Shown here piece by piece: positions 1 through 64,000 of a stretch of DNA of 64,000 bases. This stretch comes from Shewanella sp. OMA3-2. GTDB lineage: Bacteria > Pseudomonadota > Gammaproteobacteria > Enterobacterales > Shewanellaceae. How positions within the stretch are numbered: position 1 is the first letter of the stretch; each line of letters begins with the position of its first letter. A model generated the notes under the pieces. That model saw nothing but the letters and a program-made list of their open reading frames with translations. It did no database searches and was not told the DNA's origin. The position numbers and the translations under genes are program-made. The DNA is taken from positions 3,050,001 to 3,114,000 of the forward strand of contig NZ_CP090974.1 of NCBI RefSeq assembly GCF_021513195.1, in the 5' to 3' direction.

Positions 1-1681
1 CACTGTCACGATACACATTATAAAAACGCAGCGCTTGTTCGTAGGCGGAGATTTCAGAAATGGCATTATGACGATAACCAATCCCCCCATTTAAGCGGTT
101 ATATTCATTAATCGGAAAACCAGAGTTTAATGCCACACCATAAGAGTTATTCTTGTAGCGCTCTAAGTTAGCTTCATTGGCATCAAACTCACTCCAGTAA
201 ACACTGCCGCCTAAGCTAACACCATCTTTAGTAAAATAAGGGTCAGTAAAGGAAAGGTTTGCACTTTTTGAATATTTGTTAGTATTGATACTTACACCGG
301 CTTGATTGCCTGTGCCAAGGAAGTTATTTTGTTCCACACCAAACTGTAAACTTACACCAGACTCGGTGCCATAACCGACACCCGCATTAAACGAGCCTGA
401 TGGCTGCTCTTTAACCGACACAGCAACATCCACTAAGTCATCACTGCCTGGCACTTGTATTGTTTCAGTATCAACGGTCTCAAAATAGCCTAAACGGTTT
501 AAACGCGCTTTGGACTGCTCAATTTGAGCAGAATTCAACCACGCACCTTCCATTTGGCGTAATTCACGGCGCATGACTTCATCTTTCGTCACTGTGTTAC
601 CCGTGAAGTTAATTGCGCGAACATAGACACGTTTACCCGGTTTAATATTGACGTTTAAAGCAACTTCTTTGTTTTCATCATCAATTTCTGGGTAGACTTT
701 AACTTCAGGGTAAGCATAACCAAAACGGCCAAGATACTTACTGTACATTTCTTCGGTGTAAGTGACATCTGCGCCATTGTACATACTGCCAGCTTTAAGT
801 GGCAATATAGCTTTCAGTAACGCTTCACGGCCCATTAAATCACCGGTTAAATTAACGTCTTTAATCTTGTACTTTTCGCCTTCATTGACGTTAATCGTAA
901 TATATAATCCTTTACGATCTGGGGTCATAGCAACTTGTGTAGAGGTCACATCAAAACGAATATAACCTTGGTTGTGGTAATAGGTTTTAATCGTCTCTAA
1001 GTCAGCTTGTAACTTTTGTTTTTGATAGCGACGCTCACCAAATAAATCCCACCATGCAACAAAGTCTTTCAACTCAAGCATGCTAATTAATTCAGAGTCA
1101 GTGAAAACCGTGTTACCGACCACGTTAATTTGACGAATTTCAGCCGCTAACCCCTCGGTAAAGTTAAACTGCAACTCCACTCGGTTACGCGGTAGATTGA
1201 TAATTTGAGCTTCTACTTTAGCGCCATACTTACCGACACCATAATAGAAATCTTGTAAACCTTTCTCTATGCCAGATAACATAGTGCGATCTAAAGATTC
1301 ACCAATTTTGACACCAGAACCATCAAGACTCTCTTGAAGCTGCTCATCTTTAATATCTTTGTTACCTTCAAACGTCACCGCACTAATCGTTGGGCGCTCT
1401 TTGACGGTAACGTACAACACGCCATTTTCATGACTGACATTGATGGTTTCGAAATTGGTCGAACCATATAAGCTTTTTATCGCCTGTTGTATTTTAACTC
1501 GATCAACTGTGTCACCGACTTTAACCGGTAAGTTTAATAATGCAGCTCCTAATGCTACACGCTGTAGACCTTCAACTTGAATGTCTGTGACTTCAAATGG
1601 TTGGAATGTATTTGCCCAACCGTTTCCCGCATAAGACGCACCGACGAATAACATCGAGGCAAAAATTTTATTCAATCTCAT
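1..1681 (-). CDS. bamA: Outer membrane protein assembly factor BamA (partial, C-terminus beyond window)
   Basis: BamA is the outer-membrane core of the BAM complex that folds beta-barrel proteins. Reading the minus strand from the ATG at 1681 gives a signal peptide (MRLNKIFASMLFVGASYAG), then POTRA-type repeats beginning FEVTDIQVEGLQRV, and then the start of the barrel. About 560 of roughly 800 residues are present; the rest, with the lid loop and last strands, lies left of base 1. The frame stays open throughout. It sits just downstream of rseP, the usual gammaproteobacterial order. Identification is firm from the repeated POTRA pattern and context. Confidence 0.95.
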   Translation of the reverse strand, partial: MRLNKIFASMLFVGASYAGNGWANTFQPFEVTDIQVEGLQRVALGAALLNLPVKVGDTVDRVKIQQAIKSLYGSTNFETINVSHENGVLYVTVKERPTISAVTFEGNKDIKDEQLQESLDGSGVKIGESLDRTMLSGIEKGLQDFYYGVGKYGAKVEAQIINLPRNRVELQFNFTEGLAAEIRQINVVGNTVFTDSELISMLELKDFVAWWDLFGERRYQKQKLQADLETIKTYYHNQGYIRFDVTSTQVAMTPDRKGLYITINVNEGEKYKIKDVNLTGDLMGREALLKAILPLKAGSMYNGADVTYTEEMYSKYLGRFGYAYPEVKVYPEIDDENKEVALNVNIKPGKRVYVRAINFTGNTVTKDEVMRRELRQMEGAWLNSAQIEQSKARLNRLGYFETVDTETIQVPGSDDLVDVAVSVKEQPSGSFNAGVGYGTESGVSLQFGVEQNNFLGTGNQAGVSINTNKYSKSANLSFTDPYFTKDGVSLGGSVYWSEFDANEANLERYKNNSYGVALNSGFPINEYNRLNGGIGYRHNAISEISAYEQALRFYNVYRDS

Positions 1682-1711
1682 AGAGCACTTCTAATTATTT
1701 GTCTGTCCTGC

Positions 1712-3082
1712 TCAGAGTCGGGCAAAATCGTTGAAAAGCGCTACGCTCATCAACATTAGCAGCAAAGCTGCGCCGAACCTGAATCCAATTTCCTGCACCT
1801 TTTCAGGTACAGGCCTACCCGTAATCACTTCAATAAAGTAATACAGCAAGTGTCCACCATCTAGCACTGGTAGAGGCATTAAGTTAATGATGCCTAAGTT
1901 AACGCTAATTAGTGCGATAAACCCAAGAAAGTACACCAATCCATAATTTGCACTGGCTCCTGCACCCTGCGCAATAGAAATGGGACCACTTAAGTTTTTC
2001 ACCGACACATCGCCGGTAAATAATTTGCCGATCATTTTGAAACTAACCACCACTAACTGCCACGTTTTATCAGCAGCGGCGGAGACGGAATCTATCATGC
2101 CATATTGTAAATCAAAGCGCATATTTTCAGGCCACTGCGCCGCAGTAGGGCTAACCCCTATCATACCAATGACTTCACCTTTAGCATTTTTTTGAGCCTG
2201 GGGTACAATTTCGACTAGCTGCTGTACACCCGCTCGCTCAATTAACATTGCTATCGGTTTATTGGCAGACGTTTGTATCACATCAACAAACGCATTCCAA
2301 TCTTTGTAATCTTGTTGATTAATACTCACAATTCGATCGCCAAGCATTAATCCTGAAATTTGTGCCGCGCTACCATCGCTTATCGCGGCAATAACAGGCT
2401 CGATGCCAGGTCTAAATATACCTAATCCTATCGCAGTGATAGGGGATTCTTTCTCAGGATCAAATTGCCATTGGCTAATATCTAGCTCATATGTGGTACC
2501 TGCTACCCCATCGACGTCTAATCGAGACAATGGCGCAAGGGTTATATCGACCTGATCATTACCGATATAGCCTACTAAGGCTAAATTCACTTCTTCCCAA
2601 TTGCGCACCGATTGCCCAGAAACGGCAATGATTTGTTGCGGTTCTGACAACTGAATTATCGCAGCTGGAGAATTTGCTTTAGTGGAATCAATAACGGGTT
2701 TTATTGAAGGTACGCCAATTAGATACATGGCATACAATGCAATAATCGCAAAAATAAAATTAGCTACTGGTCCTGCTGCCACAATGGCAATACGTTGCCA
2801 TACATTTTTACGGTTAAATGCTTGGTCAAGCATGTCCTCTGGCACAGTTTCAACACGCTCGTCGAGCATTTTGACATAGCCTCCAAGAGGGATCATTGCT
2901 ACCACATATTCAGTGCCATCTTTGCCGACTTTTCGCCAAATAGCTTTACCAAAACCAATAGAGAACTTTTCGACTTTTACGCCGCACTTGCGTGCAACCC
3001 AAAAATGCCCATATTCATGTACTGTAATTAAAATGCCTAAAGCGACAATAAACGAACCTAAATTCCAAAAAAAATCGAACAT
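1712..3082 (-). CDS. rseP: Site-2 intramembrane zinc metalloprotease RseP
   Basis: Inner-membrane protease that makes the second cut in the anti-sigma factor RseA and so releases sigma-E during envelope stress; it also clears remnant signal peptides. The zinc motif HEYGH lies at residues 22-26 in the first membrane segment, two PDZ-like regions fill the periplasmic middle, and the C-terminal membrane motif NLMPLPVLDGG supplies the third metal ligand. The ATG at 3082 is preferred over an upstream GTG at 3097 because AGGAG lies just before it and the length (456 residues) then fits the family. It follows ispC with an 11-base gap. Confidence 0.95.
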   Translation of the reverse strand: MFDFFWNLGSFIVALGILITVHEYGHFWVARKCGVKVEKFSIGFGKAIWRKVGKDGTEYVVAMIPLGGYVKMLDERVETVPEDMLDQAFNRKNVWQRIAIVAAGPVANFIFAIIALYAMYLIGVPSIKPVIDSTKANSPAAIIQLSEPQQIIAVSGQSVRNWEEVNLALVGYIGNDQVDITLAPLSRLDVDGVAGTTYELDISQWQFDPEKESPITAIGLGIFRPGIEPVIAAISDGSAAQISGLMLGDRIVSINQQDYKDWNAFVDVIQTSANKPIAMLIERAGVQQLVEIVPQAQKNAKGEVIGMIGVSPTAAQWPENMRFDLQYGMIDSVSAAADKTWQLVVVSFKMIGKLFTGDVSVKNLSGPISIAQGAGASANYGLVYFLGFIALISVNLGIINLMPLPVLDGGHLLYYFIEVITGRPVPEKVQEIGFRFGAALLLMLMSVALFNDFARL

Positions 3083-3093
3083 CTCACTCCTGA

Positions 3094-4284
3094 TCACACC
3101 AAGGTTTTAATCGTTAATATCGCTTGCTGTCTTGCTTCGCCGTCTAAGCGAATAATATCTTCAATTGAATTCAATGCCGTTGGACTGACTGAAACAAGGC
3201 ATTGTTCATTTATTATTGCAATATCCGTAAATTTAATTCGCCCCTGTAAAAAGGCGTCTACCGCAACTTCATTAGCGGCATTTAATACTGTTGTCGACTC
3301 TTGACCTTGTTTGCATGCTTCGATTGCTAACTTCAAACAAGGGAAACGATTAAAGTCAGCCTCAAAGAAGCTTAACTGTCCGACTTTGAAAAAATCTAAA
3401 GGTTCAACTCCGGCCGTAATTCTTTGCGGATAGCTCATACAATGAGCAATCGGCGTACGCATATCAGGATTACCCATCTGTGCGATAACTGAACCATCTT
3501 TATATTGCACCATTGAATGAATAACGCTTTGAGGATGGATGACGACTTTTAACTGTTCAGGCTGAGTATTAAACAACCAACGTGCTTCGATATACTCTAA
3601 CCCTTTATTCATCATCGAAGCAGAATCAACGGAAATTTTACGTCCCATAGACCAATTAGGATGATTACAAGCTTGATCAGGAGTCATCTGGGAGAATGAT
3701 GCTAAATCGGCGGTTAAAAATGGACCACCAGAACCTGTTAGTAAAATATGCGAGATCCCTTCAGCAGCAATATCACAATAACCTAAATTCGCTTGAACAG
3801 CTTCAGGCATGCATTGAAAAATAGCATTATGTTCACTGTCTACAGGTAAGATGGTTGCACCTGATGTCTTTGCGGTATGCATGAAAAGCTCACCAGACAT
3901 AACTAGCGCTTCTTTATTGGCTAGTAACACTCTTTTACCCGCTTTTACTGCGGCAAAGGTTGATACTAACCCTGCAGCACCAACGATGGCAGCCATTACA
4001 GTATGCACTTCATGGCTTGTTACCAAACCAATCAAATCTTGCTCTGAGGTGGTCACAATCGTTTTACAACAAGCCGGTAAAGATGCTTTAAGTTTTACCG
4101 CAGCCTGCTCATTAACCATATGAGCATAAACAGGCTGGTGAGTCACACATAAAGCATGCATTTTCTCGACGCTAGTATTGGCAACCAAGGCGTAAACACG
4201 AAACTTATCAGGGTTTGCTCCAATGACACTTAACGTACTTGCGCCAATTGATCCTGTTGCGCCAAGGATAACCATATTTTGCAT
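3094..4284 (-). CDS. ispC: 1-deoxy-D-xylulose 5-phosphate reductoisomerase
   Basis: Cytosolic NADPH enzyme of the MEP isoprenoid pathway, converting DXP to 2-C-methyl-D-erythritol 4-phosphate. Visible motifs are the nucleotide-binding [10 protein letters not shown] at the N-terminus, the metal/substrate motif [11 protein letters not shown] and [12 protein letters not shown]. The start is placed at the internal ATG at 4284 ([11 protein letters not shown]), because homologues begin here and it leaves a 5-base gap after the repaired cdsA stop; an ATG at 4299 would add five residues. The order cdsA-ispC-rseP-bamA is conserved. Also called dxr. Confidence 0.95.
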
Positions 4285-4289
4285 CAAGA

Positions 4290-5148
4290 TTACATCCACA
4301 TCGCAATGTAAATAAGCGTAAATACAGGTAAAGCGGCGGTTAAGCTATCAATTCTATCGAGAATGCCACCGTGACCCTGGCAATATGCTGCCCGAATCTT
4401 TAATTTCTGCCACACGTTTAAACATACTTTCTGACAAATCACCAAACGCAGAAGCTAATGCTGTAATGATTGTTACTACAACTAACAGTCCCACTTCTTG
4501 CTCTGGAGAGACATACATCACTGCGGCAACAATTAACATAGTGGTTAGTAATCCGCCCGCTAAGCCCTCTAAGGTTTTCGCTGGACTAACACTTGGCATC
4601 AACTTATGTTTACCTAAAGTACGCCCAGCAAAATAAGCACCAGTGTCGGTTGCCCACACCACTAACATAACAATAAACACTAACCAACCACCAAAATAAG
4701 GGTCTGCATGACTGCTTAATGATTTGAGAGCAATTAAAGACACAAAGCAAGGGATCAGCGTTAATTGGCCAAACATAGATTTAAACATGTGGCTATCGCG
4801 CCAAAACTTAGCGCTTTTAGGAAAACTAAACACCAATATGGTACTGCACACCCACCAGACAACACCAATGCTGATAATAGCTAAAAACATTGGGTTAATA
4901 TGACCTTTAAACCAAAGACTATCGGCAGGGAACATCACATTAATGACAACCAATAAAATGGTCACGGTCACAGTAAATGACCATTGGGTAACATGACATT
5001 CTTTATCAATAAATCGACCCCACTCTTTTGCTGCAATCGCAAAGATAGGAACTAAACACCACGCAAAATAAACCGTAGGTACCCAGAAAATACCGGCCAA
5101 TACAAGTGGGATTAAACAAAGTGCTGTTATTATTCGTTGTTTTAGCAA
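4290..5148 (-). pseudogene. cdsA: Phosphatidate cytidylyltransferase, frameshifted as read by one extra G (probable base-call error)
   Basis: CdsA makes CDP-diacylglycerol from phosphatidate and CTP, the entry point to membrane phospholipids, and is essential. It is hydrophobic, with several membrane helices, and carries the family motif SVSPAKTLEG. The signature expected as [18 protein letters not shown] is broken: after ILPG the frame runs into SRWHSR and a stop at 4354. Removing one C of the plus-strand CCC at 4375-4377 restores the signature and a membrane tail ending at the TAA at 4290-4292, giving 285 residues, the usual family length. The start is a TTG at 5148 after AAGGA. Real loss of function is unlikely. 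Confidence 0.9.
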
Positions 5149-5168
5149 AAAAATAATCCTTTTTAAAA

Positions 5169-5993
5169 TTATAGCGTACGTATTTCTTCGATTTGACTCC
5201 TGGTCAAACCAAAGCGACGCTGGCGGCTGGCAAACATTGCCAGTGCATGATGAAAAGCTTTCTCATCAAAATCAGGCCACAGTGTTTCAGTAAACACTAA
5301 TTCAGCATAGGCGGCCTGCCATAAAATAAAATTACTGATGCGGTAATCACCGCCCGTTCTTATCATTAAATCAACTTCGCTTTGATTTTGCATGCACAAA
5401 TGTTGATTTAATGCCTCTTCAGTCATCTGACTGCTGCTGATTTCGCCACTCTCGACCTTTTTGGCCAATTTTTGAGCAGCCTGCATAATATCCCAACGTC
5501 CGCCGTAGTTAGCTGCAACATTTAAGATAAGACCAGTGTTATGTGCAGTTTTGTCTTGAGCTTGTGCAATTTGAGTTTGCAATCTAGCAGAGAATCGACT
5601 GATATCACCAATAATATTTAGTCTAACTTGGTTTTTGTCCAGACGTTTAATTTCACGTTGTAACACACTGAAAAAAAGCTCCATCAACAAGCTGACTTCT
5701 TTATCGGGTCTGCGCCAATTTTCACTTGAAAAGGCGAATAAAGTCAGCGACGCTATTCCCAACTGACTCGCTGCACTTACTATGCGTCTTACTGCTTTAA
5801 CGCCTGCTTTATGGCCTACGACTCTTGGCATACCTTTATTTTGCGCCCAACGTCCATTGCCATCCATAATGATAGCAACGTGTTTAGGCAAAGACTGCCT
5901 AACGATGTCAGATAATTGTCCAGGTAAACATTCTGATGAAGCTAAGTCAGAAGGGGAAGCAATACCTGATCCATAATCATTTGTAGATGACAT
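5169..5993 (-). CDS. uppS: Undecaprenyl diphosphate synthase (di-trans,poly-cis)
   Basis: Condenses isopentenyl units onto farnesyl diphosphate to make the C55 lipid carrier for cell-wall synthesis. The diphosphate-binding motif IMDGNGRWA (catalytic Asp near residue 44) and the C-terminal RTGGDYRISNF...WQAAYAEL signature are clear. The ATG at 5993 is chosen (274 residues); an in-frame upstream extension to 6035 lacks a good ribosome site and adds a hydrophobic stretch unusual for this cytosolic enzyme. The first 30 or so residues are longer and less conserved than in E. coli. It lies 20 bases ahead of cdsA. Confidence 0.93.
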   Translation of the reverse strand: MSSTNDYGSGIASPSDLASSECLPGQLSDIVRQSLPKHVAIIMDGNGRWAQNKGMPRVVGHKAGVKAVRRIVSAASQLGIASLTLFAFSSENWRRPDKEVSLLMELFFSVLQREIKRLDKNQVRLNIIGDISRFSARLQTQIAQAQDKTAHNTGLILNVAANYGGRWDIMQAAQKLAKKVESGEISSSQMTEEALNQHLCMQNQSEVDLMIRTGGDYRISNFILWQAAYAELVFTETLWPDFDEKAFHHALAMFASRQRRFGLTRSQIEEIRTL

Positions 5994-6073
5994 TAACAAC
6001 AACCCTATAAAAAACAAACGCCGTGTAGTATACACTTACACGGCGTATTAACTCTAGCGTTGAACGCTGAAGT

Positions 6074-6631
6074 TTAAACTTCCATTAGCTCTTTTTCTTT
6101 AGCGGCTAAAAGTTGATCAACCTGCTTGATAGCAGTATCGGTAAACTTTTGGACACTATCTTCACTACGACGTACATCATCTTCAGTACAGTCTTTGGCT
6201 TTTTCAAGCTTTTTAACTTCTGTAATAGCGTCACGACGCACGTTACGGATAGCAATACGGCCATTTTCAGCTTCGTTGCGAACCACTTTAATGAAGTCTT
6301 TACGACGTTCTTCAGTTAGCGCTGGAAGTGGTATACGCATTGACGTACCCGCTGTCATTGGATTTAAACCCAAATCAGAAGACATAATAGCCTTCTCTAC
6401 CGCTTGAACCAATGTTTGATCAAACACTGTCACGTTAAGCGTGCGAGAATCTTCAATACCTATGTTCGCCACTTGCTTAAGAGGGGTCATTGTACCGTAG
6501 TAAGATACTTGAATTGAATCTAAAAGGCTCGGGTGTGCACGACCTGTACGCACTTTCGCCATTTGATTTTTACTTGCATCAACACATTTTCCCATGCGCT
6601 CTTGCGCATCTAACATAATTGTCTCAATCAC
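6074..6631 (-). CDS. frr: Ribosome recycling factor
   Basis: Acts with EF-G to split post-termination ribosomes. The sequence has the RRF core [21 protein letters not shown] and the helical tail ending KELMEV. The start is set at a GTG at 6631 (reading [13 protein letters not shown]), which gives exactly 185 residues, the family length, and has AGGA about eight bases upstream. An earlier GTG at 6649 would add six residues but has no better ribosome site. It follows pyrH as in most gammaproteobacteria. Confidence 0.95.
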
Positions 6632-6657
6632 AATAATTTCCTTTTTCACAAAATTTT

Positions 6658-6704
6658 TTTGAGCTGATAGATAAAGAATGACACAGACAGTAGATCAGCT
6701 CAAA
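6658..6704. repeat. 11-bp inverted repeat between pyrH and frr
   Basis: The arm TTTGAGCTGAT at 6658-6668 is matched perfectly by ATCAGCTCAAA at 6694-6704 with a 25-base loop. On the transcribed minus strand no T-run follows the hairpin, so it is not an ordinary terminator. It could be an mRNA stability or processing element in the pyrH-frr transcript. Confidence 0.4.
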
Positions 6705-6739
6705 TAGGGATTGCACTTTATTTAATGCAATAATGAATG

Positions 6740-7485
6740 TTATTTTGGACTACTATTTTTTTGACTGCTAATAATAGTGCCTTCACCTTCGCCCATAATC
6801 ACACGTCTAAGTGCGCCAGGTTTGTTCATGTTAAACACTAAAATAGGTATATCGTGATCACGCGCCATTGTAAATGCAGCAAGGTCCATTATCTTAAATT
6901 CAGACTCTAATACTTCAGCATAAGTGAGCGTGTCGTACTTAACCGCTTCAGGGTTTTTCATCGGGTCAGCAGAGTAAACACCATCTACTTTAGTCCCTTT
7001 TAATACTACTTCAGCTTCAATTTCAATACCGCGTAAGCAGGCTGCTGAATCTGTGGTGCAAAATGGATTACCCGTACCTGCGGCAAAAATCACTACCGGC
7101 CAGATTTAAGCAAACTAATCGCCTCTGCCCAGTTGTAATCATCACAAACACCCTTTAACGGAATGGCTGACATGAGACGTGCATTAACATAGGCACGGTG
7201 CAGCGCATCACGCATCGCTAAACCATTCATTACCGTCGCTAGCATTCCCATGTGATCACCTACTACACGGTTCATGCCTGCTTGCGCAAGACCTTCACCA
7301 CGGAACAGATTACCACCACCAATGACCACACCAACTTGAATACCTAACTCAACTAGCTCTTTTACTTCTTGAGCCATACGATCAAGTACTTTAGGGTCGA
7401 TGCCGAAGCCTTCTTCGCCCATTAATGCTTCACCGCTTAATTTAAGCAGAATACGTCTAAACGCAGGTTTTGGATTGGTGCTCAT
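6740..7485 (-). pseudogene. pyrH: UMP kinase, frameshifted as read by one missing G (probable base-call error)
   Basis: Essential hexameric kinase that phosphorylates UMP to UDP. The N-terminal part ([20 protein letters not shown]) is interrupted after [13 protein letters not shown] at a stop near 7091-7096. The rest ([20 protein letters not shown] to [12 protein letters not shown]) continues in another frame. Adding one C to the plus-strand CC at 7096-7097 turns CGG TAG into CGG GTA and restores [11 protein letters not shown], giving 248 residues. The start is the ATG at 7485 after AGGA. Neighbours tsf and frr are as expected. Confidence 0.93.
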
Positions 7486-7555
7486 AATTTTTATCCTGAT
7501 CATAACAAGACCGCAGCGATTGCTGCGGTCTTAGGGTATTTAGAGAGAAAAGCGA

Positions 7556-8407
7556 TTACGCCTTTTTAGTTGCAGCGATTTGTGCAGCTACTTCAGCAGC
7601 AAAATCTTCTTGCTTCTTCTCGATACCTTCACCCACTTCTAAACGAATGAAGTTAGTTACTGTGGCTTTTTTCTCTTTAAGAATTTCACCAACAGTTTTC
7701 TTTGGTTCCATGATGTAAGCTTGACCAGTAAGAGAGATCTCACCAGTAAACTTCTTCATACGACCAACAACCATCTTCTCAGCGATTTCTTGTGGCTTGC
7801 CTTCGTTCATCGCGATTTCTACTTGTAGAGCTTGTTCTCTTTCAACAAGTTCTGCAGGTACATCTTCAGGGTTAACGAATTCAGGCTTAGAAGCAGCAAC
7901 GTGCATTGCGATGTGCTTTAAGGTTTCTTCATCAGCTTCACCAGTAACCACAACACCGATACGGTCGCCATGGCGGTAAGAAGCTAAGTTAGCACCATCG
8001 ATGTACTCAACGCGACGAATGTTGATGTTTTCACCAATTTTAGTCACAAGTGCAACACGAGTCTCTTCAAACTGTGCTTTTAAGTCTTCGATGGTCACTT
8101 TTGATGCAGCAGCAACATCTAGTACTGCGTTAGCAAATCCTAGGAAGTTTGAATCTTTTGCAACGAAGTCAGTTTGACAGTTAACTTCTAATAGCGCAGC
8201 GAAACCTTCACCATTCTTAATTAGAATAGTACCGTCAGCAGCGATGTTACCCGCTTTTTTAGCAGCTTTGGCAGCGCCACTTTTACGCATATTATCAATC
8301 GCTAGTTCGATGTCACCGTCAGTTTCAGTCAGTGCATTCTTACAGTCCATCATGCCAGCGCCAGTGCGGTCACGAAGTTCTTTAACTTGGGCAGCAGTAA
8401 TCGCCAT
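7556..8407 (-). CDS. tsf: Elongation factor Ts
   Basis: Guanine nucleotide exchange factor for EF-Tu. The N-terminal domain motifs [19 protein letters not shown] and [14 protein letters not shown] are typical. The length of 283 residues matches the family, and the start ATG at 8407 has AGGAT upstream. Transcribed after rpsB, with a hairpin in the 116-base gap. Confidence 0.97.
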
Positions 8408-8451
8408 TGTTAAATCCTCTAATTTAGTTGGTCTAATTTTACATTATAAAA

Positions 8452-8471
8452 CAGGGGCCATTAGGCCCCTG
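8452..8471 (-). terminator. Hairpin with T-run between rpsB and tsf (partial terminator)
   Basis: Perfect 8-bp stem CAGGGGCC with ATTA/TAAT loop. On the minus strand it is followed by TTTTATA, so it is a plausible intrinsic terminator or attenuator that lowers tsf transcription relative to rpsB, as described for this operon in E. coli. Confidence 0.75.
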
Positions 8472-8523
8472 TTCACCAATTTTTTATTGGCAAATAAGGG
8501 GGATGGTTAACCATCTCACCTTA

Positions 8524-9252
8524 TTAAACAGCTTCTACGAAACCGTCTTGTTCAGCTTGAACAGCGATATCTTGACCACGGCCTGAGTTAGCGGCAGCAG
8601 CAACAGATGAAGTGTACAAACGAATTGCACGCATCGCATCATCGTTACCAGGAACGATATAGTTAACGCCATCTGGTGCAGAGTTAGTATCAACAACTGC
8701 AACAACTGGGATACCTAGGTTGTTTGCTTCTTTAATAGCGATATGCTCATGGTCAGCACCGATAACGAATAATACGTCAGGTAAGCCGCCCATGTTTTTA
8801 ATTCCGCCTAAAGATTTTTCTAACTTGTCTAACTCGCGTGAGCGCATTAACGCTTCTTTCTTAGTTAGCTTGTCGAAAGTACCATCGATAGATTGGCTTT
8901 CTAGCTCTTTAAGACGCTTGATTGACTGACGAACAGTTTTCCAGTTGGTTAACATGCCGCCTAACCAACGGTGATCAACATAGTACTGGTCACAAGAAAT
9001 AGCAGATTCTTTAATAGCTTCGCCAGCAGCGCGCTTAGTACCTACGAATAAAATCTTACCTTTCTTAGAAGCAACATTGCTAATGAAAGCTAAAGCTTCA
9101 TTGAACATTGGTACAGTGTGCTCAAGGTTGATGATGTGTACACCGTTGCGAGCACCGAAGATGAAAGGCTTCATCTTTGGGTTCCAGTAACGTGTTTGGT
9201 GACCGAAGTGAACACCAGCTTGAAGCATTTCGCGCATTGTAACTGTAGTCAT
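8524..9252 (-). CDS. rpsB: 30S ribosomal protein S2
   Basis: Small-subunit ribosomal protein. It starts [22 protein letters not shown] a few residues after the ATG at 9252 and includes the conserved segments [14 protein letters not shown] and [19 protein letters not shown]. 242 residues, normal for the family. First gene of the rpsB-tsf transcript, with a structured leader upstream. Confidence 0.97.
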
Positions 9253-9350
9253 TTTATATACCTTAATGTAATAAAGGGGTTAGACCTCCACGCATCCCAT
9301 TTCTCGACCCTTAGCAACCTATTAGGCTTTAAGAGCACCCCGAAAAATGT
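9253..9350 (-). promoter_or_regulatory. rpsB 5' leader, probable S2 autoregulatory element
   Basis: The minus-strand leader contains conserved blocks known from gammaproteobacterial rpsB leaders: CGGGGTGCTCTTAAAGCC, then GGGATGCGTGGAGGTCTAACCCC shortly before the start codon. The GGGG of the first block and the CCCC of the last can pair. In relatives S2 represses its own translation through this element. Boundaries are approximate. Upstream on the same strand, TATTAT at 9393-9398 is a possible -10 box without a clear -35. Confidence 0.65.
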
Positions 9351-9408
9351 GCCGATACGTGTGTGATTTAGTATTTAAGTTAATTGCCATGTATAATAGC
9401 CGCAAATT

Positions 9409-9438
9409 TTGACAGTTTGTAGAAACAGGGAGTATTTT
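9409..9438 (+). promoter_or_regulatory. Candidate sigma-70 promoter for map-glnD-dapD
   Basis: A consensus -35 TTGACA at 9409-9414 is followed after 18 bases by TATTTT at 9433-9438. It points at map 170 bases downstream. It overlaps the upstream side of the divergent rpsB promoter region. The rest of the 9439-9607 gap shows nothing I recognise. Confidence 0.5.
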
Positions 9439-9607
9439 AGCCACCCTAAAGTGGATATTTATTCTACAAGGTTCGACAAACAGCAAACACGATCTTATAC
9501 ATAACGGCGCGCTTTATACCATAAACAGCTATCAAACACAAATTTTTACATGTAATTGATGACTAAAAACGTGCCTTTTTTGAACGTTAAAAACCAAGAG
9601 AAGATCC

Positions 9608-10405
9608 ATGAGTATTGTGATTAAAAATGCCGACGAAATTGAAAAAATGCGTGCTGCAGGTAAACTTGCGGCCCAAGTACTGGAAATGATCGTGCCACAC
9701 GTGGTTGTAGGTGCGACAACGGATCAATTAAATGCCATTTGCGCTCAATATACTGAAGAGCAAGGAGCCATTTCTGCGCCGTTGAATTATCATGGTTTTC
9801 CTAAATCTATTTGCACTTCAGTCAATGATACTATTTGTCATGGCATCCCTTCTGATTACGTATTAAAAGACGGTGATATTTTAAATATTGATATCACGGT
9901 AATAAAAGATGGCTATCATGGCGATACGTCAAAAATGTTTTTAATTGGTGACGTTAGCCCTAAAGACAAACGCTTATGCCGTATTGCACAAGAAAGTCTT
10001 TACCTTGCTATCCGTAAAGTCCGTCCTGGTGCAAAATTAGGCGAAATTGGCACCTGTATCGAAAAATTCATCAAAGCGAGTAAATCAGGGCTTGATAAGT
10101 ATTCCATCGTACAAGATTATTGTGGTCACGGCATTGGTTCAGGCTTCCATGAAGAGCCACAGGTTGTTCATTATAAAAATAATGACAAAACCGTGATTAA
10201 ACCTGGAATGTGTTTCACTATTGAGCCGATGATCAACGCAGGCCGCCACACATCGATATTAGATAAAAATGACAACTGGACCGTTACTACCTCAGATGGT
10301 AAAAATTCGGCGCAGTGGGAACATACGCTACTTGTAACTGAAACGGGTGTTGAAGTGCTTACCTTACGTGAAGAAGAAGACTTTCCGAGAATCATTAACT
10401 TTTAA
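9608..10405 (+). CDS. map: Type I methionine aminopeptidase
   Basis: Removes the initiator methionine from nascent proteins. All five metal ligands of the pita-bread fold appear in order: Asp in DITVIKDGYHGDTS (two ligands), His in GHGIGSGFHEEP, Glu in FTIEPM and Glu in QWEHTLLVTETG. 265 residues, typical. Start ATG preceded by AAGAG. It faces away from rpsB and leads into glnD after 24 bases, a common arrangement. Confidence 0.96.
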   Translation: MSIVIKNADEIEKMRAAGKLAAQVLEMIVPHVVVGATTDQLNAICAQYTEEQGAISAPLNYHGFPKSICTSVNDTICHGIPSDYVLKDGDILNIDITVIKDGYHGDTSKMFLIGDVSPKDKRLCRIAQESLYLAIRKVRPGAKLGEIGTCIEKFIKASKSGLDKYSIVQDYCGHGIGSGFHEEPQVVHYKNNDKTVIKPGMCFTIEPMINAGRHTSILDKNDNWTVTTSDGKNSAQWEHTLLVTETGVEVLTLREEEDFPRIINF

Positions 10406-10429
10406 CTCTTAAATCAGTCAAGGATATCG

Positions 10430-13003
10430 ATGAATACCGCGCTGGCAGCAAAAAATACTTTACTTGAACTTAACCAGCGCTTAGTTGAGCAATATAAAGC
10501 GAAGCACCCTATCGCAGACATTGTTAGTCAACGCAGCGCATTTATCGATAACTTACTCCAAAGTGCCTGGATTGATTGTCAACTAAACCAATATCCAATG
10601 ACATTAATTGCCGTTGGTGGATACGGACGGGGTGAGCTACTGCCTTATTCTGATGTCGATTTATTGTTTTTAGTTGAACAAGACGAAATATGCCAAAACA
10701 CCCAAGCTAAACTCAGTGCACTGATAACTTATCTTTGGGATGCAGGGCTTGAAATTGGTCACAGTGTTAGAACAGTTACGCATACAATCGAGCAAGGCAA
10801 AGCTGACATTACCATTGCCACAAATCTGATTGAAGCACGATTTCTGTGTGGCGATACCACTTTATTTGACACCTTGTATCAACGAATTCGCCTAGATGAT
10901 TTTTGGCCTTCGGCTGATTTTTATAATGCAAAAAAAGAAGAGCAAACTCTACGTCATTCAAAAGCCAGCGCCTTTGACCTCGAACCCAATATCAAAACTT
11001 GTCCTGGTGGTTTAAGAGATATTCAAACCATTGCTTGGGTAGCCATGCGCCATTTTGACGCGGCCAACCTAACCGAATTAGTTGAACACGATTTTCTTGA
11101 GCCATCAGAGCTAGAAGAGCTTCTCGAGTGCCAAAATTATCTATGGGAAATTCGCTTTGCGCTGCACATCAGTGCTAATCGCAATGAAAACCGCTTATTG
11201 TTCGACTTACAACGCCAAATTGCCAGCCTACTGGGTTATGAAGATGCCACTCAGTTGGCAGTAGAGCAAATGATGAAACGCTATTATCGCACCGTAAGGC
11301 GGATAATGGAGTTGAATCAAATGCTGTTACAATTATTCAAACGGGCAACACTGGGGCATATAAAAGCGCTTGAAATACAAAAGATTAATGATAACTACCA
11401 ACGCCGTGGTCATTACATAGAAGTCTTAGATGATCAATTGTTTAATCACTATCCAGAAGAGATTTTACGATTATTTCTGCATTCTATTAGAAACTCGAAT
11501 ATTGAAAATATTTATGCACCAACATTACGCTTACTGAGAAAAGCTCGCCGCAGCTTAACTGGCCCGCTGCAAGCTAGTGCAGCTTGTCGCAAAGTGTTTA
11601 TGGAAATATTAAAACACCCTCGCGGTATTATTGCGCTGTCGATGATGCATAAACACGGTATTTTATCATCGTACCTTCCGGCCTGGAGAAGCATTGAAGG
11701 ACAAATGCAATTTGACCTATTTCATGCCTATACAGTGGATGAACATACCCATAGATTATTACTTAACATTGATCGTTTCTCACAGGCTGAACAAAAAGAC
11801 GAATTCCCGCTAGGCGCTGTACTGATTAATCAACTGCCCAAAAAAGGCTTATTAGTATTAGGCGCTATCTTTCATGATATAGCCAAAGGCCGCGGTGGCG
11901 ATCACAGTAAACTGGGTGCACAAGATGCGCTCGATTTTTGTAAACTGCACGGTTTAAATGATCATGACGGACGCTTAGTTGCCTGGCTTGTCGAAAATCA
12001 CTTAGTAATGTCGATAACCGCACAAAGACGTGATATTTCAGACCCTGACGTAGTGGCAGATTTTGCCGATAAAGTATACGATGCGGCGCATTTAAGTTAT
12101 TTGTATTGTTTAACTGTCGCTGACATTTGCGCAACCAATGAAAAAACCTGGAATAACTGGAAAGGCTCTTTACTGCGTGATTTATACTTCTCGACCCAAA
12201 GGGTACTGGCAAGAGGTAAAGAAAAGCCAGTAGATGAGCAAGCTAGAGTTGATGAGGTGCAGGCTAAAGCGCAGAAAGAACTATTTCGTCGCGGCTTAAA
12301 AGATAAAGATATGCAGGCATTATGGCGTCGATTTAAACCTGAATATTTTTTACGCCATCAACCCAATCAGGTCGCATGGCACACCGAAGCCATTCTTAAA
12401 CATAACCAAGATGAACCTTTGGTATTAATGTCAAAACACACCACCCGTGGTGGCACTGAACTATTTGTCTACAGCAAAGATAGACCCAAACTCTTCGCCA
12501 CCGTAATGACTGTATTAGATAATAAAAACATCAACGTACATGATGCAAATATCATGACGTCAATTGATAATTTTGCACTAGACACCTTCGTTATTTTAGA
12601 ACAAGATGGCGAGCCTATTTTACAGCTATCCCGCATACAGAGTATCAGAAAGGCGCTTGAAAAAGCCCTTGCAAACGAAAACCCTAAATTACCTAAATTT
12701 AGGAAACTTGCACGAATAATGAAGCCCTTTAATGTGCCGACGCAAGTCAGTTTTCTACCTAGCATTCGTCAAGACACCAGTATGATGGAGCTAATCGCCC
12801 TTGATTCACCTGGATTATTAGCAAAAGTGGGTGATATTTTTTATCGCTGTGAAGTCATTTTATTAGCAGCCAAGATCACCACCATTGGCGAGCGAGCAGA
12901 AGATTTTTTTATCTTACAAACACAAGCTGGCCAAGCGCTAAATGAAACGCAACAACAAAATTTATCTTATGCGCTACATGTAGCGTTAAATCAATCTAAT
13001 TAA
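10430..13003 (+). CDS. glnD: Bifunctional PII uridylyltransferase/uridylyl-removing enzyme
   Basis: Nitrogen sensor that adds UMP to PII proteins when glutamine is low and removes it when glutamine is high. Domain order is visible: nucleotidyltransferase motif [15 protein letters not shown] near residue 63, HD phosphohydrolase motif [13 protein letters not shown] near 485, and two C-terminal ACT domains (starting near [17 protein letters not shown] and [17 protein letters not shown]). The 857-residue length fits the family. AAGGA precedes the ATG. Lies between map and dapD as in relatives. Confidence 0.96.
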
Positions 13004-13027
13004 TTACTATGATATTAGGAGAGTTCC

Positions 13028-13852
13028 ATGGAGGCATTACGCCAACGAATAGAGGCGGCATTTGAAGCACGTCAAACTATCACCCCTAGCACAGTAGAGC
13101 CAAGTGTACGTGCTGACGTAGAAACAGTGATAAACATGCTTGATAAAGGTCAAGCACGTGTCGCTGAAAAAATCGATGGCGAATGGCATGTTCATCAGTG
13201 GTTAAAAAAAGCAGTGTTATTATCATTCCGTATTTTTGATAACGGTGTTATAGAAGGCGGTGATACTAAATATTTTGATAAAGTGCCACAAAAGTTTGCC
13301 GACTATGATGAAGCTCGCTTTAAAGCAGAAGCTATTCGCGTTGTGCCGCCAGCGACTGTGCGTAAAGGATCATTTATCGGTAAAAACACTGTGTTAATGC
13401 CATCTTACGTTAACTTAGGTGCTTATGTTGATGAAGGAACTATGGTTGATACTTGGGCAACCGTAGGTTCATGTGCACAAATCGGTAAAAATGTTCACTT
13501 ATCGGGTGGTGTCGGCATAGGTGGCGTACTCGAACCATTACAAGCAGGACCAACCATTATTGAAGACAACTGCTTTATTGGTGCCCGCAGCGAAATTGTT
13601 GAAGGTGTCATTGTTGAAGAAGGCAGTGTGATTTCTATGGGTGTTTACATTGGTCAAAGCACACGTATTTTTGATCGTGAAACCGGTGAAGTGCATTACG
13701 GCCGAGTTCCTGCAGGCTCTGTAGTCGTTTCAGGTACCCTACCATCAAAGTGCGGCACTTATAGCCTGTACGCCGCTATTATTGTCAAAAAAGTAGATGC
13801 TAAAACCCGTGGTAAAGTCGGCATTAACGAGTTGTTACGTATCGTAGATTAA
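13028..13852 (+). CDS. dapD: 2,3,4,5-tetrahydropyridine-2,6-dicarboxylate N-succinyltransferase
   Basis: Acyltransferase of the succinylase branch of lysine/diaminopimelate synthesis. The middle and C-terminal parts show left-handed beta-helix hexapeptide repeats (for example [35 protein letters not shown], read in pieces) and the conserved [13 protein letters not shown]. 274 residues as in E. coli. AGGAGAG is six bases before the ATG. It follows glnD by 24 bases and ends at a terminator. Confidence 0.96.
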
Positions 13853-13890
13853 TCTAGAACATCAACTGGCATGTTCAATGCTGGTTAACA

Positions 13891-13915
13891 AAAAAGGCTC
13901 TTAGGAGCCTTTTTT
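13891..13915. terminator. Bidirectional intrinsic terminator after dapD
   Basis: AAAAAGGCTC-TTAG-GAGCCTTTTTT forms a stem with A-run and T-run flanks, so it can stop transcription on both strands between dapD and the convergent purU. Confidence 0.85.
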
Positions 13916-14004
13916 AATACTTAACCTTAGTTGAGGCTACTTAACAATAAAACATATCCGCTTGATTTTTTAAATACTTTTATTTTTCACAGCTTCTTTT
14001 CCAA

Positions 14005-14889
14005 TTAGAACACGACAGTCTTATTACCATAAACAACCACTTGTTCATTCAATACTAACTGTAATGCTTTACTGAGTACGCTTTTCTCAACATCACGGCC
14101 TTGATGAGCCAACTCTTCAGCACTGTAACTGTGATCAACAGAAATCACATCTTGCTTAATAATCGGTCCTTCATCTAAACAGTTATTGACGAAGTGGGCT
14201 GTCGCACCAATAATTTTAACCCCACGGTCCCAAGCTTGTTTATAGGGCGAAGCGCCAATAAAGGCTGGTAAAAATGAATGGTGAATATTAATAATTCGGT
14301 CAGGAAATTGGGTCACAAACTCAGGGGTTAGCACCCGCATATATTTCGCTAATACAAGATAATCCGCTTCATAGGGCTTAATCACCTCAAGCATTGCCTG
14401 CTCATGCTCTTCACGATTAAGCCCTTCATGGCTAACATAATGGAAAGGGATGTCAAATTTTTCAGTTAAATTTTGCAATACATCGTAATTACCCACCACG
14501 GCAGCAATTTCAACATCTAAACCACCGTAATATGACTTCATTAATAAATCACCTAAACAATGTGCTTCTTTGGTTACCATCACTACAATACGTTTTTTAC
14601 CCGCATCGACTAATTTTAGATGATTTTTAGCGGGTAATACGGCTTTTAATTCGCTGATAAATTCGGCATCATTAATTTTGCCATCCAATACTGTGCGCAT
14701 AAAAAACCGCCCTTGGGCATGGTCAACAAACTCAGTATTTTTAATGACATTAAGGTGATGAGCAAAACATACACTCGAAATTTTTGCGATTAACCCTTGG
14801 GCATCTGCACAGTCGATGATCAGTATTTTTCTGCTCACTGGAGGTTGCACGGTATGATTGTTGCTGGCTGTAGGCGTTGATATTCCCAT
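14005..14889 (-). CDS. purU: Formyltetrahydrofolate deformylase
   Basis: Hydrolyses 10-formyl-THF to THF and formate, balancing one-carbon pools and supplying formate for purine synthesis. An N-terminal ACT domain (IIDCADAQGLIAKISSVCF) is followed by the formyltransferase-like catalytic domain with INIHHSFLPAFIGASPYKQA and the catalytic Asp region DEGPIIKQDV. 294 residues, with about 15 extra polar residues at the N-terminus compared with E. coli. Convergent with dapD. Confidence 0.93.
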   Translation of the reverse strand: MGISTPTASNNHTVQPPVSRKILIIDCADAQGLIAKISSVCFAHHLNVIKNTEFVDHAQGRFFMRTVLDGKINDAEFISELKAVLPAKNHLKLVDAGKKRIVVMVTKEAHCLGDLLMKSYYGGLDVEIAAVVGNYDVLQNLTEKFDIPFHYVSHEGLNREEHEQAMLEVIKPYEADYLVLAKYMRVLTPEFVTQFPDRIINIHHSFLPAFIGASPYKQAWDRGVKIIGATAHFVNNCLDEGPIIKQDVISVDHSYSAEELAHQGRDVEKSVLSKALQLVLNEQVVVYGNKTVVF

Positions 14890-15054
14890 GGATAGATCTC
14901 TTATAGTTTATGACTTATTTGACTTTACTCGAGTCTGCCATTAATCAATCATCATTAGGTAATTTTTATACGGATACTGAGTAAATATCTCATCAAAATG
15001 TAACTGTACTAAAGATTGAGCATAAAAATTGATGAAATATTATTAAAATGAAAT

Positions 15055-16494
15055 TTATCGACGGGAATCTATGTATTTCTGTAACAGTTTCCTGAGGGTT
15101 TCAGCTTTAGTACCATAGACCACTTGTACCCCTTTACCAACCACGACCACACCTTTTGCTCCCAGGTGAATTAAGCGAGCCTTATCAATTAACCTGGCAT
15201 CTTTTACACTCACTCGCAGTCGTGTTAAACATGCAGATAGATCAATAATATTATCTCGTCCACCTAAGCCTGCGACCATCCCCCTTAAACTTTCTTTTTG
15301 TTGCGGTAACGCGTTTGTTGGCGTTAACCTACCTGGAGTTTTTAAATTGAAGCCAATAATACTGATCCGAAACAAGCTGTAATATACAACCGCAGTTAAT
15401 GGACCTAATACCATAAACCAATAACTATTACGGGATTGGGGAAACAACAAACTAAAATCGACTAAACCATGGGAAAACACAATGCTATGGTGAATATCTA
15501 GCAATATACAAATATTATAAGCAACGCCGGACAACACAGCATGTACCAAAAACAGTAAAGGCGCCACAAACATAAAGGCAAACTCAATGGGCTCAGTAAC
15601 CCCCGTCAACCAACTAGCCATAGCAGCGGACAACATAATACCCGCGACTCTATTTCGCTCAGTTTTGTCAGCACAGCGCCAAATGGCTAATGCCGCTGCA
15701 GGCAATCCCCACATTTTAATTAGATAGCCACCCGCAAGATTACCAGCCATTGGATCACCGGCTAAATATCGGCCGACTTCACCACGTATTAATTGGCCAT
15801 CATGCCAAAAATTGCCAAACTCTAAATAAAATGGCGCATTCCATATATGATGTAATCCCAATGGAATCAGTAAACGCTCTACAAAACCATATAGTCCGAA
15901 TGCTATGGAAGGGTCTTGATAAACGGCCCAATTAGATAACAACTCAATATTTAAGGCTAATGGCGGCCAAACATAAGCAAGTAAGCTGGCAAGTATCATA
16001 GCTAGCGGCAAAATAATTAAGGGCGCACTTCGCCGCCCTTCAAAAAAGGAAAAAATAGCCGGTAGAGATAGTTTTTCACTTGCATTAACCGCTATGTAAG
16101 TTATCGCCCCCACTAACATGCCGCCGGCAATGCCGGTGTCTATAGTGTCGATTCCCCACAGCGGCCTTGAAGGTAATTGATAAAGAGAGCTAAGCGCCCC
16201 CATGGTTGAAATAAATACCCCAAATCCAAATACTGCGGTAAAAGCGGCAAGCCCCTGATCTTTACAAAATCCAATTGCAATCGAAATAGCAAAAAGCAGT
16301 GGCATCATAGTAAAAATAAGATGTCCAACCGAAGAAAAGATTAAATTAATCGCTTCAGGAATGAAGGGTAAAGGATTAGCCGTTATCCCCAACATAACAC
16401 CAGCAGCGGGTAATATCGCAATCGGGATCAATAAAGCCTGGCTTAATCGCTGCGCGAACTTAAACCATTGCTGGGTGATAACGTGTTTAGACAA
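15055..16494 (-). CDS. ptsG: PTS glucose-family permease, EIICB component
   Basis: Membrane sugar transporter that phosphorylates its substrate during uptake. The N-terminal EIIC domain has about eight to ten hydrophobic segments and the signature FGLYGFVERLLIPLGLHHIW plus GVTEPIEFAFMFVAP. The C-terminal EIIB domain carries the phosphocysteine motif SACLTRLRVSV. 479 residues, close to PtsG. Glucose is likely but N-acetylglucosamine or glucosamine cannot be excluded. No EIIA domain is attached. It starts only five bases after the yqcA stop, so it may be read from the same transcript. Confidence 0.8.
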   Translation of the reverse strand: MSKHVITQQWFKFAQRLSQALLIPIAILPAAGVMLGITANPLPFIPEAINLIFSSVGHLIFTMMPLLFAISIAIGFCKDQGLAAFTAVFGFGVFISTMGALSSLYQLPSRPLWGIDTIDTGIAGGMLVGAITYIAVNASEKLSLPAIFSFFEGRRSAPLIILPLAMILASLLAYVWPPLALNIELLSNWAVYQDPSIAFGLYGFVERLLIPLGLHHIWNAPFYLEFGNFWHDGQLIRGEVGRYLAGDPMAGNLAGGYLIKMWGLPAAALAIWRCADKTERNRVAGIMLSAAMASWLTGVTEPIEFAFMFVAPLLFLVHAVLSGVAYNICILLDIHHSIVFSHGLVDFSLLFPQSRNSYWFMVLGPLTAVVYYSLFRISIIGFNLKTPGRLTPTNALPQQKESLRGMVAGLGGRDNIIDLSACLTRLRVSVKDARLIDKARLIHLGAKGVVVVGKGVQVVYGTKAETLRKLLQKYIDSRR

Positions 16495-16499
16495 GTTAG

Positions 16500-16960
16500 C
16501 TATAACATGTCTGCATTAGCTGCAGCTTGCCAAGTTGTTAGCCATTCAACAGCATCTAGCTCAGGTTCCATAGTTTCTGTGGCATCGATTTCTAATCTTG
16601 GCGTTAATGCCTGTGCGCCCAATTCTGTGAATAATTCATCAAACTGCTTTGCCGCGCCACAAAAGGTGTCATAACTTGAATCACCTAGGCCAACTATACT
16701 GTATTTCAATTTAGGCAAATATGGCGCCGCTGATTTCATTTGGGTAAACCAAGGCTGAATATCTTCTGGTAAATCCCCTGGCCTGTGGTTGAGCAAACAA
16801 TAATAAGATAATCGGACTCTGCTGGAATAAATCCAGCTAGTTCACTCGGTTGTTTTAAACTTGTAGTAAAACCCATCGCTGTAATTTTTTTTGCTAATGT
16901 TTCAGCGGTAAATTGCGCACTACCATAAACAGTACCAAAAACAAGATTAACATTTGCCAC
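16500..16960 (-). pseudogene. yqcA: Flavodoxin YqcA, frameshifted as read by one missing G (probable base-call error)
   Basis: Small FMN flavodoxin of the MioC/YqcA type. The N-terminal phosphate loop (FGTVYGSAQFTAE) and the segment VCSTTGQG are in one frame. DLPEDIQPWFTQMK and the second flavin loop VGLGDSSYDTFC are in another. Adding one C to the plus-strand CCCC run at 16775-16778 joins them as TTGQGDLPEDI, matching the family, and gives 153 residues. The assignment to YqcA and not MioC rests on the conserved neighbours truC and yqcC. Confidence 0.85.
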
Positions 16961-17058
16961 TACTTTTTCCTTCTTATGCCATGATTTAAAAATCGATTAC
17001 ATTATAGCTAACATACTGTATAAATTCACTTTGTAGCAAGTGTGATTTATTGATGGAT

Positions 17059-17907
17059 TTAAATAAGCATACTGGCTTCAGTATCCAAATCATTCCACCC
17101 CAGTAAACTGAAAAGATCTAACCACTCTTGTTCTAACTCAGTCTCTATGTGCATTTTCTCACCCGTTATTGGGTGAGTAAATTGCAAGCTTTTGGCAATA
17201 AGCCATAAGCGGTTAACGCCAAAATGTTCACGACCGAATTTATTTTGTTTACCATCGCCATGGGTAGTATCACCAATAATAGGATGACGTAAATGTGCCA
17301 GGTGACGACGCAGTTGATGTTTCCTACCCGTTTTAGGGGTAAGTTTGACCAATCCAAAACGACTGGTTGGGTAACGACCAGAGCTAAAAGGAATTTCACT
17401 ATTAAGTAAGGGTTGATAAGATGTGACAGCATCTTGAGCGGGTTTATTTGCAGCCGCAAATTTGTCTGCCACATCATCAAGTTCAACCTTTAAAGCATAG
17501 TCGAGCTCACCAGCATCATGCATATTACCGCGCACTAAAGCCAAGTAGCGTTTTGTCACCGTATGATTTTCAAATTGCTCACATAAATTACGTGCGCATT
17601 CACTGCTTTTGGCAAATAACAACACGCCAGATGTCGGGCGGTCTAAACGATGCACCGGAAAAACATGGCAACCAACCAGATCCCGCGTAAGTTGCATAGC
17701 AAAGAAACGTTCTTTTCGTGCCAAGTAGCTGCGATGCACTAACAGCCCTGCGGGCTTGTGAATAGCGACAATATGCTCATCTTCAAATAAAATATCTAAT
17801 TCTGGCGGGCTTTGCTGTGCTTCATCGTCATTGACATCAGTATTATCCTCGGGGGCAGACTCAATATCAGCCATTAAAAGATCATATAAGTTTGGGTCGC
17901 TCATCAT
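17059..17907 (-). CDS. truC: tRNA pseudouridine(65) synthase
   Basis: RluA-family enzyme that makes pseudouridine 65 in tRNA. The catalytic motif HRLDRPTSGVLLFAK contains the active Asp; IHKPAGLLVHRS and TGRKHQLRRHLAHLRHPIIGD are further family motifs. About 35 acidic residues precede the usual start, an N-terminal extension specific to this lineage; a downstream start is possible. Sits in the E. coli-like order yqcA-truC-yqcC. Confidence 0.92.
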   Translation of the reverse strand: MMSDPNLYDLLMADIESAPEDNTDVNDDEAQQSPPELDILFEDEHIVAIHKPAGLLVHRSYLARKERFFAMQLTRDLVGCHVFPVHRLDRPTSGVLLFAKSSECARNLCEQFENHTVTKRYLALVRGNMHDAGELDYALKVELDDVADKFAAANKPAQDAVTSYQPLLNSEIPFSSGRYPTSRFGLVKLTPKTGRKHQLRRHLAHLRHPIIGDTTHGDGKQNKFGREHFGVNRLWLIAKSLQFTHPITGEKMHIETELEQEWLDLFSLLGWNDLDTEASMLI

Positions 17908-17939
17908 TATTAGGTCGCTTATGTAGTCGCAAATATATA

Positions 17940-18287
17940 CTATTTTGAGTGAGTTATCAGTTGATCAAATTGTTCCAATAGCACAATAACATCTTGTTTT
18001 TCGGGTTTAGTTTGCCACACTTGCTGTGCCATTGGCGCTATCGCCATCTGGTCTGGCAAAGGGCTTCTCATGTCGATTAATTGCTGCATTTTGGGGATAA
18101 AAATAAATTGTAACCATTGCTCAAATGCTAAGGTATCGCATGCAAATGGTGCCTTACTCGCTAGCGCGATAGATGAAGGAACCGATGGAGACCACAAGCC
18201 TGTTAACTTAAGCTGCAGCTCTAATTTTACTAAAAAGGTCAAACTCGCTTCATAAAGCATAAAATAATCGCTCAAAGACAATGGCAA
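17940..18287 (-). CDS. yqcC: YqcC family protein (DUF446)
   Basis: Short protein of unknown role in the yqcC family, recognised by FEQWLQFIFIPKMQQLID followed by PLPDQMAIAPMAQQ. It lies 32 bases upstream of truC on the same strand, as in E. coli. The start is uncertain: the ATG at 18287 and the in-frame ATG at 18260 both lack a clear ribosome site, and the shorter form (106 residues) is closer to the family length. Confidence 0.85.
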   Translation of the reverse strand: MPLSLSDYFMLYEASLTFLVKLELQLKLTGLWSPSVPSSIALASKAPFACDTLAFEQWLQFIFIPKMQQLIDMRSPLPDQMAIAPMAQQVWQTKPEKQDVIVLLEQFDQLITHSK

Positions 18288-18356
18288 AGGTTGAATATGA
18301 TAACATTAGCCACCATTAATACCCACAGATTGCCACGTTTTGTATAGCGAGTTCCC

Positions 18357-19370
18357 ATGACAGAAATCACCACCCTTAGCCAATTTCTTGCCACAGCTAA
18401 CACTCAATTCCAAGTTTATGATTTAGGCCGAAGAGTGCAAAATATAGATATGATGGCATTTCATCAAATTGAGTCATTGGTAACCCCCTACCCTTATCCC
18501 ATTCAAGGCCATGCACAGTTTGCGATTGTTTTTTGGCAACAAAGTCAGCAACCTTATATTTGGTTTATCAAGCTTGCTCTTGATGAGCAAGGATTACTCT
18601 CTCCTGCACCAAGGCAACAATTCATTAAGATGATCTTAGAGGCATTAGGCCGGGATCCGACCCAAACACTGACAAATGAGCAGCAACAGAAACTGGCTAA
18701 CCATCCGTTTAGCTTTAAACCGAATCAACATAAATTGGCCATTTTTAATGCGCTAGTAAAAAAACAACTGGGTGAGCAAGCTTCAAGTCAATATGAAGCT
18801 GCAGCTCAGTATCTTGCCAGGAAAATGCCATCCGAACAATGGCAGCAAATTGGCATGCAAGGCTTGGCCGATGTATGCGTGAGAATGTCATCATTTGCTC
18901 ACCAACAAGATATTATCAACACATTACCACTTGCCCCTGTAGAAATGCAGGCAGCATTATGTAGCTGCTTTGAACACCTTGTGATTGAACCGCCCTTAGC
19001 TGAGGTATTAGTGACATTATTGGAACAGTCCCCAGTAGAAAATAAAGGGCTATTTTTAAAAGCATTGGCATCAAATACAAAACTCAGTCAACAGGCAATA
19101 CATAGATTAAATGCCCAAGACCAACTTGATGAAACGATGCTGATCACCATAGCGGCACGTAATTGGTTAGCATTGAAAGATGACACCACCCGCAAATTCT
19201 TTTTAGAAGCGCTGGCAAAACAGCCACAAAGCTTTTTTAATCAAGTTTTTGCTGATATTGTTGCCATACCCAGCTTGCGTAATGCTTTACTAACGGATTT
19301 ACGTAATCCAGATCGCAGCGAACAACTCTCTCTCGCCATTGGCGGTTTATTTAAGGCAACAAGCCTATGA
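18357..19370 (+). CDS. DUF3549 family protein
   Basis: Conserved gammaproteobacterial protein without known function, recognised by its N-terminus (LSQFLATANTQFQVYDLGRR) and mainly helical, HEAT-like remainder. 337 residues, no signal peptide or membrane segment, so cytosolic. It is divergent from yqcC across 69 bases and its stop overlaps the next start (ATGA). This pair next to yqcC is typical of Shewanella and its relatives. Confidence 0.82.
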   Translation: MTEITTLSQFLATANTQFQVYDLGRRVQNIDMMAFHQIESLVTPYPYPIQGHAQFAIVFWQQSQQPYIWFIKLALDEQGLLSPAPRQQFIKMILEALGRDPTQTLTNEQQQKLANHPFSFKPNQHKLAIFNALVKKQLGEQASSQYEAAAQYLARKMPSEQWQQIGMQGLADVCVRMSSFAHQQDIINTLPLAPVEMQAALCSCFEHLVIEPPLAEVLVTLLEQSPVENKGLFLKALASNTKLSQQAIHRLNAQDQLDETMLITIAARNWLALKDDTTRKFFLEALAKQPQSFFNQVFADIVAIPSLRNALLTDLRNPDRSEQLSLAIGGLFKATSL

Positions 19371-19753
19371 TGTCTGATTTTTTAATAATGGCAGCACTGA
19401 TTGTCACGGCGGCTTTCTTTTGGCAGTTACGCAATATGGCTGAACTAAGCCGCATTTTCGCTGAACAGGCTTGTGGCAAACAAAAAGTGCAGTTACTTGC
19501 CATTGCTATGGAATCTGCACGCCCAAGTTTAGGTGGGCACACGGGCTTATGCTGGCGAGCTAAGTTTATGTTTGAATTTAGCACTGATGGGATAAACCAA
19601 TACCAAGCGCATATTTATATGCATGGAAAAAGAGTCACTAAAATAGACTGGCCTATTTTCCCTGAACCTGAGTGGTTTGATGCGCCAATGTCAAAAGGAA
19701 AGTTTGGCGGTTGTGGCACTAAAACAAGTTGTGATTCAGGTAAGTGCCATTAG
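19367..19753 (+). CDS. DUF3301 family membrane-anchored protein with cysteine-rich tail
   Basis: Small protein with one N-terminal hydrophobic segment (FLIMAALIVTAAFFWQL), a middle region containing GHTGLCWRAKFMFEFSTDG, and a C-terminal tail CGTKTSCDSGKCH. Function unknown. The tail has three Cys and a His in 13 residues, suggestive of metal or disulfide chemistry. Translationally coupled to the DUF3549 gene (overlap of four bases); an alternative ATG lies at 19370. Confidence 0.82.
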   Translation: MMSDFLIMAALIVTAAFFWQLRNMAELSRIFAEQACGKQKVQLLAIAMESARPSLGGHTGLCWRAKFMFEFSTDGINQYQAHIYMHGKRVTKIDWPIFPEPEWFDAPMSKGKFGGCGTKTSCDSGKCH

Positions 19754-19800
19754 TTAGAATTAAAATGAACCTAGTAAGCTAACACATCAAAATGAACTAG

Positions 19801-19829
19801 AATGCTATCTTAACCGATAGCATTTTTAT
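19801..19829 (+). terminator. Intrinsic terminator after the DUF3301 gene
   Basis: Nine-base arms AATGCTATC (19801-19809) and GATAGCATT (19816-19824) around a six-base loop, followed by a T-rich stretch. Confidence 0.75.
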
Positions 19830-19904
19830 TTGTACTAATGTCAATATTCTTGCGACTGGAATAGCCCAGTAATAAATTGAAAGTATGATTAAAAACACAC
19901 AAAC

Positions 19905-19937
19905 ATAAAAAAGCCCCGACGCATTGTCGAGGCTTGT
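19905..19937 (-). terminator. Intrinsic terminator after tRNA-Leu
   Basis: On the minus strand the stem AAGCCTCGAC/GTCGGGGCTT (with wobble pairs) is followed by six Ts. It lies about 50 bases after the tRNA 3' end. Confidence 0.8.
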
Positions 19938-19986
19938 TTATCCATCGCTTAAACTTTATATTCACATACAAAATTAAGCTTAATAA

Positions 19987-20072
19987 TGGTACCCGAGGCC
20001 AGACTTGAACTGGCACGCTTATTCAGCGAGGGATTTTAAATCCCTTGTGTCTACCGATTCCACCACTCGGGC
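19987..20072 (-). tRNA. tRNA-Leu (anticodon UAA)
   Basis: Minus strand: acceptor GCCCGAG pairs with CTCGGGT followed by A and encoded CCA (19987-19989). The anticodon arm GGGATTTAAAATCCC presents TAA. A class II long variable arm lies between it and the T arm, which has GTTCAAGTC. It closely resembles E. coli leuZ. A TTGACA at 20111-20116 on the same strand could be its -35 box. Confidence 0.96.
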
Positions 20073-20454
20073 AAACTGTGACGAATTGAATTTCAACTCG
20101 TAGAATCTATTGTCAACTTAACAGCTTAGGTTGCGCCGTTGAACTTGCTGCACACTTTACTGTTTTTTTGAAATCTCGCAACAATTAATTTTAACTAAAC
20201 GATTCAAGTGATTTAAAAAACAACAAAGTGAAGTGTTTTTATCCATTAATGAGCCTGTGCAGCATGAAACACTCATTCTTACTTTATTGATTTTAAGTAG
20301 ATAGTGGAGCGGTGAAGACGGATAGTGAAGGATGGAGAGTTGAAGGCAGAAAGATAACACGACAAGTTAATCCCAAATACGCTAAAGATGATTACCCTAC
20401 TTGCCTTTACCTTACGATATGGCTATCAAGGCGCACTTCTATCGTAGCGCTCAG

Positions 20455-20499
20455 CTTTAACGTCTACCACTTTAAGCTCTACCACTTTAACGCCTACCT
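20455..20499. repeat. Three tandem copies of a 15-bp unit
   Basis: Units at 20455-20469, 20470-20484 and 20485-20499 follow CTTTAA-N3-CTACCA with two or three substitutions between copies. No function evident. Confidence 0.7.
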
Positions 20500-21047
20500 T
20501 TAGTAGAACAATGACTCACGAAAGACAACATATGGGTCGATATTGTTAATCCTACAGCTTGTAGCAAGATCGCGCCTAAGAGGTTCAGGGCAACTGTATT
20601 GACATTTTTTGGGCGCAGCATAATTAACAGTAAATAAACGCCATCAATCGAATCGGCAAGAAACATTTTATAAGTTTTAATAACTCGTTAAAAACAAAAT
20701 GTTGTTTAAAGATGTTCTCACTCTCACTTCACCCATAAATGGCGGAGTTATTTCTAGCGTGGGTCTAAAATACAATAAAACTATCGCCAACCGGTTTATT
20801 AAAAATAACCACCATTAACAATGAATATTAATTTAAAATTAAAATATTGCAACTTAACAAATAATAAAACCCAACACAATTAATTTATAAATGCTGACCA
20901 TTCATGGCTTTATAGCCAACCTCACCATTTAAGTTGAGACAAAAAAATTTGTTTTTGAAAATTCCTTCTGACAGGCTTGAAGTTATTATTTAAGCTGCTA
21001 TATTGAGCTTATGAAAACATTAATCCCTGTATTTTATTCTATTATTT

Positions 21048-21102
21048 TTTTAGGGAGCTTCGCCCTAAAATTCCCCGTTTAAGCGGGCGCAACCCCGCGC
21101 CC
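21048..21102. repeat. Cluster of three short palindromes, REP-like
   Basis: Three adjoining inverted repeats: TTTTAGGG/CCCTAAAA (21048-21070, loop of 7), CCCGTTTAAGCGGG (21074-21087, near-perfect palindrome) and GGGCGC/GCGCCC (21085-21102, loop of 6). The high GC content stands out from the AT-rich surroundings. It looks like a dispersed intergenic repeat, but only one copy is in this window so that is inference. Confidence 0.45.
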
Positions 21103-21434
21103 ATCTGTTCTGTAGATTACATAGCACTGACTTACTTAATTTGCAGTCAATACTCATTCCATGTGTATTTTGCAACGCATATTAATAATGTGAGTTTAAG
21201 CAACCTGTTATTTAAGCATTATTTCACTCGTACATATAGATTGATTTTTAACTCGGTCATTTAAAAAGAGTAAACGATGCCACTTAAAAAACACGTTTAA
21301 ACGTATTTTTAAAATATAACAATGTAATTTATTAATAACAGATAACCAAGAGGGATATTAGTTTGCTTTATTTATATGCTCACTAATTCTTTTAAAAAAT
21401 TTTATTAAATTATTATTTATTAATAGGTGATAAC

Positions 21435-21545
21435 ATGTCTAAAAGTGAAATGAAAAAACCGGCGTTGACGTTAAAAGAAAAACGTAAGGTAAAAAAAGAA
21501 TCAAATACGATAGAAATAGTAAAACCTAGAAAGAGAAGAGGTTAA
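21435..21545 (+). CDS. Small highly basic protein, 36 residues, function unknown
   Basis: The ATG at 21435 has AGGTG six bases upstream. The frame encodes 36 residues starting MSKSEMKKPALTLKEKRKVK and ending IVKPRKRRG. About 15 of 36 residues are Lys or Arg; there is no hydrophobic segment or Cys. An intrinsic terminator begins nine bases after the stop, so this is a complete single-gene unit. The composition suggests a nucleic-acid or ribosome-associated protein, but that is inference. I recall similar short KEKR proteins in marine gammaproteobacteria but cannot confirm a family. Confidence 0.65.
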   Translation: MSKSEMKKPALTLKEKRKVKKESNTIEIVKPRKRRG

Positions 21546-21553
21546 ACCTGCTG

Positions 21554-21580
21554 GGCGTCGATATTATCGACGCCTTTTTT
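21554..21580 (+). terminator. Intrinsic terminator of the 36-residue gene
   Basis: Perfect nine-base stem GGCGTCGAT/ATCGACGCC with a three-base loop, followed directly by six Ts. Confidence 0.9.
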
Positions 21581-21718
21581 ATACTATATGTAAAGTATGT
21601 GATAAAAATCATCCACTAACACGCAATCGCTTAGAATTATCTACTAGCAAGACAGTGCCTATGCATAACTCAACCTCTATCAACATGTCGACGCTAAGGT
21701 AAATAGCTAAACCACAAT

Positions 21719-21742
21719 AAAAAAAGGCCGCTAAGCGGCCTT
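21719..21742 (-). terminator. Intrinsic terminator after rluB
   Basis: Minus strand AAGGCCGC-TTA-GCGGCCTT followed by a run of Ts, 25 bases beyond the rluB stop. The next gene-sized feature on the plus strand points towards it. Confidence 0.9.
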
Positions 21743-21766
21743 CTTATAGTGTTACTGCGATATATT

Positions 21767-22639
21767 CTAGCTACGTTGACGTGTAGGCTTAGTTTTACCA
21801 CCCACCACTTTCGTTTTACGCACAGCACGACGAATTTTAGCACTTTTCACTTTAGAACGTGAAACACTGTGTTTATCGTGGCCGATTAGTGAACGGGTTT
21901 CAGCCTCTAAGCTAGCCAGTTGACGCAAATAGTTCACTTGATCTAAAGAAAGCTCTAACCAACCGCCACGTGGCAGTGATTTAGGTAACTCAATCATGCC
22001 ATAGCGAATACGGATAAGGCGGCTTACTTGTATTTCTTGTGATTCCCATAAACGACGTACCTCGCGGTTACGACCTTCACGTAATGTTACATGCCACCAC
22101 TGGTTTATACCTTCACCGCCGGCAGGTTTAACACTATCGAACATGGCTGGGCCATCTTCTAAGGTCACGCCAGTACGTAAACGTTGCACCGCAGCCTCTG
22201 GTACTTCACCAAAGGTACGCACCGCATATTCACGCTCAACTTCATTCGATGGATGCATTAAGCGGTTAGCTAACTCACCATCTGAGGTAAATAACAATAA
22301 ACCTGAGGTGTTAATATCTAAACGTCCAACCGCAACCCAGCGAGAGTCACGCATGTTAGGTAAACGTTCAAACACCGTTGGACGGCCTTCAGGGTCTTTG
22401 CGCGAACAAATTTCACCTTCAGGTTTGTGGTACGCCAACACACGACAAATAACTTCGTCTACTGACTTTAATGCAATCGCACGTCCATCGATACGTATTT
22501 TAGCACTTGCCTCAACACGATCGCCAAGATTAGCAATTTCACCATCAATACTAACTCGGCCTGCAGCAATCCATGCCTCCATCTCACGACGGGAGCCATG
22601 GCCTGCACGGGCCAAGACTTTCTGCAACTTTTCGCTCAT
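21767..22639 (-). CDS. rluB: 23S rRNA pseudouridine(2605) synthase
   Basis: Makes pseudouridine 2605 in 23S rRNA. An N-terminal S4 RNA-binding domain ([22 protein letters not shown]) is followed by the RsuA-family catalytic domain with [28 protein letters not shown] (read in parts) and the active Asp in GRLD. The C-terminus is a basic tail rich in Lys and Arg, usual for RluB. Overlaps the scp operon: its start is five bases after the scpB stop. Confidence 0.95.
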
Positions 22640-22644
22640 TAGTA

Positions 22645-23267
22645 TTACTCTTTAGTTTGCTCTTTCGAGACTTGCTCTTGCGAGGTTTGTTCCACATTCT
22701 GTGGTGCCTGTTGGGCTTTTTCAAACATCGCTTGAAGTGACTCAATATCATTTAGCTCAGGTAAATCAGCTAACTTGTTTAAGCCAAAATAAGATAAAAA
22801 ATCTATGGTGGTTGCATACAGTGCTGGTCTACCCGGCACCTCTTTATGTCCGACCACTTTTATCCAATGTCTATCAGCTAAACTTTTTATGATGTGACTG
22901 CTGATCGCCACACCTCTTATTTGTTCAATATCGCCCGGGTAACGGGTTGTCGATAGGCAATCACGGCTAAGGTTTCCATGGTTGCACGAGAATACTTAGG
23001 TGCTTTTTCTTGCCACAGAGGCTGTAAAAAAGGGCTGAGTATTTCTTGAGTTTGAAAACGATATCCACCAGCAACTTGCACCAGTTGAACACCGCGTTCT
23101 TGGTATTCTTGCTGTAATTCATCGACAGCGGCTTTAATTTTCACCCGTGACACATTGAAATCTGCCAGTACAGTTTCTTTCAACGCTTTAATGGTCATCG
23201 GCTTGGCTAATACAAATAAACTGGCTTCGATTAATTGCTTTAATTGAGTCGGGTTTATTTGCATCAT
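22645..23267 (-). pseudogene. scpB: Segregation and condensation protein ScpB, frameshifted as read by one missing G (probable base-call error)
   Basis: Winged-helix partner of ScpA in the SMC-kleisin condensin. The N-terminal part ends ...LAVIAYRQPVTR, then the frame runs to a stop at 22917. The rest (VAISSHIIKSLADRHWIKVVG, GRPALYATT) is in another frame. Adding one C to the plus-strand CCC at 22934-22936 gives TRGDIEQIRGVAISS, the family signature, and 207 residues in all. Its start lies 19 bases after scpA. Confidence 0.92.
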
Positions 23268-23286
23268 GGTTTACGCTTCTTTAACA

Positions 23287-24075
23287 TTACTTGGCTTTAA
23301 TATAAATGGTGGCAAAAGGTTCGTTCTGCACCACGTCTACTAATAACTCTTTAATTAATTCCATTAGCGCTAAAAAACTCACCACAACACCGGCACGGCC
23401 TTCTTCAAAATCAAATAACTGCTCAAAATGCAGGTATTCATTACTGGATAGCTTAGCTAAAATTTGGCTCATTCGCTCTCGAGTAGACAGCTGCTCGCGC
23501 TTTACGTGGTGATCTTCGCTCGCATCAATACGTTTCAGTACCTCACCAAATGCACGTGCTAATTCTAACAAGGTCACATCGGGTGGCACAATAATAGGTT
23601 TGATATTGGGCGCTTTCGCTGCACTGACTTGAAACACATCACGCTCTAGCCGCGGTAATTCATCAATATCTTGTGCAGCCTGTTTAATCACTTCATAGGC
23701 TTTTAATTGACGAATAAGTACAACCCTAGGGTCTTCCTCGTCATCGTTTTCTGTGACCATTTTGGGTAACAATAAACGTGATTTTATTTCAGCTAACGTT
23801 GCCGCCATAACTAAATAATCAGCAGCCAGCTCAATTCTAGCCTCAGTTAATACTTCAATATAAAGTAAATATTGCTGAGAGATTTGCTGAATGGGTAAAT
23901 CAACCACATCCAACTTTTGCTTACGAATTAAATATAAAAGTAAATCTAACGGTCCTTCAAATGACTCTAGAAATACCTCTAATGCTTCAGGGGGAATAAA
24001 TAAATCAATGGGCATAGCGTCTAGCGCTTTACCGCGAACAATCGCTAATGGAAGGCTTTGTTGATGACCCTGCAT
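23287..24075 (-). CDS. scpA: Segregation and condensation protein ScpA (kleisin)
   Basis: Kleisin subunit bridging SMC heads. The N-terminal motif FEGPLDLLLYLIRKQKLDVVDLPI and a C-terminal winged-helix region (RAGVVVSFLALMELIKELLV) are typical. 262 residues, with about 30 residues ahead of the family core. Cotranscribed with scpB and rluB, an arrangement common in gammaproteobacteria. Confidence 0.93.
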   Translation of the reverse strand: MQGHQQSLPLAIVRGKALDAMPIDLFIPPEALEVFLESFEGPLDLLLYLIRKQKLDVVDLPIQQISQQYLLYIEVLTEARIELAADYLVMAATLAEIKSRLLLPKMVTENDDEEDPRVVLIRQLKAYEVIKQAAQDIDELPRLERDVFQVSAAKAPNIKPIIVPPDVTLLELARAFGEVLKRIDASEDHHVKREQLSTRERMSQILAKLSSNEYLHFEQLFDFEEGRAGVVVSFLALMELIKELLVDVVQNEPFATIYIKAK

Positions 24076-24209
24076 AGCGCTCCGTTTGTTATGATTATTA
24101 ATAAGTAATGATTGTTTTTTCGCCCAATAAAATGAGAGGCTGAAAGCAAACGCGCGATTATACGCATTAATGGGTAAGGATTAAACAATTATCTATTACA
24201 TAACCCAGG

Positions 24210-24830
24210 CTATTCAAATGCTGCCGTATCACCTGCACCATAGCGCAGTATATTGATCTCGCCTTCTGACATATCAATCACGGTTGTTTGCTTTTCAGGC
24301 AAGTAACCACCCAATACGATACCTTCAACTTGATGCTCAAGAATATCGCGAATATGTTCTGGATCAGACTCAGCATGCTCTTCATTTGGCATAACTAAAC
24401 TGGTCGACATTAAAGGCTCACCCAAGGCTTCTAATAACGCTTGTAAAATCAAGTTATCCGGTACACGAATACCAATGGTACGTTTTTTCTCACACTGTAA
24501 ACGGCGAGGCACTTCTTTACTGGCTTTAAAGATGAAGGTGTACGGGCCAGGAGTACAGCTTTTTAGCAAACGATAAGCTTGATTATCTACTTTGGCGAAA
24601 TTAGCTAGTTCAGATAAATCACGGCACATCAGCGAAAAATTTTGATCATTATCAATCTGGCGAATGCGAGCCATACGTGTCATTGCATTTTTATCGCCAA
24701 TCATACAACCCAGCGCATAGCCTGAGTCGGTTGGGTAAACGATAACCCCACCCTGCTTTAAAATTTCCACAACTTGATTGATTAATCTGGCTTGTGGGTT
24801 TTCTTCATGTATATAAAAAAATTGGCTCAT
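24210..24830 (-). CDS. yciO: YciO family protein, Sua5/YrdC-like
   Basis: Member of the Sua5/YrdC fold family that includes the tRNA threonylcarbamoyl-AMP synthase; the exact role of YciO is less settled. The sequence begins MSQFFYIHEENPQARLINQ, almost as in E. coli, with the ATP/nucleic-acid motif KQGGVIVYPTDSGYALGC. The ATG at 24830 is chosen over 24866 because homologues start there and it overlaps the rnm stop (TAATG), implying translational coupling. 206 residues. Confidence 0.92.
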   Translation of the reverse strand: MSQFFYIHEENPQARLINQVVEILKQGGVIVYPTDSGYALGCMIGDKNAMTRMARIRQIDNDQNFSLMCRDLSELANFAKVDNQAYRLLKSCTPGPYTFIFKASKEVPRRLQCEKKRTIGIRVPDNLILQALLEALGEPLMSTSLVMPNEEHAESDPEHIRDILEHQVEGIVLGGYLPEKQTTVIDMSEGEINILRYGAGDTAAFE

Positions 24831-25686
24831 TACCGTTCCATCCAAGATTCCGATTGCCAAACCCAAGTCACTCCTTGGGGTTGATATAAATTTTTACCTA
24901 ATTCTATCCAGTTGCTTATAAAGTGAAAATCACTGCCCAACGAACCGAGTAACTGGTGTTGATGGCATAAAGCAAGTAAGTTATTGCGATCATCAATCGT
25001 TTGTTGACCGAGTACGACTTCCATCGCATCGCCACCCGCTTCAGCAAAGTCTTTGACTAATTTTTTAAGCCACTTTGCCGAGAGTTTATAACCGCTTGGG
25101 TGCGCTAATGCCGCAACGCCACCGGCTTGATGGATAACATTTATCGCATTGGCCATATCGCCCCAATTATTAGGGACATAACCTGTTTTACCCGGGCGAG
25201 GTAGCGCTTGAACACGCTGGGCATATCGCTGGCATAGCCATTTTCAGCCAACCACCTAGCATAATGTCCACGACTTAATGCCGCATCACCAGCAATGGCT
25301 TTCGCGCCTTCATAAGCGCCTTCAATACCTGCTTTTGCCAAACGTAAGCCAATCTCTTGGGCACGAACTTCGCGCAGTTCACGTTGTGATGATAAAAACT
25401 CAAGCAACGCAGGCTGAGTTTTATCAATATTTAAACCGACTATGTGAATGTCAAAATTATTCCAACGGGTGGATATTTCGGTGCCATCAATCAAATTTAA
25501 TGGTTGAGCTTGTTGATTATTAAATGCATGTGCTTCCGCTAAGCCACCAACAGTGTCGTGGTCAGTAATCGATAGCATTTGCACGCCTTTTTCAAGCGCG
25601 CGAGCAACAAGTTCTGACGGTGACAACATGCCGTCTGATGCAGTGGTGTGGCTGTGTAAATCGGCCAAGATAGATTCAGTATTCAT
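24830..25686 (-). pseudogene. rnm: PHP-domain 5'-3' exoribonuclease (RNase AM), frameshifted as read by one missing G (probable base-call error)
   Basis: PHP-family nuclease (formerly TrpH/YciV) that matures 5' ends of rRNA and degrades short RNAs. Metal motifs DLHSHTTASDG and ITDHDTVGG sit in the N-terminal frame, and GGVAALAHPSGY and LGSDFHF in the C-terminal frame. The break follows VFKRYLAR. Adding one C to the plus-strand run at 25191-25193 restores YLARGKTGYVP and 285 residues. The start ATG at 25686 is preferred over 25734. It sits between yciO and the divergent trp operon as in E. coli. Confidence 0.9.
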
Positions 25687-25887
25687 GCAGTTATTGTACT
25701 TGATACTCCAAATAAAAGCTTTGGGTATGTGCAAATAAATCGCTAATTAAGAGCAGGATACCGCAATAAAACCATTAATTAGCAAATCTATATGTTAATT
25801 ATTCAAATAATGAATAATATTCAATTGACATTAAGCGCCAGCTAAGGTTTCCTATAGGCACTAAAACACATTAATTAGATGACACGC

Positions 25888-25956
25888 ATGACACTCTTTA
25901 TCGCTTCTCAAAACATTACATGGTGGTGGCACTTCCCAAATTATCGGGTTGTGTGA
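25888..25956 (+). CDS. trpL: trp operon leader peptide with three consecutive Trp codons
   Basis: The reading frame MTLFIASQNITWWWHFPNY ends after 22 residues, with TGG TGG TGG at 25921-25929. It is followed by a strong hairpin before trpE. Ribosome stalling at the Trp codons when charged tRNA-Trp is scarce would let the antiterminator form. An in-frame ATG at 25879 could add three residues; neither start has a strong ribosome site. Confidence 0.9.
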   Translation: MTLFIASQNITWWWHFPNYRVV

Positions 25957-25990
25957 AGCGTTGCGCTCATTTTAATAGAGACAAAATTTT

Positions 25991-26027
25991 ACAAGAAAGC
26001 CCGCAGAGATGTGGGCTTTCTTGTTAT
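25991..26027 (+). terminator. trp attenuator hairpin
   Basis: Perfect 12-base stem: ACAAGAAAGCCC (25991-26002) and GGGCTTTCTTGT (26013-26024) with a ten-base loop. The following T-tract is interrupted (TTATTT overlapping the stem end). CGGGTT at 25945-25950 near the leader stop can pair with AGCCCG at the left arm as part of an antiterminator; this pairing is inference. Confidence 0.8.
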
Positions 26028-26143
26028 TTGGCCCATGCTCAGAAGCTGAATAACTCTAACAATTTAGCGATGTATTTATTTAAGCGGTAATTAATTACCC
26101 TTTTGATAATGCACTCGATACAGAATTAAACGAAGGCAGTACT

Positions 26144-27706
26144 ATGAAACATGACCAAATAGCCCAGGTTAACACGGTAAAACAACCATTAACCTATCAT
26201 GCAGATCCTTTAAGCCTTTATGAGCACGTCACCCAGAATGCTCCCCATACTATGTTGTTAGAATCAGCAGAGATTGAGAGTAAAGACCATCTTAAAAGTA
26301 TTGTATTAACCCACGCAGCGTTAATGATTCGGTGCGATAGTTATCAACTAACCTTTACCGCCTTAAGTGCCAATGGCTTAGGTTTACTTAGCCCTATAGA
26401 GGCATACTTTGCAGCACAGTTTAATAGCCAAAATCAGTTAACCGATAACCGCTTAGTGATTCAATTATCCAAGGCCACTAGCCTGCAAGATGAAGATGCT
26501 CGATTAAAGTCAACCTCTCCACTTGATGGTTTACGCGCTCTGGTTAACCATATTCACACCGACACACAACCTCAATTTGAAGACTTATTTTTAGGCGGCG
26601 TACTTGCTTATGATTTAATTGATACCGTTGAGCCATTGCCTATGGTGCCAAATGCCAGTAACGAATGTCCTGACTATTTATTTTACCTCGCTGAAACCCT
26701 TATCTTAATTGATCACAAGCTACAAAAAGCCGATATCATCAGTCAGCAGTTTAATCAGGATGCTGTCATCACATCACAGCTGGTAGCGCAACGTCAGCAA
26801 GTGATAACCCAATGTCAAACAATTGCCGCACCTAAACCATTAGTGACTATCAATACCGCTGAAACGGTTAACATTAGTGATGAAGAATATAAAAAGACCG
26901 TTATCGATTTGAAAGAGCACATTGTAGCCGGTGATATTTTTCAAGTGGTGCCATCACGTAGCTTTAGTTTACCTTGCCCCAATACACTCGGCGCTTATCG
27001 TGCATTACGTAAAACTAACCCTAGTCCTTATATGTTTTATTTTCGTGGTGCTGATTTTACCTTATTTGGCGCTTCACCTGAGTCCGCTCTGAAATATGAA
27101 GCGGCCACTAATCAAGTTGAAGTTTATCCCATAGCGGGCACTCGAAAACGCGGCAAAACAGCAGAAGGTGAAATTGACTTTGATCTAGACAGCCGTATTG
27201 AACTTGAACTGCGCTTGGATAAAAAAGAGTTATCTGAACACCTTATGCTAGTCGACTTAGCCCGCAACGATATTGCCCGTATCAGCCAAAGTGGTAGCCG
27301 CAAAGTCCCTGAGCTTCTAAAAGTAGACCGTTACTCACATGTGATGCATTTAGTCAGCCGCGTAACCGGCCAATTAAGAGTAGATTTAGACGCCCTACAC
27401 GCCTACCAAGCTTGTATGAACATGGGTACCTTAGTCGGCGCGCCAAAAGTACGCGCATCGCAACTGGTCCGCCAGGCCGAACAAGCGCGCAGAGGCAGTT
27501 ATGGCGGCGCTGTGGGTTACTTAAATGGCCTTGGCGATATGGACACCTGCATTGTGATCCGTTCAGCTTTTGTCAAAAATGATATTGCCCATATTCAAGC
27601 TGGCGCAGGTGTGGTATTTGATTCAGATCCGCAAGCCGAAGCCGATGAAACCCGCCAAAAAGCACAAGCTGTGATCACCGCAATTAAATTAGGAGGCGGC
27701 CTATGA
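26144..27706 (+). CDS. trpE: Anthranilate synthase component I
   Basis: Makes anthranilate from chorismate using ammonia from TrpG, the first step of tryptophan synthesis. The N-terminal LLES motif (TMLLESAEIES) is the tryptophan feedback site. C-terminal chorismate-binding motifs include VVPSRSFSLPCP, FGASPESALKYE, IAGTRKRGK, LVDLARNDI and GAPKVRA. 520 residues. GAAGGCAGT precedes the ATG. First structural gene after the attenuator; overlaps trpG by four bases. Confidence 0.97.
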   Translation: MKHDQIAQVNTVKQPLTYHADPLSLYEHVTQNAPHTMLLESAEIESKDHLKSIVLTHAALMIRCDSYQLTFTALSANGLGLLSPIEAYFAAQFNSQNQLTDNRLVIQLSKATSLQDEDARLKSTSPLDGLRALVNHIHTDTQPQFEDLFLGGVLAYDLIDTVEPLPMVPNASNECPDYLFYLAETLILIDHKLQKADIISQQFNQDAVITSQLVAQRQQVITQCQTIAAPKPLVTINTAETVNISDEEYKKTVIDLKEHIVAGDIFQVVPSRSFSLPCPNTLGAYRALRKTNPSPYMFYFRGADFTLFGASPESALKYEAATNQVEVYPIAGTRKRGKTAEGEIDFDLDSRIELELRLDKKELSEHLMLVDLARNDIARISQSGSRKVPELLKVDRYSHVMHLVSRVTGQLRVDLDALHAYQACMNMGTLVGAPKVRASQLVRQAEQARRGSYGGAVGYLNGLGDMDTCIVIRSAFVKNDIAHIQAGAGVVFDSDPQAEADETRQKAQAVITAIKLGGGL

Positions 27707-28359
27707 AAAACTCAAACGGCTTAGATAAACAACACGCCAATCAATACACTCAAAAAATGAAACTGTATTTACTCGATAATTTTGACTCATTTACCTATAA
27801 CCTGGTTGATCAATTTAGAAGCCTAGGTTTCGAAGTGGTTATTTACCGTAACGATGTTAGCGCCGAATATTTGGCAGACAAACTGCTCAATGAAACTCAG
27901 CAAGCTGCATTGGTATTATCACCTGGCCCTGGTGCGCCCCACGAAGCAGGCTGTATGATGGCATTAATTGGTAAAGTGGCGGGCAAAGTACCTATGCTAG
28001 GTATTTGTTTAGGTCACCAGGCGATGGTCGAATATTACGGCGGAAAAGTAGCGCGCGCGCCTTTTGTTGTCCACGGTAAAGCCAGCCCGACCATTCATAA
28101 TGGCCAAGGGGTATTTGCCAACCTTCCCTCGCCATTACCGGTGGCGCGTTATCACAGCTTAGTGGCAACAAAAGTACCTGATTGTCTTGATATTATTGCC
28201 ACCACAGATGACATGCCAATGGCAATTTTACATGATGATCATAAAGCGGTTGGATTTCAATTTCATCCAGAGTCAATTTTAACCACCCTTGGCAGTCAAT
28301 TGCTGACCCAAACACTGGCGTATTTAACCACTACCTCTATGTCTCAAGGAGGCCAATAA
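27703..28359 (+). CDS. trpG: Anthranilate synthase component II (glutamine amidotransferase)
   Basis: Class I glutamine amidotransferase supplying ammonia to TrpE. The nucleophile Cys is in GICLGHQAMVEYYGG and the His/Glu pair in FQFHPESILT. An AGGAGG site seven bases before the ATG at 27703 decides for the upstream start, giving an 18-residue leader before the usual MKLYLLDNFDSFTYN. It is separate from trpD, not fused to it as in E. coli. Confidence 0.95.
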   Translation: MKNSNGLDKQHANQYTQKMKLYLLDNFDSFTYNLVDQFRSLGFEVVIYRNDVSAEYLADKLLNETQQAALVLSPGPGAPHEAGCMMALIGKVAGKVPMLGICLGHQAMVEYYGGKVARAPFVVHGKASPTIHNGQGVFANLPSPLPVARYHSLVATKVPDCLDIIATTDDMPMAILHDDHKAVGFQFHPESILTTLGSQLLTQTLAYLTTTSMSQGGQ

Positions 28360-29456
28360 TGTCTACCACAGCGCAAACCTTGCCGACACACAAAGAGTCA
28401 ATGCGGCCGCTACTCGATACCTTATATCAAGGTAATGCGTTAACTCGTCAGCAAAGCGCCAGCTTATTTGCCAGCATAGTGGCAGGTGAGATGGATGCCG
28501 TCACTATGGCAGGAATGTTAGTTGCCTTAAAAATGCGCGGCGAAACCATAGATGAAATTACCGGCGCAGCAGATGCATTACGCCAAGCAGCAAAAGTTTT
28601 TCCTCGCAGTAATCAATCTATTATTACTGGCGTAGTTGATATTGTTGGTACGGGTGGTGATGGATTTAATACGATTAATATATCCACGACAGCGGCGTTT
28701 GTTGCCGCTGCAGCAGGCGCTAAAGTGGCTAAACACGGTAATCGCAGCGTAACAAGCAAGTCAGGTTCATCAGACTTACTTGCCCATTGCGGCATTGGGC
28801 TAACCATGACCCCAGAGGCATCAAGTCACAGTGTCGACACCCTAGGGTTATGTTTCTTATTTGCGCCACATTACCATGCCGGAGTTCGCCATGCAGTGCC
28901 AGTTCGTCAAATGCTTAAAACTCGCACCATATTTAACATTCTTGGACCACTGATTAATCCGGCAAAGCCTGAATTTATGTTACTTGGGGTGTATTCACCT
29001 AAATTACTGGCTCCTATCGTTAATGTGCTTAATGCATTGGGCGTAAAACGCGCCATGGTTGTTCATGGCAGTGGCCTAGATGAGGTCGCTTTACACGGCG
29101 AGACTCAAGTGGCTGAGCTCAATAATGGCGCTATTCGCTTTTATACCCTAACACCTGAAGAGTTAGGCGTCACCAGAGCGGATATCAGTTTATTAACCGG
29201 CGGTGAACCAAGTGAAAATGCGCAAATAACTCAAGCAATTTTACAGGGTAAAGGCCAAGCTGCACAACGTGATGCCGTGGCAATTAATGCCGGCTGCGCA
29301 TTATATATCAGTGGCGTTGTTGACTCAGTACAAGCCGGTACCCAGTTAGCATTAGCGACCTTGGCAAGCGGTAAAGCGTTCCAAGTACTGACACAATTAG
29401 CCGCCATAAGCCAAGCCACTGAGTCAACTCAAGTGCACGCTAACACTCAAGGGTAA
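28359..29456 (+). CDS. trpD: Anthranilate phosphoribosyltransferase
   Basis: Transfers phosphoribosyl from PRPP to anthranilate. The PRPP site DIVGTGGDGFNTINISTTAAF and the segment AKHGNRSVTSKSGSSDLL are unmistakable. 365 residues. Starts on the last base of the trpG stop (TAATG), so translation is coupled; AGGAGG lies upstream within trpG. Confidence 0.96.
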   Translation: MSTTAQTLPTHKESMRPLLDTLYQGNALTRQQSASLFASIVAGEMDAVTMAGMLVALKMRGETIDEITGAADALRQAAKVFPRSNQSIITGVVDIVGTGGDGFNTINISTTAAFVAAAAGAKVAKHGNRSVTSKSGSSDLLAHCGIGLTMTPEASSHSVDTLGLCFLFAPHYHAGVRHAVPVRQMLKTRTIFNILGPLINPAKPEFMLLGVYSPKLLAPIVNVLNALGVKRAMVVHGSGLDEVALHGETQVAELNNGAIRFYTLTPEELGVTRADISLLTGGEPSENAQITQAILQGKGQAAQRDAVAINAGCALYISGVVDSVQAGTQLALATLASGKAFQVLTQLAAISQATESTQVHANTQG

Positions 29457-29462
29457 TGCCAA

Positions 29463-30881
29463 ATGAATCAAGCTAATCAAGCTGTAAAAGAAACGAATGT
29501 ATTAACTAAAATAGTCGATACTAAAGTCGCCCACATTGCCGCACTCAAACTGCGTTTTCCTGAGGCGACATTACAACCAAAAATATCTGACCGTAGCTTG
29601 TTTGAGGCGTTAAAACAGCCAAATGCGCAATACATATTTGAATGTAAAAAAGCCAGTCCATCAAAAGGCCTCATTCGTCCGGTATTTGATGTGGAAGCTA
29701 TTGCTGATATTTATACCAAGTACGCGGCGGGCATTTCAGTGCTCACCGATGAAGCGTTTTTTCAAGGTGACATGGATTATATTCCGCAAGTGCGAGCTCG
29801 TGTTACTCAACCTATTCTGTGTAAAGACTTTTTTGTTGATGTATACCAAATCAAATTAGCCGCCCATCAGGGCGCAGACGCAGTGTTGTTGATGCTTTCG
29901 GTACTTGATGATGCACAATATAAATTACTGGCTGAAGAAGCGGCAAAGTATCAATTAGATACATTGACCGAAGTCAGTAATGAGGAAGAATTACACCGGG
30001 CTATTGATCTTAACGCGCTTATTATTGGTATCAACAACCGTAACTTACGTGATTTATCGACAGATTTAGCCACCACAGAACAATTGGCACCGCATATTCC
30101 CTCTGATCGCGTGGTGATAAGTGAATCAGGTATTTATTCACATGACCAAGTTAAACGCCTCAACCCACTGGTTAACGGTTACTTGGTTGGTAGCTCAATT
30201 ATGGCGCAACAAGATATCGATTTAGCGTGTCGTCAGTTATTATTTGGCAACAACAAAGTGTGCGGCTTAACCCGTATTGAAGACATTAAAGCGGTCGCCG
30301 ACTTAGGCGGAGTTTATGGCGGTTTGATTTTTCACCCTGAATCACCACGTGCAGTGAATTTAACCCAAGCAAAAAGCTTAGTTAAAAACATGCGCACACT
30401 GGGTATTAGCCTTAATATGGTGGGTGTATTTGTTAATGCAGACATACGCGACATAGTTGAAACCGCTAATACACTAGAGCTACATGCAGTGCAATTACAC
30501 GGCAGTGAAACAGCGCTTGAAATAGCGGCATTAGCAGAGCAATTTAACGCGTTAAATATTGACTGTGCTATTTGGAAAGCCATTGCTGTTGACAGTACCA
30601 GTGGCAACATTGGTGTTATGCCAAAAGGTGTACAGCGTTACTTGTATGACAGTAAAAATGACCAACAATTTGGCGGCACGGGACAGGCTTTTAACTGGCA
30701 ATTAGCTATCGATAATAAAGCCCAAGCTATGCTAGCTGGCGGATTAAATGTCGATAACGCTTATCAAGCTAGCCAACAAGGATTCTACGGCTTAGATTTT
30801 AACTCAGGCGTAGAGTCAACTCCTGGCAATAAAGATCACTTACTATTGGCACAGGTATTTAACGCCCTAAGACGCAGCTAG
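29463..30881 (+). CDS. trpCF: Fused indole-3-glycerol phosphate synthase / phosphoribosylanthranilate isomerase
   Basis: Two TIM barrels in one chain. Residues about 10-260 form IGPS (FECKKASPSKGLIRP, LCKDFFVDVYQI, VISESGIYS). From about 262 the PRAI domain begins (KVCGLTRIEDI) and contains LHAVQLHG and MLAGGLNVDNAYQ. 472 residues, normal for the gammaproteobacterial fusion. Six bases after trpD. Confidence 0.96.
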   Translation: MNQANQAVKETNVLTKIVDTKVAHIAALKLRFPEATLQPKISDRSLFEALKQPNAQYIFECKKASPSKGLIRPVFDVEAIADIYTKYAAGISVLTDEAFFQGDMDYIPQVRARVTQPILCKDFFVDVYQIKLAAHQGADAVLLMLSVLDDAQYKLLAEEAAKYQLDTLTEVSNEEELHRAIDLNALIIGINNRNLRDLSTDLATTEQLAPHIPSDRVVISESGIYSHDQVKRLNPLVNGYLVGSSIMAQQDIDLACRQLLFGNNKVCGLTRIEDIKAVADLGGVYGGLIFHPESPRAVNLTQAKSLVKNMRTLGISLNMVGVFVNADIRDIVETANTLELHAVQLHGSETALEIAALAEQFNALNIDCAIWKAIAVDSTSGNIGVMPKGVQRYLYDSKNDQQFGGTGQAFNWQLAIDNKAQAMLAGGLNVDNAYQASQQGFYGLDFNSGVESTPGNKDHLLLAQVFNALRRS

Positions 30882-30997
30882 TAGTGATGATTATTAGCTC
30901 ATAGCTAACTGAGCTAACTGAGCCAAAAGATTGATGTAACCCATTTAGGATTGCGCTGTTTAGTTAGCGTAATCGACAAATATCCGATTTAAATTTT

Positions 30998-31045
30998 GAA
31001 TCGAGAACTGACTGAAACCCAGAATCGACAACTGACTCAAAAACA
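30998..31045. repeat. Two tandem 24-bp direct repeats between trpCF and trpB
   Basis: Units 30998-31021 and 31022-31045 both begin GAATCGA-AACTGACT and differ at a few positions. They occupy the 191-base gap that interrupts the otherwise packed trp operon. A shorter repeat (AGCTAACTG twice) lies in the same gap near 30903-30925. Role unknown; could affect an internal promoter or mRNA processing. Confidence 0.7.
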
Positions 31046-31072
31046 GCTTCGATTTAGCAACAGGACAACATT

Positions 31073-32278
31073 ATGGACAAGCTCAAGCTTAACCCTTATT
31101 TCGGTGAGTATGGCGGTATGTATGTACCACAAATTCTAGTGCCAGCCTTAAAGCAATTAGAAACGGCATTTGTAGAAGCACAGCAAGACCCTGAGTTTCA
31201 AGCAGAGTTTACTGACCTGCTCAAAAACTATGCGGGTCGCCCAACGGCGCTCACACTGACCCGTAATTTAAGCCCTAACCCATTAGTAAAAATCTATCTT
31301 AAAAGAGAAGATTTACTCCACGGCGGCGCCCATAAAACCAACCAAGTATTAGGCCAAGCATTACTGGCTAAACGCATGGGTAAAAAAGAAATCATTGCCG
31401 AAACAGGCGCAGGTCAGCACGGTGTAGCAACAGCGCTAGCCTGTGCGCTGTTAAACCTGAAATGTAAAGTGTATATGGGCGCAAAAGACATTGAGCGTCA
31501 ATCCCCTAACGTCTTTAGAATGAAGTTAATGGGCGCTGAAGTTATTCCGGTAACCTCGGGTTCATCTACCCTAAAAGATGCTTGTAATGAAGCGATGCGT
31601 GATTGGTCTGGTAGCTATGATAAAGCGCATTACTTATTAGGTACTGCAGCTGGACCGCACCCATTTCCGACCATAGTGCGTGAGTTTCAACGTATGATTG
31701 GTGAAGAAACCAAAAAACAAATTCTTGAAAAAGAAGGTCGGCTACCTGATGCCGTTATAGCCTGTGTGGGCGGTGGCTCAAATGCTATTGGTATGTTCGC
31801 CGACTTTATTGATGAGCCATCGGTGGAGCTTATTGGTGTAGAGCCTGCAGGTAAAGGCATTGACACGCCAATGCACGGCGCGCCGCTTAAACACGGTAAA
31901 ACCGGTATTTTCTTTGGTATGAAAGCGCCCTTGATGCAAGATAGCCACGGTCAAATTGAAGAATCATATTCGGTTTCAGCAGGCCTTGATTTCCCCTCTG
32001 TCGGCCCACAACATGCACATCTTAATGCTATTGGCCGTGCTAGATACGAATCAGCCACCGACGATGAAGCATTAGAAATGTTCCAGTTACTGGCCCGTAA
32101 AGAAGGCATTATTCCCGCGCTTGAATCAGCTCACGCAATTGCTTATGCAGTCCGTCTAGCCAAGGAAGCCACCAAAGAGACCATTTTAGTGGTCAACTTA
32201 TCAGGTCGTGGCGACAAAGATATTTTTACCGTAGCAGATATTTTAGAAGCCAAAGCACAGGAGAGCGGCAATGAGTAA
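31073..32278 (+). CDS. trpB: Tryptophan synthase beta subunit
   Basis: PLP enzyme joining indole and serine. The PLP lysine is in [18 protein letters not shown], the phosphate loop is [12 protein letters not shown], and [13 protein letters not shown] opens the chain. 401 residues. AGGACA precedes the ATG. The 191-base gap from trpCF is longer than any other inside the operon. Overlaps trpA by eight bases. Confidence 0.97.
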
Positions 32279-33080
32279 TCGATATCAGGCAGCCTTTGCC
32301 GCATTAAAAGTTAAAAAGCAAGGTGCCTTTGTGCCATTCGTGACCATTGGAGACCCGAGTGTAGACATCTCTTTTAATATTATAAAAACCTTGGTTGAAA
32401 GTGGTGCTGACGCATTGGAATTAGGCTTTCCTTTTTCAGACCCGCTTGCTGATGGCCCGGTAATTCAAGGCGCAAACTTACGTTCCTTGGCAGCAGGCAC
32501 CACGCCTGACGACTGCTTTGAATTAATCGCTAAGGTGCGAGGACTATACCCTGAATTACCTATTGGCTTATTACTGTACGCCAACTTAGTGTTTGCCAAT
32601 GGTATCGGTAATTTTTATGCCAAAGCACAAGCGGCTGGTGTCGATTCAGTGTTAATTGCTGATGTGCCGGTAGAAGAATCTGCGCCGTTTATTGAAGCGG
32701 CTAAAAAGCATAATGTCGCACCAATATTTATTGCACCGCCGAATGCCGACAGCGAAACATTAAAGCAGGTCAGTGAGTCTGGTGAAGGTTATACCTACTT
32801 ATTATCCCGTGCAGGCGTAACAGGGACAGAATCTAAAGCGGGTACTCCGGTTGATCAAATTCTCGCCCAGTTAGCACAGTTCAATGCACCACCACCACTA
32901 TTAGGCTTTGGTATTTCAGAGCCTGCACAGGTAAAGGAGGCCATTAAAGCCGGGGCTGCTGGCGCCATATCGGGGTCAGCGGTGGTTAAAATCATTGAAA
33001 CCCATCAATATGATGAAGTCACATTACTCGCCAAACTGGCTGTATTTACGACAAGCATGAAAGCTGCCACTGCTTATTAA
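32271..33080 (+). CDS. trpA: Tryptophan synthase alpha subunit
   Basis: Cleaves indole-3-glycerol phosphate and channels indole to TrpB. Catalytic Glu lies in [16 protein letters not shown] and Asp in [22 protein letters not shown] and GFGISEP bind phosphate. 269 residues. GGAGAG is upstream of the ATG inside trpB. Last gene of the operon. Confidence 0.97.
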
Positions 33081-33130
33081 TTGAACCCAGCTTAAGATAA
33101 TAAACAATTATCAAACTGCCTTTCAGTCAT

Positions 33131-33164
33131 AAAATAATGGAGCCAACTATGGCTTCATTATTTT
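33131..33164 (+). terminator. Intrinsic terminator of the trp operon
   Basis: AAAATAATGGAGCCA pairs with TGGCTTCATTATTTT across a four-base loop (one G-T pair), ending in Ts, 50 bases after trpA. The following stretch 33165-33498 carries no gene; it holds a 6-bp inverted repeat at 33460-33477 (ATGCAA/TTGCAT) just before yciB and presumably the yciB promoter. Confidence 0.8.
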
Positions 33165-33498
33165 GATCAAACTTACAGAATGTAATCAGCTACACAAAAT
33201 AGACAAAATAAATAAAACAACCTTGCAGGCTACTTAATGCGCCGACCTATTTATATTGATTCATTTGGGTGTAAAAAATTAATAATAAAATTGATTCCTC
33301 AATATTAAAACCGACCGCTATGTTTCTTTAACTCGATTTTACTCAACAAATGTCGATTACGTTTTTATGAAAAAATGTTAATTATCATACATCATTTTAG
33401 CCGTGCTAAAGGTTCTCGATTAACCATGTTGCGTGGTACACTCATGGCTTATTCTTCCATGCAATGGACCTTGCATCCAACAGTGAATCTTATCTAAC

Positions 33499-34044
33499 AT
33501 GAAACAATTGCTCGATTTCTTACCGCTAGTTATTTTTTTCGCAGTGTATAAGTTTGCCGATATTTATACCGCTACGGCTGTACTTATCGCCGCCACCGCA
33601 GTGCAACTTGTTGTGACCTATTTATTGTATAAACAGATAGAGAAAATGCATCTAATCACTTTTGCGATGGTAACCGTGTTTGGTTCATTAACCTTGTTTT
33701 TTCAAGACGATGCCTTTATAAAATGGAAAGTCACCATAGTATATGGACTGTTTGCCGTTGGCTTAGCCGTAAGCCAGTTAATGGGTAAACCCGCACTAAA
33801 AAGTATGCTTGGCAAAGAAATGGTCGTAAAAGACAACATCTGGGCTCAAGTAACATGGTATTGGGTCAGTTTTTTCATTATTTGCGGTATCGTCAATATT
33901 TATGTCGCCTTTAGTTTACCGCTAGAAACTTGGGTTAACTTTAAGGTATTTGGTTTAACTGCCTTAACCTTAGTCAATACTGTAATCACAGTGGTTTACT
34001 TGTTTAAACACATGGAAAACCCACCGGAAGACCAGAAAAGCTAA
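33499..34044 (+). CDS. yciB: Inner-membrane-spanning septation protein YciB (IspZ)
   Basis: Polytopic inner-membrane protein implicated in envelope and division integrity. About five hydrophobic segments are visible. The family opening [18 protein letters not shown] and the motif [13 protein letters not shown] are clear. 181 residues, typical. Found near trp in E. coli too. The ATG has only a weak ribosome site. Confidence 0.93.
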
Positions 34045-34132
34045 TTTGATTTGAGTCGTTATTGAAACGATTACAGTGCGTTATATTCAACAATGCTTAA
34101 CAGCAAATTTAAGAACAAATGGAGCCTTGACT

Positions 34133-34432
34133 ATGTGGTACATGATCTCTTCTCAAGATGTTGAAAACAGTTTAGCAAAACGTTTATCCGTTCGTGCCGA
34201 TCATCTTGCACGCTTACAAACTTTAGCTGACGAAGGCCGCTTATTAACCGCAGGTCCACATCCTGCCATTGATAATGAAAACCCTGGCGAAGCTGGCTTT
34301 ACCGGTTCGTTAGTGATTGCTGACTTCGCTTCATTAGCAGATGCACAAGCTTGGGCTGATGTTGACCCTTATATTGCTGCGGGCGTTTACCAAAGCGTGA
34401 TTGTTAAACCGTTTAAGCGAGTCCTACCGTAA
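34133..34432 (+). CDS. yciI: YciI family protein
   Basis: Small alpha-beta protein of the YCII family, biochemical role unproven. The sequence [25 protein letters not shown] and the His/Asp motifs [16 protein letters not shown] match. The ATG at 34133 with GGAG upstream is chosen over the start at 34076, giving 99 residues, the family length. The stop overlaps the xthA start by one base. Confidence 0.93.
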
Positions 34433-35241
34433 TGAAAATTGTCTCTTTTAATATCAATGGCATTCGGGCGCGGTTACATCAACTACAGGCATTGATTGAT
34501 AGCCACCAGCCAGACATTATTGGCCTACAAGAAACCAAAGTACACGATGAAGCATTTCCATTAGCCGATGTCGAAGCCATGGGTTACAAGGTTCATTTTC
34601 ATGGTGGTAAAGCTCACTATGGTGTGGCTATGTTATCTAAAGCCGAACCACTTAAGGTTATAAAAGGTTTTGAAAGTGATGGTGACGATGCCCAGCGGCG
34701 TTTAATCATCGGCCAATTCAGCCAAGCGAATGGGCGTGTATTAACCGTCATCAACGGCTACTTCCCTCAGGGTGAAAGTATTCACCACGAAACAAAATAC
34801 CCTGCTAAACGCAAGTTTTACCAAGACTTAATGACCTACTTAACCACTCACCACACCCCCGATGAAGACATCGCTGTGATTGGTGATATCAATATTTCAC
34901 CACTTGATTTAGATATCGGTATTGGTGAGCCTAATGCTAAGCGTTGGTTAAAATCAGGCAAGTGTAGTTTTCAACCTGAAGAGCGTGAATGGTTAAAAAC
35001 CTTATTAGATTGGGGTTTTGTTGACAGTTTCCGTCAATTACACCCTACACGTACAGAGCGTTACTCATGGTTTGACTATCGCAGCAAAGGCTTTGATGAC
35101 AATCGTGGTCTGCGTATTGATGTGGTATTAGCCACGCAATCGTTAGTGGCTAATGTTATTGAATCTGATGTGGATTATGACCTACGCGCTATTGACAAGC
35201 CATCTGATCATGCACCGATCTGGAGCACGTTTAAAGCATAA
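34432..35241 (+). CDS. xthA: Exodeoxyribonuclease III
   Basis: AP endonuclease and 3'-5' exonuclease of base-excision repair. Motifs include FNINGIRARLHQL, GLQETKVHDEAFP (metal-binding Glu), VIGDINISPLDLDIG and the C-terminal SDHAPIWSTF catalytic His. 269 residues. Coupled to yciI by TAATG. The unusual partner is a lineage arrangement. Confidence 0.96.
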   Translation: MKIVSFNINGIRARLHQLQALIDSHQPDIIGLQETKVHDEAFPLADVEAMGYKVHFHGGKAHYGVAMLSKAEPLKVIKGFESDGDDAQRRLIIGQFSQANGRVLTVINGYFPQGESIHHETKYPAKRKFYQDLMTYLTTHHTPDEDIAVIGDINISPLDLDIGIGEPNAKRWLKSGKCSFQPEEREWLKTLLDWGFVDSFRQLHPTRTERYSWFDYRSKGFDDNRGLRIDVVLATQSLVANVIESDVDYDLRAIDKPSDHAPIWSTFKA

Positions 35242-35270
35242 ATAGCAGCTTTAATATTTGTGTTCACTTT

Positions 35271-35307
35271 AAAAAAAGGTTTAATCTATTCGATTAAGCC
35301 TTTTTTT
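35271..35307. terminator. Bidirectional intrinsic terminator between xthA and the diguanylate cyclase gene
   Basis: AAAAAAAGGTTTAATC and GATTAAGCCTTTTTTT form a long stem (one wobble pair) around TATTC, with an A-run and a T-run on either side. It can serve both convergent genes. Confidence 0.85.
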
Positions 35308-35348
35308 AAGAAAACCGCCACTAAAAAGCACCGACTTTGTTGTACAGC

Positions 35349-36263
35349 CTATTGCCATTGTGAGAATTTATTTTTCCCATTTCGTTTTGAGTCATATAAA
35401 GCACTATCTGCGCGATGATAAATTTGCTCTACATCTTTATCACTGGGCAAGAACTGACTGATCCCAATACTGATTGACGGACCACACTGCAGTTTTTTAT
35501 CGTTAATATGCATATCTGCAATCTGCTGATTTAAACGTCGGGCTAAATCAATACAAGATTCTGCAGACATATTAATATGAATAACACCAAATTCATCACC
35601 ACCAAGGCGGCCAAATATATCGGTTTGCTTAAGTTCAGCTTGACATATTTTAACAACTTTTTTGAGAATATCATCGCCAAAAAGGTGTCCATGGATATCA
35701 TTAATATTTTTAAAATTATCTATATCGAAAACTAACAAGCTGTAACCTTGTTGACCTTGTTTGAAATTTAAATAAGCATCATTTAAATACTCAATAAATT
35801 TCCTGCGGTTAATAATGTTCGTTAGAAAATCAGTTTGAGATTGATAAATCAACTTTTGCTCTAATTGATAACGTTCTGTGATGTTACGAGCGACCCAAAC
35901 AACGGCTCTTTCTCCATAGCGGAGGGTTTTTAATGGATTAACCCGCCCTTCGAATCGCAGTAAGCCAATAGGTCCTGAACCACCTTCAATATCCTTAACG
36001 TCATCAGCAGCAAGTGAATATTCAAACACATTTAACTTATTTGAGAGTAGCGTTTCTTGAATTCTGTCAATAAACCAGTTTGCTTTTTCCTCTGGTAATA
36101 CATCGAATAAACTCAGCCCTTTTAGGAAGCTAGCATTATGATAATAATCAGAACTATTGCCCCCAAGTATCGCGGTATAGCGACCAGACTCAGTCAATAC
36201 AAAAACCAAATCAGGTAATGATAAAGTTATGGCTTCATATTCTTCAATGATTTCTAAATCCAT
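35349..36263 (-). CDS. Diguanylate cyclase with N-terminal PAS-like domain
   Basis: Predicted soluble c-di-GMP synthase. Residues about 10-130 look like a PAS sensor with a short PAC stretch (VVWVARNITERYQLEQKL). The GGDEF domain follows, with TDFLTNIINRRKF, the intact active-site loop GRLGGDEFGV and the tail ADSALYDSKRNGKNKF. The usual inhibitory-site RxxD is KQTD, so product feedback may be weakened. No membrane segment. Single gene convergent with xthA; signal unknown. Confidence 0.88.
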   Translation of the reverse strand: MDLEIIEEYEAITLSLPDLVFVLTESGRYTAILGGNSSDYYHNASFLKGLSLFDVLPEEKANWFIDRIQETLLSNKLNVFEYSLAADDVKDIEGGSGPIGLLRFEGRVNPLKTLRYGERAVVWVARNITERYQLEQKLIYQSQTDFLTNIINRRKFIEYLNDAYLNFKQGQQGYSLLVFDIDNFKNINDIHGHLFGDDILKKVVKICQAELKQTDIFGRLGGDEFGVIHINMSAESCIDLARRLNQQIADMHINDKKLQCGPSISIGISQFLPSDKDVEQIYHRADSALYDSKRNGKNKFSQWQ

Positions 36264-36397
36264 CCTTCACCTCTAATAATGAACTAAATAACTTGGTATT
36301 AGAATTGTGGCACAAAATTGCGTGATGGTGATATGTAATAAATAATAAGTGTTGCTGGCTGTTAGCGATAATGACTCACGCCAGCTTCCTCTGTTGG

Positions 36398-37117
36398 CTA
36401 TTCAGATAACGAATCATTCTGTGCAATACTATCAACCGCTTGAATGTATTTTGCCGCTAATTGAGCATTTGCTTGTGGTAGGTGCGGCACATAGCCTAAA
36501 AAGGGCGCGGTCATCACTTGTTGCAAACTGCTAAGGTTAGCAGTTATTTCGCTCATGTCAGCGTCCACTTGATTAGCCACCCATCCAGCAATGTTAAGTC
36601 CATCCGCTTCAATAGCTTGCTGGGTTAATAAAGCATGATTCAAACACCCTAGCTTCATGCCTACCACTAAAATAACCCCTACCCGTTCAGCATTTTGGGT
36701 TTGTACATAAGCATCCAGCTGCTTAACACTGTCAGACAAATACTGATGATTGCCAAGTGGTAACCGCCACCCCCCCGCGCCTTCAATCAAGGCAAAATCT
36801 GCGGTTAATATTGGCGTAGCAAGTAAAGTTTCGACGACCTTGGATGCCGATAATATTACATCCGCTTGAGCTGCGGCAATATGCGGCGCAATCGCTGGCT
36901 CAAATGCAATAGGATTAACCTGTTGATAGCTTAAGCCCATGTTCGACTGTGCCATTAACGCTTGCGCATCTGAATTTCTTAATCCATCAGGCGTTAACAC
37001 GCAGCCCGATGCTATGGGTTTAAAGCCACACTTCTTGCCTTTGGCTAAAGACAGTAACGCTGAAGAAATTAAGGTTTTACCGCTATCGGTATCTGTGCCA
37101 GTAACAAAGTAAATCAT
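36398..37117 (-). CDS. bioD: Dethiobiotin synthetase
   Basis: ATP-dependent ureido ring closure of DAPA with CO2. The P-loop TGTDTDSGKTLISSALL opens the chain; FKPIASGC and ALIEGAGGWRLPL are family motifs. 239 residues. Last gene of bioBFCD, 28 bases after bioC. Confidence 0.94.
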   Translation of the reverse strand: MIYFVTGTDTDSGKTLISSALLSLAKGKKCGFKPIASGCVLTPDGLRNSDAQALMAQSNMGLSYQQVNPIAFEPAIAPHIAAAQADVILSASKVVETLLATPILTADFALIEGAGGWRLPLGNHQYLSDSVKQLDAYVQTQNAERVGVILVVGMKLGCLNHALLTQQAIEADGLNIAGWVANQVDADMSEITANLSSLQQVMTAPFLGYVPHLPQANAQLAAKYIQAVDSIAQNDSLSE

Positions 37118-37145
37118 GCTCTGCCTACTCTATGTAAATGCAAAA

Positions 37146-37910
37146 TTAACGCTTTTGCGCGTGGATATAAGCTATGTGATAGGTCAAAGGAATACCCTTT
37201 TCGGTGGCGAGTCCTTGTGCTAATAACACCCGCTCTTGCCAGGCGGATTTTGATAACATAGTCCGCGATTGGCTGCCAGCTTGTCCGGCTGATGCGCCAA
37301 CGCCTTTAATTGAATACAGTAAACTGCGTAAATCATCAAAATAGACGGTGATTTTTTCTACACTCGCCTGCAAAATCATCCAACTGCTGTTGCTCGAATG
37401 TGTTGTAGCGTCTTTAACACCAAAAGCACTTAATAAGCTTGGCATGCTGGCAAATTGATTAGTTCTAAAACCTAATGTTTGCAGCTCAGGTAAACTGCCA
37501 TCGGCCACTATGGCGAGATTACACACTCCTTTATCCACTAACACCCGCTCTATTTCATTAACGGCTTTGGGGAAATCATCACACCATTGTAGGGCAAGAT
37601 TTGAGTAAACACTGTCAACACTATTAGCGCTAAGCGTCAGAGATTGGGCATCACAGTTAAGCATTGAATACTGAGGATAATTCAATCTGACCTGCTCTAA
37701 CATGCCAGCGGCAATATCAATTGCTGTCACGTTCGATACCGACGAAAAAGCCTTAAAACAGGTGCCTGGGCCACATCCAATATCAGCAACATGGCCGGTT
37801 AATGTGGCATTATCCTGTAATGTTTTTGCTGTGATCCGCTGTAACACATCATGTTGTTTATAAAGACTGGCCGCATGGGAAAAGGCATCGGCAACCGATT
37901 TCTCTAACAT
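37146..37910 (-). CDS. bioC: Malonyl-ACP O-methyltransferase
   Basis: SAM-dependent enzyme that methylates malonyl-ACP so that fatty-acid synthesis can build pimeloyl. The SAM motif is VADIGCGPGTCFKAF, followed by AIDIAAGMLEQVR and the post-motif NLALQWCDD. 254 residues. The ATG directly follows the bioF stop (TAGATG). Confidence 0.92.
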   Translation of the reverse strand: MLEKSVADAFSHAASLYKQHDVLQRITAKTLQDNATLTGHVADIGCGPGTCFKAFSSVSNVTAIDIAAGMLEQVRLNYPQYSMLNCDAQSLTLSANSVDSVYSNLALQWCDDFPKAVNEIERVLVDKGVCNLAIVADGSLPELQTLGFRTNQFASMPSLLSAFGVKDATTHSSNSSWMILQASVEKITVYFDDLRSLLYSIKGVGASAGQAGSQSRTMLSKSAWQERVLLAQGLATEKGIPLTYHIAYIHAQKR

Positions 37911-39053
37911 CTATTGATTCTCAATTGGCTTGTCTATTAACAATACAGCAAGCTGGGCTACCAGTTGGTGGATCTGTGCTGACGTATGCTTAGCATTTAA
38001 GGTAATGCGTAATCTGGCCGAACCTTGAGGTACGGTTGGTGAGCGTATTGCTCCCACCTTAAAGCCTTTTTTAGCCAGCGATTCTGCCACTGCCATAGTC
38101 GATGTGTTATCGCCAATAATGATGGGTTGAATTGCTGTTTTTGACTCAGTGAGCACTATGCCCGCATCCCTTGCTAAACATCTAAACAAGGCGATATTGT
38201 CATTGAGTTGAATGATGCGATCGGGTTGCTGCTCAATTAACGCCAGCGCTGAAAAAGCCAAATGGGCATTCGCCGGTGACAAGGCTGTTGAATAAATATA
38301 ATGGCGAGCATTGGCCACCAAAAAATCAATCACTTGCTGACTGGCTAAAATGGCCGCGCCCTGGCAGCCTAATGCCTTACCGAAGGTTACCACTTGAATA
38401 TCCGCATGATTCACCGTTACTCGGTTTTCATTTAACACCCCAAAACCGTGGGCATCATCGACGATTAACAAGCTATTGTGTTGCCGACACAGGGTGCTTA
38501 AATCGCTCATTGGTGCACTATCACCGTCCATGCTAAAGACGCTTTCGGTGATTAATACGCTATTGGGATGTTTGGCCAGTAGGCGGGCTGCACTGTCTAT
38601 ATCGTTATGCAGGTAACGCAGCAACTTTGCGCCACTGTCCTGAATGCCGTCAATAATTGAAGCGTGCACCAGCTTATCGGCAATTACTGTGTCAGTGGTT
38701 GAAAACAGAGTTTTCATCAAAGCATTATTGGCACTAAAGCCGGAGCAAAAAAGCATTCCCGCTTGATGCCCGGTTATATCGCACAACTTTTGTTCAAGCA
38801 TTGTATGCGCCTGGCTATAGCCGCTAACCAATGGCGATGCTTTGCTGCCAACGCCATAGAGTAATGCCCCTTGATACAGCGCATCAGCAAGTTCAGGCGC
38901 GCTGGCTAAACCTAGGTAATCATTGTGACTAAAATCGATAACCGATTCTGCTTGATGGGCTGTGGCATTAAGCTCATGACGTTGTCGCAGCAAGCCATTT
39001 GCTTGCTGCATCGCCATTTGTTGAGTGATTTTATCCGTAAGAGGATGCGCCAT
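37911..39053 (-). CDS. bioF: 8-amino-7-oxononanoate synthase
   Basis: PLP enzyme condensing pimeloyl-ACP with alanine. The PLP lysine lies in QVVTFGKALGCQGAAIL; DDAHGFGVLNE and FSHNDYLGLA are family motifs. The ATG at 39053 is taken; a TTG one codon earlier is possible. 380 residues. Follows bioB by 30 bases. Confidence 0.94.
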   Translation of the reverse strand: MAHPLTDKITQQMAMQQANGLLRQRHELNATAHQAESVIDFSHNDYLGLASAPELADALYQGALLYGVGSKASPLVSGYSQAHTMLEQKLCDITGHQAGMLFCSGFSANNALMKTLFSTTDTVIADKLVHASIIDGIQDSGAKLLRYLHNDIDSAARLLAKHPNSVLITESVFSMDGDSAPMSDLSTLCRQHNSLLIVDDAHGFGVLNENRVTVNHADIQVVTFGKALGCQGAAILASQQVIDFLVANARHYIYSTALSPANAHLAFSALALIEQQPDRIIQLNDNIALFRCLARDAGIVLTESKTAIQPIIIGDNTSTMAVAESLAKKGFKVGAIRSPTVPQGSARLRITLNAKHTSAQIHQLVAQLAVLLIDKPIENQ

Positions 39054-39083
39054 CAATTTGCCGTATTATTGTCAAAAACAAGC

Positions 39084-40136
39084 TTATAATGCCGCGGCAT
39101 CGTAAAACTGTTGGGTTGCTTTAGCAGTTTGTGCGCTGGCTTTTGCCACCATTTGGCTGTCTTGGTCAATATTCGCCACTGGGCCTTGTTCAGGGTGTAG
39201 CCCTAAACGTTTGAACAAGTTCATATCATCATTTTCTTCAGGGTTTGCCGTGGTTAATAACTTACAACCATAGAAAATTGAGTTTGCTCCAGCAAAGAAA
39301 CACATTGATTGTAATTCATCGCTCATGCTTTCACGCCCTGCCGATAAGCGCACTCGAGACTTAGGCATAATGATGCGGGCAACGGCAATAGTGCGCACAA
39401 ATTCAAGTGGATCTAAATCATCTATTTTCTCAAACGGTGTGCCAGCCACTTTAACTAGCATGTTAATTGGCACTGAATCTGGGTGTTGGGCTAGGTTAGC
39501 TAACTGTTGTAACAAACCTGCGCGGTCAGTGGCTTTCTCGCCCATACCGACAATCCCACCTGAACAGACTTTCATGCCTGATGAACGCACGTTAGTCAAT
39601 GTGTCTAAACGGCTTTGATAAGTGCGAGTGGTGATCACATCGCCATAATATTCAGGCGAGGTATCTAAGTTGTGGTTGTAGTAATCAAGCCCTGCACCAG
39701 CCAGTTGCTCAGACTGCTCTTTTGATAACATGCCCAGTGTCATGCAGGTTTCCATGCCTAAAGCACGAACATCTTTTACCATTTGGGTTAAATATGGCAT
39801 GTCTTTGTCACGCGGGTTACGCCATGCTGCGCCCATACAAAAACGTGATGCACCCGCGGCTTTGGCGCTTTTGGCTTCAGTTAATACTTTTTCAATTTCA
39901 AGTAAACGTTCTTTTTCAAGACCCGTGTCGTAACGCGCACTTTGTGGGCAATATTTACAGTCTTCAGGGCAAGCACCGGTTTTTATCGACAATAAACGGC
40001 TGATCTGTACCTCGTTAGGATCAAAACTTTCACGATGAATACTGTGGGCTTTAAACAGTAAATCATTCATTGGCAATGCAAATAACGCTTCAATTTCTGC
40101 TTTCTGCCAATCATTGCGAACTTCAGCTAACGACAT
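39084..40136 (-). CDS. bioB: Biotin synthase
   Basis: Radical-SAM enzyme inserting sulfur into dethiobiotin. The 4Fe-4S motif is [22 protein letters not shown] and SAGRESM mark the 2Fe-2S region ligands. 350 residues. AAGGAA lies before the ATG. First gene of bioBFCD, divergent from bioA as in enterics. Confidence 0.97.
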
Positions 40137-40169
40137 GGATCATTCCTTTATTTTGATTTTATGTTGGCT

Positions 40170-40197
40170 AGGATACCTGTAGCCCGTAAACTGTCAA
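40170..40197 (-). promoter_or_regulatory. Candidate bioBFCD promoter
   Basis: Minus strand: -35 TTGACA at 40192-40197, 16-base spacer, -10 TATCCT at 40170-40175, 34 bases upstream of bioB. It lies in the 98-base divergent bioB-bioA region where BirA would be expected to bind, but I do not see a convincing copy of the enteric BirA palindrome. Confidence 0.5.
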
Positions 40198-40234
40198 CGC
40201 AGCGCCCACCACAAACTTTACTAATGGTCACTTT

Positions 40235-41662
40235 ATGAGCAAATTAAGCGTATCACAACCGTCAGCAAATAAATCAATTATTGATTACGCATTTGACCGC
40301 CAACATATTTGGCATCCTTATACGTCAATGACTCATGCAATGCCGGTGCAGGGTGTGGTGTCAGCACAAGATTGTGAGCTAGTGCTAGAGAGTGGTCGTA
40401 AGTTAATTGATGGTACCAGCTCATGGTGGGCATGTGTTCACGGCTATGGTCATCCGCATATTGTGGCGGCGATGCAACAGCAACTTCATCAAATGAGCCA
40501 TGTGATGTTTGGCGGGATTACCCATCAACCCGCTATTGACGCCAGTAAGCTTTTAGTCGAGATGACGTGCGCTAAACTAACCAAGGTATTTTTAGCCGAT
40601 TCTGGCTCAATTGCGGTTGAAGTGGCATTAAAAATGGCACTGCAATACTGGCAAGGGCGTAATCAGCCGAATAAGCAAAAAATAATGACCGTTAAACGCG
40701 GTTATCACGGTGATACCTTTGCCGCCATGAGCGTATGCGACCCAGAAGGGGGTATGCACACTATGTTTGGCGACAACGTCACCCAGCAAATATTTATTGC
40801 GGCGCCGCAAACCCCGTTTGGTTTCAGTGCGGCATTAACGCCTCAATCGCAGTTAAATGAGCAAGGCTTATCCATAGAAGATGAGGTCGCTTTAGTCGAT
40901 GCTTTTGAAACTCACCATCAAGATGTTGCCGCGGTTATTATCGAACCCATAATGCAAGGCGCTGGCGGAATGCGCTTTTATTCCCCAGCCTATTTAACCC
41001 GATTACGTCAGCTATGCGATCAATTTAATGTCCTGCTTATACTCGATGAAATTGCTACAGGCTTTGGCCGCACTGGTAAATTGTTTGCCTATCAACATGC
41101 CAATATCGAACCCGACTTACTGTGCTTAGGTAAAGCGCTAACTGGCGGTTATATCAGCCTTGCGGCGACGATGTGCAGTGATGAAGTGGCGCAAGGCATT
41201 AGTGAATCCCCCGCCGGCGTGTTTATGCACGGACCAACGTTTATGGCTAATCCCCTCGCCTGTGCCGCGGCCACGGCCAGCTTGCAGCTCATCAATCAAC
41301 AGCAATGGCCTGCACAAATCAATATGATTGAAAAACAGATGATAGCTGAACTTGCTGCTGCGATTGAATATCAGCAGGTAAAAGATGTCAGGGTGTTAGG
41401 CGGTGTTGGTGTGATTGAAATGCTGCACCCCGTGAATAGCGCCCAATTACAACAAGCATTTATCGACCTAGGCGTTTGGGTAAGGCCCTTTAGCAATTTA
41501 ATTTACATTATGCCGCCCTACGCCATTGGCTCAGCCCAATTAAGTCAATTGACCAAAGCGATGAAACAGGTTGCCGCCAGTATTATAGAACCGCAAAAAG
41601 AAGCACCGCAAATGGCCGCGTCGCAAAAAAACATTAAGAAGGCATTTATTAGCCATGGGTAA
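40235..41662 (+). CDS. bioA: Adenosylmethionine-8-amino-7-oxononanoate aminotransferase
   Basis: Class III aminotransferase that uses SAM as amino donor to make DAPA. The PLP lysine is in LLCLGKALTGGYISLAA, and LILDEIATGFGRTG precedes it; the N-terminus has HIWHPYTSM. 475 residues, longer than E. coli (about 429) because of a C-terminal tail after KQVAAS that is rich in Gln, Ala and Lys. It overlaps apbE by eight bases. Confidence 0.95.
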   Translation: MSKLSVSQPSANKSIIDYAFDRQHIWHPYTSMTHAMPVQGVVSAQDCELVLESGRKLIDGTSSWWACVHGYGHPHIVAAMQQQLHQMSHVMFGGITHQPAIDASKLLVEMTCAKLTKVFLADSGSIAVEVALKMALQYWQGRNQPNKQKIMTVKRGYHGDTFAAMSVCDPEGGMHTMFGDNVTQQIFIAAPQTPFGFSAALTPQSQLNEQGLSIEDEVALVDAFETHHQDVAAVIIEPIMQGAGGMRFYSPAYLTRLRQLCDQFNVLLILDEIATGFGRTGKLFAYQHANIEPDLLCLGKALTGGYISLAATMCSDEVAQGISESPAGVFMHGPTFMANPLACAAATASLQLINQQQWPAQINMIEKQMIAELAAAIEYQQVKDVRVLGGVGVIEMLHPVNSAQLQQAFIDLGVWVRPFSNLIYIMPPYAIGSAQLSQLTKAMKQVAASIIEPQKEAPQMAASQKNIKKAFISHG

Positions 41663-42632
41663 ATTTCGCTTATTAGTGGCTTTAATTTTGTTGTTCCCCC
41701 CTTTAGTTCAAGCTCAATGGCACCAAAAAAGCTTCCATGTTATGGGTACCCAAGCCCATGTTGAGTTCTGGTTAGCAGGCAGTCAAACCCAAGTAACTGC
41801 AGACAAGTTAATCAGTCAAGTTGAGCAAGAAATGCACCGTATTGATGAAGCCATGAGTCCCTATAAGAACACCAGTGAACTTAGCTTAGTTAATCGGCAC
41901 GCGGGGATCGAAGCGGTGATCATTAGCAAAGAGTTATTTGAGTTACTGCAAGATGCTGATAAAATTGCTAAATTAACCAAAGGTACATTTGATATCACCT
42001 ATGCCTCGGTCGGTTACCAATATGATTACCGGCAACACAAAAAACCCAGCCAAGCATTTATCGATAAAAATATCAGTGCCATTAATTATCATTCAGTACA
42101 ACTAGATACTGATAACTCATCAGTTTATTTTAATCACCCAGCGGTTAAAATAGATTTAGGCGGCATCGCCAAAGGTCATGCAGTTAAAAACTGCCTTACA
42201 ATACTTAAGCAAGCCGGTATTAAACACGCATTGGTGAGCGCTGGCGGTGATACCGGCCTACTGGGTGATAGACGCGGCAGACCCTGGTATGTTGGCATTA
42301 AACATCCAAGGGCAGATGATAAAACCGCAGTTCAGTTACCCCTTAGTAATGAAGCCATTTCAACCTCAGGTGATTACGAGCGCTACTTTATTGAAGATGG
42401 CGTGCGCTACCATCACATTATCAACCCTAAAACCGGTGATTCTGCCCGTTATGTGGTTAGCGTATCAATTATCGGCAAAAATCCCACCTACGTAGATGCG
42501 CTTTCAACCGCCATTTTTGTCAAAGGCTTACAACAAGGCATGGCACTGATCAATCAACTCCCCGAATACGAAGCTATCATTATTGACAATCAGCAAACGT
42601 TGCATTTTTCAGAAGGGCTACAGCAAGATTAG
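41655..42632 (+). CDS. apbE: FAD:protein FMN transferase, exported
   Basis: ApbE attaches FMN covalently to Thr or Ser of extracytoplasmic redox proteins. The signal peptide (MGKFRLLVALILLFPPLVQA) has no lipobox. Family motifs are MGTQAHVEFW, IDLGGIAKGHAV, ALVSAGGDTGLLG and HIINPKTGDSAR. 325 residues. The start overlaps the end of bioA, so it is probably translated from the bioA message, an odd pairing. No protein in this window shows an obvious FMN-attachment motif, so its target is elsewhere or atypical. Confidence 0.92.
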   Translation: MGKFRLLVALILLFPPLVQAQWHQKSFHVMGTQAHVEFWLAGSQTQVTADKLISQVEQEMHRIDEAMSPYKNTSELSLVNRHAGIEAVIISKELFELLQDADKIAKLTKGTFDITYASVGYQYDYRQHKKPSQAFIDKNISAINYHSVQLDTDNSSVYFNHPAVKIDLGGIAKGHAVKNCLTILKQAGIKHALVSAGGDTGLLGDRRGRPWYVGIKHPRADDKTAVQLPLSNEAISTSGDYERYFIEDGVRYHHIINPKTGDSARYVVSVSIIGKNPTYVDALSTAIFVKGLQQGMALINQLPEYEAIIIDNQQTLHFSEGLQQD

Positions 42633-42844
42633 AGACATAAATAAACTTTAAACCACTGATGATTAAAATTACCTAAACATAAAAAGGTTAGTATCTTTTG
42701 CTAAAAATAGCTGATTTCAAAAACTTAAGCACAGCAATCACCGGTTGCTACGCCCCTTGGACACACCTTTCCTCTTAGATGCGCGCAATATTCTGTTAAG
42801 GCTAGCAATAGCCTAGCTGCGCCTTTAAATGATGAGCGACAATC

Positions 42845-42876
42845 TAAAAAAATGAGCTAGCCAAAGCTAACTCATT
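42845..42876 (-). terminator. Intrinsic terminator of the minus-strand haem/DUF1501-like operon
   Basis: Minus strand ATGAGTTAGC-TTTG-GCTAGCTCAT (one mismatch) then seven Ts, about 60 bases after the stop at 42935. The remainder of the 42633-42934 gap between convergent genes shows no gene. Confidence 0.8.
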
Positions 42877-42934
42877 CATTACATCAATAACCTGACAACA
42901 CAACGACTATAGTCACTGCACCCCAGGCCAGTGC

Positions 42935-44512
42935 CTACACGATAGGCTGAAACGCGGTCAACGAATCCAACATAGTGGCATTACCTAAACCTTGTCTTGG
43001 GGCGACACGATTAAACTGGCTTTGTTCACCGTGTAACGCCATATAGTTAAGCAATACGGTTTCAACTAGCAAGTTAACATTATTGGCCGACGGTGCTGAT
43101 GCAGTGTCAACAGAAGCATCGGTTCGCATAAAACCAATTTGTTGTTTTCTGGCCATTTGCTCTGCATTAGCACCCATTAATTGCGGCTTGCCAGCAGGGT
43201 TAAATACTAAGAAAAACGCCGCGCCTGTTGATGAGTTATCACCCGTCCACTCGCCTTTACCGCGACCTTCCTGTGAGTCATCAATACGGCCATTACTGGC
43301 AACCGAACCATCACTGAATACATATAGCATTAACGGCATATTGCGACGGGCGGCATATTCTAAACAGGCGCCCATACAACGTCCTGCGCGCAAATCTCTT
43401 AATTCTCCGGTGGCACGATCGCCAGTGTGATAGTCAAAACCGCCCATGGTGACTGTACCCGCACCCGAAAATCCATTCACAACCAGTTTCATAATTGAAG
43501 CCGTTTTTTGAAACTCAGATTCTGAATCAAACTCATTGATATTAAAAATACCACTTGGACCAACAATATCTGGGTCAAGTAACGGGTTTAACGTTGACGG
43601 ATCACCAAAACGATCCGCTAAATCAGCGCTTTTAACATAACCACAATTAACCAAATCTTTAATCACATCGTCACGGGTTACTTGAGTATTAACCTGCGCC
43701 ATTTTCTGCGCGCTAACCCGTTGAATACTTTCCATTACGGTCACCGCATCACGTTGAGATAACAGGCTAAACAAGTCACCTACATCAACCAATCCAGTGA
43801 CATCTGAAGGACGGTCAATTTTCGTTGGTCGTTTACTCAGATCAATAAAGTTAGCAGCTGACATTGAATTGCCACCCGAGTCGGTATTGCGCGTGCCTAT
43901 TAGCGGCATTAACGAACCATTTGCTCCTGCTGCAGCAATGGCATACATAGGATTATGTGGATTATTACCGGTGTCGTTATCAGATCGGTTTGGAATAACT
44001 GCACCATTAATTCTTGATGCGGTATCTGTAGATACTTTTTCAAGAATGCCTCGTAAAAAGGCTGAGTCAGAATGAAATGCCAAACCTAAGTCAGTGTTAA
44101 TAAAATCAGACATGCCTGCATTCGGGTTGGCAATAGACGGTGCCATATCCCCAGGCAGCCCTAATTTGTTATACCCTGCTGTCGATAAAAAATCTTGTTG
44201 CCCACCGGCTCCGCCCACTAGCACATTAGATCCCGCTATATTGGCGCCACCAGCTAAGTCAAAGCTAATAAATGGAATTTTACCCGCACCTTGGACGCTA
44301 ATGCCGCAGGAGTCTCTTAGGGCTTCTAAATCTGGTGATAATGTCGCGTTAGCGTTATTAGGGTTAGCAAATAAGCTAAATAACGATAATCCAGCCACCG
44401 CAGCGCCACCTTTACATAAACCAGTAGAAATAAACTCACGTCGGGTTAATGGCTTGCGGTGATCGGCAAACAGCAAAGGACTATCTGGATGAAGGTGTTT
44501 AGGTTTACTCAT
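42935..44512 (-). CDS. Tat-exported DUF1501-like protein
   Basis: An N-terminal twin-arginine signal (PLTRREFISTGLCKGGAAVAG, starting near residue 20) predicts folded export. The mature part resembles DUF1501 proteins in overall plan (FISFDLAGGANIAGSN near the start, MGGFDYHTGDRATGELRD in the C-terminal half, and a late PLMLYVFSDGSVASNGRIDD), but the match is by eye and tentative. No haem motif. The ATG at 44512 follows AAGGAA, while the one at 44563 does not have a site. Last gene of a three-gene operon with two haem proteins. Function unknown. Confidence 0.7.
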   Translation of the reverse strand: MSKPKHLHPDSPLLFADHRKPLTRREFISTGLCKGGAAVAGLSLFSLFANPNNANATLSPDLEALRDSCGISVQGAGKIPFISFDLAGGANIAGSNVLVGGAGGQQDFLSTAGYNKLGLPGDMAPSIANPNAGMSDFINTDLGLAFHSDSAFLRGILEKVSTDTASRINGAVIPNRSDNDTGNNPHNPMYAIAAAGANGSLMPLIGTRNTDSGGNSMSAANFIDLSKRPTKIDRPSDVTGLVDVGDLFSLLSQRDAVTVMESIQRVSAQKMAQVNTQVTRDDVIKDLVNCGYVKSADLADRFGDPSTLNPLLDPDIVGPSGIFNINEFDSESEFQKTASIMKLVVNGFSGAGTVTMGGFDYHTGDRATGELRDLRAGRCMGACLEYAARRNMPLMLYVFSDGSVASNGRIDDSQEGRGKGEWTGDNSSTGAAFFLVFNPAGKPQLMGANAEQMARKQQIGFMRTDASVDTASAPSANNVNLLVETVLLNYMALHGEQSQFNRVAPRQGLGNATMLDSLTAFQPIV

Positions 44513-44598
44513 GGTCAGTTCCTTGTGCTTGCACATCTGGTGCTTGATTAAAAATAGTGACAATGAAACATGATTTGAACGATTTCATGTTCATCCTC

Positions 44599-47037
44599 CT
44601 ACTGCACCAGCATAACGGCACTTGCTAACACTGCGGTACAACTGGCTTTAGCAATAGTTTGAGTTCGCTCTGCATCACAGTTTGTTGCGCACACTGACAA
44701 GTTGCTCACTAGGTTATCAAGTTCGTTATACACCCCCACTGTATTTGGCTGATTAGCCAGGTTAAGGGGCATTAATTGTGTTATCAAAGGGCTCAGTAAC
44801 TTGCTTCGCTCAGCAGAACTTAATGCCACACTAGGCGGAGAACTAAAGTCCACATTAGGGAACCAGGCACTGCGTATTACGTTGTCTGTTATAGCGGTAT
44901 CACAGTAGGCAATGGCCATTTGAGTGATGCCCATTTGTTGCGCTGAAATAAAGGTTTCAATGTTTTCAATACTCGGCAATTGGCGTTTCACCAACTGATA
45001 GGTATTGAACACCTTAGATGACTTAGGATCGACCCCCGTAAGCACACTCATGGTGTGATTAATTTCAGCGAAGTTACGCATACCTATTTGAGCAGACTGA
45101 GTGGTTGCGGGTACTTCTTCGGGAAATATTATCACCCCAGGAATAACCACATTTTCATGCTCACCCAGTTTCTCAAAAGTAAGGAAAAACTCATCCTGAC
45201 TGGCGCCTTTTTCAAGCGCAACAAGAGTACCCAAAGAGGATATAGAAAACGGCTCAGCGATTTCTTGGCCTGCTTCAATCGTCAAATCCAGATTCATATA
45301 AGCCTGACCATTAGGGCTTTCTTTACCGTTAATACCCAGGCGGAGCCCCTTAAGCGGAAATCCATCACCGACTGGTACACCATCAATATTAACAAGCGAT
45401 GCACCGCTAAATAGGTAACTGTAATTGTCAAATTGACTGACCTCAAACATCACATAGGTATTAGGCAAATCGATTAGATGACTGATCGCAAAAAGTAAAA
45501 AGAACTTTTCACCGACACCAACATCATAATTTTGCAGCACCTGTGCAGGTTCTAGTACGCGGTTATAAAGTGCCAGTAGGCGAATATCCCCTTGCCATAC
45601 ATGCTGATTTGACGCTTCACGACCTAAAATTAATGCAAAGCTGTCATCCCAATTGGCTAACGGGGCAATATCTTCGTCAATAACATTGATTAAGCGACCA
45701 TTGACGTAAATTTTACGCCCTTCATTAGCCTTATAAGTCATCACCACATGTTGCAATGTAGCTTGCAATACTTCGGCCGCATCAGGAGTACTTAATGCAG
45801 GTTCTCCATTAGCACTTGAACTTTCAGTGCGCAGCATAAAATCATAATTATACTGAGTTTGGCCTAAGGTAAAGTTGCGCTCATTATCACCTGCAGAATA
45901 GGTCACAATACGCGCAGGCCCTTGTTGAACCACATTACTGGGAGTCACCCAGGCTTCAATTGAAAACTCACCTGTTGCTGTCATCAAGTCATGCAATTTT
46001 TTACTATTCGTTGTACTGGCCTGTGCTTTACCATTGTTAAACGATAAACCCCAGCTACCAAGCCACTCAATATCACCGCTTAAACTAAGATTAGCCGCGG
46101 GTGAAATTCCTGATGTGTCATAGGCAATGTTGCCCTCACCGGTTTTAAACTGGTATAAAGCAATCACGCCAGTCTCAAAACGGCCACCACTTGATGCGGT
46201 AATACCGTCAGTTAACCGCAGCGATTTGGACACCACCATATCCGCTGAAATAACATCAAGCGGAATTGCATCACTTAGTGCGGTAATGGCATCACGCATT
46301 TCAATACTGTTTGCCTGACAATTGTCCCAACAATTATGGAACTCACTGCCTAAACGCACCACTAAACGTGACTGAGCGGGCTCATCTAAGTTGATAACAC
46401 GTTTGGCCGCTTCATAAGCTTGGGCAACATCATTACTGGCAAAAAACGGCGATTGAGCTAGCGGAGCACTTTGATCATGGCACTGCGAACAATACTGGTT
46501 AACAATTGGGTAAACATGTTGGCTAAATAAACTGCTGTCATCTGGAAAGCTTTTACTTGTACCAGGTTCACGAATAACTGGCGCGGTAAGTTCAATGGTA
46601 TTTGCCGTACTCACCCGATCGTCCGCCCACAACTTAATCCACTGAGTCATGGTTTCACCACAAGCGGCATCACTGGCTAACCAGCAATTATGCCCGCCAG
46701 CTACTTTGTCTGCTAAGCGCGACTTTTGAGGTTCAGATAAATCAACCAGAGGATGAGTTGCCGCATAGGCGTCATTAACATTATTACGGCTGGCAAAGTA
46801 AGGCGCTTGTTTACCTTCCGTATGACAAGCACCACACTTATCCTGGGTTGAAATATTGTCCCAAAGTGAGACTTTGTATTTTTGAATATCTTCAGTGGCG
46901 GCCGCAGGACCTGTATAGACATCCGATTGAGGGTCTTGAGTTTTAGGGGGATTGGTTTCTACATCGCCACCGCCACAAGCTGTTAGCATCAGTAAAAATG
47001 AGAAAATAATCGAGGTTTTCATTAATAAGTGCTTCAC
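44599..47037 (-). CDS. Di-haem lipoprotein with LamG-like domain
   Basis: Predicted outer-membrane-attached lipoprotein (lipobox LTAC near residue 21). Two c-type haem motifs, CGACH and CSQCH, lie in the first 180 or so residues, each in a similar repeat (ACHTEGKQAPYFASRNNVNDAY, and CHDQSAPLAQSPFFASNDVAQAY, read as paired blocks). Residues about 290-510 form a concanavalin/LamG-like region (SIEAWVTPSNVV, HVVMTYKANEGRKIYVNG). The rest is unassigned. Start: GTG at 47037, because GGGAG lies five bases before it; the ATG at 47022 lacks a site. About 812 residues. Confidence 0.75.
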   Translation of the reverse strand: MKHLLMKTSIIFSFLLMLTACGGGDVETNPPKTQDPQSDVYTGPAAATEDIQKYKVSLWDNISTQDKCGACHTEGKQAPYFASRNNVNDAYAATHPLVDLSEPQKSRLADKVAGGHNCWLASDAACGETMTQWIKLWADDRVSTANTIELTAPVIREPGTSKSFPDDSSLFSQHVYPIVNQYCSQCHDQSAPLAQSPFFASNDVAQAYEAAKRVINLDEPAQSRLVVRLGSEFHNCWDNCQANSIEMRDAITALSDAIPLDVISADMVVSKSLRLTDGITASSGGRFETGVIALYQFKTGEGNIAYDTSGISPAANLSLSGDIEWLGSWGLSFNNGKAQASTTNSKKLHDLMTATGEFSIEAWVTPSNVVQQGPARIVTYSAGDNERNFTLGQTQYNYDFMLRTESSSANGEPALSTPDAAEVLQATLQHVVMTYKANEGRKIYVNGRLINVIDEDIAPLANWDDSFALILGREASNQHVWQGDIRLLALYNRVLEPAQVLQNYDVGVGEKFFLLFAISHLIDLPNTYVMFEVSQFDNYSYLFSGASLVNIDGVPVGDGFPLKGLRLGINGKESPNGQAYMNLDLTIEAGQEIAEPFSISSLGTLVALEKGASQDEFFLTFEKLGEHENVVIPGVIIFPEEVPATTQSAQIGMRNFAEINHTMSVLTGVDPKSSKVFNTYQLVKRQLPSIENIETFISAQQMGITQMAIAYCDTAITDNVIRSAWFPNVDFSSPPSVALSSAERSKLLSPLITQLMPLNLANQPNTVGVYNELDNLVSNLSVCATNCDAERTQTIAKASCTAVLASAVMLVQ

Positions 47038-47039
47038 CG

Positions 47040-48311
47040 TTACTCTCCCATACAATAATTGCCAACTTCAGCAAATACCCGCTTTAGTTGATAAGCATTC
47101 TGTTTAAAAGAGGCGGTAGTCGCATTGATTTGTGATAAATCAGCTTGGCTTTCAGCATCGCGTAAACACACTGTTTTAAATACTTTTTTCACCTGGCATT
47201 GGGCAAATGCTTGGCTATTAGCTAATTCTTGCCCCAATGATTTTGCTCCCGTACCTTGACCCGCTAAGCTATTATCCCAACCAAGTTTTTGGTTTGAGCC
47301 TTGGCGCCAATAGTTTTTCCATTGATCATTTGGGGTGACATAACCGTACGGAAAACTAGTGGCATTGAAATGGTATTTAGCTTGCACACGGCTGCCGGTA
47401 CTGGCATCTACCTGGCCACTACTGTTGTAAGCCAATTTTCCAGCATTACCCTCGGGATCGGTCTCTAAGTTAAATTGATAATCATAATAGGCAAACGCTT
47501 GCGCAAGCGGATCCATCCCCGTATGACAACCAGAGCAATTGTTAATAAACAAACGGCTATCACCACCAGGGCTGCGGCTAACATCTTGACGAATTCTATC
47601 GGTAGATAAGGTGTTGTCTTTTAATGGCTCTAGGTCAGTACATAAGTGATTCATTAAGGTAAATCGTAACATGGCGCGATTAGTCCCTAAATAAAAGAAG
47701 GCCTTTGCCGCAGCACGACTGGTTAACACGCCCGCTGTGGCGTCGCTAGGTAAACCATTAATACTAGATTGGCTGGTGCGTTCTAAGCCCTGCTTTAAAT
47801 CAATAAATTGATCTTCAAGCGCTTGGTAATGTGAATTGTTATTAACGTTATAGGCAGGTAAACCTAGGCTACTTTTTCCCACATAAACCATGTCAGATTG
47901 CAAAATATCTCTAAAATCAACATCATCTCTGACAGCACCAATGACTGTGGCAGAGTAATCGTTGAGGGGCTCAAAGCTATCTTGATCTATGTTGGTCCAA
48001 GGTGTGGCGAATAGTTTTAAGGTGGTGGAATAGAATGCTGGGGTTTCCATAGCTAAATAGGCTGCTTCTAGGGTTTTGCCTTCATCAAGTAAAGCAGCCA
48101 TATCTTGTAACGTTTGTTGTGACGCTGCCACACCGGCGATACGGTCATGCAGCTGTTTAGCTTGTTCAAGTGTCCCTGCACCGGCATTGGTACAGTGAAA
48201 AGCCATTAAACAAATCATAAAGGGGCAGACTAATATTTTACGGCCGCAAAATTTAAGGCCATATTTGCCAGCTAAAATCAGCCTATTTAGTCTATAACAT
48301 CGCGCCTTCAT
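47040..48311 (-). CDS. Exported mono-haem protein, DUF1588-like
   Basis: N-terminal hydrophobic segment (ILVCPFMICLMAFHCTNAGAG) predicts export. One c-type haem motif lies in INNCSGCHTGMDPLAQAFAYYD; this CH-x-MDP pattern resembles the DUF1588 family found in planctomycete-type cytochrome/DUF1501 modules. 423 residues. AAGGAGA five bases before the ATG is a strong ribosome site. First gene of the minus-strand operon: its stop is two bases before the next start. Substrate unknown. Confidence 0.7.
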   Translation of the reverse strand: MKARCYRLNRLILAGKYGLKFCGRKILVCPFMICLMAFHCTNAGAGTLEQAKQLHDRIAGVAASQQTLQDMAALLDEGKTLEAAYLAMETPAFYSTTLKLFATPWTNIDQDSFEPLNDYSATVIGAVRDDVDFRDILQSDMVYVGKSSLGLPAYNVNNNSHYQALEDQFIDLKQGLERTSQSSINGLPSDATAGVLTSRAAAKAFFYLGTNRAMLRFTLMNHLCTDLEPLKDNTLSTDRIRQDVSRSPGGDSRLFINNCSGCHTGMDPLAQAFAYYDYQFNLETDPEGNAGKLAYNSSGQVDASTGSRVQAKYHFNATSFPYGYVTPNDQWKNYWRQGSNQKLGWDNSLAGQGTGAKSLGQELANSQAFAQCQVKKVFKTVCLRDAESQADLSQINATTASFKQNAYQLKRVFAEVGNYCMGE

Positions 48312-48670
48312 ACTGTCTCCTTGTCATTTATGTAAATTAACAATCGCCAGAAGAAACAGCATTTCACCTTAGACTGATTTATGACGGGTAATGCAAAATC
48401 AGTAAAGCAGATTGTTTTTATTATTTAAGCCAATAACCTCAATGACTACTTATTCACAATTTACGCATTTATATTCAAAGTGGTATTAAACCACTAATGC
48501 AACCAAATTGTTACAACCGCGATAATACTTCTCAACAAGGTAAATAAAAAGGATTAATTTTATTTTAACAAAAGTGTTGAAACAAATAGGTATGACAGCA
48601 ATAATACACAAAAGGTAAACAAGTCCACCCAATGACAATAACAATAATAGCACATCATTAAGGGATACGA
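48312..48670. promoter_or_regulatory. Divergent control region between the two haem operons
   Basis: AT-rich 359-base region that must hold both promoters. The most regular element is an operator-like palindrome AGTGGT-ATTAA-ACCACT at 48479-48495. I could not assign promoter boxes with confidence. Confidence 0.45.
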
Positions 48671-51330
48671 ATGAGGCCGAAATTAGGCTATAAATTTGTG
48701 GTTTTTTCAGTATTTAGCTTACTTTTAGGTTGTAATACTGATACTACAATCAAAGACGAAAAGCCTGATCCTGTGTTAGTTGAGTACCCTATTGTCTACA
48801 TCCAACGCGATCTAATCAGCGCTGAAAATGAAGCACCACAATTTGATGTTTTTGATCCTGCTCATTTTAATCCGGTGCCAATTTATTGACAAAGCGTAAT
48901 GCGTTTGCCGATTCACCTCCATTCAGTTTAACTGCATCTTTATTTAAATCAGACCAACTTGTTGATATCAGAGATCTATCCGTTTCAGATAACGGCCAAC
49001 AATTATTAATGTCGATGAAAGTACAAAAAGTTGACGCCAATGAAGATGAACAAACTTCGTGGAATATTTGGCACTATGACCTCACCACTAAAAAATTATC
49101 TAGGGTAATGGCCAATGACGCCTTAGCCGAGCAAGGCAACGATTTAATGCCGTCATTTCTACCCGATGGCCGTATCGTGTTTGCCTCAACCAGACAACGC
49201 TTATCACGGGCAATTTTACTGGATGAAGGTAAACCACAGTACACAGCATTAGATGAAAACAGGGATAATGAAACCTTTAATATTCATGTCATGAACCCAG
49301 ATGGTTCGGCAATTAAGCAACTCAGCTTTAATTTAAGCCACGACTTTTACCCTTTAGTGATGCAAAACGGCCAGATTTTGTATAGCCGATGGGACCTGAT
49401 GGGGGCAAATCACGGCATTAATTTGTATCGAATGAACCCAGACGGCACCAATAATGAACTCGTTTTTGGTTGGCATTCACATCAAATTATCCTCGATTCA
49501 CAAACTGAGGTAGTGGAATATATTAAGCCACAGCAGTTACCCAGTGGCGAAATTTTGATGATGTTAACTTCACGAACAGATTCAACAGCCATTAACAAGC
49601 GCCCTGTTACCATAAACATAAACGACTATATTGATGCCAACCAAGCGACCGCAACATCTGGGGCACAAGATAATGCGATAAATGATGTTGTTTTAGCTGA
49701 CTTTGATTTTAATTTTTCTCAAGGCTTGTCGCCTACAGGCCGAATTAATCATCTATTTCCTATTCCAGATAACAGTAATCGTTATTTGATGAGCTGGGAT
49801 TTATGCCGAGTGGTTATCAATGACCAAATTAAATCTTGCGGTCAATTAACCCAAGCACAACTTGCTGATGAAAATATAGTACTTGCCCCTGCATTTTATG
49901 AATTATGGTTATTAGACAATGCCAATAAAACGCAACAACTTGTGGCAACAACAGAGCAAGGCAAAATATTAACCGAAGCTGTGGTGATGCAACCATCAGC
50001 ACAACCTAAAACCTTTATTGCTGACAAAGTAGTGGGCAATGAATTAGATGCGCAGTTATCGCTAGAACTTGCTGGCAGTATTCATATCCGTAGCGTGTAT
50101 GATTTTGATGGCATTGATAGCACAGCAAACATCGGCGGCATTACTCGCCTAAGCGATCCATCAAAAACTCCTGCGGCAAACTTACCGGCTCGATTTTTAC
50201 GTATTGTTCGTGGCGTACCTATGCCGCCCGATGACGTTCGCGATGTGGCTAATACTGATTTTGGTCGCAGTAATAATCAATTAATGCGTGAAATTATTGG
50301 CTATACCCCAATCCAACCTGACGGTTCAGTTAAAATTAAAGTGCCCGCTAATGTGCCACTGGCTATCAGCGTATTAGATATGAATGGTAAACGAATTGGC
50401 GGACGACATCGTCAATGGATAAGCCTAAAACCAGGCGAAACACTAGAGTGTACTGGCTGTCATACTGCCAATAGTCAATTACCCCATGGTCGCACCGATG
50501 CTCAGGTCACTAGTATCAATACTGGTGCAGCCGCTGGCGGAAGTCCTTACCCAAATGCCAGCGCAAACATCATTCCGTCTCAGGGGCAAACGATGGCTGA
50601 AGCGGATGAAATGGTTAATGGATTACCGCAATTAACTGCCGATCTTCGCTATCAAGACATTTGGACCAACCCAGCCATTTCCGCCATCAATCCTGCGCTA
50701 GAATATGCCTATAGCAATATGCAAACCTTGGCGCCAAATGGTGCCGAGTGTTTTACCCATTGGACCACCTATTGCCGTTTGCAGATAAATTATGTTGAAC
50801 ATATACAGCCTCTTTGGGATTTACCTCGCCCTGTCATCGATGAAGCGACACAAGTTGTGGTAGCTAATAGCACCTGTACAACTTGCCACAATATGATTAA
50901 CCAAGATGGCGTATCGCAAGTACCCGCGGGGCAATTAGCACTATCAAACATGCCATCAAGTGATCAAGTGGCGCATTTAACCAGTTACCGCGAGTTATTT
51001 TTCAACGACGTTGAACAAGAGGAAATCGATGGCATTATTATCGACAGACTGATAGAAGTACTCGATGCAGAGGGTAACCCCGTTTATCAAGTTGACAGCA
51101 ACGGTGAGCTAATTTTAGATGCCGAAGGTAACCCGATTCCAGTGTTAACCACGGTCAATGTACCGGCCATTTTATCCACTAATGGCGCAAGGGCGAGCAG
51201 TAACTTTTTCGATGTAATGAATAACGCAACTCATCAAAATATGTTAACTAAAGATGAACTTAAGTTATTAAATGAATGGTTAGATATTGGCGCACAATAT
51301 TACAACACGCCTTTTTATCCACTGCCATAA
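48671..51330 (+). pseudogene. Di-haem lipoprotein of the hydrazine-synthase-alpha-like (WD40/TolB + cytochrome) family, frameshifted as read by one missing G
   Basis: The first 72 codons give a lipoprotein signal (SLLLGC) and the domain opening YPIVYIQRDL, then stop at 48889. The rest is in the next frame. Adding one G to the GG at 48874-48875 gives FNPGANLLTKRNAF, matching the FNPGADLY pattern of the family, and an 886-residue protein. A beta-propeller-like region (LPDGRIVFASTRQR, HVMNPDGSAIKQLS, YRMNPDGTNNELVF) is followed by haem motifs CTGCH and CTTCH. In anammox bacteria the related domain is in hydrazine synthase; here the chemistry is unknown. AAGGGAT precedes the ATG. Confidence 0.8.
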
Positions 51331-51414
51331 TCATCGTAAACTAACACAATAATGCGGCAAGCATAAAAACAGGTATGCGTAGTTGGCTTCATGGAATAAT
51401 AACAATAGGGATTT

Positions 51415-52173
51415 ATGTTTAAGTTAATGTTTAAACACTTTAAAAATACACTCTGCTTATTGGCACTCGTTTGTTTAAGCCCTGCTGCGTTAGCTGAAAC
51501 ATCACCCGAAGCCACCTTGCGTATTGAGGTGCCTTTTATTGAGTTACATTCAGGCCCAAGCGCAGGCTATCCTGTAGTGTCAATTGTCGAAAAAAATGAA
51601 CTGGTCACCTTATTGATAAAACGCACTACCTGGATAAAAGTTAAAAACAAACGCGGTATTGAAGGCTGGTTCCATGAAGATGCCTTACTCAGTTTGTCTA
51701 AAGATGGCCAAGCTATTACTCAAAACCAGATCAGCCAGCAAGATGTGATACACCGTGATATTGAAGCCGGCGTTATGTACGGTGATTTAGAAGGTGCTAA
51801 CTTTTATAATATCTATGGCGGCTATGCCTTTACTCCTGTTTTCAGTGTCGAACTATCGGCAGGTAAAGCATTGGGGAGTATTTCAGACAGCGACATTTTT
51901 GAAATAATGTTAATGAGTCAGCCTTTACCCGACCTGATTGTTATTCCTTATCTTGGTGTAGGCGCAGGCCTTATTAGCACTAAACCCCACAGCGTTATTG
52001 CCGATTCAGAAGATCGTGAAAGTACATTGATGAGCGGCGCGGTTGGCATTAAATATCACATAGCACGTAACTTTTTAGTTCGGGCTGAATATAAACTCTC
52101 GTTAGCGTTAACAGATCGAGATGAAAATGAAGAGATCCAAACATGGAAAATAGGATTCAGCGTATTTTTTTAA
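51415..52173 (+). CDS. Outer-membrane beta-barrel protein with N-terminal SH3 domain
   Basis: Signal peptide ending SPAALAET, then a bacterial SH3 domain at about residues 32-92 (VPFIELHSGPSAGYPVVSIV, GIEGWFHEDAL), then a barrel-like half with alternating hydrophobics and a terminal aromatic (KIGFSVFF). 252 residues. Such SH3-plus-barrel proteins may bind peptidoglycan or a partner on the periplasmic side. Overlaps the next gene by 31 bases. Confidence 0.72.
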   Translation: MFKLMFKHFKNTLCLLALVCLSPAALAETSPEATLRIEVPFIELHSGPSAGYPVVSIVEKNELVTLLIKRTTWIKVKNKRGIEGWFHEDALLSLSKDGQAITQNQISQQDVIHRDIEAGVMYGDLEGANFYNIYGGYAFTPVFSVELSAGKALGSISDSDIFEIMLMSQPLPDLIVIPYLGVGAGLISTKPHSVIADSEDRESTLMSGAVGIKYHIARNFLVRAEYKLSLALTDRDENEEIQTWKIGFSVFF

Positions 52174-52814
52174 TGCCGTTATTTAGCGTCAGCGCGCTGA
52201 CCTTAGGCATATTAACCATAAGCGCCCCGACTTTTGCAGCAGAAGCGGAAGTTAACTCAACCGTTGCGGTTAAAGCCAATGTAGAACGTCGCGACGTAGT
52301 AGAGGATTTACTTGATACTGAAAACTTTGAAGTGGGTATTCAAGGCGGGATCATGTCAATTGAAGACTTTGAATCGAGTCCTTGGGTAAGTGCGCACCTG
52401 GGTTATCACATCAGTGAGCACTTTTATGTCAAAGCCAACTATGCTCAAGCTAAAGCCGGTGAAACCAGTTTTGAAAAGTTAGCTAACGCCGCACCATTAT
52501 TGACCGATGCCGAGCGCGAGTTAACCTATTACGGTTTAAATATTGGCTATACCCTGCTGCCTGGAGAAATATTTTTTAGCAAAGATAGGGTATTTAACAG
52601 TGCTTTCTCATTCGAATTAGGTGGTGGTAGCACTGAATTTGCTGGTGATGAACAGTTCACGGTAAATTTAACCGCAAATTATCGGGTATTTCTAACCGAC
52701 TGGTTAGCATGGGACTTAAGCATGAGCGATTACCTGTTTAATACCGAAGTGACCGGGTCGTCAAAAACAACCCATAACTTAACCTTTGCTACCGGTGTAG
52801 CATTTTATTTTTAA
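52143..52814 (+). CDS. Small outer-membrane beta-barrel protein
   Basis: Signal peptide ending APTFAAEA, followed by beta strands such as VSAHLGYHISEHFYVKANYA and FSFELGGGSTEFAG and a terminal Phe (TGVAFYF), the usual Bam signal. 223 residues, OmpA/OmpW-like size. The ATG at 52143 has GAGAT upstream but lies inside the previous gene; an ATG at 52173 on the previous stop is an alternative. Function unknown; probably paired with the SH3 barrel protein. Confidence 0.72.
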   Translation: MENRIQRIFLMPLFSVSALTLGILTISAPTFAAEAEVNSTVAVKANVERRDVVEDLLDTENFEVGIQGGIMSIEDFESSPWVSAHLGYHISEHFYVKANYAQAKAGETSFEKLANAAPLLTDAERELTYYGLNIGYTLLPGEIFFSKDRVFNSAFSFELGGGSTEFAGDEQFTVNLTANYRVFLTDWLAWDLSMSDYLFNTEVTGSSKTTHNLTFATGVAFYF

Positions 52815-52876
52815 AGTAGTAACACCGTCAGCTCAGTTTATAAAGAGCCGCTAAAAAAATGAAAAAGGATAATTAA

Positions 52877-53380
52877 ATGTTGTTGAACAAACTGGGATAT
52901 AAAAGCCTGCTTGCCGCGTTGGCACTATTAATGTCCATTAACGCCCAAGCCTTGACCGTAGGCGACATAGCTCCTGATTTTACCTTGAAGAATATGCAAG
53001 GCAACAACCTCAATTTAGCTGAGCAACGCGGTGAAATTATTGTAATTAACTTTTGGGCATCCTGGTGTGGACCGTGCCGTAAAGAAATGCCGGTGCTGCA
53101 AAAACTACAAGATAAGTATCAAGATTTAGGTGTGCAAGTTTGGGGCATAAATGTTGAGCAAGAAAACCAAGCAGGCAAAGACTTTTTAGCCGATTTAGAT
53201 TTAAGCTTTTCTATCTTTTTTGATCAAACCAATGCTTTATCTAAAAGCTACCAAGTAGAAGCAATGCCCACCACCGTCATTATCGATCGCGACGGTATAG
53301 TACGTTTTATGTTTCGCGGCTATAAAGATGGTTATGAGAAAAAATACGCCGATGCGATTAAAAAGCTGATCAGAGAATAA
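52877..53380 (+). CDS. Periplasmic TlpA/ResA-like thioredoxin
   Basis: Signal peptide ending INAQA, then a thioredoxin fold with VINFWASWCGPCRKEMP; the active site is CGPC near residue 64. The cis-Pro segment is EAMPTTVIIDRDG. 167 residues. AAAGGAT precedes the ATG. A reductant of this class beside haem and Cys-rich lipoprotein genes suggests thiol maintenance of CxxCH or of the DUF4266 Cys tail. It is followed immediately by the DUF4266 gene. Confidence 0.88.
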   Translation: MLLNKLGYKSLLAALALLMSINAQALTVGDIAPDFTLKNMQGNNLNLAEQRGEIIVINFWASWCGPCRKEMPVLQKLQDKYQDLGVQVWGINVEQENQAGKDFLADLDLSFSIFFDQTNALSKSYQVEAMPTTVIIDRDGIVRFMFRGYKDGYEKKYADAIKKLIRE

Positions 53381-53383
53381 GTG

Positions 53384-53662
53384 ATGAAGATTAAATACAT
53401 AACAGGCTTACCTACTGCGAATAAGCCTCTAAGCACGCTGACAGTGACTATAGCAACACTTAGCTTACTCAGTTTAAGTGGCTGTTCAAGTTTGAACATT
53501 GAGCCCTGGGTTAAACCCTATGAAAGGCAAAACCTGGCTGATCCCATTATGCGCTTAAACCGTCATCCCAGCGCAAGCATGCATATGGCACACGTACTAG
53601 AAGGACGCGAATCGTCCCGTGGCGCTGAAGGCACCGGAGGAGGGGGTTGTGGTTGTAACTAA
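53384..53662 (+). CDS. DUF4266 lipoprotein ending in GGGGCGCN
   Basis: Lipoprotein signal with lipobox LSGC near residue 35, then the DUF4266 pattern VKPYERQNLADPIMRL and the conserved tail RGAEGTGGGGCGCN. 92 residues. In many bacteria DUF4266, DUF3570, TlpA and ApbE genes occur together, from memory, and here three are contiguous with ApbE about 11 kb away. The ATG at 53384 is preferred over the GTG one codon earlier. Its last codons double as the ribosome site for the next gene. Confidence 0.85.
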   Translation: MKIKYITGLPTANKPLSTLTVTIATLSLLSLSGCSSLNIEPWVKPYERQNLADPIMRLNRHPSASMHMAHVLEGRESSRGAEGTGGGGCGCN

Positions 53663-54821
53663 TCGAGTAAATCCATTCTTACGCCCAGGCTTATTTTTCT
53701 TGCTCAGCCTAGGTCTATTACTGAGCCTAGTTGGCTTGGTATCACATGCCGCCATTATTGACCCTGATAGAGTCGATGTGCTTTATCACAGCTATGAAGG
53801 GGGTGGAATGAAAATTGACGGCCCTTCTATTTTACTGCGAAAAAAAGCCTCAGAATCTGTTGCCGTTACCGCCTATTATTATCTAGACAGTATTTCATCG
53901 GCCTCTGTTGATGTTATCAGTACCGCCAGCCCATACACAGAAGAACGCAACGAAGGTCAATTAGGCATTGAGTATCTTCGCGATAAAACCATGATGTCAT
54001 TTAACATACGTCAAAGTGATGAGGATGATTATTTAGCTCAATCCTTTAGCGTTAATGTGTCGCAAGACACGTTTGGTGACTTAACCAATCTCAATATGGG
54101 CTTATCATTTGGCGATAATGAAATTCGACGTAACGGCGATGAACTATTTGAAGAACAAAGCCAGCAATATCGCATTCGTGCAGGCATTAGCCAAATCATT
54201 ACCCGTAACCTCACCACCAGTTTAAATGTCGAAGCCATTGCCGATAGCGGTTATCTTAATAACCCTTATCGAACGGTGCGATATATAGACAGTAGTATTC
54301 CATCAGGGGTGGGCTACCAAGCAGAAATTTACCCTGAAACCCGTAACTCCTTTGCCGCAAAATTAACCGCCAGTTACTTTTTACCCTATCGCGCCGCATT
54401 GTTTGCCCATTATCGCCATTTTACCGACAGCTGGGAAATTCAAGCCAGTGATGTCGAGTTAGGTTATCGCCATCCCATTGGTGATTATCTCGAGCTGGAA
54501 TTAAAAGTGCGCTACTACCAACAAACCCAAGCTGAATTTTATAGCGACTTATTCCCCTATCGCGATGCACAAAACTATATGGCGCGGGACAAAGAGCTCA
54601 GTGACTTTAACGACATAACTTACGGCTTAGGGGTAACCTATTTTTTACCCGCCTCACTATCCTTTGGTGAAACACGCTCAGAAGCGACATTACAATGGGA
54701 TTATATTGATTTTGATTATCAAAACTTCAGAGATCCAACTGCTGAAGGCGGCGTAGGAAATGAGCCATTTTACGGTTTTTCAGCCAACGTAATACGCGCA
54801 TTTGTCAGTGTCTATTTTTAA
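53649..54821 (+). CDS. DUF3570 outer-membrane beta-barrel protein
   Basis: After a hydrophobic leader (FFLLSLGLLLSLVGLVSHA) the sequence has long alternating strands, the DUF3570 opening DRVDVLYHSYEGGGMKIDGP and a terminal Phe (FVSVYF). 390 residues. The start is a GTG at 53649, inside the end of the DUF4266 gene, because GAGGAGGGGG lies just upstream; a frame extension to 53619 lacks a site. It is likely the outer-membrane partner of the DUF4266 lipoprotein. Function unknown. Confidence 0.82.
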   Translation: MVVTNRVNPFLRPGLFFLLSLGLLLSLVGLVSHAAIIDPDRVDVLYHSYEGGGMKIDGPSILLRKKASESVAVTAYYYLDSISSASVDVISTASPYTEERNEGQLGIEYLRDKTMMSFNIRQSDEDDYLAQSFSVNVSQDTFGDLTNLNMGLSFGDNEIRRNGDELFEEQSQQYRIRAGISQIITRNLTTSLNVEAIADSGYLNNPYRTVRYIDSSIPSGVGYQAEIYPETRNSFAAKLTASYFLPYRAALFAHYRHFTDSWEIQASDVELGYRHPIGDYLELELKVRYYQQTQAEFYSDLFPYRDAQNYMARDKELSDFNDITYGLGVTYFLPASLSFGETRSEATLQWDYIDFDYQNFRDPTAEGGVGNEPFYGFSANVIRAFVSVYF

Positions 54822-54940
54822 CGCGCTAAGTATACAAAGTAGCACCTGACAGGCGCTAATATTAATAACGATTTCGCTCAGTAAGCATATTGCATGTTAA
54901 GCGACCCTATATTCAAACGGAACTGCCAAGGCTTTTTGAT

Positions 54941-55492
54941 ATGACTCAAGCTCACTTTTATCACGTCGCGTTAACTCGTTTTTTTAGCGTATGCTTACTG
55001 GTTTTAGGAATGACTACACATGCCATACCAGTTAATGCTGAAGAAGCCCCCTTAGCCACAGAGCTTGAAAATATTAAAAGCCAAGTCCTTAAGCTCAATC
55101 GTGATTTATTTATTTTAGAGGAAGATTTACTGTTCCCAGCCAGCACCCAAATAGCCGTGTTTGTCTCTGTCGATGTTGGCCGTTTTATGACACTAGACAG
55201 TGTCGAACTGAAAATTAATGATGATAACGTCTCCGGCACCTTGTATACCGAGCGCCAACGTAAAGCCTTAGAGCAAGGTGGTATTCAGCGGGTGTATTTA
55301 GGCAATCTTAAAATGGGACAACATCAACTAACGGCCATATTTACCGGTACTGACGCTGAAGGACGAACCGTACAGCGCGCTGTTAACCATAACTTTGAAA
55401 AAACCGACGAAACTGTAATGATTGAGCTGAAGCTAGAAGATAACCAGTCCAACTATCGCGCCGAGATTAAAGTCGAACAATGGGTGTTGTAG
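54941..55492 (+). CDS. Conserved periplasmic protein, function unknown
   Basis: Signal peptide (FFSVCLLVLGMTTHAIPVNA), a short predicted coiled coil (ENIKSQVLKLNRDLFILEED) and a beta-rich remainder (LDSVELKINDDNVSGTLY, LKMGQHQLTAIFTGTD). The ATG at 54941 with AAGG upstream is taken (183 residues) over a TTG at 54890. No DNA-binding motif is visible, so any regulator annotation inherited from homologues would be wrong. It links the DUF3570 gene to the TPR genes. Confidence 0.65.
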   Translation: MTQAHFYHVALTRFFSVCLLVLGMTTHAIPVNAEEAPLATELENIKSQVLKLNRDLFILEEDLLFPASTQIAVFVSVDVGRFMTLDSVELKINDDNVSGTLYTERQRKALEQGGIQRVYLGNLKMGQHQLTAIFTGTDAEGRTVQRAVNHNFEKTDETVMIELKLEDNQSNYRAEIKVEQWVL

Positions 55493-55568
55493 TCAAAGTG
55501 CTTTAGCAGACATTTTGTAACATGGTTTTTGTAAAAGAGGTTTCGTTACATGGATTTTGCAACCAACA

Positions 55569-57719
55569 ATGACTTTTAAACTGATATTTTCAACTAAATG
55601 GCTTAATTTATCAGGCCAACCTTTTAGCTTACTTGCGCTAAGGTGTGTCTGCGCGCTGGGGCTGGGCTGCCTGTTATTCACACAAGTAAGCATGGCACAA
55701 ACTGAATCACCTCCTCCACAGCCTGTGCTATCCACTAAAACCGCATTAGAGGATAAACTGTACCGCCAAGCACTGTATTTTTACTTTGCCGGCGATTACG
55801 CTGCGGCGCTAAGACAAATTAGTTTAAACCAGCAGCGTCATCAACTTACATCATTAAGAAGTGATTTATTCGAAGCCGGTCTGCAAATCAATTTAGGTCT
55901 TCATAGCCAAGCGGCGGCAACCCTATTATCGTTTGAACAAACTCAGGCTAGTCACCATCAGGACAATTCAATCGATGATAACAATTCACAAAAAGCCAAA
56001 TCATCAACATCTCCTACTGAGCTATTACTGATAGCCTTATTACAACTCAGTGAACAACAAATTGAGCAAGGCGATAATCAAGCTGCCCAGCAAACCCTTG
56101 CCAAAATCCAGCAGGTACAAGCTGAATACGTTCATCAATACCAAGTGCTTAACCAACTAGCATACTGGCCAAACGCCCCACTAATGACAGCAAAGTTGGC
56201 CAAGCCAGACAAAGATAATCAAGCCTTTGACAATTTATCAGCTGCTTATATTGGCCTCAATAATGCGCTGCTACACATGCAACAAAATGAATTTCAATTA
56301 GCTAAGCCCATTTTAAGCCAATTAAAAAATCAATCCTGGCAGTCCCCTCAACAAACCTTTTGGCAACTGTTGTTTAATCCATTTTCAACTGATCAATATC
56401 ACAGCCTTGATAGTCAGGGCAATGTGAGTCATGACAAACAGCGCCAACAGCTAGCGGTTAACGATTACGCCAAATTATTACTGGCACAAATGTATGTTAT
56501 GCAGCAGCAATATGACACCGCCTTTACAGAGCTGGCTAACTTTCCTCAACACAGTCCATACACGGAATCCGCCCTGTACTTATTTGCCTTTGCAGCACAA
56601 AATGCGGGCCAATATGATAGCGCATTTAATTTACTCGATTTAGTTCAACAACAATACCCATACTCTCACCTAGGCTGGCAAGCTGCACTATTAAGTGCCA
56701 CCCAAGTTACTCAGCAACAGTCGCTTGGGCAAGGTATGGCCCGTTATCAACAAGCCGAGCAATTATACTTAGATAGAATTGCCGACTTAGCCACCTTTAA
56801 ACAAACATTCTTAGCAGCAAGTGATGTCGCCAGTTTTACCCTAGTGAGTAAAAATATCACTCAGTCAGCCGGTAACGCTTCACAGCAGCACAAGTCACAA
56901 CAATCACTTGAATTATTAACCCATACCGCCTTTACCACCCAATCTAAGTGGTTAAAAAAAGCCTTACTTAATGCACCTTTAGCAAACGATTATCAAACCG
57001 TGTTAACCCTTGATTTATTAAATGGTAACCTGGGTAATCAACGCAGTAAAAGTGATTGGTTAAAACAGACAATAGGGCTAAATAAGCAACGTCAACACAG
57101 TGTGATTGAAAGGCAACAGCAAACCCCTTATGGCGAATTAGTCGCCCAGCTGAAGCAGCAAGAACAAGCTGTATCACAAATCATTACCGCAGCAGAAAAA
57201 CAACAAAATGGCCAAGCCTTTGCAAGCCAAACTGAGCAACAGTGGTTACAGCGTATTGCGCAAAGCCAACTCACCATTAATACCTTATCTGGCCAACGCG
57301 ATATGAGTGATTATCAGCAGCGACTGGCTAAAGTATCTGGGGTATTACGCTGGCAATTACAACGGGACTTTGCCGACAGACTATGGCAACACCAAAAAAG
57401 CCTGCAACAACTCAAGCAGCAACTCAATTCACTTGAGGCGCAATCTGAGCGCTTTAATGCCTTGTCTGCTTCGCCACGGGTTTACGCTGACTTTGATAGT
57501 CGTCAACAAATGAATGAGGCAGAAATTAACCAGTTAACCTTAGCGATTAAACAGCTGCGAGTTAAAACCAGTGGTGATATTCGTCAAAAAGTGACAGTAT
57601 TTGTCGATCAACAACAGCAAGAGTTAGCACGATTACTACTCATCACGCGTCATGAAATGGCGGCAGTATTAGAACAAATGGCACAAGCTGACACCTTGCC
57701 TATGCAGGGAGATCAATAA
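55569..57719 (+). CDS. Exported TPR-like helical protein
   Basis: Signal peptide ending VSMAQ, then about 670 mostly helical, Gln- and Ala-rich residues with TPR-like pairs (LYRQALYFYFAGDYAAALRQ, ESALYLFAFAAQNAGQYDSA). The last 200 residues are strongly coiled-coil in character. The start is uncertain: the ATG at 55569 or a TTG four codons earlier; neither has a strong site. Its stop overlaps the next start. Likely a periplasmic scaffold. Confidence 0.7.
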   Translation: MTFKLIFSTKWLNLSGQPFSLLALRCVCALGLGCLLFTQVSMAQTESPPPQPVLSTKTALEDKLYRQALYFYFAGDYAAALRQISLNQQRHQLTSLRSDLFEAGLQINLGLHSQAAATLLSFEQTQASHHQDNSIDDNNSQKAKSSTSPTELLLIALLQLSEQQIEQGDNQAAQQTLAKIQQVQAEYVHQYQVLNQLAYWPNAPLMTAKLAKPDKDNQAFDNLSAAYIGLNNALLHMQQNEFQLAKPILSQLKNQSWQSPQQTFWQLLFNPFSTDQYHSLDSQGNVSHDKQRQQLAVNDYAKLLLAQMYVMQQQYDTAFTELANFPQHSPYTESALYLFAFAAQNAGQYDSAFNLLDLVQQQYPYSHLGWQAALLSATQVTQQQSLGQGMARYQQAEQLYLDRIADLATFKQTFLAASDVASFTLVSKNITQSAGNASQQHKSQQSLELLTHTAFTTQSKWLKKALLNAPLANDYQTVLTLDLLNGNLGNQRSKSDWLKQTIGLNKQRQHSVIERQQQTPYGELVAQLKQQEQAVSQIITAAEKQQNGQAFASQTEQQWLQRIAQSQLTINTLSGQRDMSDYQQRLAKVSGVLRWQLQRDFADRLWQHQKSLQQLKQQLNSLEAQSERFNALSASPRVYADFDSRQQMNEAEINQLTLAIKQLRVKTSGDIRQKVTVFVDQQQQELARLLLITRHEMAAVLEQMAQADTLPMQGDQ

Positions 57720-60700
57720 TGCCGTTCCATCACATCAGTTCAAAAACACACTACAGCTACATAGTGAGCGTCGCGATATTGTTTATCACCGGAGTGGTTC
57801 TGGCGGGGTGTAGCAACACATCTGAACAACAACCGAGTAATATTAACCGCCCGACCCTGACTGATCTTACTCAAAAACGCACCGCCGCTCCAGTAGACGC
57901 AGTCACGATGAGCAAAGCGCAGCGCAGCAGAAAACTGGCGCAAATATATCAACAGTTATTATCAATAGAACCTGATCCTGAAATTAGAACCCATGTTGAA
58001 TATCGCCTAGTACAAATTAATACCGAATCATTTGAAACACTGTCCTATGGCGGTGAAGATGACGATTTCATTGAACCCAATCAAAGTATACAAGCTGAAG
58101 ATGCTGCGGTATTAGCCCAATTAAAACAAGACAATGTTGCACTGCAAAAACTGATCAGCGATTACCAAGATTTACTGCAGCGCTACCCTAATCGGCCTGA
58201 AAATGAGCATCTACAATACCAGCTTGCCAAAGCACTCGACTTACAGGGCCAACAGCAGCCTAGCTTGGTTGAAATGGAGTCATTGCTACGCAATTACCCA
58301 CACACCCAATACCTTGCTGAGTTAAACTTTAGACGCGGTGAAATTTACTATAACCAGCAAAATTACCCTGCTGCTATCCAAGCTTATTATCAAGTATTGC
58401 AAGCCGACAATAACCAAAAATACAAAATAAACAGCCTGTACATGTCTGGATGGTCGCAATTCAAGCTCAATAGACTGCCTGAAGCAGATAAGGCTTTTCT
58501 AAAGGTGTTTGAAGCGATTATTGACGCAGATGACAAGCAAAATACACTGACTCAAGAGAACTTCTCTTTTGATAAACTTGGCCAACGGGCACAAAATTTA
58601 GCCATAGATACCCAAAGGGTACTGAGTATTTCATTAAGTCAGCAAGGGCAGTCTGAATCACTGGTTCAATTGATTAAAAGTAATGCATCTTTGCCTAACC
58701 TAGCCCTCTATCAACATGTGTTATTTGATAACTTAGCCCAGTTTTTACTCAAAAAAGAACTCATCCATGATGCTGAGCTGACCTACAAAGCCTATATTGA
58801 CTTAGCTAAAGACAACATGTGGTCAACTCGCTTCTCTTTATCTTTACTGGACTTATATCAAAGCCAAGGCAAGTTTGCCTCAATGCATGAGCTCAAAGAA
58901 CAATTTGTTAATCAATATGGCTTAAACAGTGCTTTTTGGGCTGTGGCGACACCAGCGCAGCAAACAGAATTACTGCCTAACTTATTATCATTTAGTGATG
59001 AGCACAGTCGGCGCACTTATGCTTATGCGCAATCATTACAAGGCAATGCGCGCGTGAGTGCATTTTCACAAGCCGCTAACGCGTTAAAGGTGTATTTAAA
59101 TCATGCATTATTGCCGCAAGCATTGTCATTACTGAGCAAAGATATTGTTACCGATCAATACCTTTTTGCCGACGCCAATTTTGAAGCTAAACAATATCTG
59201 CAAGCATTAACCAGTTATCAACAAATTGCCTATCCAACTGATGCGTTAACTCATAGCCTAGCTAATCCAACAAATACTGCAAAAGTGACACAAACTGCCG
59301 AACGAACACAAATTCAATTACAATCCGCTTATGCGACCACCATTACCATTCGTGAAATGATCAAGGGTTATCCGCAGGAAACCCAGGCAGATAACTCTCA
59401 ATATCAAACATTAATAATAAAGCGTAATCAATTAGATAAAGACTTTATCAGCCATTACCCGCAGGATAAACGCGCCCTGCAAATTGCCACTAATGCAGCA
59501 GAGTATTCATTTGAGGCTCAAGATTATGCTGCCTTAACACAATTCACCAATTTTGTATTACTGAGCCACAGGGTGATTGACCAAAACGCCCAACAACAAG
59601 CAGTTTATGTAAACGTTAACAGCGCGAACTCATTATCGCCAAGTGCTTTAAAACAAGTGCAATTTGTCAGCCAGCTCTATGCTAATAGCTTATATCAACA
59701 AGGATTATATGCCCCAGCCGAGCGAGGTTACACACTGGCATTAGCCTACGCTGACAAAAAATCTAACGCATGGCTAGAAATGCGAAACCTGTTAGCCTCT
59801 AGTATTTATTTTCAAGCACAAGCACTAAAACTAACTCAAGCAGATTTAGCCGTTACCCAGCTGCTGCGAGTGGGCCAAGTTGTGCCTGAATCCACTTATG
59901 CTGTGAATGCTGAATTTGATGCGGCCAATTTATTGCTTGAACAACAGCGCTGGCAAGAAGCCGTGATGGTATTAAAACCCTTTAAACTACGCTATCCAAA
60001 TCATCAATTTAGCGCAGCCATACCAGCTAAATTGGCTCAGTCCTTTGAGGCGTTAGGTCAATGGGAATTAGCGGCTGAACAACTGCTGATTATTGTTGAT
60101 AGTCAAGATTCGATATCGCTAAAGCGTGAAGCACTGTACACCGCGGCTGAATATTACCTCAAAGCGGGCAATGCAACCAAAGCGCTGACCACCTTTAAAC
60201 ATTACGCAAATACTTATCCGCAACCCTTTGATATCGCGCAGGAAGCTCGCTTTAAAGTGAGTGAGTTTTATCAGGCTAGCGGCGAGCAAACTAAACAGTT
60301 TTATTGGTTTAAGCAAATATTAAGTTTTCACCAAAAACAAGCGCAATCATTGCCACAACACATTCAAACGCGTCAAATTGAGCTAGCGTCTTTATCTGCT
60401 TTTGGCTTAGGTGAAGCGGAGCAACAATCCTTTATAAGCATTAAGCTTAATGTGCCACTACAGAAAAGCTTAAAACGTAAACAAGACGCGATGAAAAAAG
60501 CCATTGGTTATTATCAACAGGTATTAGATTTCCAATTAGCTAAGTATGTTCCCCATACCACCTTCAACTTAGCTGAAATGTACCGTCAATTGGCCCAAGA
60601 TATGATGCAGTCTCAACGCCCTACTGATTTAGATGAACTGGCATTAGAAGAGTACGACATTTTACTGGAAGAGTTAGCCTATCCTTTTGAAGAAAAAGCC

Positions 60701-60850
60701 ATTGAAATTCATGTCAGTAATACTGAGCGTGCTTGGCAAAATATTTATGACCAATGGGTCGGCCAAAGCTTCAATAAGCTTGCAGAAATTGCCCCCGCGC
60801 TTTATCAAAAACCTGAATTAACCCACGAGGTGATCGATGCAATTCATTAA
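57719..60850 (+). CDS. Large TPR lipoprotein
   Basis: Lipobox VLAGC at about residue 31, then some 1,010 residues of helical TPR-type repeats, including QLAKALDLQGQQQPSLVEME and LNFRRGEIYYNQQNYPAAIQ. It resembles BamD/YbgF/CpoB-style repeats in general pattern only. Probably periplasmic, anchored in the outer membrane. Start on the last base of the previous stop (TAATG); end overlaps the next start by 14 bases. Translation of this block looks tightly coupled. Confidence 0.72.
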   Translation: MPFHHISSKTHYSYIVSVAILFITGVVLAGCSNTSEQQPSNINRPTLTDLTQKRTAAPVDAVTMSKAQRSRKLAQIYQQLLSIEPDPEIRTHVEYRLVQINTESFETLSYGGEDDDFIEPNQSIQAEDAAVLAQLKQDNVALQKLISDYQDLLQRYPNRPENEHLQYQLAKALDLQGQQQPSLVEMESLLRNYPHTQYLAELNFRRGEIYYNQQNYPAAIQAYYQVLQADNNQKYKINSLYMSGWSQFKLNRLPEADKAFLKVFEAIIDADDKQNTLTQENFSFDKLGQRAQNLAIDTQRVLSISLSQQGQSESLVQLIKSNASLPNLALYQHVLFDNLAQFLLKKELIHDAELTYKAYIDLAKDNMWSTRFSLSLLDLYQSQGKFASMHELKEQFVNQYGLNSAFWAVATPAQQTELLPNLLSFSDEHSRRTYAYAQSLQGNARVSAFSQAANALKVYLNHALLPQALSLLSKDIVTDQYLFADANFEAKQYLQALTSYQQIAYPTDALTHSLANPTNTAKVTQTAERTQIQLQSAYATTITIREMIKGYPQETQADNSQYQTLIIKRNQLDKDFISHYPQDKRALQIATNAAEYSFEAQDYAALTQFTNFVLLSHRVIDQNAQQQAVYVNVNSANSLSPSALKQVQFVSQLYANSLYQQGLYAPAERGYTLALAYADKKSNAWLEMRNLLASSIYFQAQALKLTQADLAVTQLLRVGQVVPESTYAVNAEFDAANLLLEQQRWQEAVMVLKPFKLRYPNHQFSAAIPAKLAQSFEALGQWELAAEQLLIIVDSQDSISLKREALYTAAEYYLKAGNATKALTTFKHYANTYPQPFDIAQEARFKVSEFYQASGEQTKQFYWFKQILSFHQKQAQSLPQHIQTRQIELASLSAFGLGEAEQQSFISIKLNVPLQKSLKRKQDAMKKAIGYYQQVLDFQLAKYVPHTTFNLAEMYRQLAQDMMQSQRPTDLDELALEEYDILLEELAYPFEEKAIEIHVSNTERAWQNIYDQWVGQSFNKLAEIAPALYQKPELTHEVIDAIH

Positions 60851-61685
60851 TCAAGCAAGATCACTGACATCAAACATCAATAAGTTATTAACGGCTTTAC
60901 TGGTTATAATAATGGTGATGTTACTGCAAAGCTGTGCGTCAGCGCCCGACTCAGCCAACAGTAACACTGACAAGGGTTCATTAGGCAGCTTAGGTAAAGA
61001 CATTGTCGGCATGGTGGACACAAAGCCATCAAGGGAAAATAATAGCAACAGTCATATCATTTCCAATAGCACACAAAACCGCTACCTTGAGCAAGTCGAC
61101 ATTAAGTTAGCCAATGTACCTAAAAGTGTCATCAGTCAATATCAACAGGCGATTGAGTTAATGCGCCGCCAACAGTGGCAAGCCGCTGATAAAATGTTGG
61201 ATAAGGTCATTACTGCGCAGCCGCAATTATCGGGCGCTTATGTTAATAAAGCGCTCAGTGCATTACAGCAAGACAATATAGCAGCTGCAAATTCACTATT
61301 AGATAAAGCGATACTGGTTAATGCAGACAACCCTTACGCCCATCAAATTAAGGCCAGTTTACTGCGCACCCAAGGCCAGTATGAACAAGCTGAACAACAT
61401 TACCGCAGCGCATTGGCTATTTGGCCTCAGTACCCTGAAGCACAAGTCAATTTAGCCATTTTACTTGAGTTATATCGCGGCCAGTATTTAGAAGCGAGAC
61501 AATACTACTTAGCTTATTTGGCCAACCAATCTGATAACCAGCAAGTGAAACGTTGGTTAGCCGGTGTTGAGATTAAAATGCAGCGCGCAGGCCTAATCAT
61601 TCCTGCAGATATCTCAACATTGGAACCAAAATATATGCCAAAAGAGAGCGAACAATATGTTCCACAGCCGAAGGAAGCACAATAA
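60837..61685 (+). CDS. TPR lipoprotein
   Basis: Lipobox LLQSC at about residue 32, a low-complexity Ser/Asn linker, then TPR units at about residues 90-230 (AIELMRRQQWQAADKMLDKV, YVNKALSALQQDNIAAANSL, EQAEQHYRSALAIWPQYPEA). 282 residues. Overlaps both neighbours. Likely a bridging lipoprotein of the ExbB/ExbD machine downstream. Confidence 0.75.
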   Translation: MQFINQARSLTSNINKLLTALLVIIMVMLLQSCASAPDSANSNTDKGSLGSLGKDIVGMVDTKPSRENNSNSHIISNSTQNRYLEQVDIKLANVPKSVISQYQQAIELMRRQQWQAADKMLDKVITAQPQLSGAYVNKALSALQQDNIAAANSLLDKAILVNADNPYAHQIKASLLRTQGQYEQAEQHYRSALAIWPQYPEAQVNLAILLELYRGQYLEARQYYLAYLANQSDNQQVKRWLAGVEIKMQRAGLIIPADISTLEPKYMPKESEQYVPQPKEAQ

Positions 61686-62050
61686 TGAACAATGCATTTT
61701 TATTACAACTTTACTTGGTGGCAATGCTTTTTTCTGTAAGTGCAATGGCAGCTGGCAAAATCGATGCAAATGCTCAAACTACGGTGACAAAATCAACGCA
61801 AGCTGAACCAACACAGAAAATAAGTGCAGCCAAAACGAACCAGCCAGTGTTAATTGAAAGTAAGGTCACCGGATCGCAAGAGCAACCCAAGGTGCTTTAC
61901 ATCATGCCGTGGCAAGGGATCACTAATCCGATTAGTGTTGATAATAACGACATGAAGCTTGCCCTGCCCCAATTTAAACCGATCCACCCTAAAGTGTTTC
62001 AGCAGCAAGTAAGAGACTTTACCGCGCCAATCGAAACCAATACAAAATAG
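61685..62050 (+). CDS. Small exported protein, function unknown
   Basis: Signal peptide (LYLVAMLFSVSAMAA) followed by about 100 polar residues with few hydrophobics. The segment VLYIMPWQGITNPISVDNND is the most structured-looking part. Start overlaps the previous stop. I do not recognise a family; the position before exbB suggests a periplasmic accessory. Confidence 0.6.
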   Translation: MNNAFLLQLYLVAMLFSVSAMAAGKIDANAQTTVTKSTQAEPTQKISAAKTNQPVLIESKVTGSQEQPKVLYIMPWQGITNPISVDNNDMKLALPQFKPIHPKVFQQQVRDFTAPIETNTK

Positions 62051-62230
62051 GGTCAAGTTACAGATGATTAATAATTAAGATTTTGAATAAAAAAACCAAA
62101 CGCCACAGCCCGACTAACAAGCATAAACCAGCCAAAGTAAGTCATGTTTAGTTGGTCACAATAAATAATAAAAACGAACAAATGCCATCAAAAATGCACA
62201 CGTTCACTTTACAATAAGAAGGAATATTAC

Positions 62231-62884
62231 ATGAGTTTTACGGACCATATCATCGCATTTTTACAAAATGGCGGCCCGTTTATTTACCCGATCGCCTTAG
62301 TATTAGTTGTCGGTTTAGCTATAACTATCGAACGTTGGTTATATTTGAGCTCTGCCCATCGTACTAATCAAAAAGCGTTCTCTTTAATTAAAAATGCCTT
62401 AAAAACCGGTGATACCGCCACTATTAGCCAACATGCGCAAAATCATCAAGCCCCCGTGTTTGACGTATTACAGTCTGGCATCGCCCGTATTTCCAGTGCC
62501 AGTCGTCGTGAAGATGTTGAATACGCCATGGAAGAAACTGTGATGGAATATATGTTGCGTCTTGAAAAACGCACGCCATTTATCGCCACCTTAGCGAACA
62601 TTGCTACCCTGCTTGGTCTACTTGGTACCATTATGGGTTTGATTGCCGCATTCTCCGCTGTAGCCAGTGCGGACCTGGCGGAAAAAGCCAACTTACTTTC
62701 ACAAAGTATCTCGGTTGCAATGAACACCACCGCATTTGGTTTAATAACGGCTATTCCATTAATTCTATTCCACTCTAGTCTGCAAACTAAAACAGCAACT
62801 ATCGTCGATTCTATCGAAATGGCAGGGATCAAGTTATTGAACTCACTGTCATTTAATAAGCAAACGGATAACAACCGAGACTAA
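62231..62884 (+). CDS. MotA/TolQ/ExbB proton channel protein
   Basis: Inner-membrane component of a proton-motive-force motor. Three membrane segments are visible: YPIALVLVVGLAITIERWL, a hairpin around TPFIATLANIATLLGLLGTIMGLI, and MNTTAFGLITAIPLILFHSS. The family Thr/Gly/Ser-rich TLLGLLGTI motif is present. 217 residues. AAGGAAT precedes the ATG. It is adjacent to two ExbD-type genes, so a dedicated stator unit. Confidence 0.88.
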   Translation: MSFTDHIIAFLQNGGPFIYPIALVLVVGLAITIERWLYLSSAHRTNQKAFSLIKNALKTGDTATISQHAQNHQAPVFDVLQSGIARISSASRREDVEYAMEETVMEYMLRLEKRTPFIATLANIATLLGLLGTIMGLIAAFSAVASADLAEKANLLSQSISVAMNTTAFGLITAIPLILFHSSLQTKTATIVDSIEMAGIKLLNSLSFNKQTDNNRD

Positions 62885-63441
62885 TGAGTATGAGACGCCG
62901 TCGTCGCCGCAATGCCCAAGATGCAGAGCTAGATATCACATCATTTATGAACTTAATGATTGTGTTAGTGCCTGTGCTACTGCTGAGTTTGGTGTTCTCT
63001 CAAGTGCGTATTTTGAATTTGCAGCTACCGGTATTATCCGAAGCTGAGCAAGCACTAGATAACCAAGAACCCAAAATATTAGAACTGATAATAACCCCCA
63101 AACGCTTTGAACTTAACTACCCTGCCGGCATGCTGCTTAAACGCTTCGACATTGCCGAACACGGATATGACTTTGCAGCGTTGTCGGTTTATTTACAGGA
63201 CTTAAAACTGACCTTTCAACAACAAAACATTGATAAAAATGACATTGTGTTATTGCTAGACCCTGCGGTGGATTATCAAACCATAGTATCGGCAATGGAT
63301 ACTGTGCGTTCATATAAAGCCGTTGTTGTAGCCAATTTAGTTGATGCAGAGTTATTCCCTATTATCTCATTAGGTGATGCCCCTGAAGCTCCTGACTCTG
63401 CCGAGCCTGTGACTGCTCAACCTCAAGGAGAGCAGCCATGA
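62884..63441 (+). CDS. ExbD/TolR family protein (first copy)
   Basis: Short basic cytoplasmic start (MSMRRRRRRN), one membrane helix with the proton-carrying Asp in ELDITSFMNLMIVLVPVLLL, then a periplasmic domain. 185 residues. Starts on the last base of the ExbB stop. Two different ExbD proteins follow one ExbB, a pattern seen in dedicated motors distinct from the housekeeping Tol and Ton systems. Confidence 0.88.
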   Translation: MSMRRRRRRNAQDAELDITSFMNLMIVLVPVLLLSLVFSQVRILNLQLPVLSEAEQALDNQEPKILELIITPKRFELNYPAGMLLKRFDIAEHGYDFAALSVYLQDLKLTFQQQNIDKNDIVLLLDPAVDYQTIVSAMDTVRSYKAVVVANLVDAELFPIISLGDAPEAPDSAEPVTAQPQGEQP

Positions 63442-63971
63442 TGAAACAATCACCAAGAACGAAACGTATTGCCAAGCATCATAAACGCTTTAATTCTGGC
63501 GGTAAGCTAAACCTTGTTGCGCTAATGGATATTTTCACCATTTTGGTTTTTTTCTTAATTGTGAATCAATCTGAAGTACGTGTACTGCAAAGCGTAGATA
63601 AAATTAAGTTACCTGTGTCTATCGCTGAGGAATTGCCTGTAGAAAACCTGGTGATTACCGTGCTTGAAGATACAGTGCTAGTGCAGGAGCAGGCTATTTG
63701 GCAAAAAGCTACAGATGGCATTGGCTTAACTGAACAAGAAAATCCGTTGTTTATCGAAGCACTGACCAAAGAGCTTAATTATCAAGCCAGCAAACGGCTA
63801 GAGTTAACCGAAACAGAGCAAGAAAAAGGTCGTGCGGTCACCATTATTGGCGATGCCTCCACCCCTTATGTGGTGCTGAAGCAAATTATGTCAGCCTGTG
63901 CAGATACCGGTTACCGTAATATGTCTTTGGCCGTTGAGCAGCAAGCCCAACAAGCAAATGGTGAGGGCTAA
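63438..63971 (+). CDS. ExbD/TolR family protein (second copy)
   Basis: Like its neighbour: basic start, membrane helix with Asp in LNLVALMDIFTILVFFLIV, then a periplasmic domain with a Cys near the end (IMSACADTGYRN), which fits the ExbD fold. 177 residues. Overlaps the first copy by four bases; an ATG one codon later is also possible. Confidence 0.88.
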   Translation: MMKQSPRTKRIAKHHKRFNSGGKLNLVALMDIFTILVFFLIVNQSEVRVLQSVDKIKLPVSIAEELPVENLVITVLEDTVLVQEQAIWQKATDGIGLTEQENPLFIEALTKELNYQASKRLELTETEQEKGRAVTIIGDASTPYVVLKQIMSACADTGYRNMSLAVEQQAQQANGEG

Positions 63972-63972
63972 T

Positions 63973-64000
63973 ATGACAGCAAACTCATCAAGTGCAAGCC
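63973..64000 (+). CDS. Start of a further gene of the motor operon (partial)
   Basis: ATG at 63973, one base after the exbD stop, opens a frame MTANSSSAS that runs off the window. By position it is likely a TonB-like or AgmX/PglI C-terminal-domain protein, but only nine residues are visible and this is inference. Confidence 0.45.

Follow-up and report, generated by a model that had tools for sequence, protein, structure and literature searches.

The Agl/Glt core complex (aglR, Q, S and others), a relative of the gliding motor of Myxococcus, was described for Gammaproteobacteria in 2011 as a system of unknown function in PMC3169522, the main text of which mentions neither redox nor cytochrome, thioredoxin or Shewanella. 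For Myxococcus, the main text of PMC3858216 reports that the Agl-Nfs machine moves spore-coat polymer along the surface and requires proton-motive force. A different set of genes was described in the main text of PMC8238504, namely clusters of ApbE, DUF3570, a thioredoxin-like protein and DUF4266, some including DsbD and some lacking it; there, a DUF3570 protein of Chlorobium is flavinylated by ApbE at two [S/T]GA[S/T] sites, and no mention is made of gliding, ExbB, TolQ, hydrazine or TPR. Among the papers viewed in our open-access literature search, none joined the redox genes to an Agl/Glt core complex; across the open-access texts searched, DUF4266 and DUF3570 were named in PMC8238504 only, and TIGR04565 was not named at all.

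Gene order of the locus and related systems

The window analyzed here is a stretch of 64,000 nucleotides from Shewanella sp. OMA3-2. Judged by their predicted products, redox genes constitute the front half and an Agl/Glt-type, TolQR-driven core complex the back half of one locus, which comprises the following features:

41655–42632, plus strand: ApbE, FAD:protein FMN transferase (Pfam ApbE, 263 bits; just beyond the span of the first-pass annotation)
42935–44512, minus strand: Tat-exported protein, 525 aa (predicted fold alkaline phosphatase/sulfatase-like)
44599–47055 (ORF as listed), minus strand: LamG-domain lipoprotein with two CxxCH (Laminin_G_3, 1.6e-21)
47040–48311, minus strand: DUF1585/DUF1588-like exported monohaem protein (weak match in the window; CxxCH invariant)
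48312–48670, no strand: divergent control region (48577–48605: promoter-like site for the plus operon)
48671–48888, plus strand: HzsA-like gene, lipoprotein leader (72-aa ORF matching the HzsA-like profile)
48886–51330, plus strand: HzsA-like dihaem protein, body (HZS_alpha 5.2e-17, PD40)
51415–52173, plus strand: SH3 domain and outer-membrane barrel (OMP_b-brl, SH3_3)
52143–52814, plus strand: OMP_myx_plus (TIGR04565) outer-membrane barrel (158.8 bits, cut-off 60)
52877–53380, plus strand: TlpA-like thioredoxin, WCGPC (profile matches)
53381–53662, plus strand: DUF4266 lipoprotein with CGC tail (DUF4266 1.8e-21)
53619–54821, plus strand: DUF3570 barrel with the variant flavin site SISSAS...STAS (DUF3570 8e-41; site aligned with the canonical one)
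54890–55492, plus strand: exported protein, 200 aa, accompanying core complexes
55557–57719, plus strand: GltC-like TPR protein
57719–60850, plus strand: GltD-like TPR lipoprotein, 1043 aa
60837–61685, plus strand: GltE-like TPR lipoprotein, 282 aa (GltE model 27 bits, cut-off 225)
61685–62050, plus strand: exported protein, 121 aa
62231–62884, plus strand: AglR-like TolQ/ExbB proton-channel protein (MotA_ExbB 3.8e-28)
62884–63441, plus strand: first TolR/ExbD-like subunit, Asn instead of the usual Asp (ExbD 1e-9)
63438–63971, plus strand: second TolR/ExbD-like subunit, Asp retained (ExbD 6.4e-14)
63898–64000, plus strand: GltG-like TonB protein, start (366 aa as listed; AgmX/PglI domain 58.7 bits, cut-off 40)

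The minus run (42935–48311) is transcribed in the order DUF1585/DUF1588-like monohaem protein, dihaem LamG lipoprotein, Tat protein. The plus run starts at 48671 with the HzsA-like lipoprotein, followed by the SH3-barrel, OMP_myx_plus, TlpA, DUF4266 and DUF3570; past 54821, it continues with the 200-aa protein, three TPR proteins, the 121-aa protein, the TolQ-like, two TolR-like and the TonB-like proteins. The parts named by the first-pass annotation were recovered as open reading frames and by profile matches at the positions it had given. Its cluster end at 54821 was set too early, since the plus operon reaches the end of the window and extends roughly 1 kb past it, where the GltG-like gene ends (L080 8899–9999), and ApbE adds a further gene on the other side. 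Gene content, conservation, linkage, motifs and a predicted fold were observed directly for this locus; motor function, flavin attachment, haem binding and cell location are presumed from the named protein families.

Like the gammaproteobacterial Agl/Glt and the Myxococcus Agl-Glt/Agl-Nfs systems, as presented in the main texts of PMC3169522 and PMC3858216, the locus carries an AglR-like TolQ-like gene with two TolR-like genes in tandem, and it shares with the Agl/Glt core complex a GltG-like AgmX/PglI protein and three TPR proteins in a single gene run. Unlike this complex, it adds TlpA, DUF4266, DUF3570, ApbE, haem proteins and the Tat protein. With the flavinylation clusters in the main text of PMC8238504 it has in common DUF3570, DUF4266 with a CxC tail, a thioredoxin-like protein and a nearby ApbE. 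It differs from those clusters in that the site is mostly S-S-A-S, not S-G-A-S, and in being joined to haem proteins and an Agl/Glt-type complex.

Predicted haem, thiol and flavin proteins

The first-pass annotation had predicted a Tat substrate, and the twin Arg was indeed kept in all 33 Tat proteins aligned. D85, D360, H362, D401 and H494 are also invariant in this family (33/33), and structure prediction suggested a fold of the alkaline phosphatase/sulfatase superfamily; in the fold search, families missing from the fold list were given no weight as evidence. A PDB sequence search with the Tat family yielded no matches at E 1. The DUF1501-like label given earlier to this protein had to be abandoned: none of the 33 family members matched Pfam DUF1501 (PF07394) at E 1, the profile found nothing among the proteins of the Shewanella sp. 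OMA3-2 genome, and a plain DUF1501 assignment was thus rejected.

For the LamG lipoprotein, an internal ATG 11 codons into the listed ORF precedes the lipoprotein signal. The lipobox Cys27 and both CxxCH were invariant in 17/17 family members, and two CxxCH were present in 20 of 21 rows of relatives (L169 has none). A PDB sequence search with this family returned only two sialidase chains near 0.01, and the predicted model had a pTM of 0.37. The DUF1585-like relatives carry one CxxCH (21/21). Pfam DUF1585 (PSD2) matched 24 of 25 members at E 0.1 (best 1.5e-6), and the window protein scored 17.1 bits against a cut-off of 25.8. The DUF1585/DUF1588-type domain and the LamG module resemble the planctomycete-type PSCyt/PSD haem proteins (PMC5615132); unlike there, the domains are split over separate genes and the adjacent Tat protein is not recognized as DUF1501.

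The leader and the body of the HzsA-like gene sit in different frames, whereas the 13 other Shewanella copies are single open frames of 888–928 codons. Thus, either the window copy is interrupted or the assembly is in error there. HzsA-like relatives carry two or three CxxCH in 29/32 rows; of the exceptions, L154 and L174 are truncated where the contig or the compared stretch ends, and L161 reads CSQSQCH at the second place. The five CxxCH counted in the first-pass annotation (one for the DUF1585/DUF1588-like protein and two each for the LamG lipoprotein and the HzsA-like protein) were all found, and they are conserved in relatives. The HzsA-like family profile matched hydrazine synthase alpha (5c2v) with E 1.1e-20; propeller, middle and C-terminal domains align, and a CxxCH follows the middle domain in both. 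Unlike hydrazine synthase alpha, the HzsA-like protein has a lipoprotein leader and other gene company, and it reached 46.2 bits with the HzsA equivalog model, far below the cut-off of 800, for which reason a hydrazine synthase reading was rejected. Ahead of the plus operon, a promoter-like site (TTGAAA-17-AATAAT, 48577–48605) was located, and the same element is prominent in an alignment of 14 Shewanella intergenic regions; in promoter and terminator scans of the window, sites were not more numerous than in shuffles.

With DUF3570, DUF4266, a thioredoxin-like protein and ApbE all present, the locus has the content of the published flavinylation set. The Cys-tailed lipoprotein noticed earlier is the DUF4266 protein, the tail of which (GGGCGCN) was kept in 66/66 named relatives. 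An ApbE orthologue lies beside the cluster in 10 of 14 Shewanella genomes, window included, and in three of the other four the contig stops no more than about 1 kb from the Tat gene; at L064, no ApbE was found within 4.2 kb. The window ApbE belongs to another run of genes; it is 0.3 kb away from the Tat gene end and about 11 kb away from DUF3570. DUF4266 was found in 64/97 genus genomes and is commoner than the Tat/HzsA-like pair, since the genus also has a distinct canonical cluster at another place, with an ApbE of its own (L073–L079).

Where the canonical Shewanella DUF3570 copies (L073–L077 aligned) carry SLTGAS or SLSGAS, the window protein has SISSAS...STAS, and the strict [S/T]GA[S/T] motif is absent. 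Among cluster-type DUF3570 proteins, with some genomes entered twice, 115 retain D/E-x-x-[ST][GSA]A[ST]; the strict G occurs in 15/115 and S/T-[SA]-A-[ST] in the others. Four sequences lack the site: L294, which is cut by a contig end, and L173, L176 and L287, whose genomes (G113, G152 and G289) are the three with a barrel but no DUF4266. As G152 and G289 are of the same family, there are at most two independent cases of site loss. We read this as a joint loss of the thiol and flavin parts, with the barrel and the putative motor genes staying, and the common absence of DUF4266 and the flavin site suggests an electron path involving TlpA, DUF4266 and flavin. L066 and L145 have a split DUF3570, and G113 retains a TlpA-like gene between barrel and DUF3570.

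Core complex and linkage across genomes

All three GltG-like proteins tested passed the cut-off of 40 bits for the AgmX/PglI C-terminal domain (58.7, 74.2 and 65.6 bits); the full GltG equivalog cut-off (650) was not reached. GltC, GltD and GltE are TPR proteins assigned by kind, rough size and order only. The GltE model gave 27 and 51 bits versus a cut-off of 225, and other TPR models scored equal or higher. When proteins were searched with the GltC-like alignment (best 7994 candidates scored), no Myxococcus names appeared among the named rows of the 120 matches listed out of 132; these rows did include environmental Shewanella, named S. gelidii and S. algicola. The two TolR-like subunits were read at the place which we take to be the proton-binding Asp of TolR. 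Here, the first subunit has Asn in 28/33 rows and the second Asp in 31/34 (window gene entered twice), the pattern failing in the other five and three rows, respectively; this distribution is alike in redox-linked and unlinked complexes. In a quick tree, redox-linked GltD copies clustered (5 label changes vs 13.6 in shuffles) and did not form one clade. Second core complexes unlinked to redox genes exist. DUF4266 was missing from 10 of the 52 GltC-positive class genomes, which indicates that the core complex also exists without the redox module.

Within the genus, the Tat and the HzsA-like proteins were found in the same 14/97 genomes, as divergent neighbors every time, and the divergent gene order was identical in the 13 relatives compared with the window. 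G055 has one extra Tat match of 40 residues. For the class, we sampled 274 gammaproteobacterial genomes and assessed overlaps by one-sided Fisher tests, the p-values of which are too strong because of shared ancestry. OMP_myx_plus scored above its cut-off in 42/274 genomes from 28 families, DUF4266 was present in 66/274, and Tat profile matches were present in 35/274. The GltC-like profile matched 193/274 genomes at E 0.001, mostly generic TPR proteins, and gave at least 300 bits in 52, a line chosen after viewing the list with four candidates per genome scored. On this basis, 41/42 barrel genomes had the GltC-like protein versus 11/232 of the others (2e-37); G172, the sole barrel genome under the line, has a 194-bit match. 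Corresponding figures were 31/42 versus 4/232 for Tat (2e-27), 11 barrel genomes thus being without it, and 39/42 versus 27/232 for DUF4266 (6e-26). DUF4266 lies within 2.5 kb of 38/43 barrel genes; of the other five, that of G163 is on a 3-kb contig, G361 has DUF4266 on another contig, and G113, G152 and G289 have none.

The barrel neighborhoods (40 barrel genes plus the window; G163:C345 and G289:C110 left out, the latter having been added later than this count) were scored with profiles that started from the window proteins and were extended across all compared loci. Many of these 41 rows are shortened by contig ends or the chosen flank. They contained the SH3-barrel in 40, DUF3570 in 40, TlpA in 39, DUF4266 in 38, HzsA-like in 31, GltC-like in 23, DUF1585-like and LamG in 20 each and ApbE in 11 cases. 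The Tat gene was within the flank in 4/20 LamG rows and further upstream in 16/16 others.

A second set comprised the best 80 loci of a named-genome scan, picked by an HzsA-like query (Chromatiaceae, Thiodiazotropha and other symbionts, Kangiellaceae, Paraglaciecola, Woeseia and others) and partly from the same genomes as the barrel rows (G302:C66, G275:C113, G224:C1). Where the flank sufficed, we found DUF1585-like (59/59), LamG (59/59) and Tat (54/55) genes upstream, together with SH3-barrel (56/56), OMP_myx_plus (55/56), DUF3570 (55/56), DUF4266 (54/56), TlpA (49/56) and ApbE (10/56). The GltC-like gene was found in 25/51, either past the Tat gene or at the DUF3570 end, and was out of reach in 26/51. 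The idea that the haem/Tat pairing is a Shewanella oddity was rejected, since the barrel occurs in 28 families and the loci in many gammaproteobacterial families. The first-pass annotation would have given up its reading if the two operons were rarely together; across Shewanella and the gammaproteobacterial loci they were regularly kept together.

A probable redox-equipped core complex and its alternatives

Taken together, these data indicate that the locus probably encodes a single envelope system made up of many genes, namely the gammaproteobacterial Agl/Glt core complex in a redox-equipped form. We favor this because the Tat and HzsA-like genes are divergent neighbors in the same genomes, because the barrel goes with the GltC-like protein and has DUF4266 beside it, and because the best 80 loci keep the redox genes together, with GltC-like inside nearly half of those assessed. 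The GltG-like scores, the conserved CxxCH numbers, Tat motif and DUF4266 tail, and the restriction of DUF3570 site loss to the three barrel genomes that lack DUF4266 point in the same direction. Against it stand the loci with GltC-like out of reach and the rarity of ApbE within them, the absence of the strict flavin motif from the window and its low frequency among cluster copies, the assignment of GltC/D/E by kind, size and order with GltE far below its cut-off, the redox-linked GltD copies not being one clade, and the barrel genomes without Tat. Of the extracytoplasmic redox system in periplasm and outer membrane proposed earlier, the joint conservation of haem-motif, thioredoxin and flavin-site proteins stands; the core complex and the published flavinylation set had been missed.

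In such a system, AglR and the two TolR-like subunits would use the proton gradient to drive GltG, the TPR proteins GltC/D/E and the outer-membrane barrels. A redox relay at the outer membrane may include a periplasmic donor, TlpA, the DUF4266 cysteine tail, flavin attached to DUF3570 by ApbE, and the HzsA-like, LamG and DUF1585-like haem proteins. Electrons would pass between TlpA, DUF4266, flavin and haem, in a direction that is guessed. Handling of a surface polymer is hinted at by the LamG domain and by the predicted phosphatase/sulfatase fold of the Tat protein, although such a substrate is a guess and rather doubtful. Tentatively, the whole might be a redox-coupled surface motor, in which a proton-driven transporter moves outer-membrane cargo with haem, flavin and thiol chemistry acting on extracellular polymer.

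Alternatively, the locus might serve respiratory or iron-reducing extracellular electron transfer, with the TolQ/TolR/TonB-like part only energizing uptake or barrel gating and without surface transport, which we consider unlikely. The haem proteins do occur in Shewanella relatives but carry one to three CxxCH each, which is few for a long electron wire. PMC8238504 ties flavinylation to iron reduction and counts 25 DUF3570 clusters with an iron transporter, whereas neither an iron transporter nor an MtrCAB-like gene is among our 21 listed parts and the conserved partner is the Agl/Glt-type complex. It is quite improbable that the haem/flavin module and the core complex are unrelated neighbors sharing a locus and no function: the core complex may lie on either side or out of reach, and unlinked second complexes exist, but both co-occur in 41/42 barrel genomes even though adjacency is not constant. 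A hydrazine- or nitrogen-metabolizing complex built on the HzsA-like protein is extremely improbable, since its homology to hydrazine synthase alpha over three parts comes with the low equivalog score given above and none of the scanned cluster proteins was identified as another subunit of hydrazine synthase.

The redox-equipped core complex would bring one published orphan, the DUF3570/DUF4266 flavinylation set, together with another, the gammaproteobacterial Agl/Glt core complex, and would add planctomycete-type haem proteins to them. The long-unexplained core complex would thereby gain a chemical role that is open to testing in cultivable Shewanella. If the surface-motor reading is true, a single machine spanning the envelope would combine force with electron transfer.

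Upstream element and reading frames of the plus run

Three features concern the genes of the plus run (window coordinates):

48577-48605, element resembling a promoter, with TTGAAA and AATAAT 17 nt apart, lying upstream of the gene for the HzsA-like protein
48671-48890, plus strand, part of the HzsA-like gene in which the frame of the leader differs from that of the body
53619-53662, plus strand, overlap of the DUF4266 tail with the DUF3570 start as listed (44 bases, different frames)

When 14 Shewanella intergenic regions were aligned, the conservation of the promoter-like element was conspicuous. The frame change in the HzsA-like gene is either a genuine interruption or an error of assembly.

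Other arrangements of the HzsA-like gene

In one relative (genome G130, locus L306), the HzsA-like, DUF1585-like, LamG and Tat genes occur jointly. The barrel set was not found in the 20 kb fetched there, and this genome yielded neither an OMP_myx_plus protein above the cut-off nor DUF4266. A second subtype of the HzsA-like locus was observed in the stretches L166, L168, L170, L177 and L180. Here, a C-terminal extension of the HzsA-like protein bears a third CxxCH and an ApbE gene adjoins; Tat, LamG and DUF1585-like genes were not found in the fetched stretches.

Core complexes and DUF4266/DUF3570 genes elsewhere

Core complexes consisting of a 200-aa protein, TPR proteins, TolQ/TolR/TolR and a GltG-like protein occur without barrel, DUF4266 and DUF3570 in the fetched stretches L288-L293, L295-L299 and L301-L305. 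Four genomes (G132, G160, G293, G302) carry a redox-linked locus and one further core complex lacking these three genes in the fetched stretch. At another site, many Shewanella genomes carry a distinct TlpA-DUF4266-DUF3570-ApbE cluster (L073-L079), and in some genomes of this genus it is present together with a cluster of the window type.
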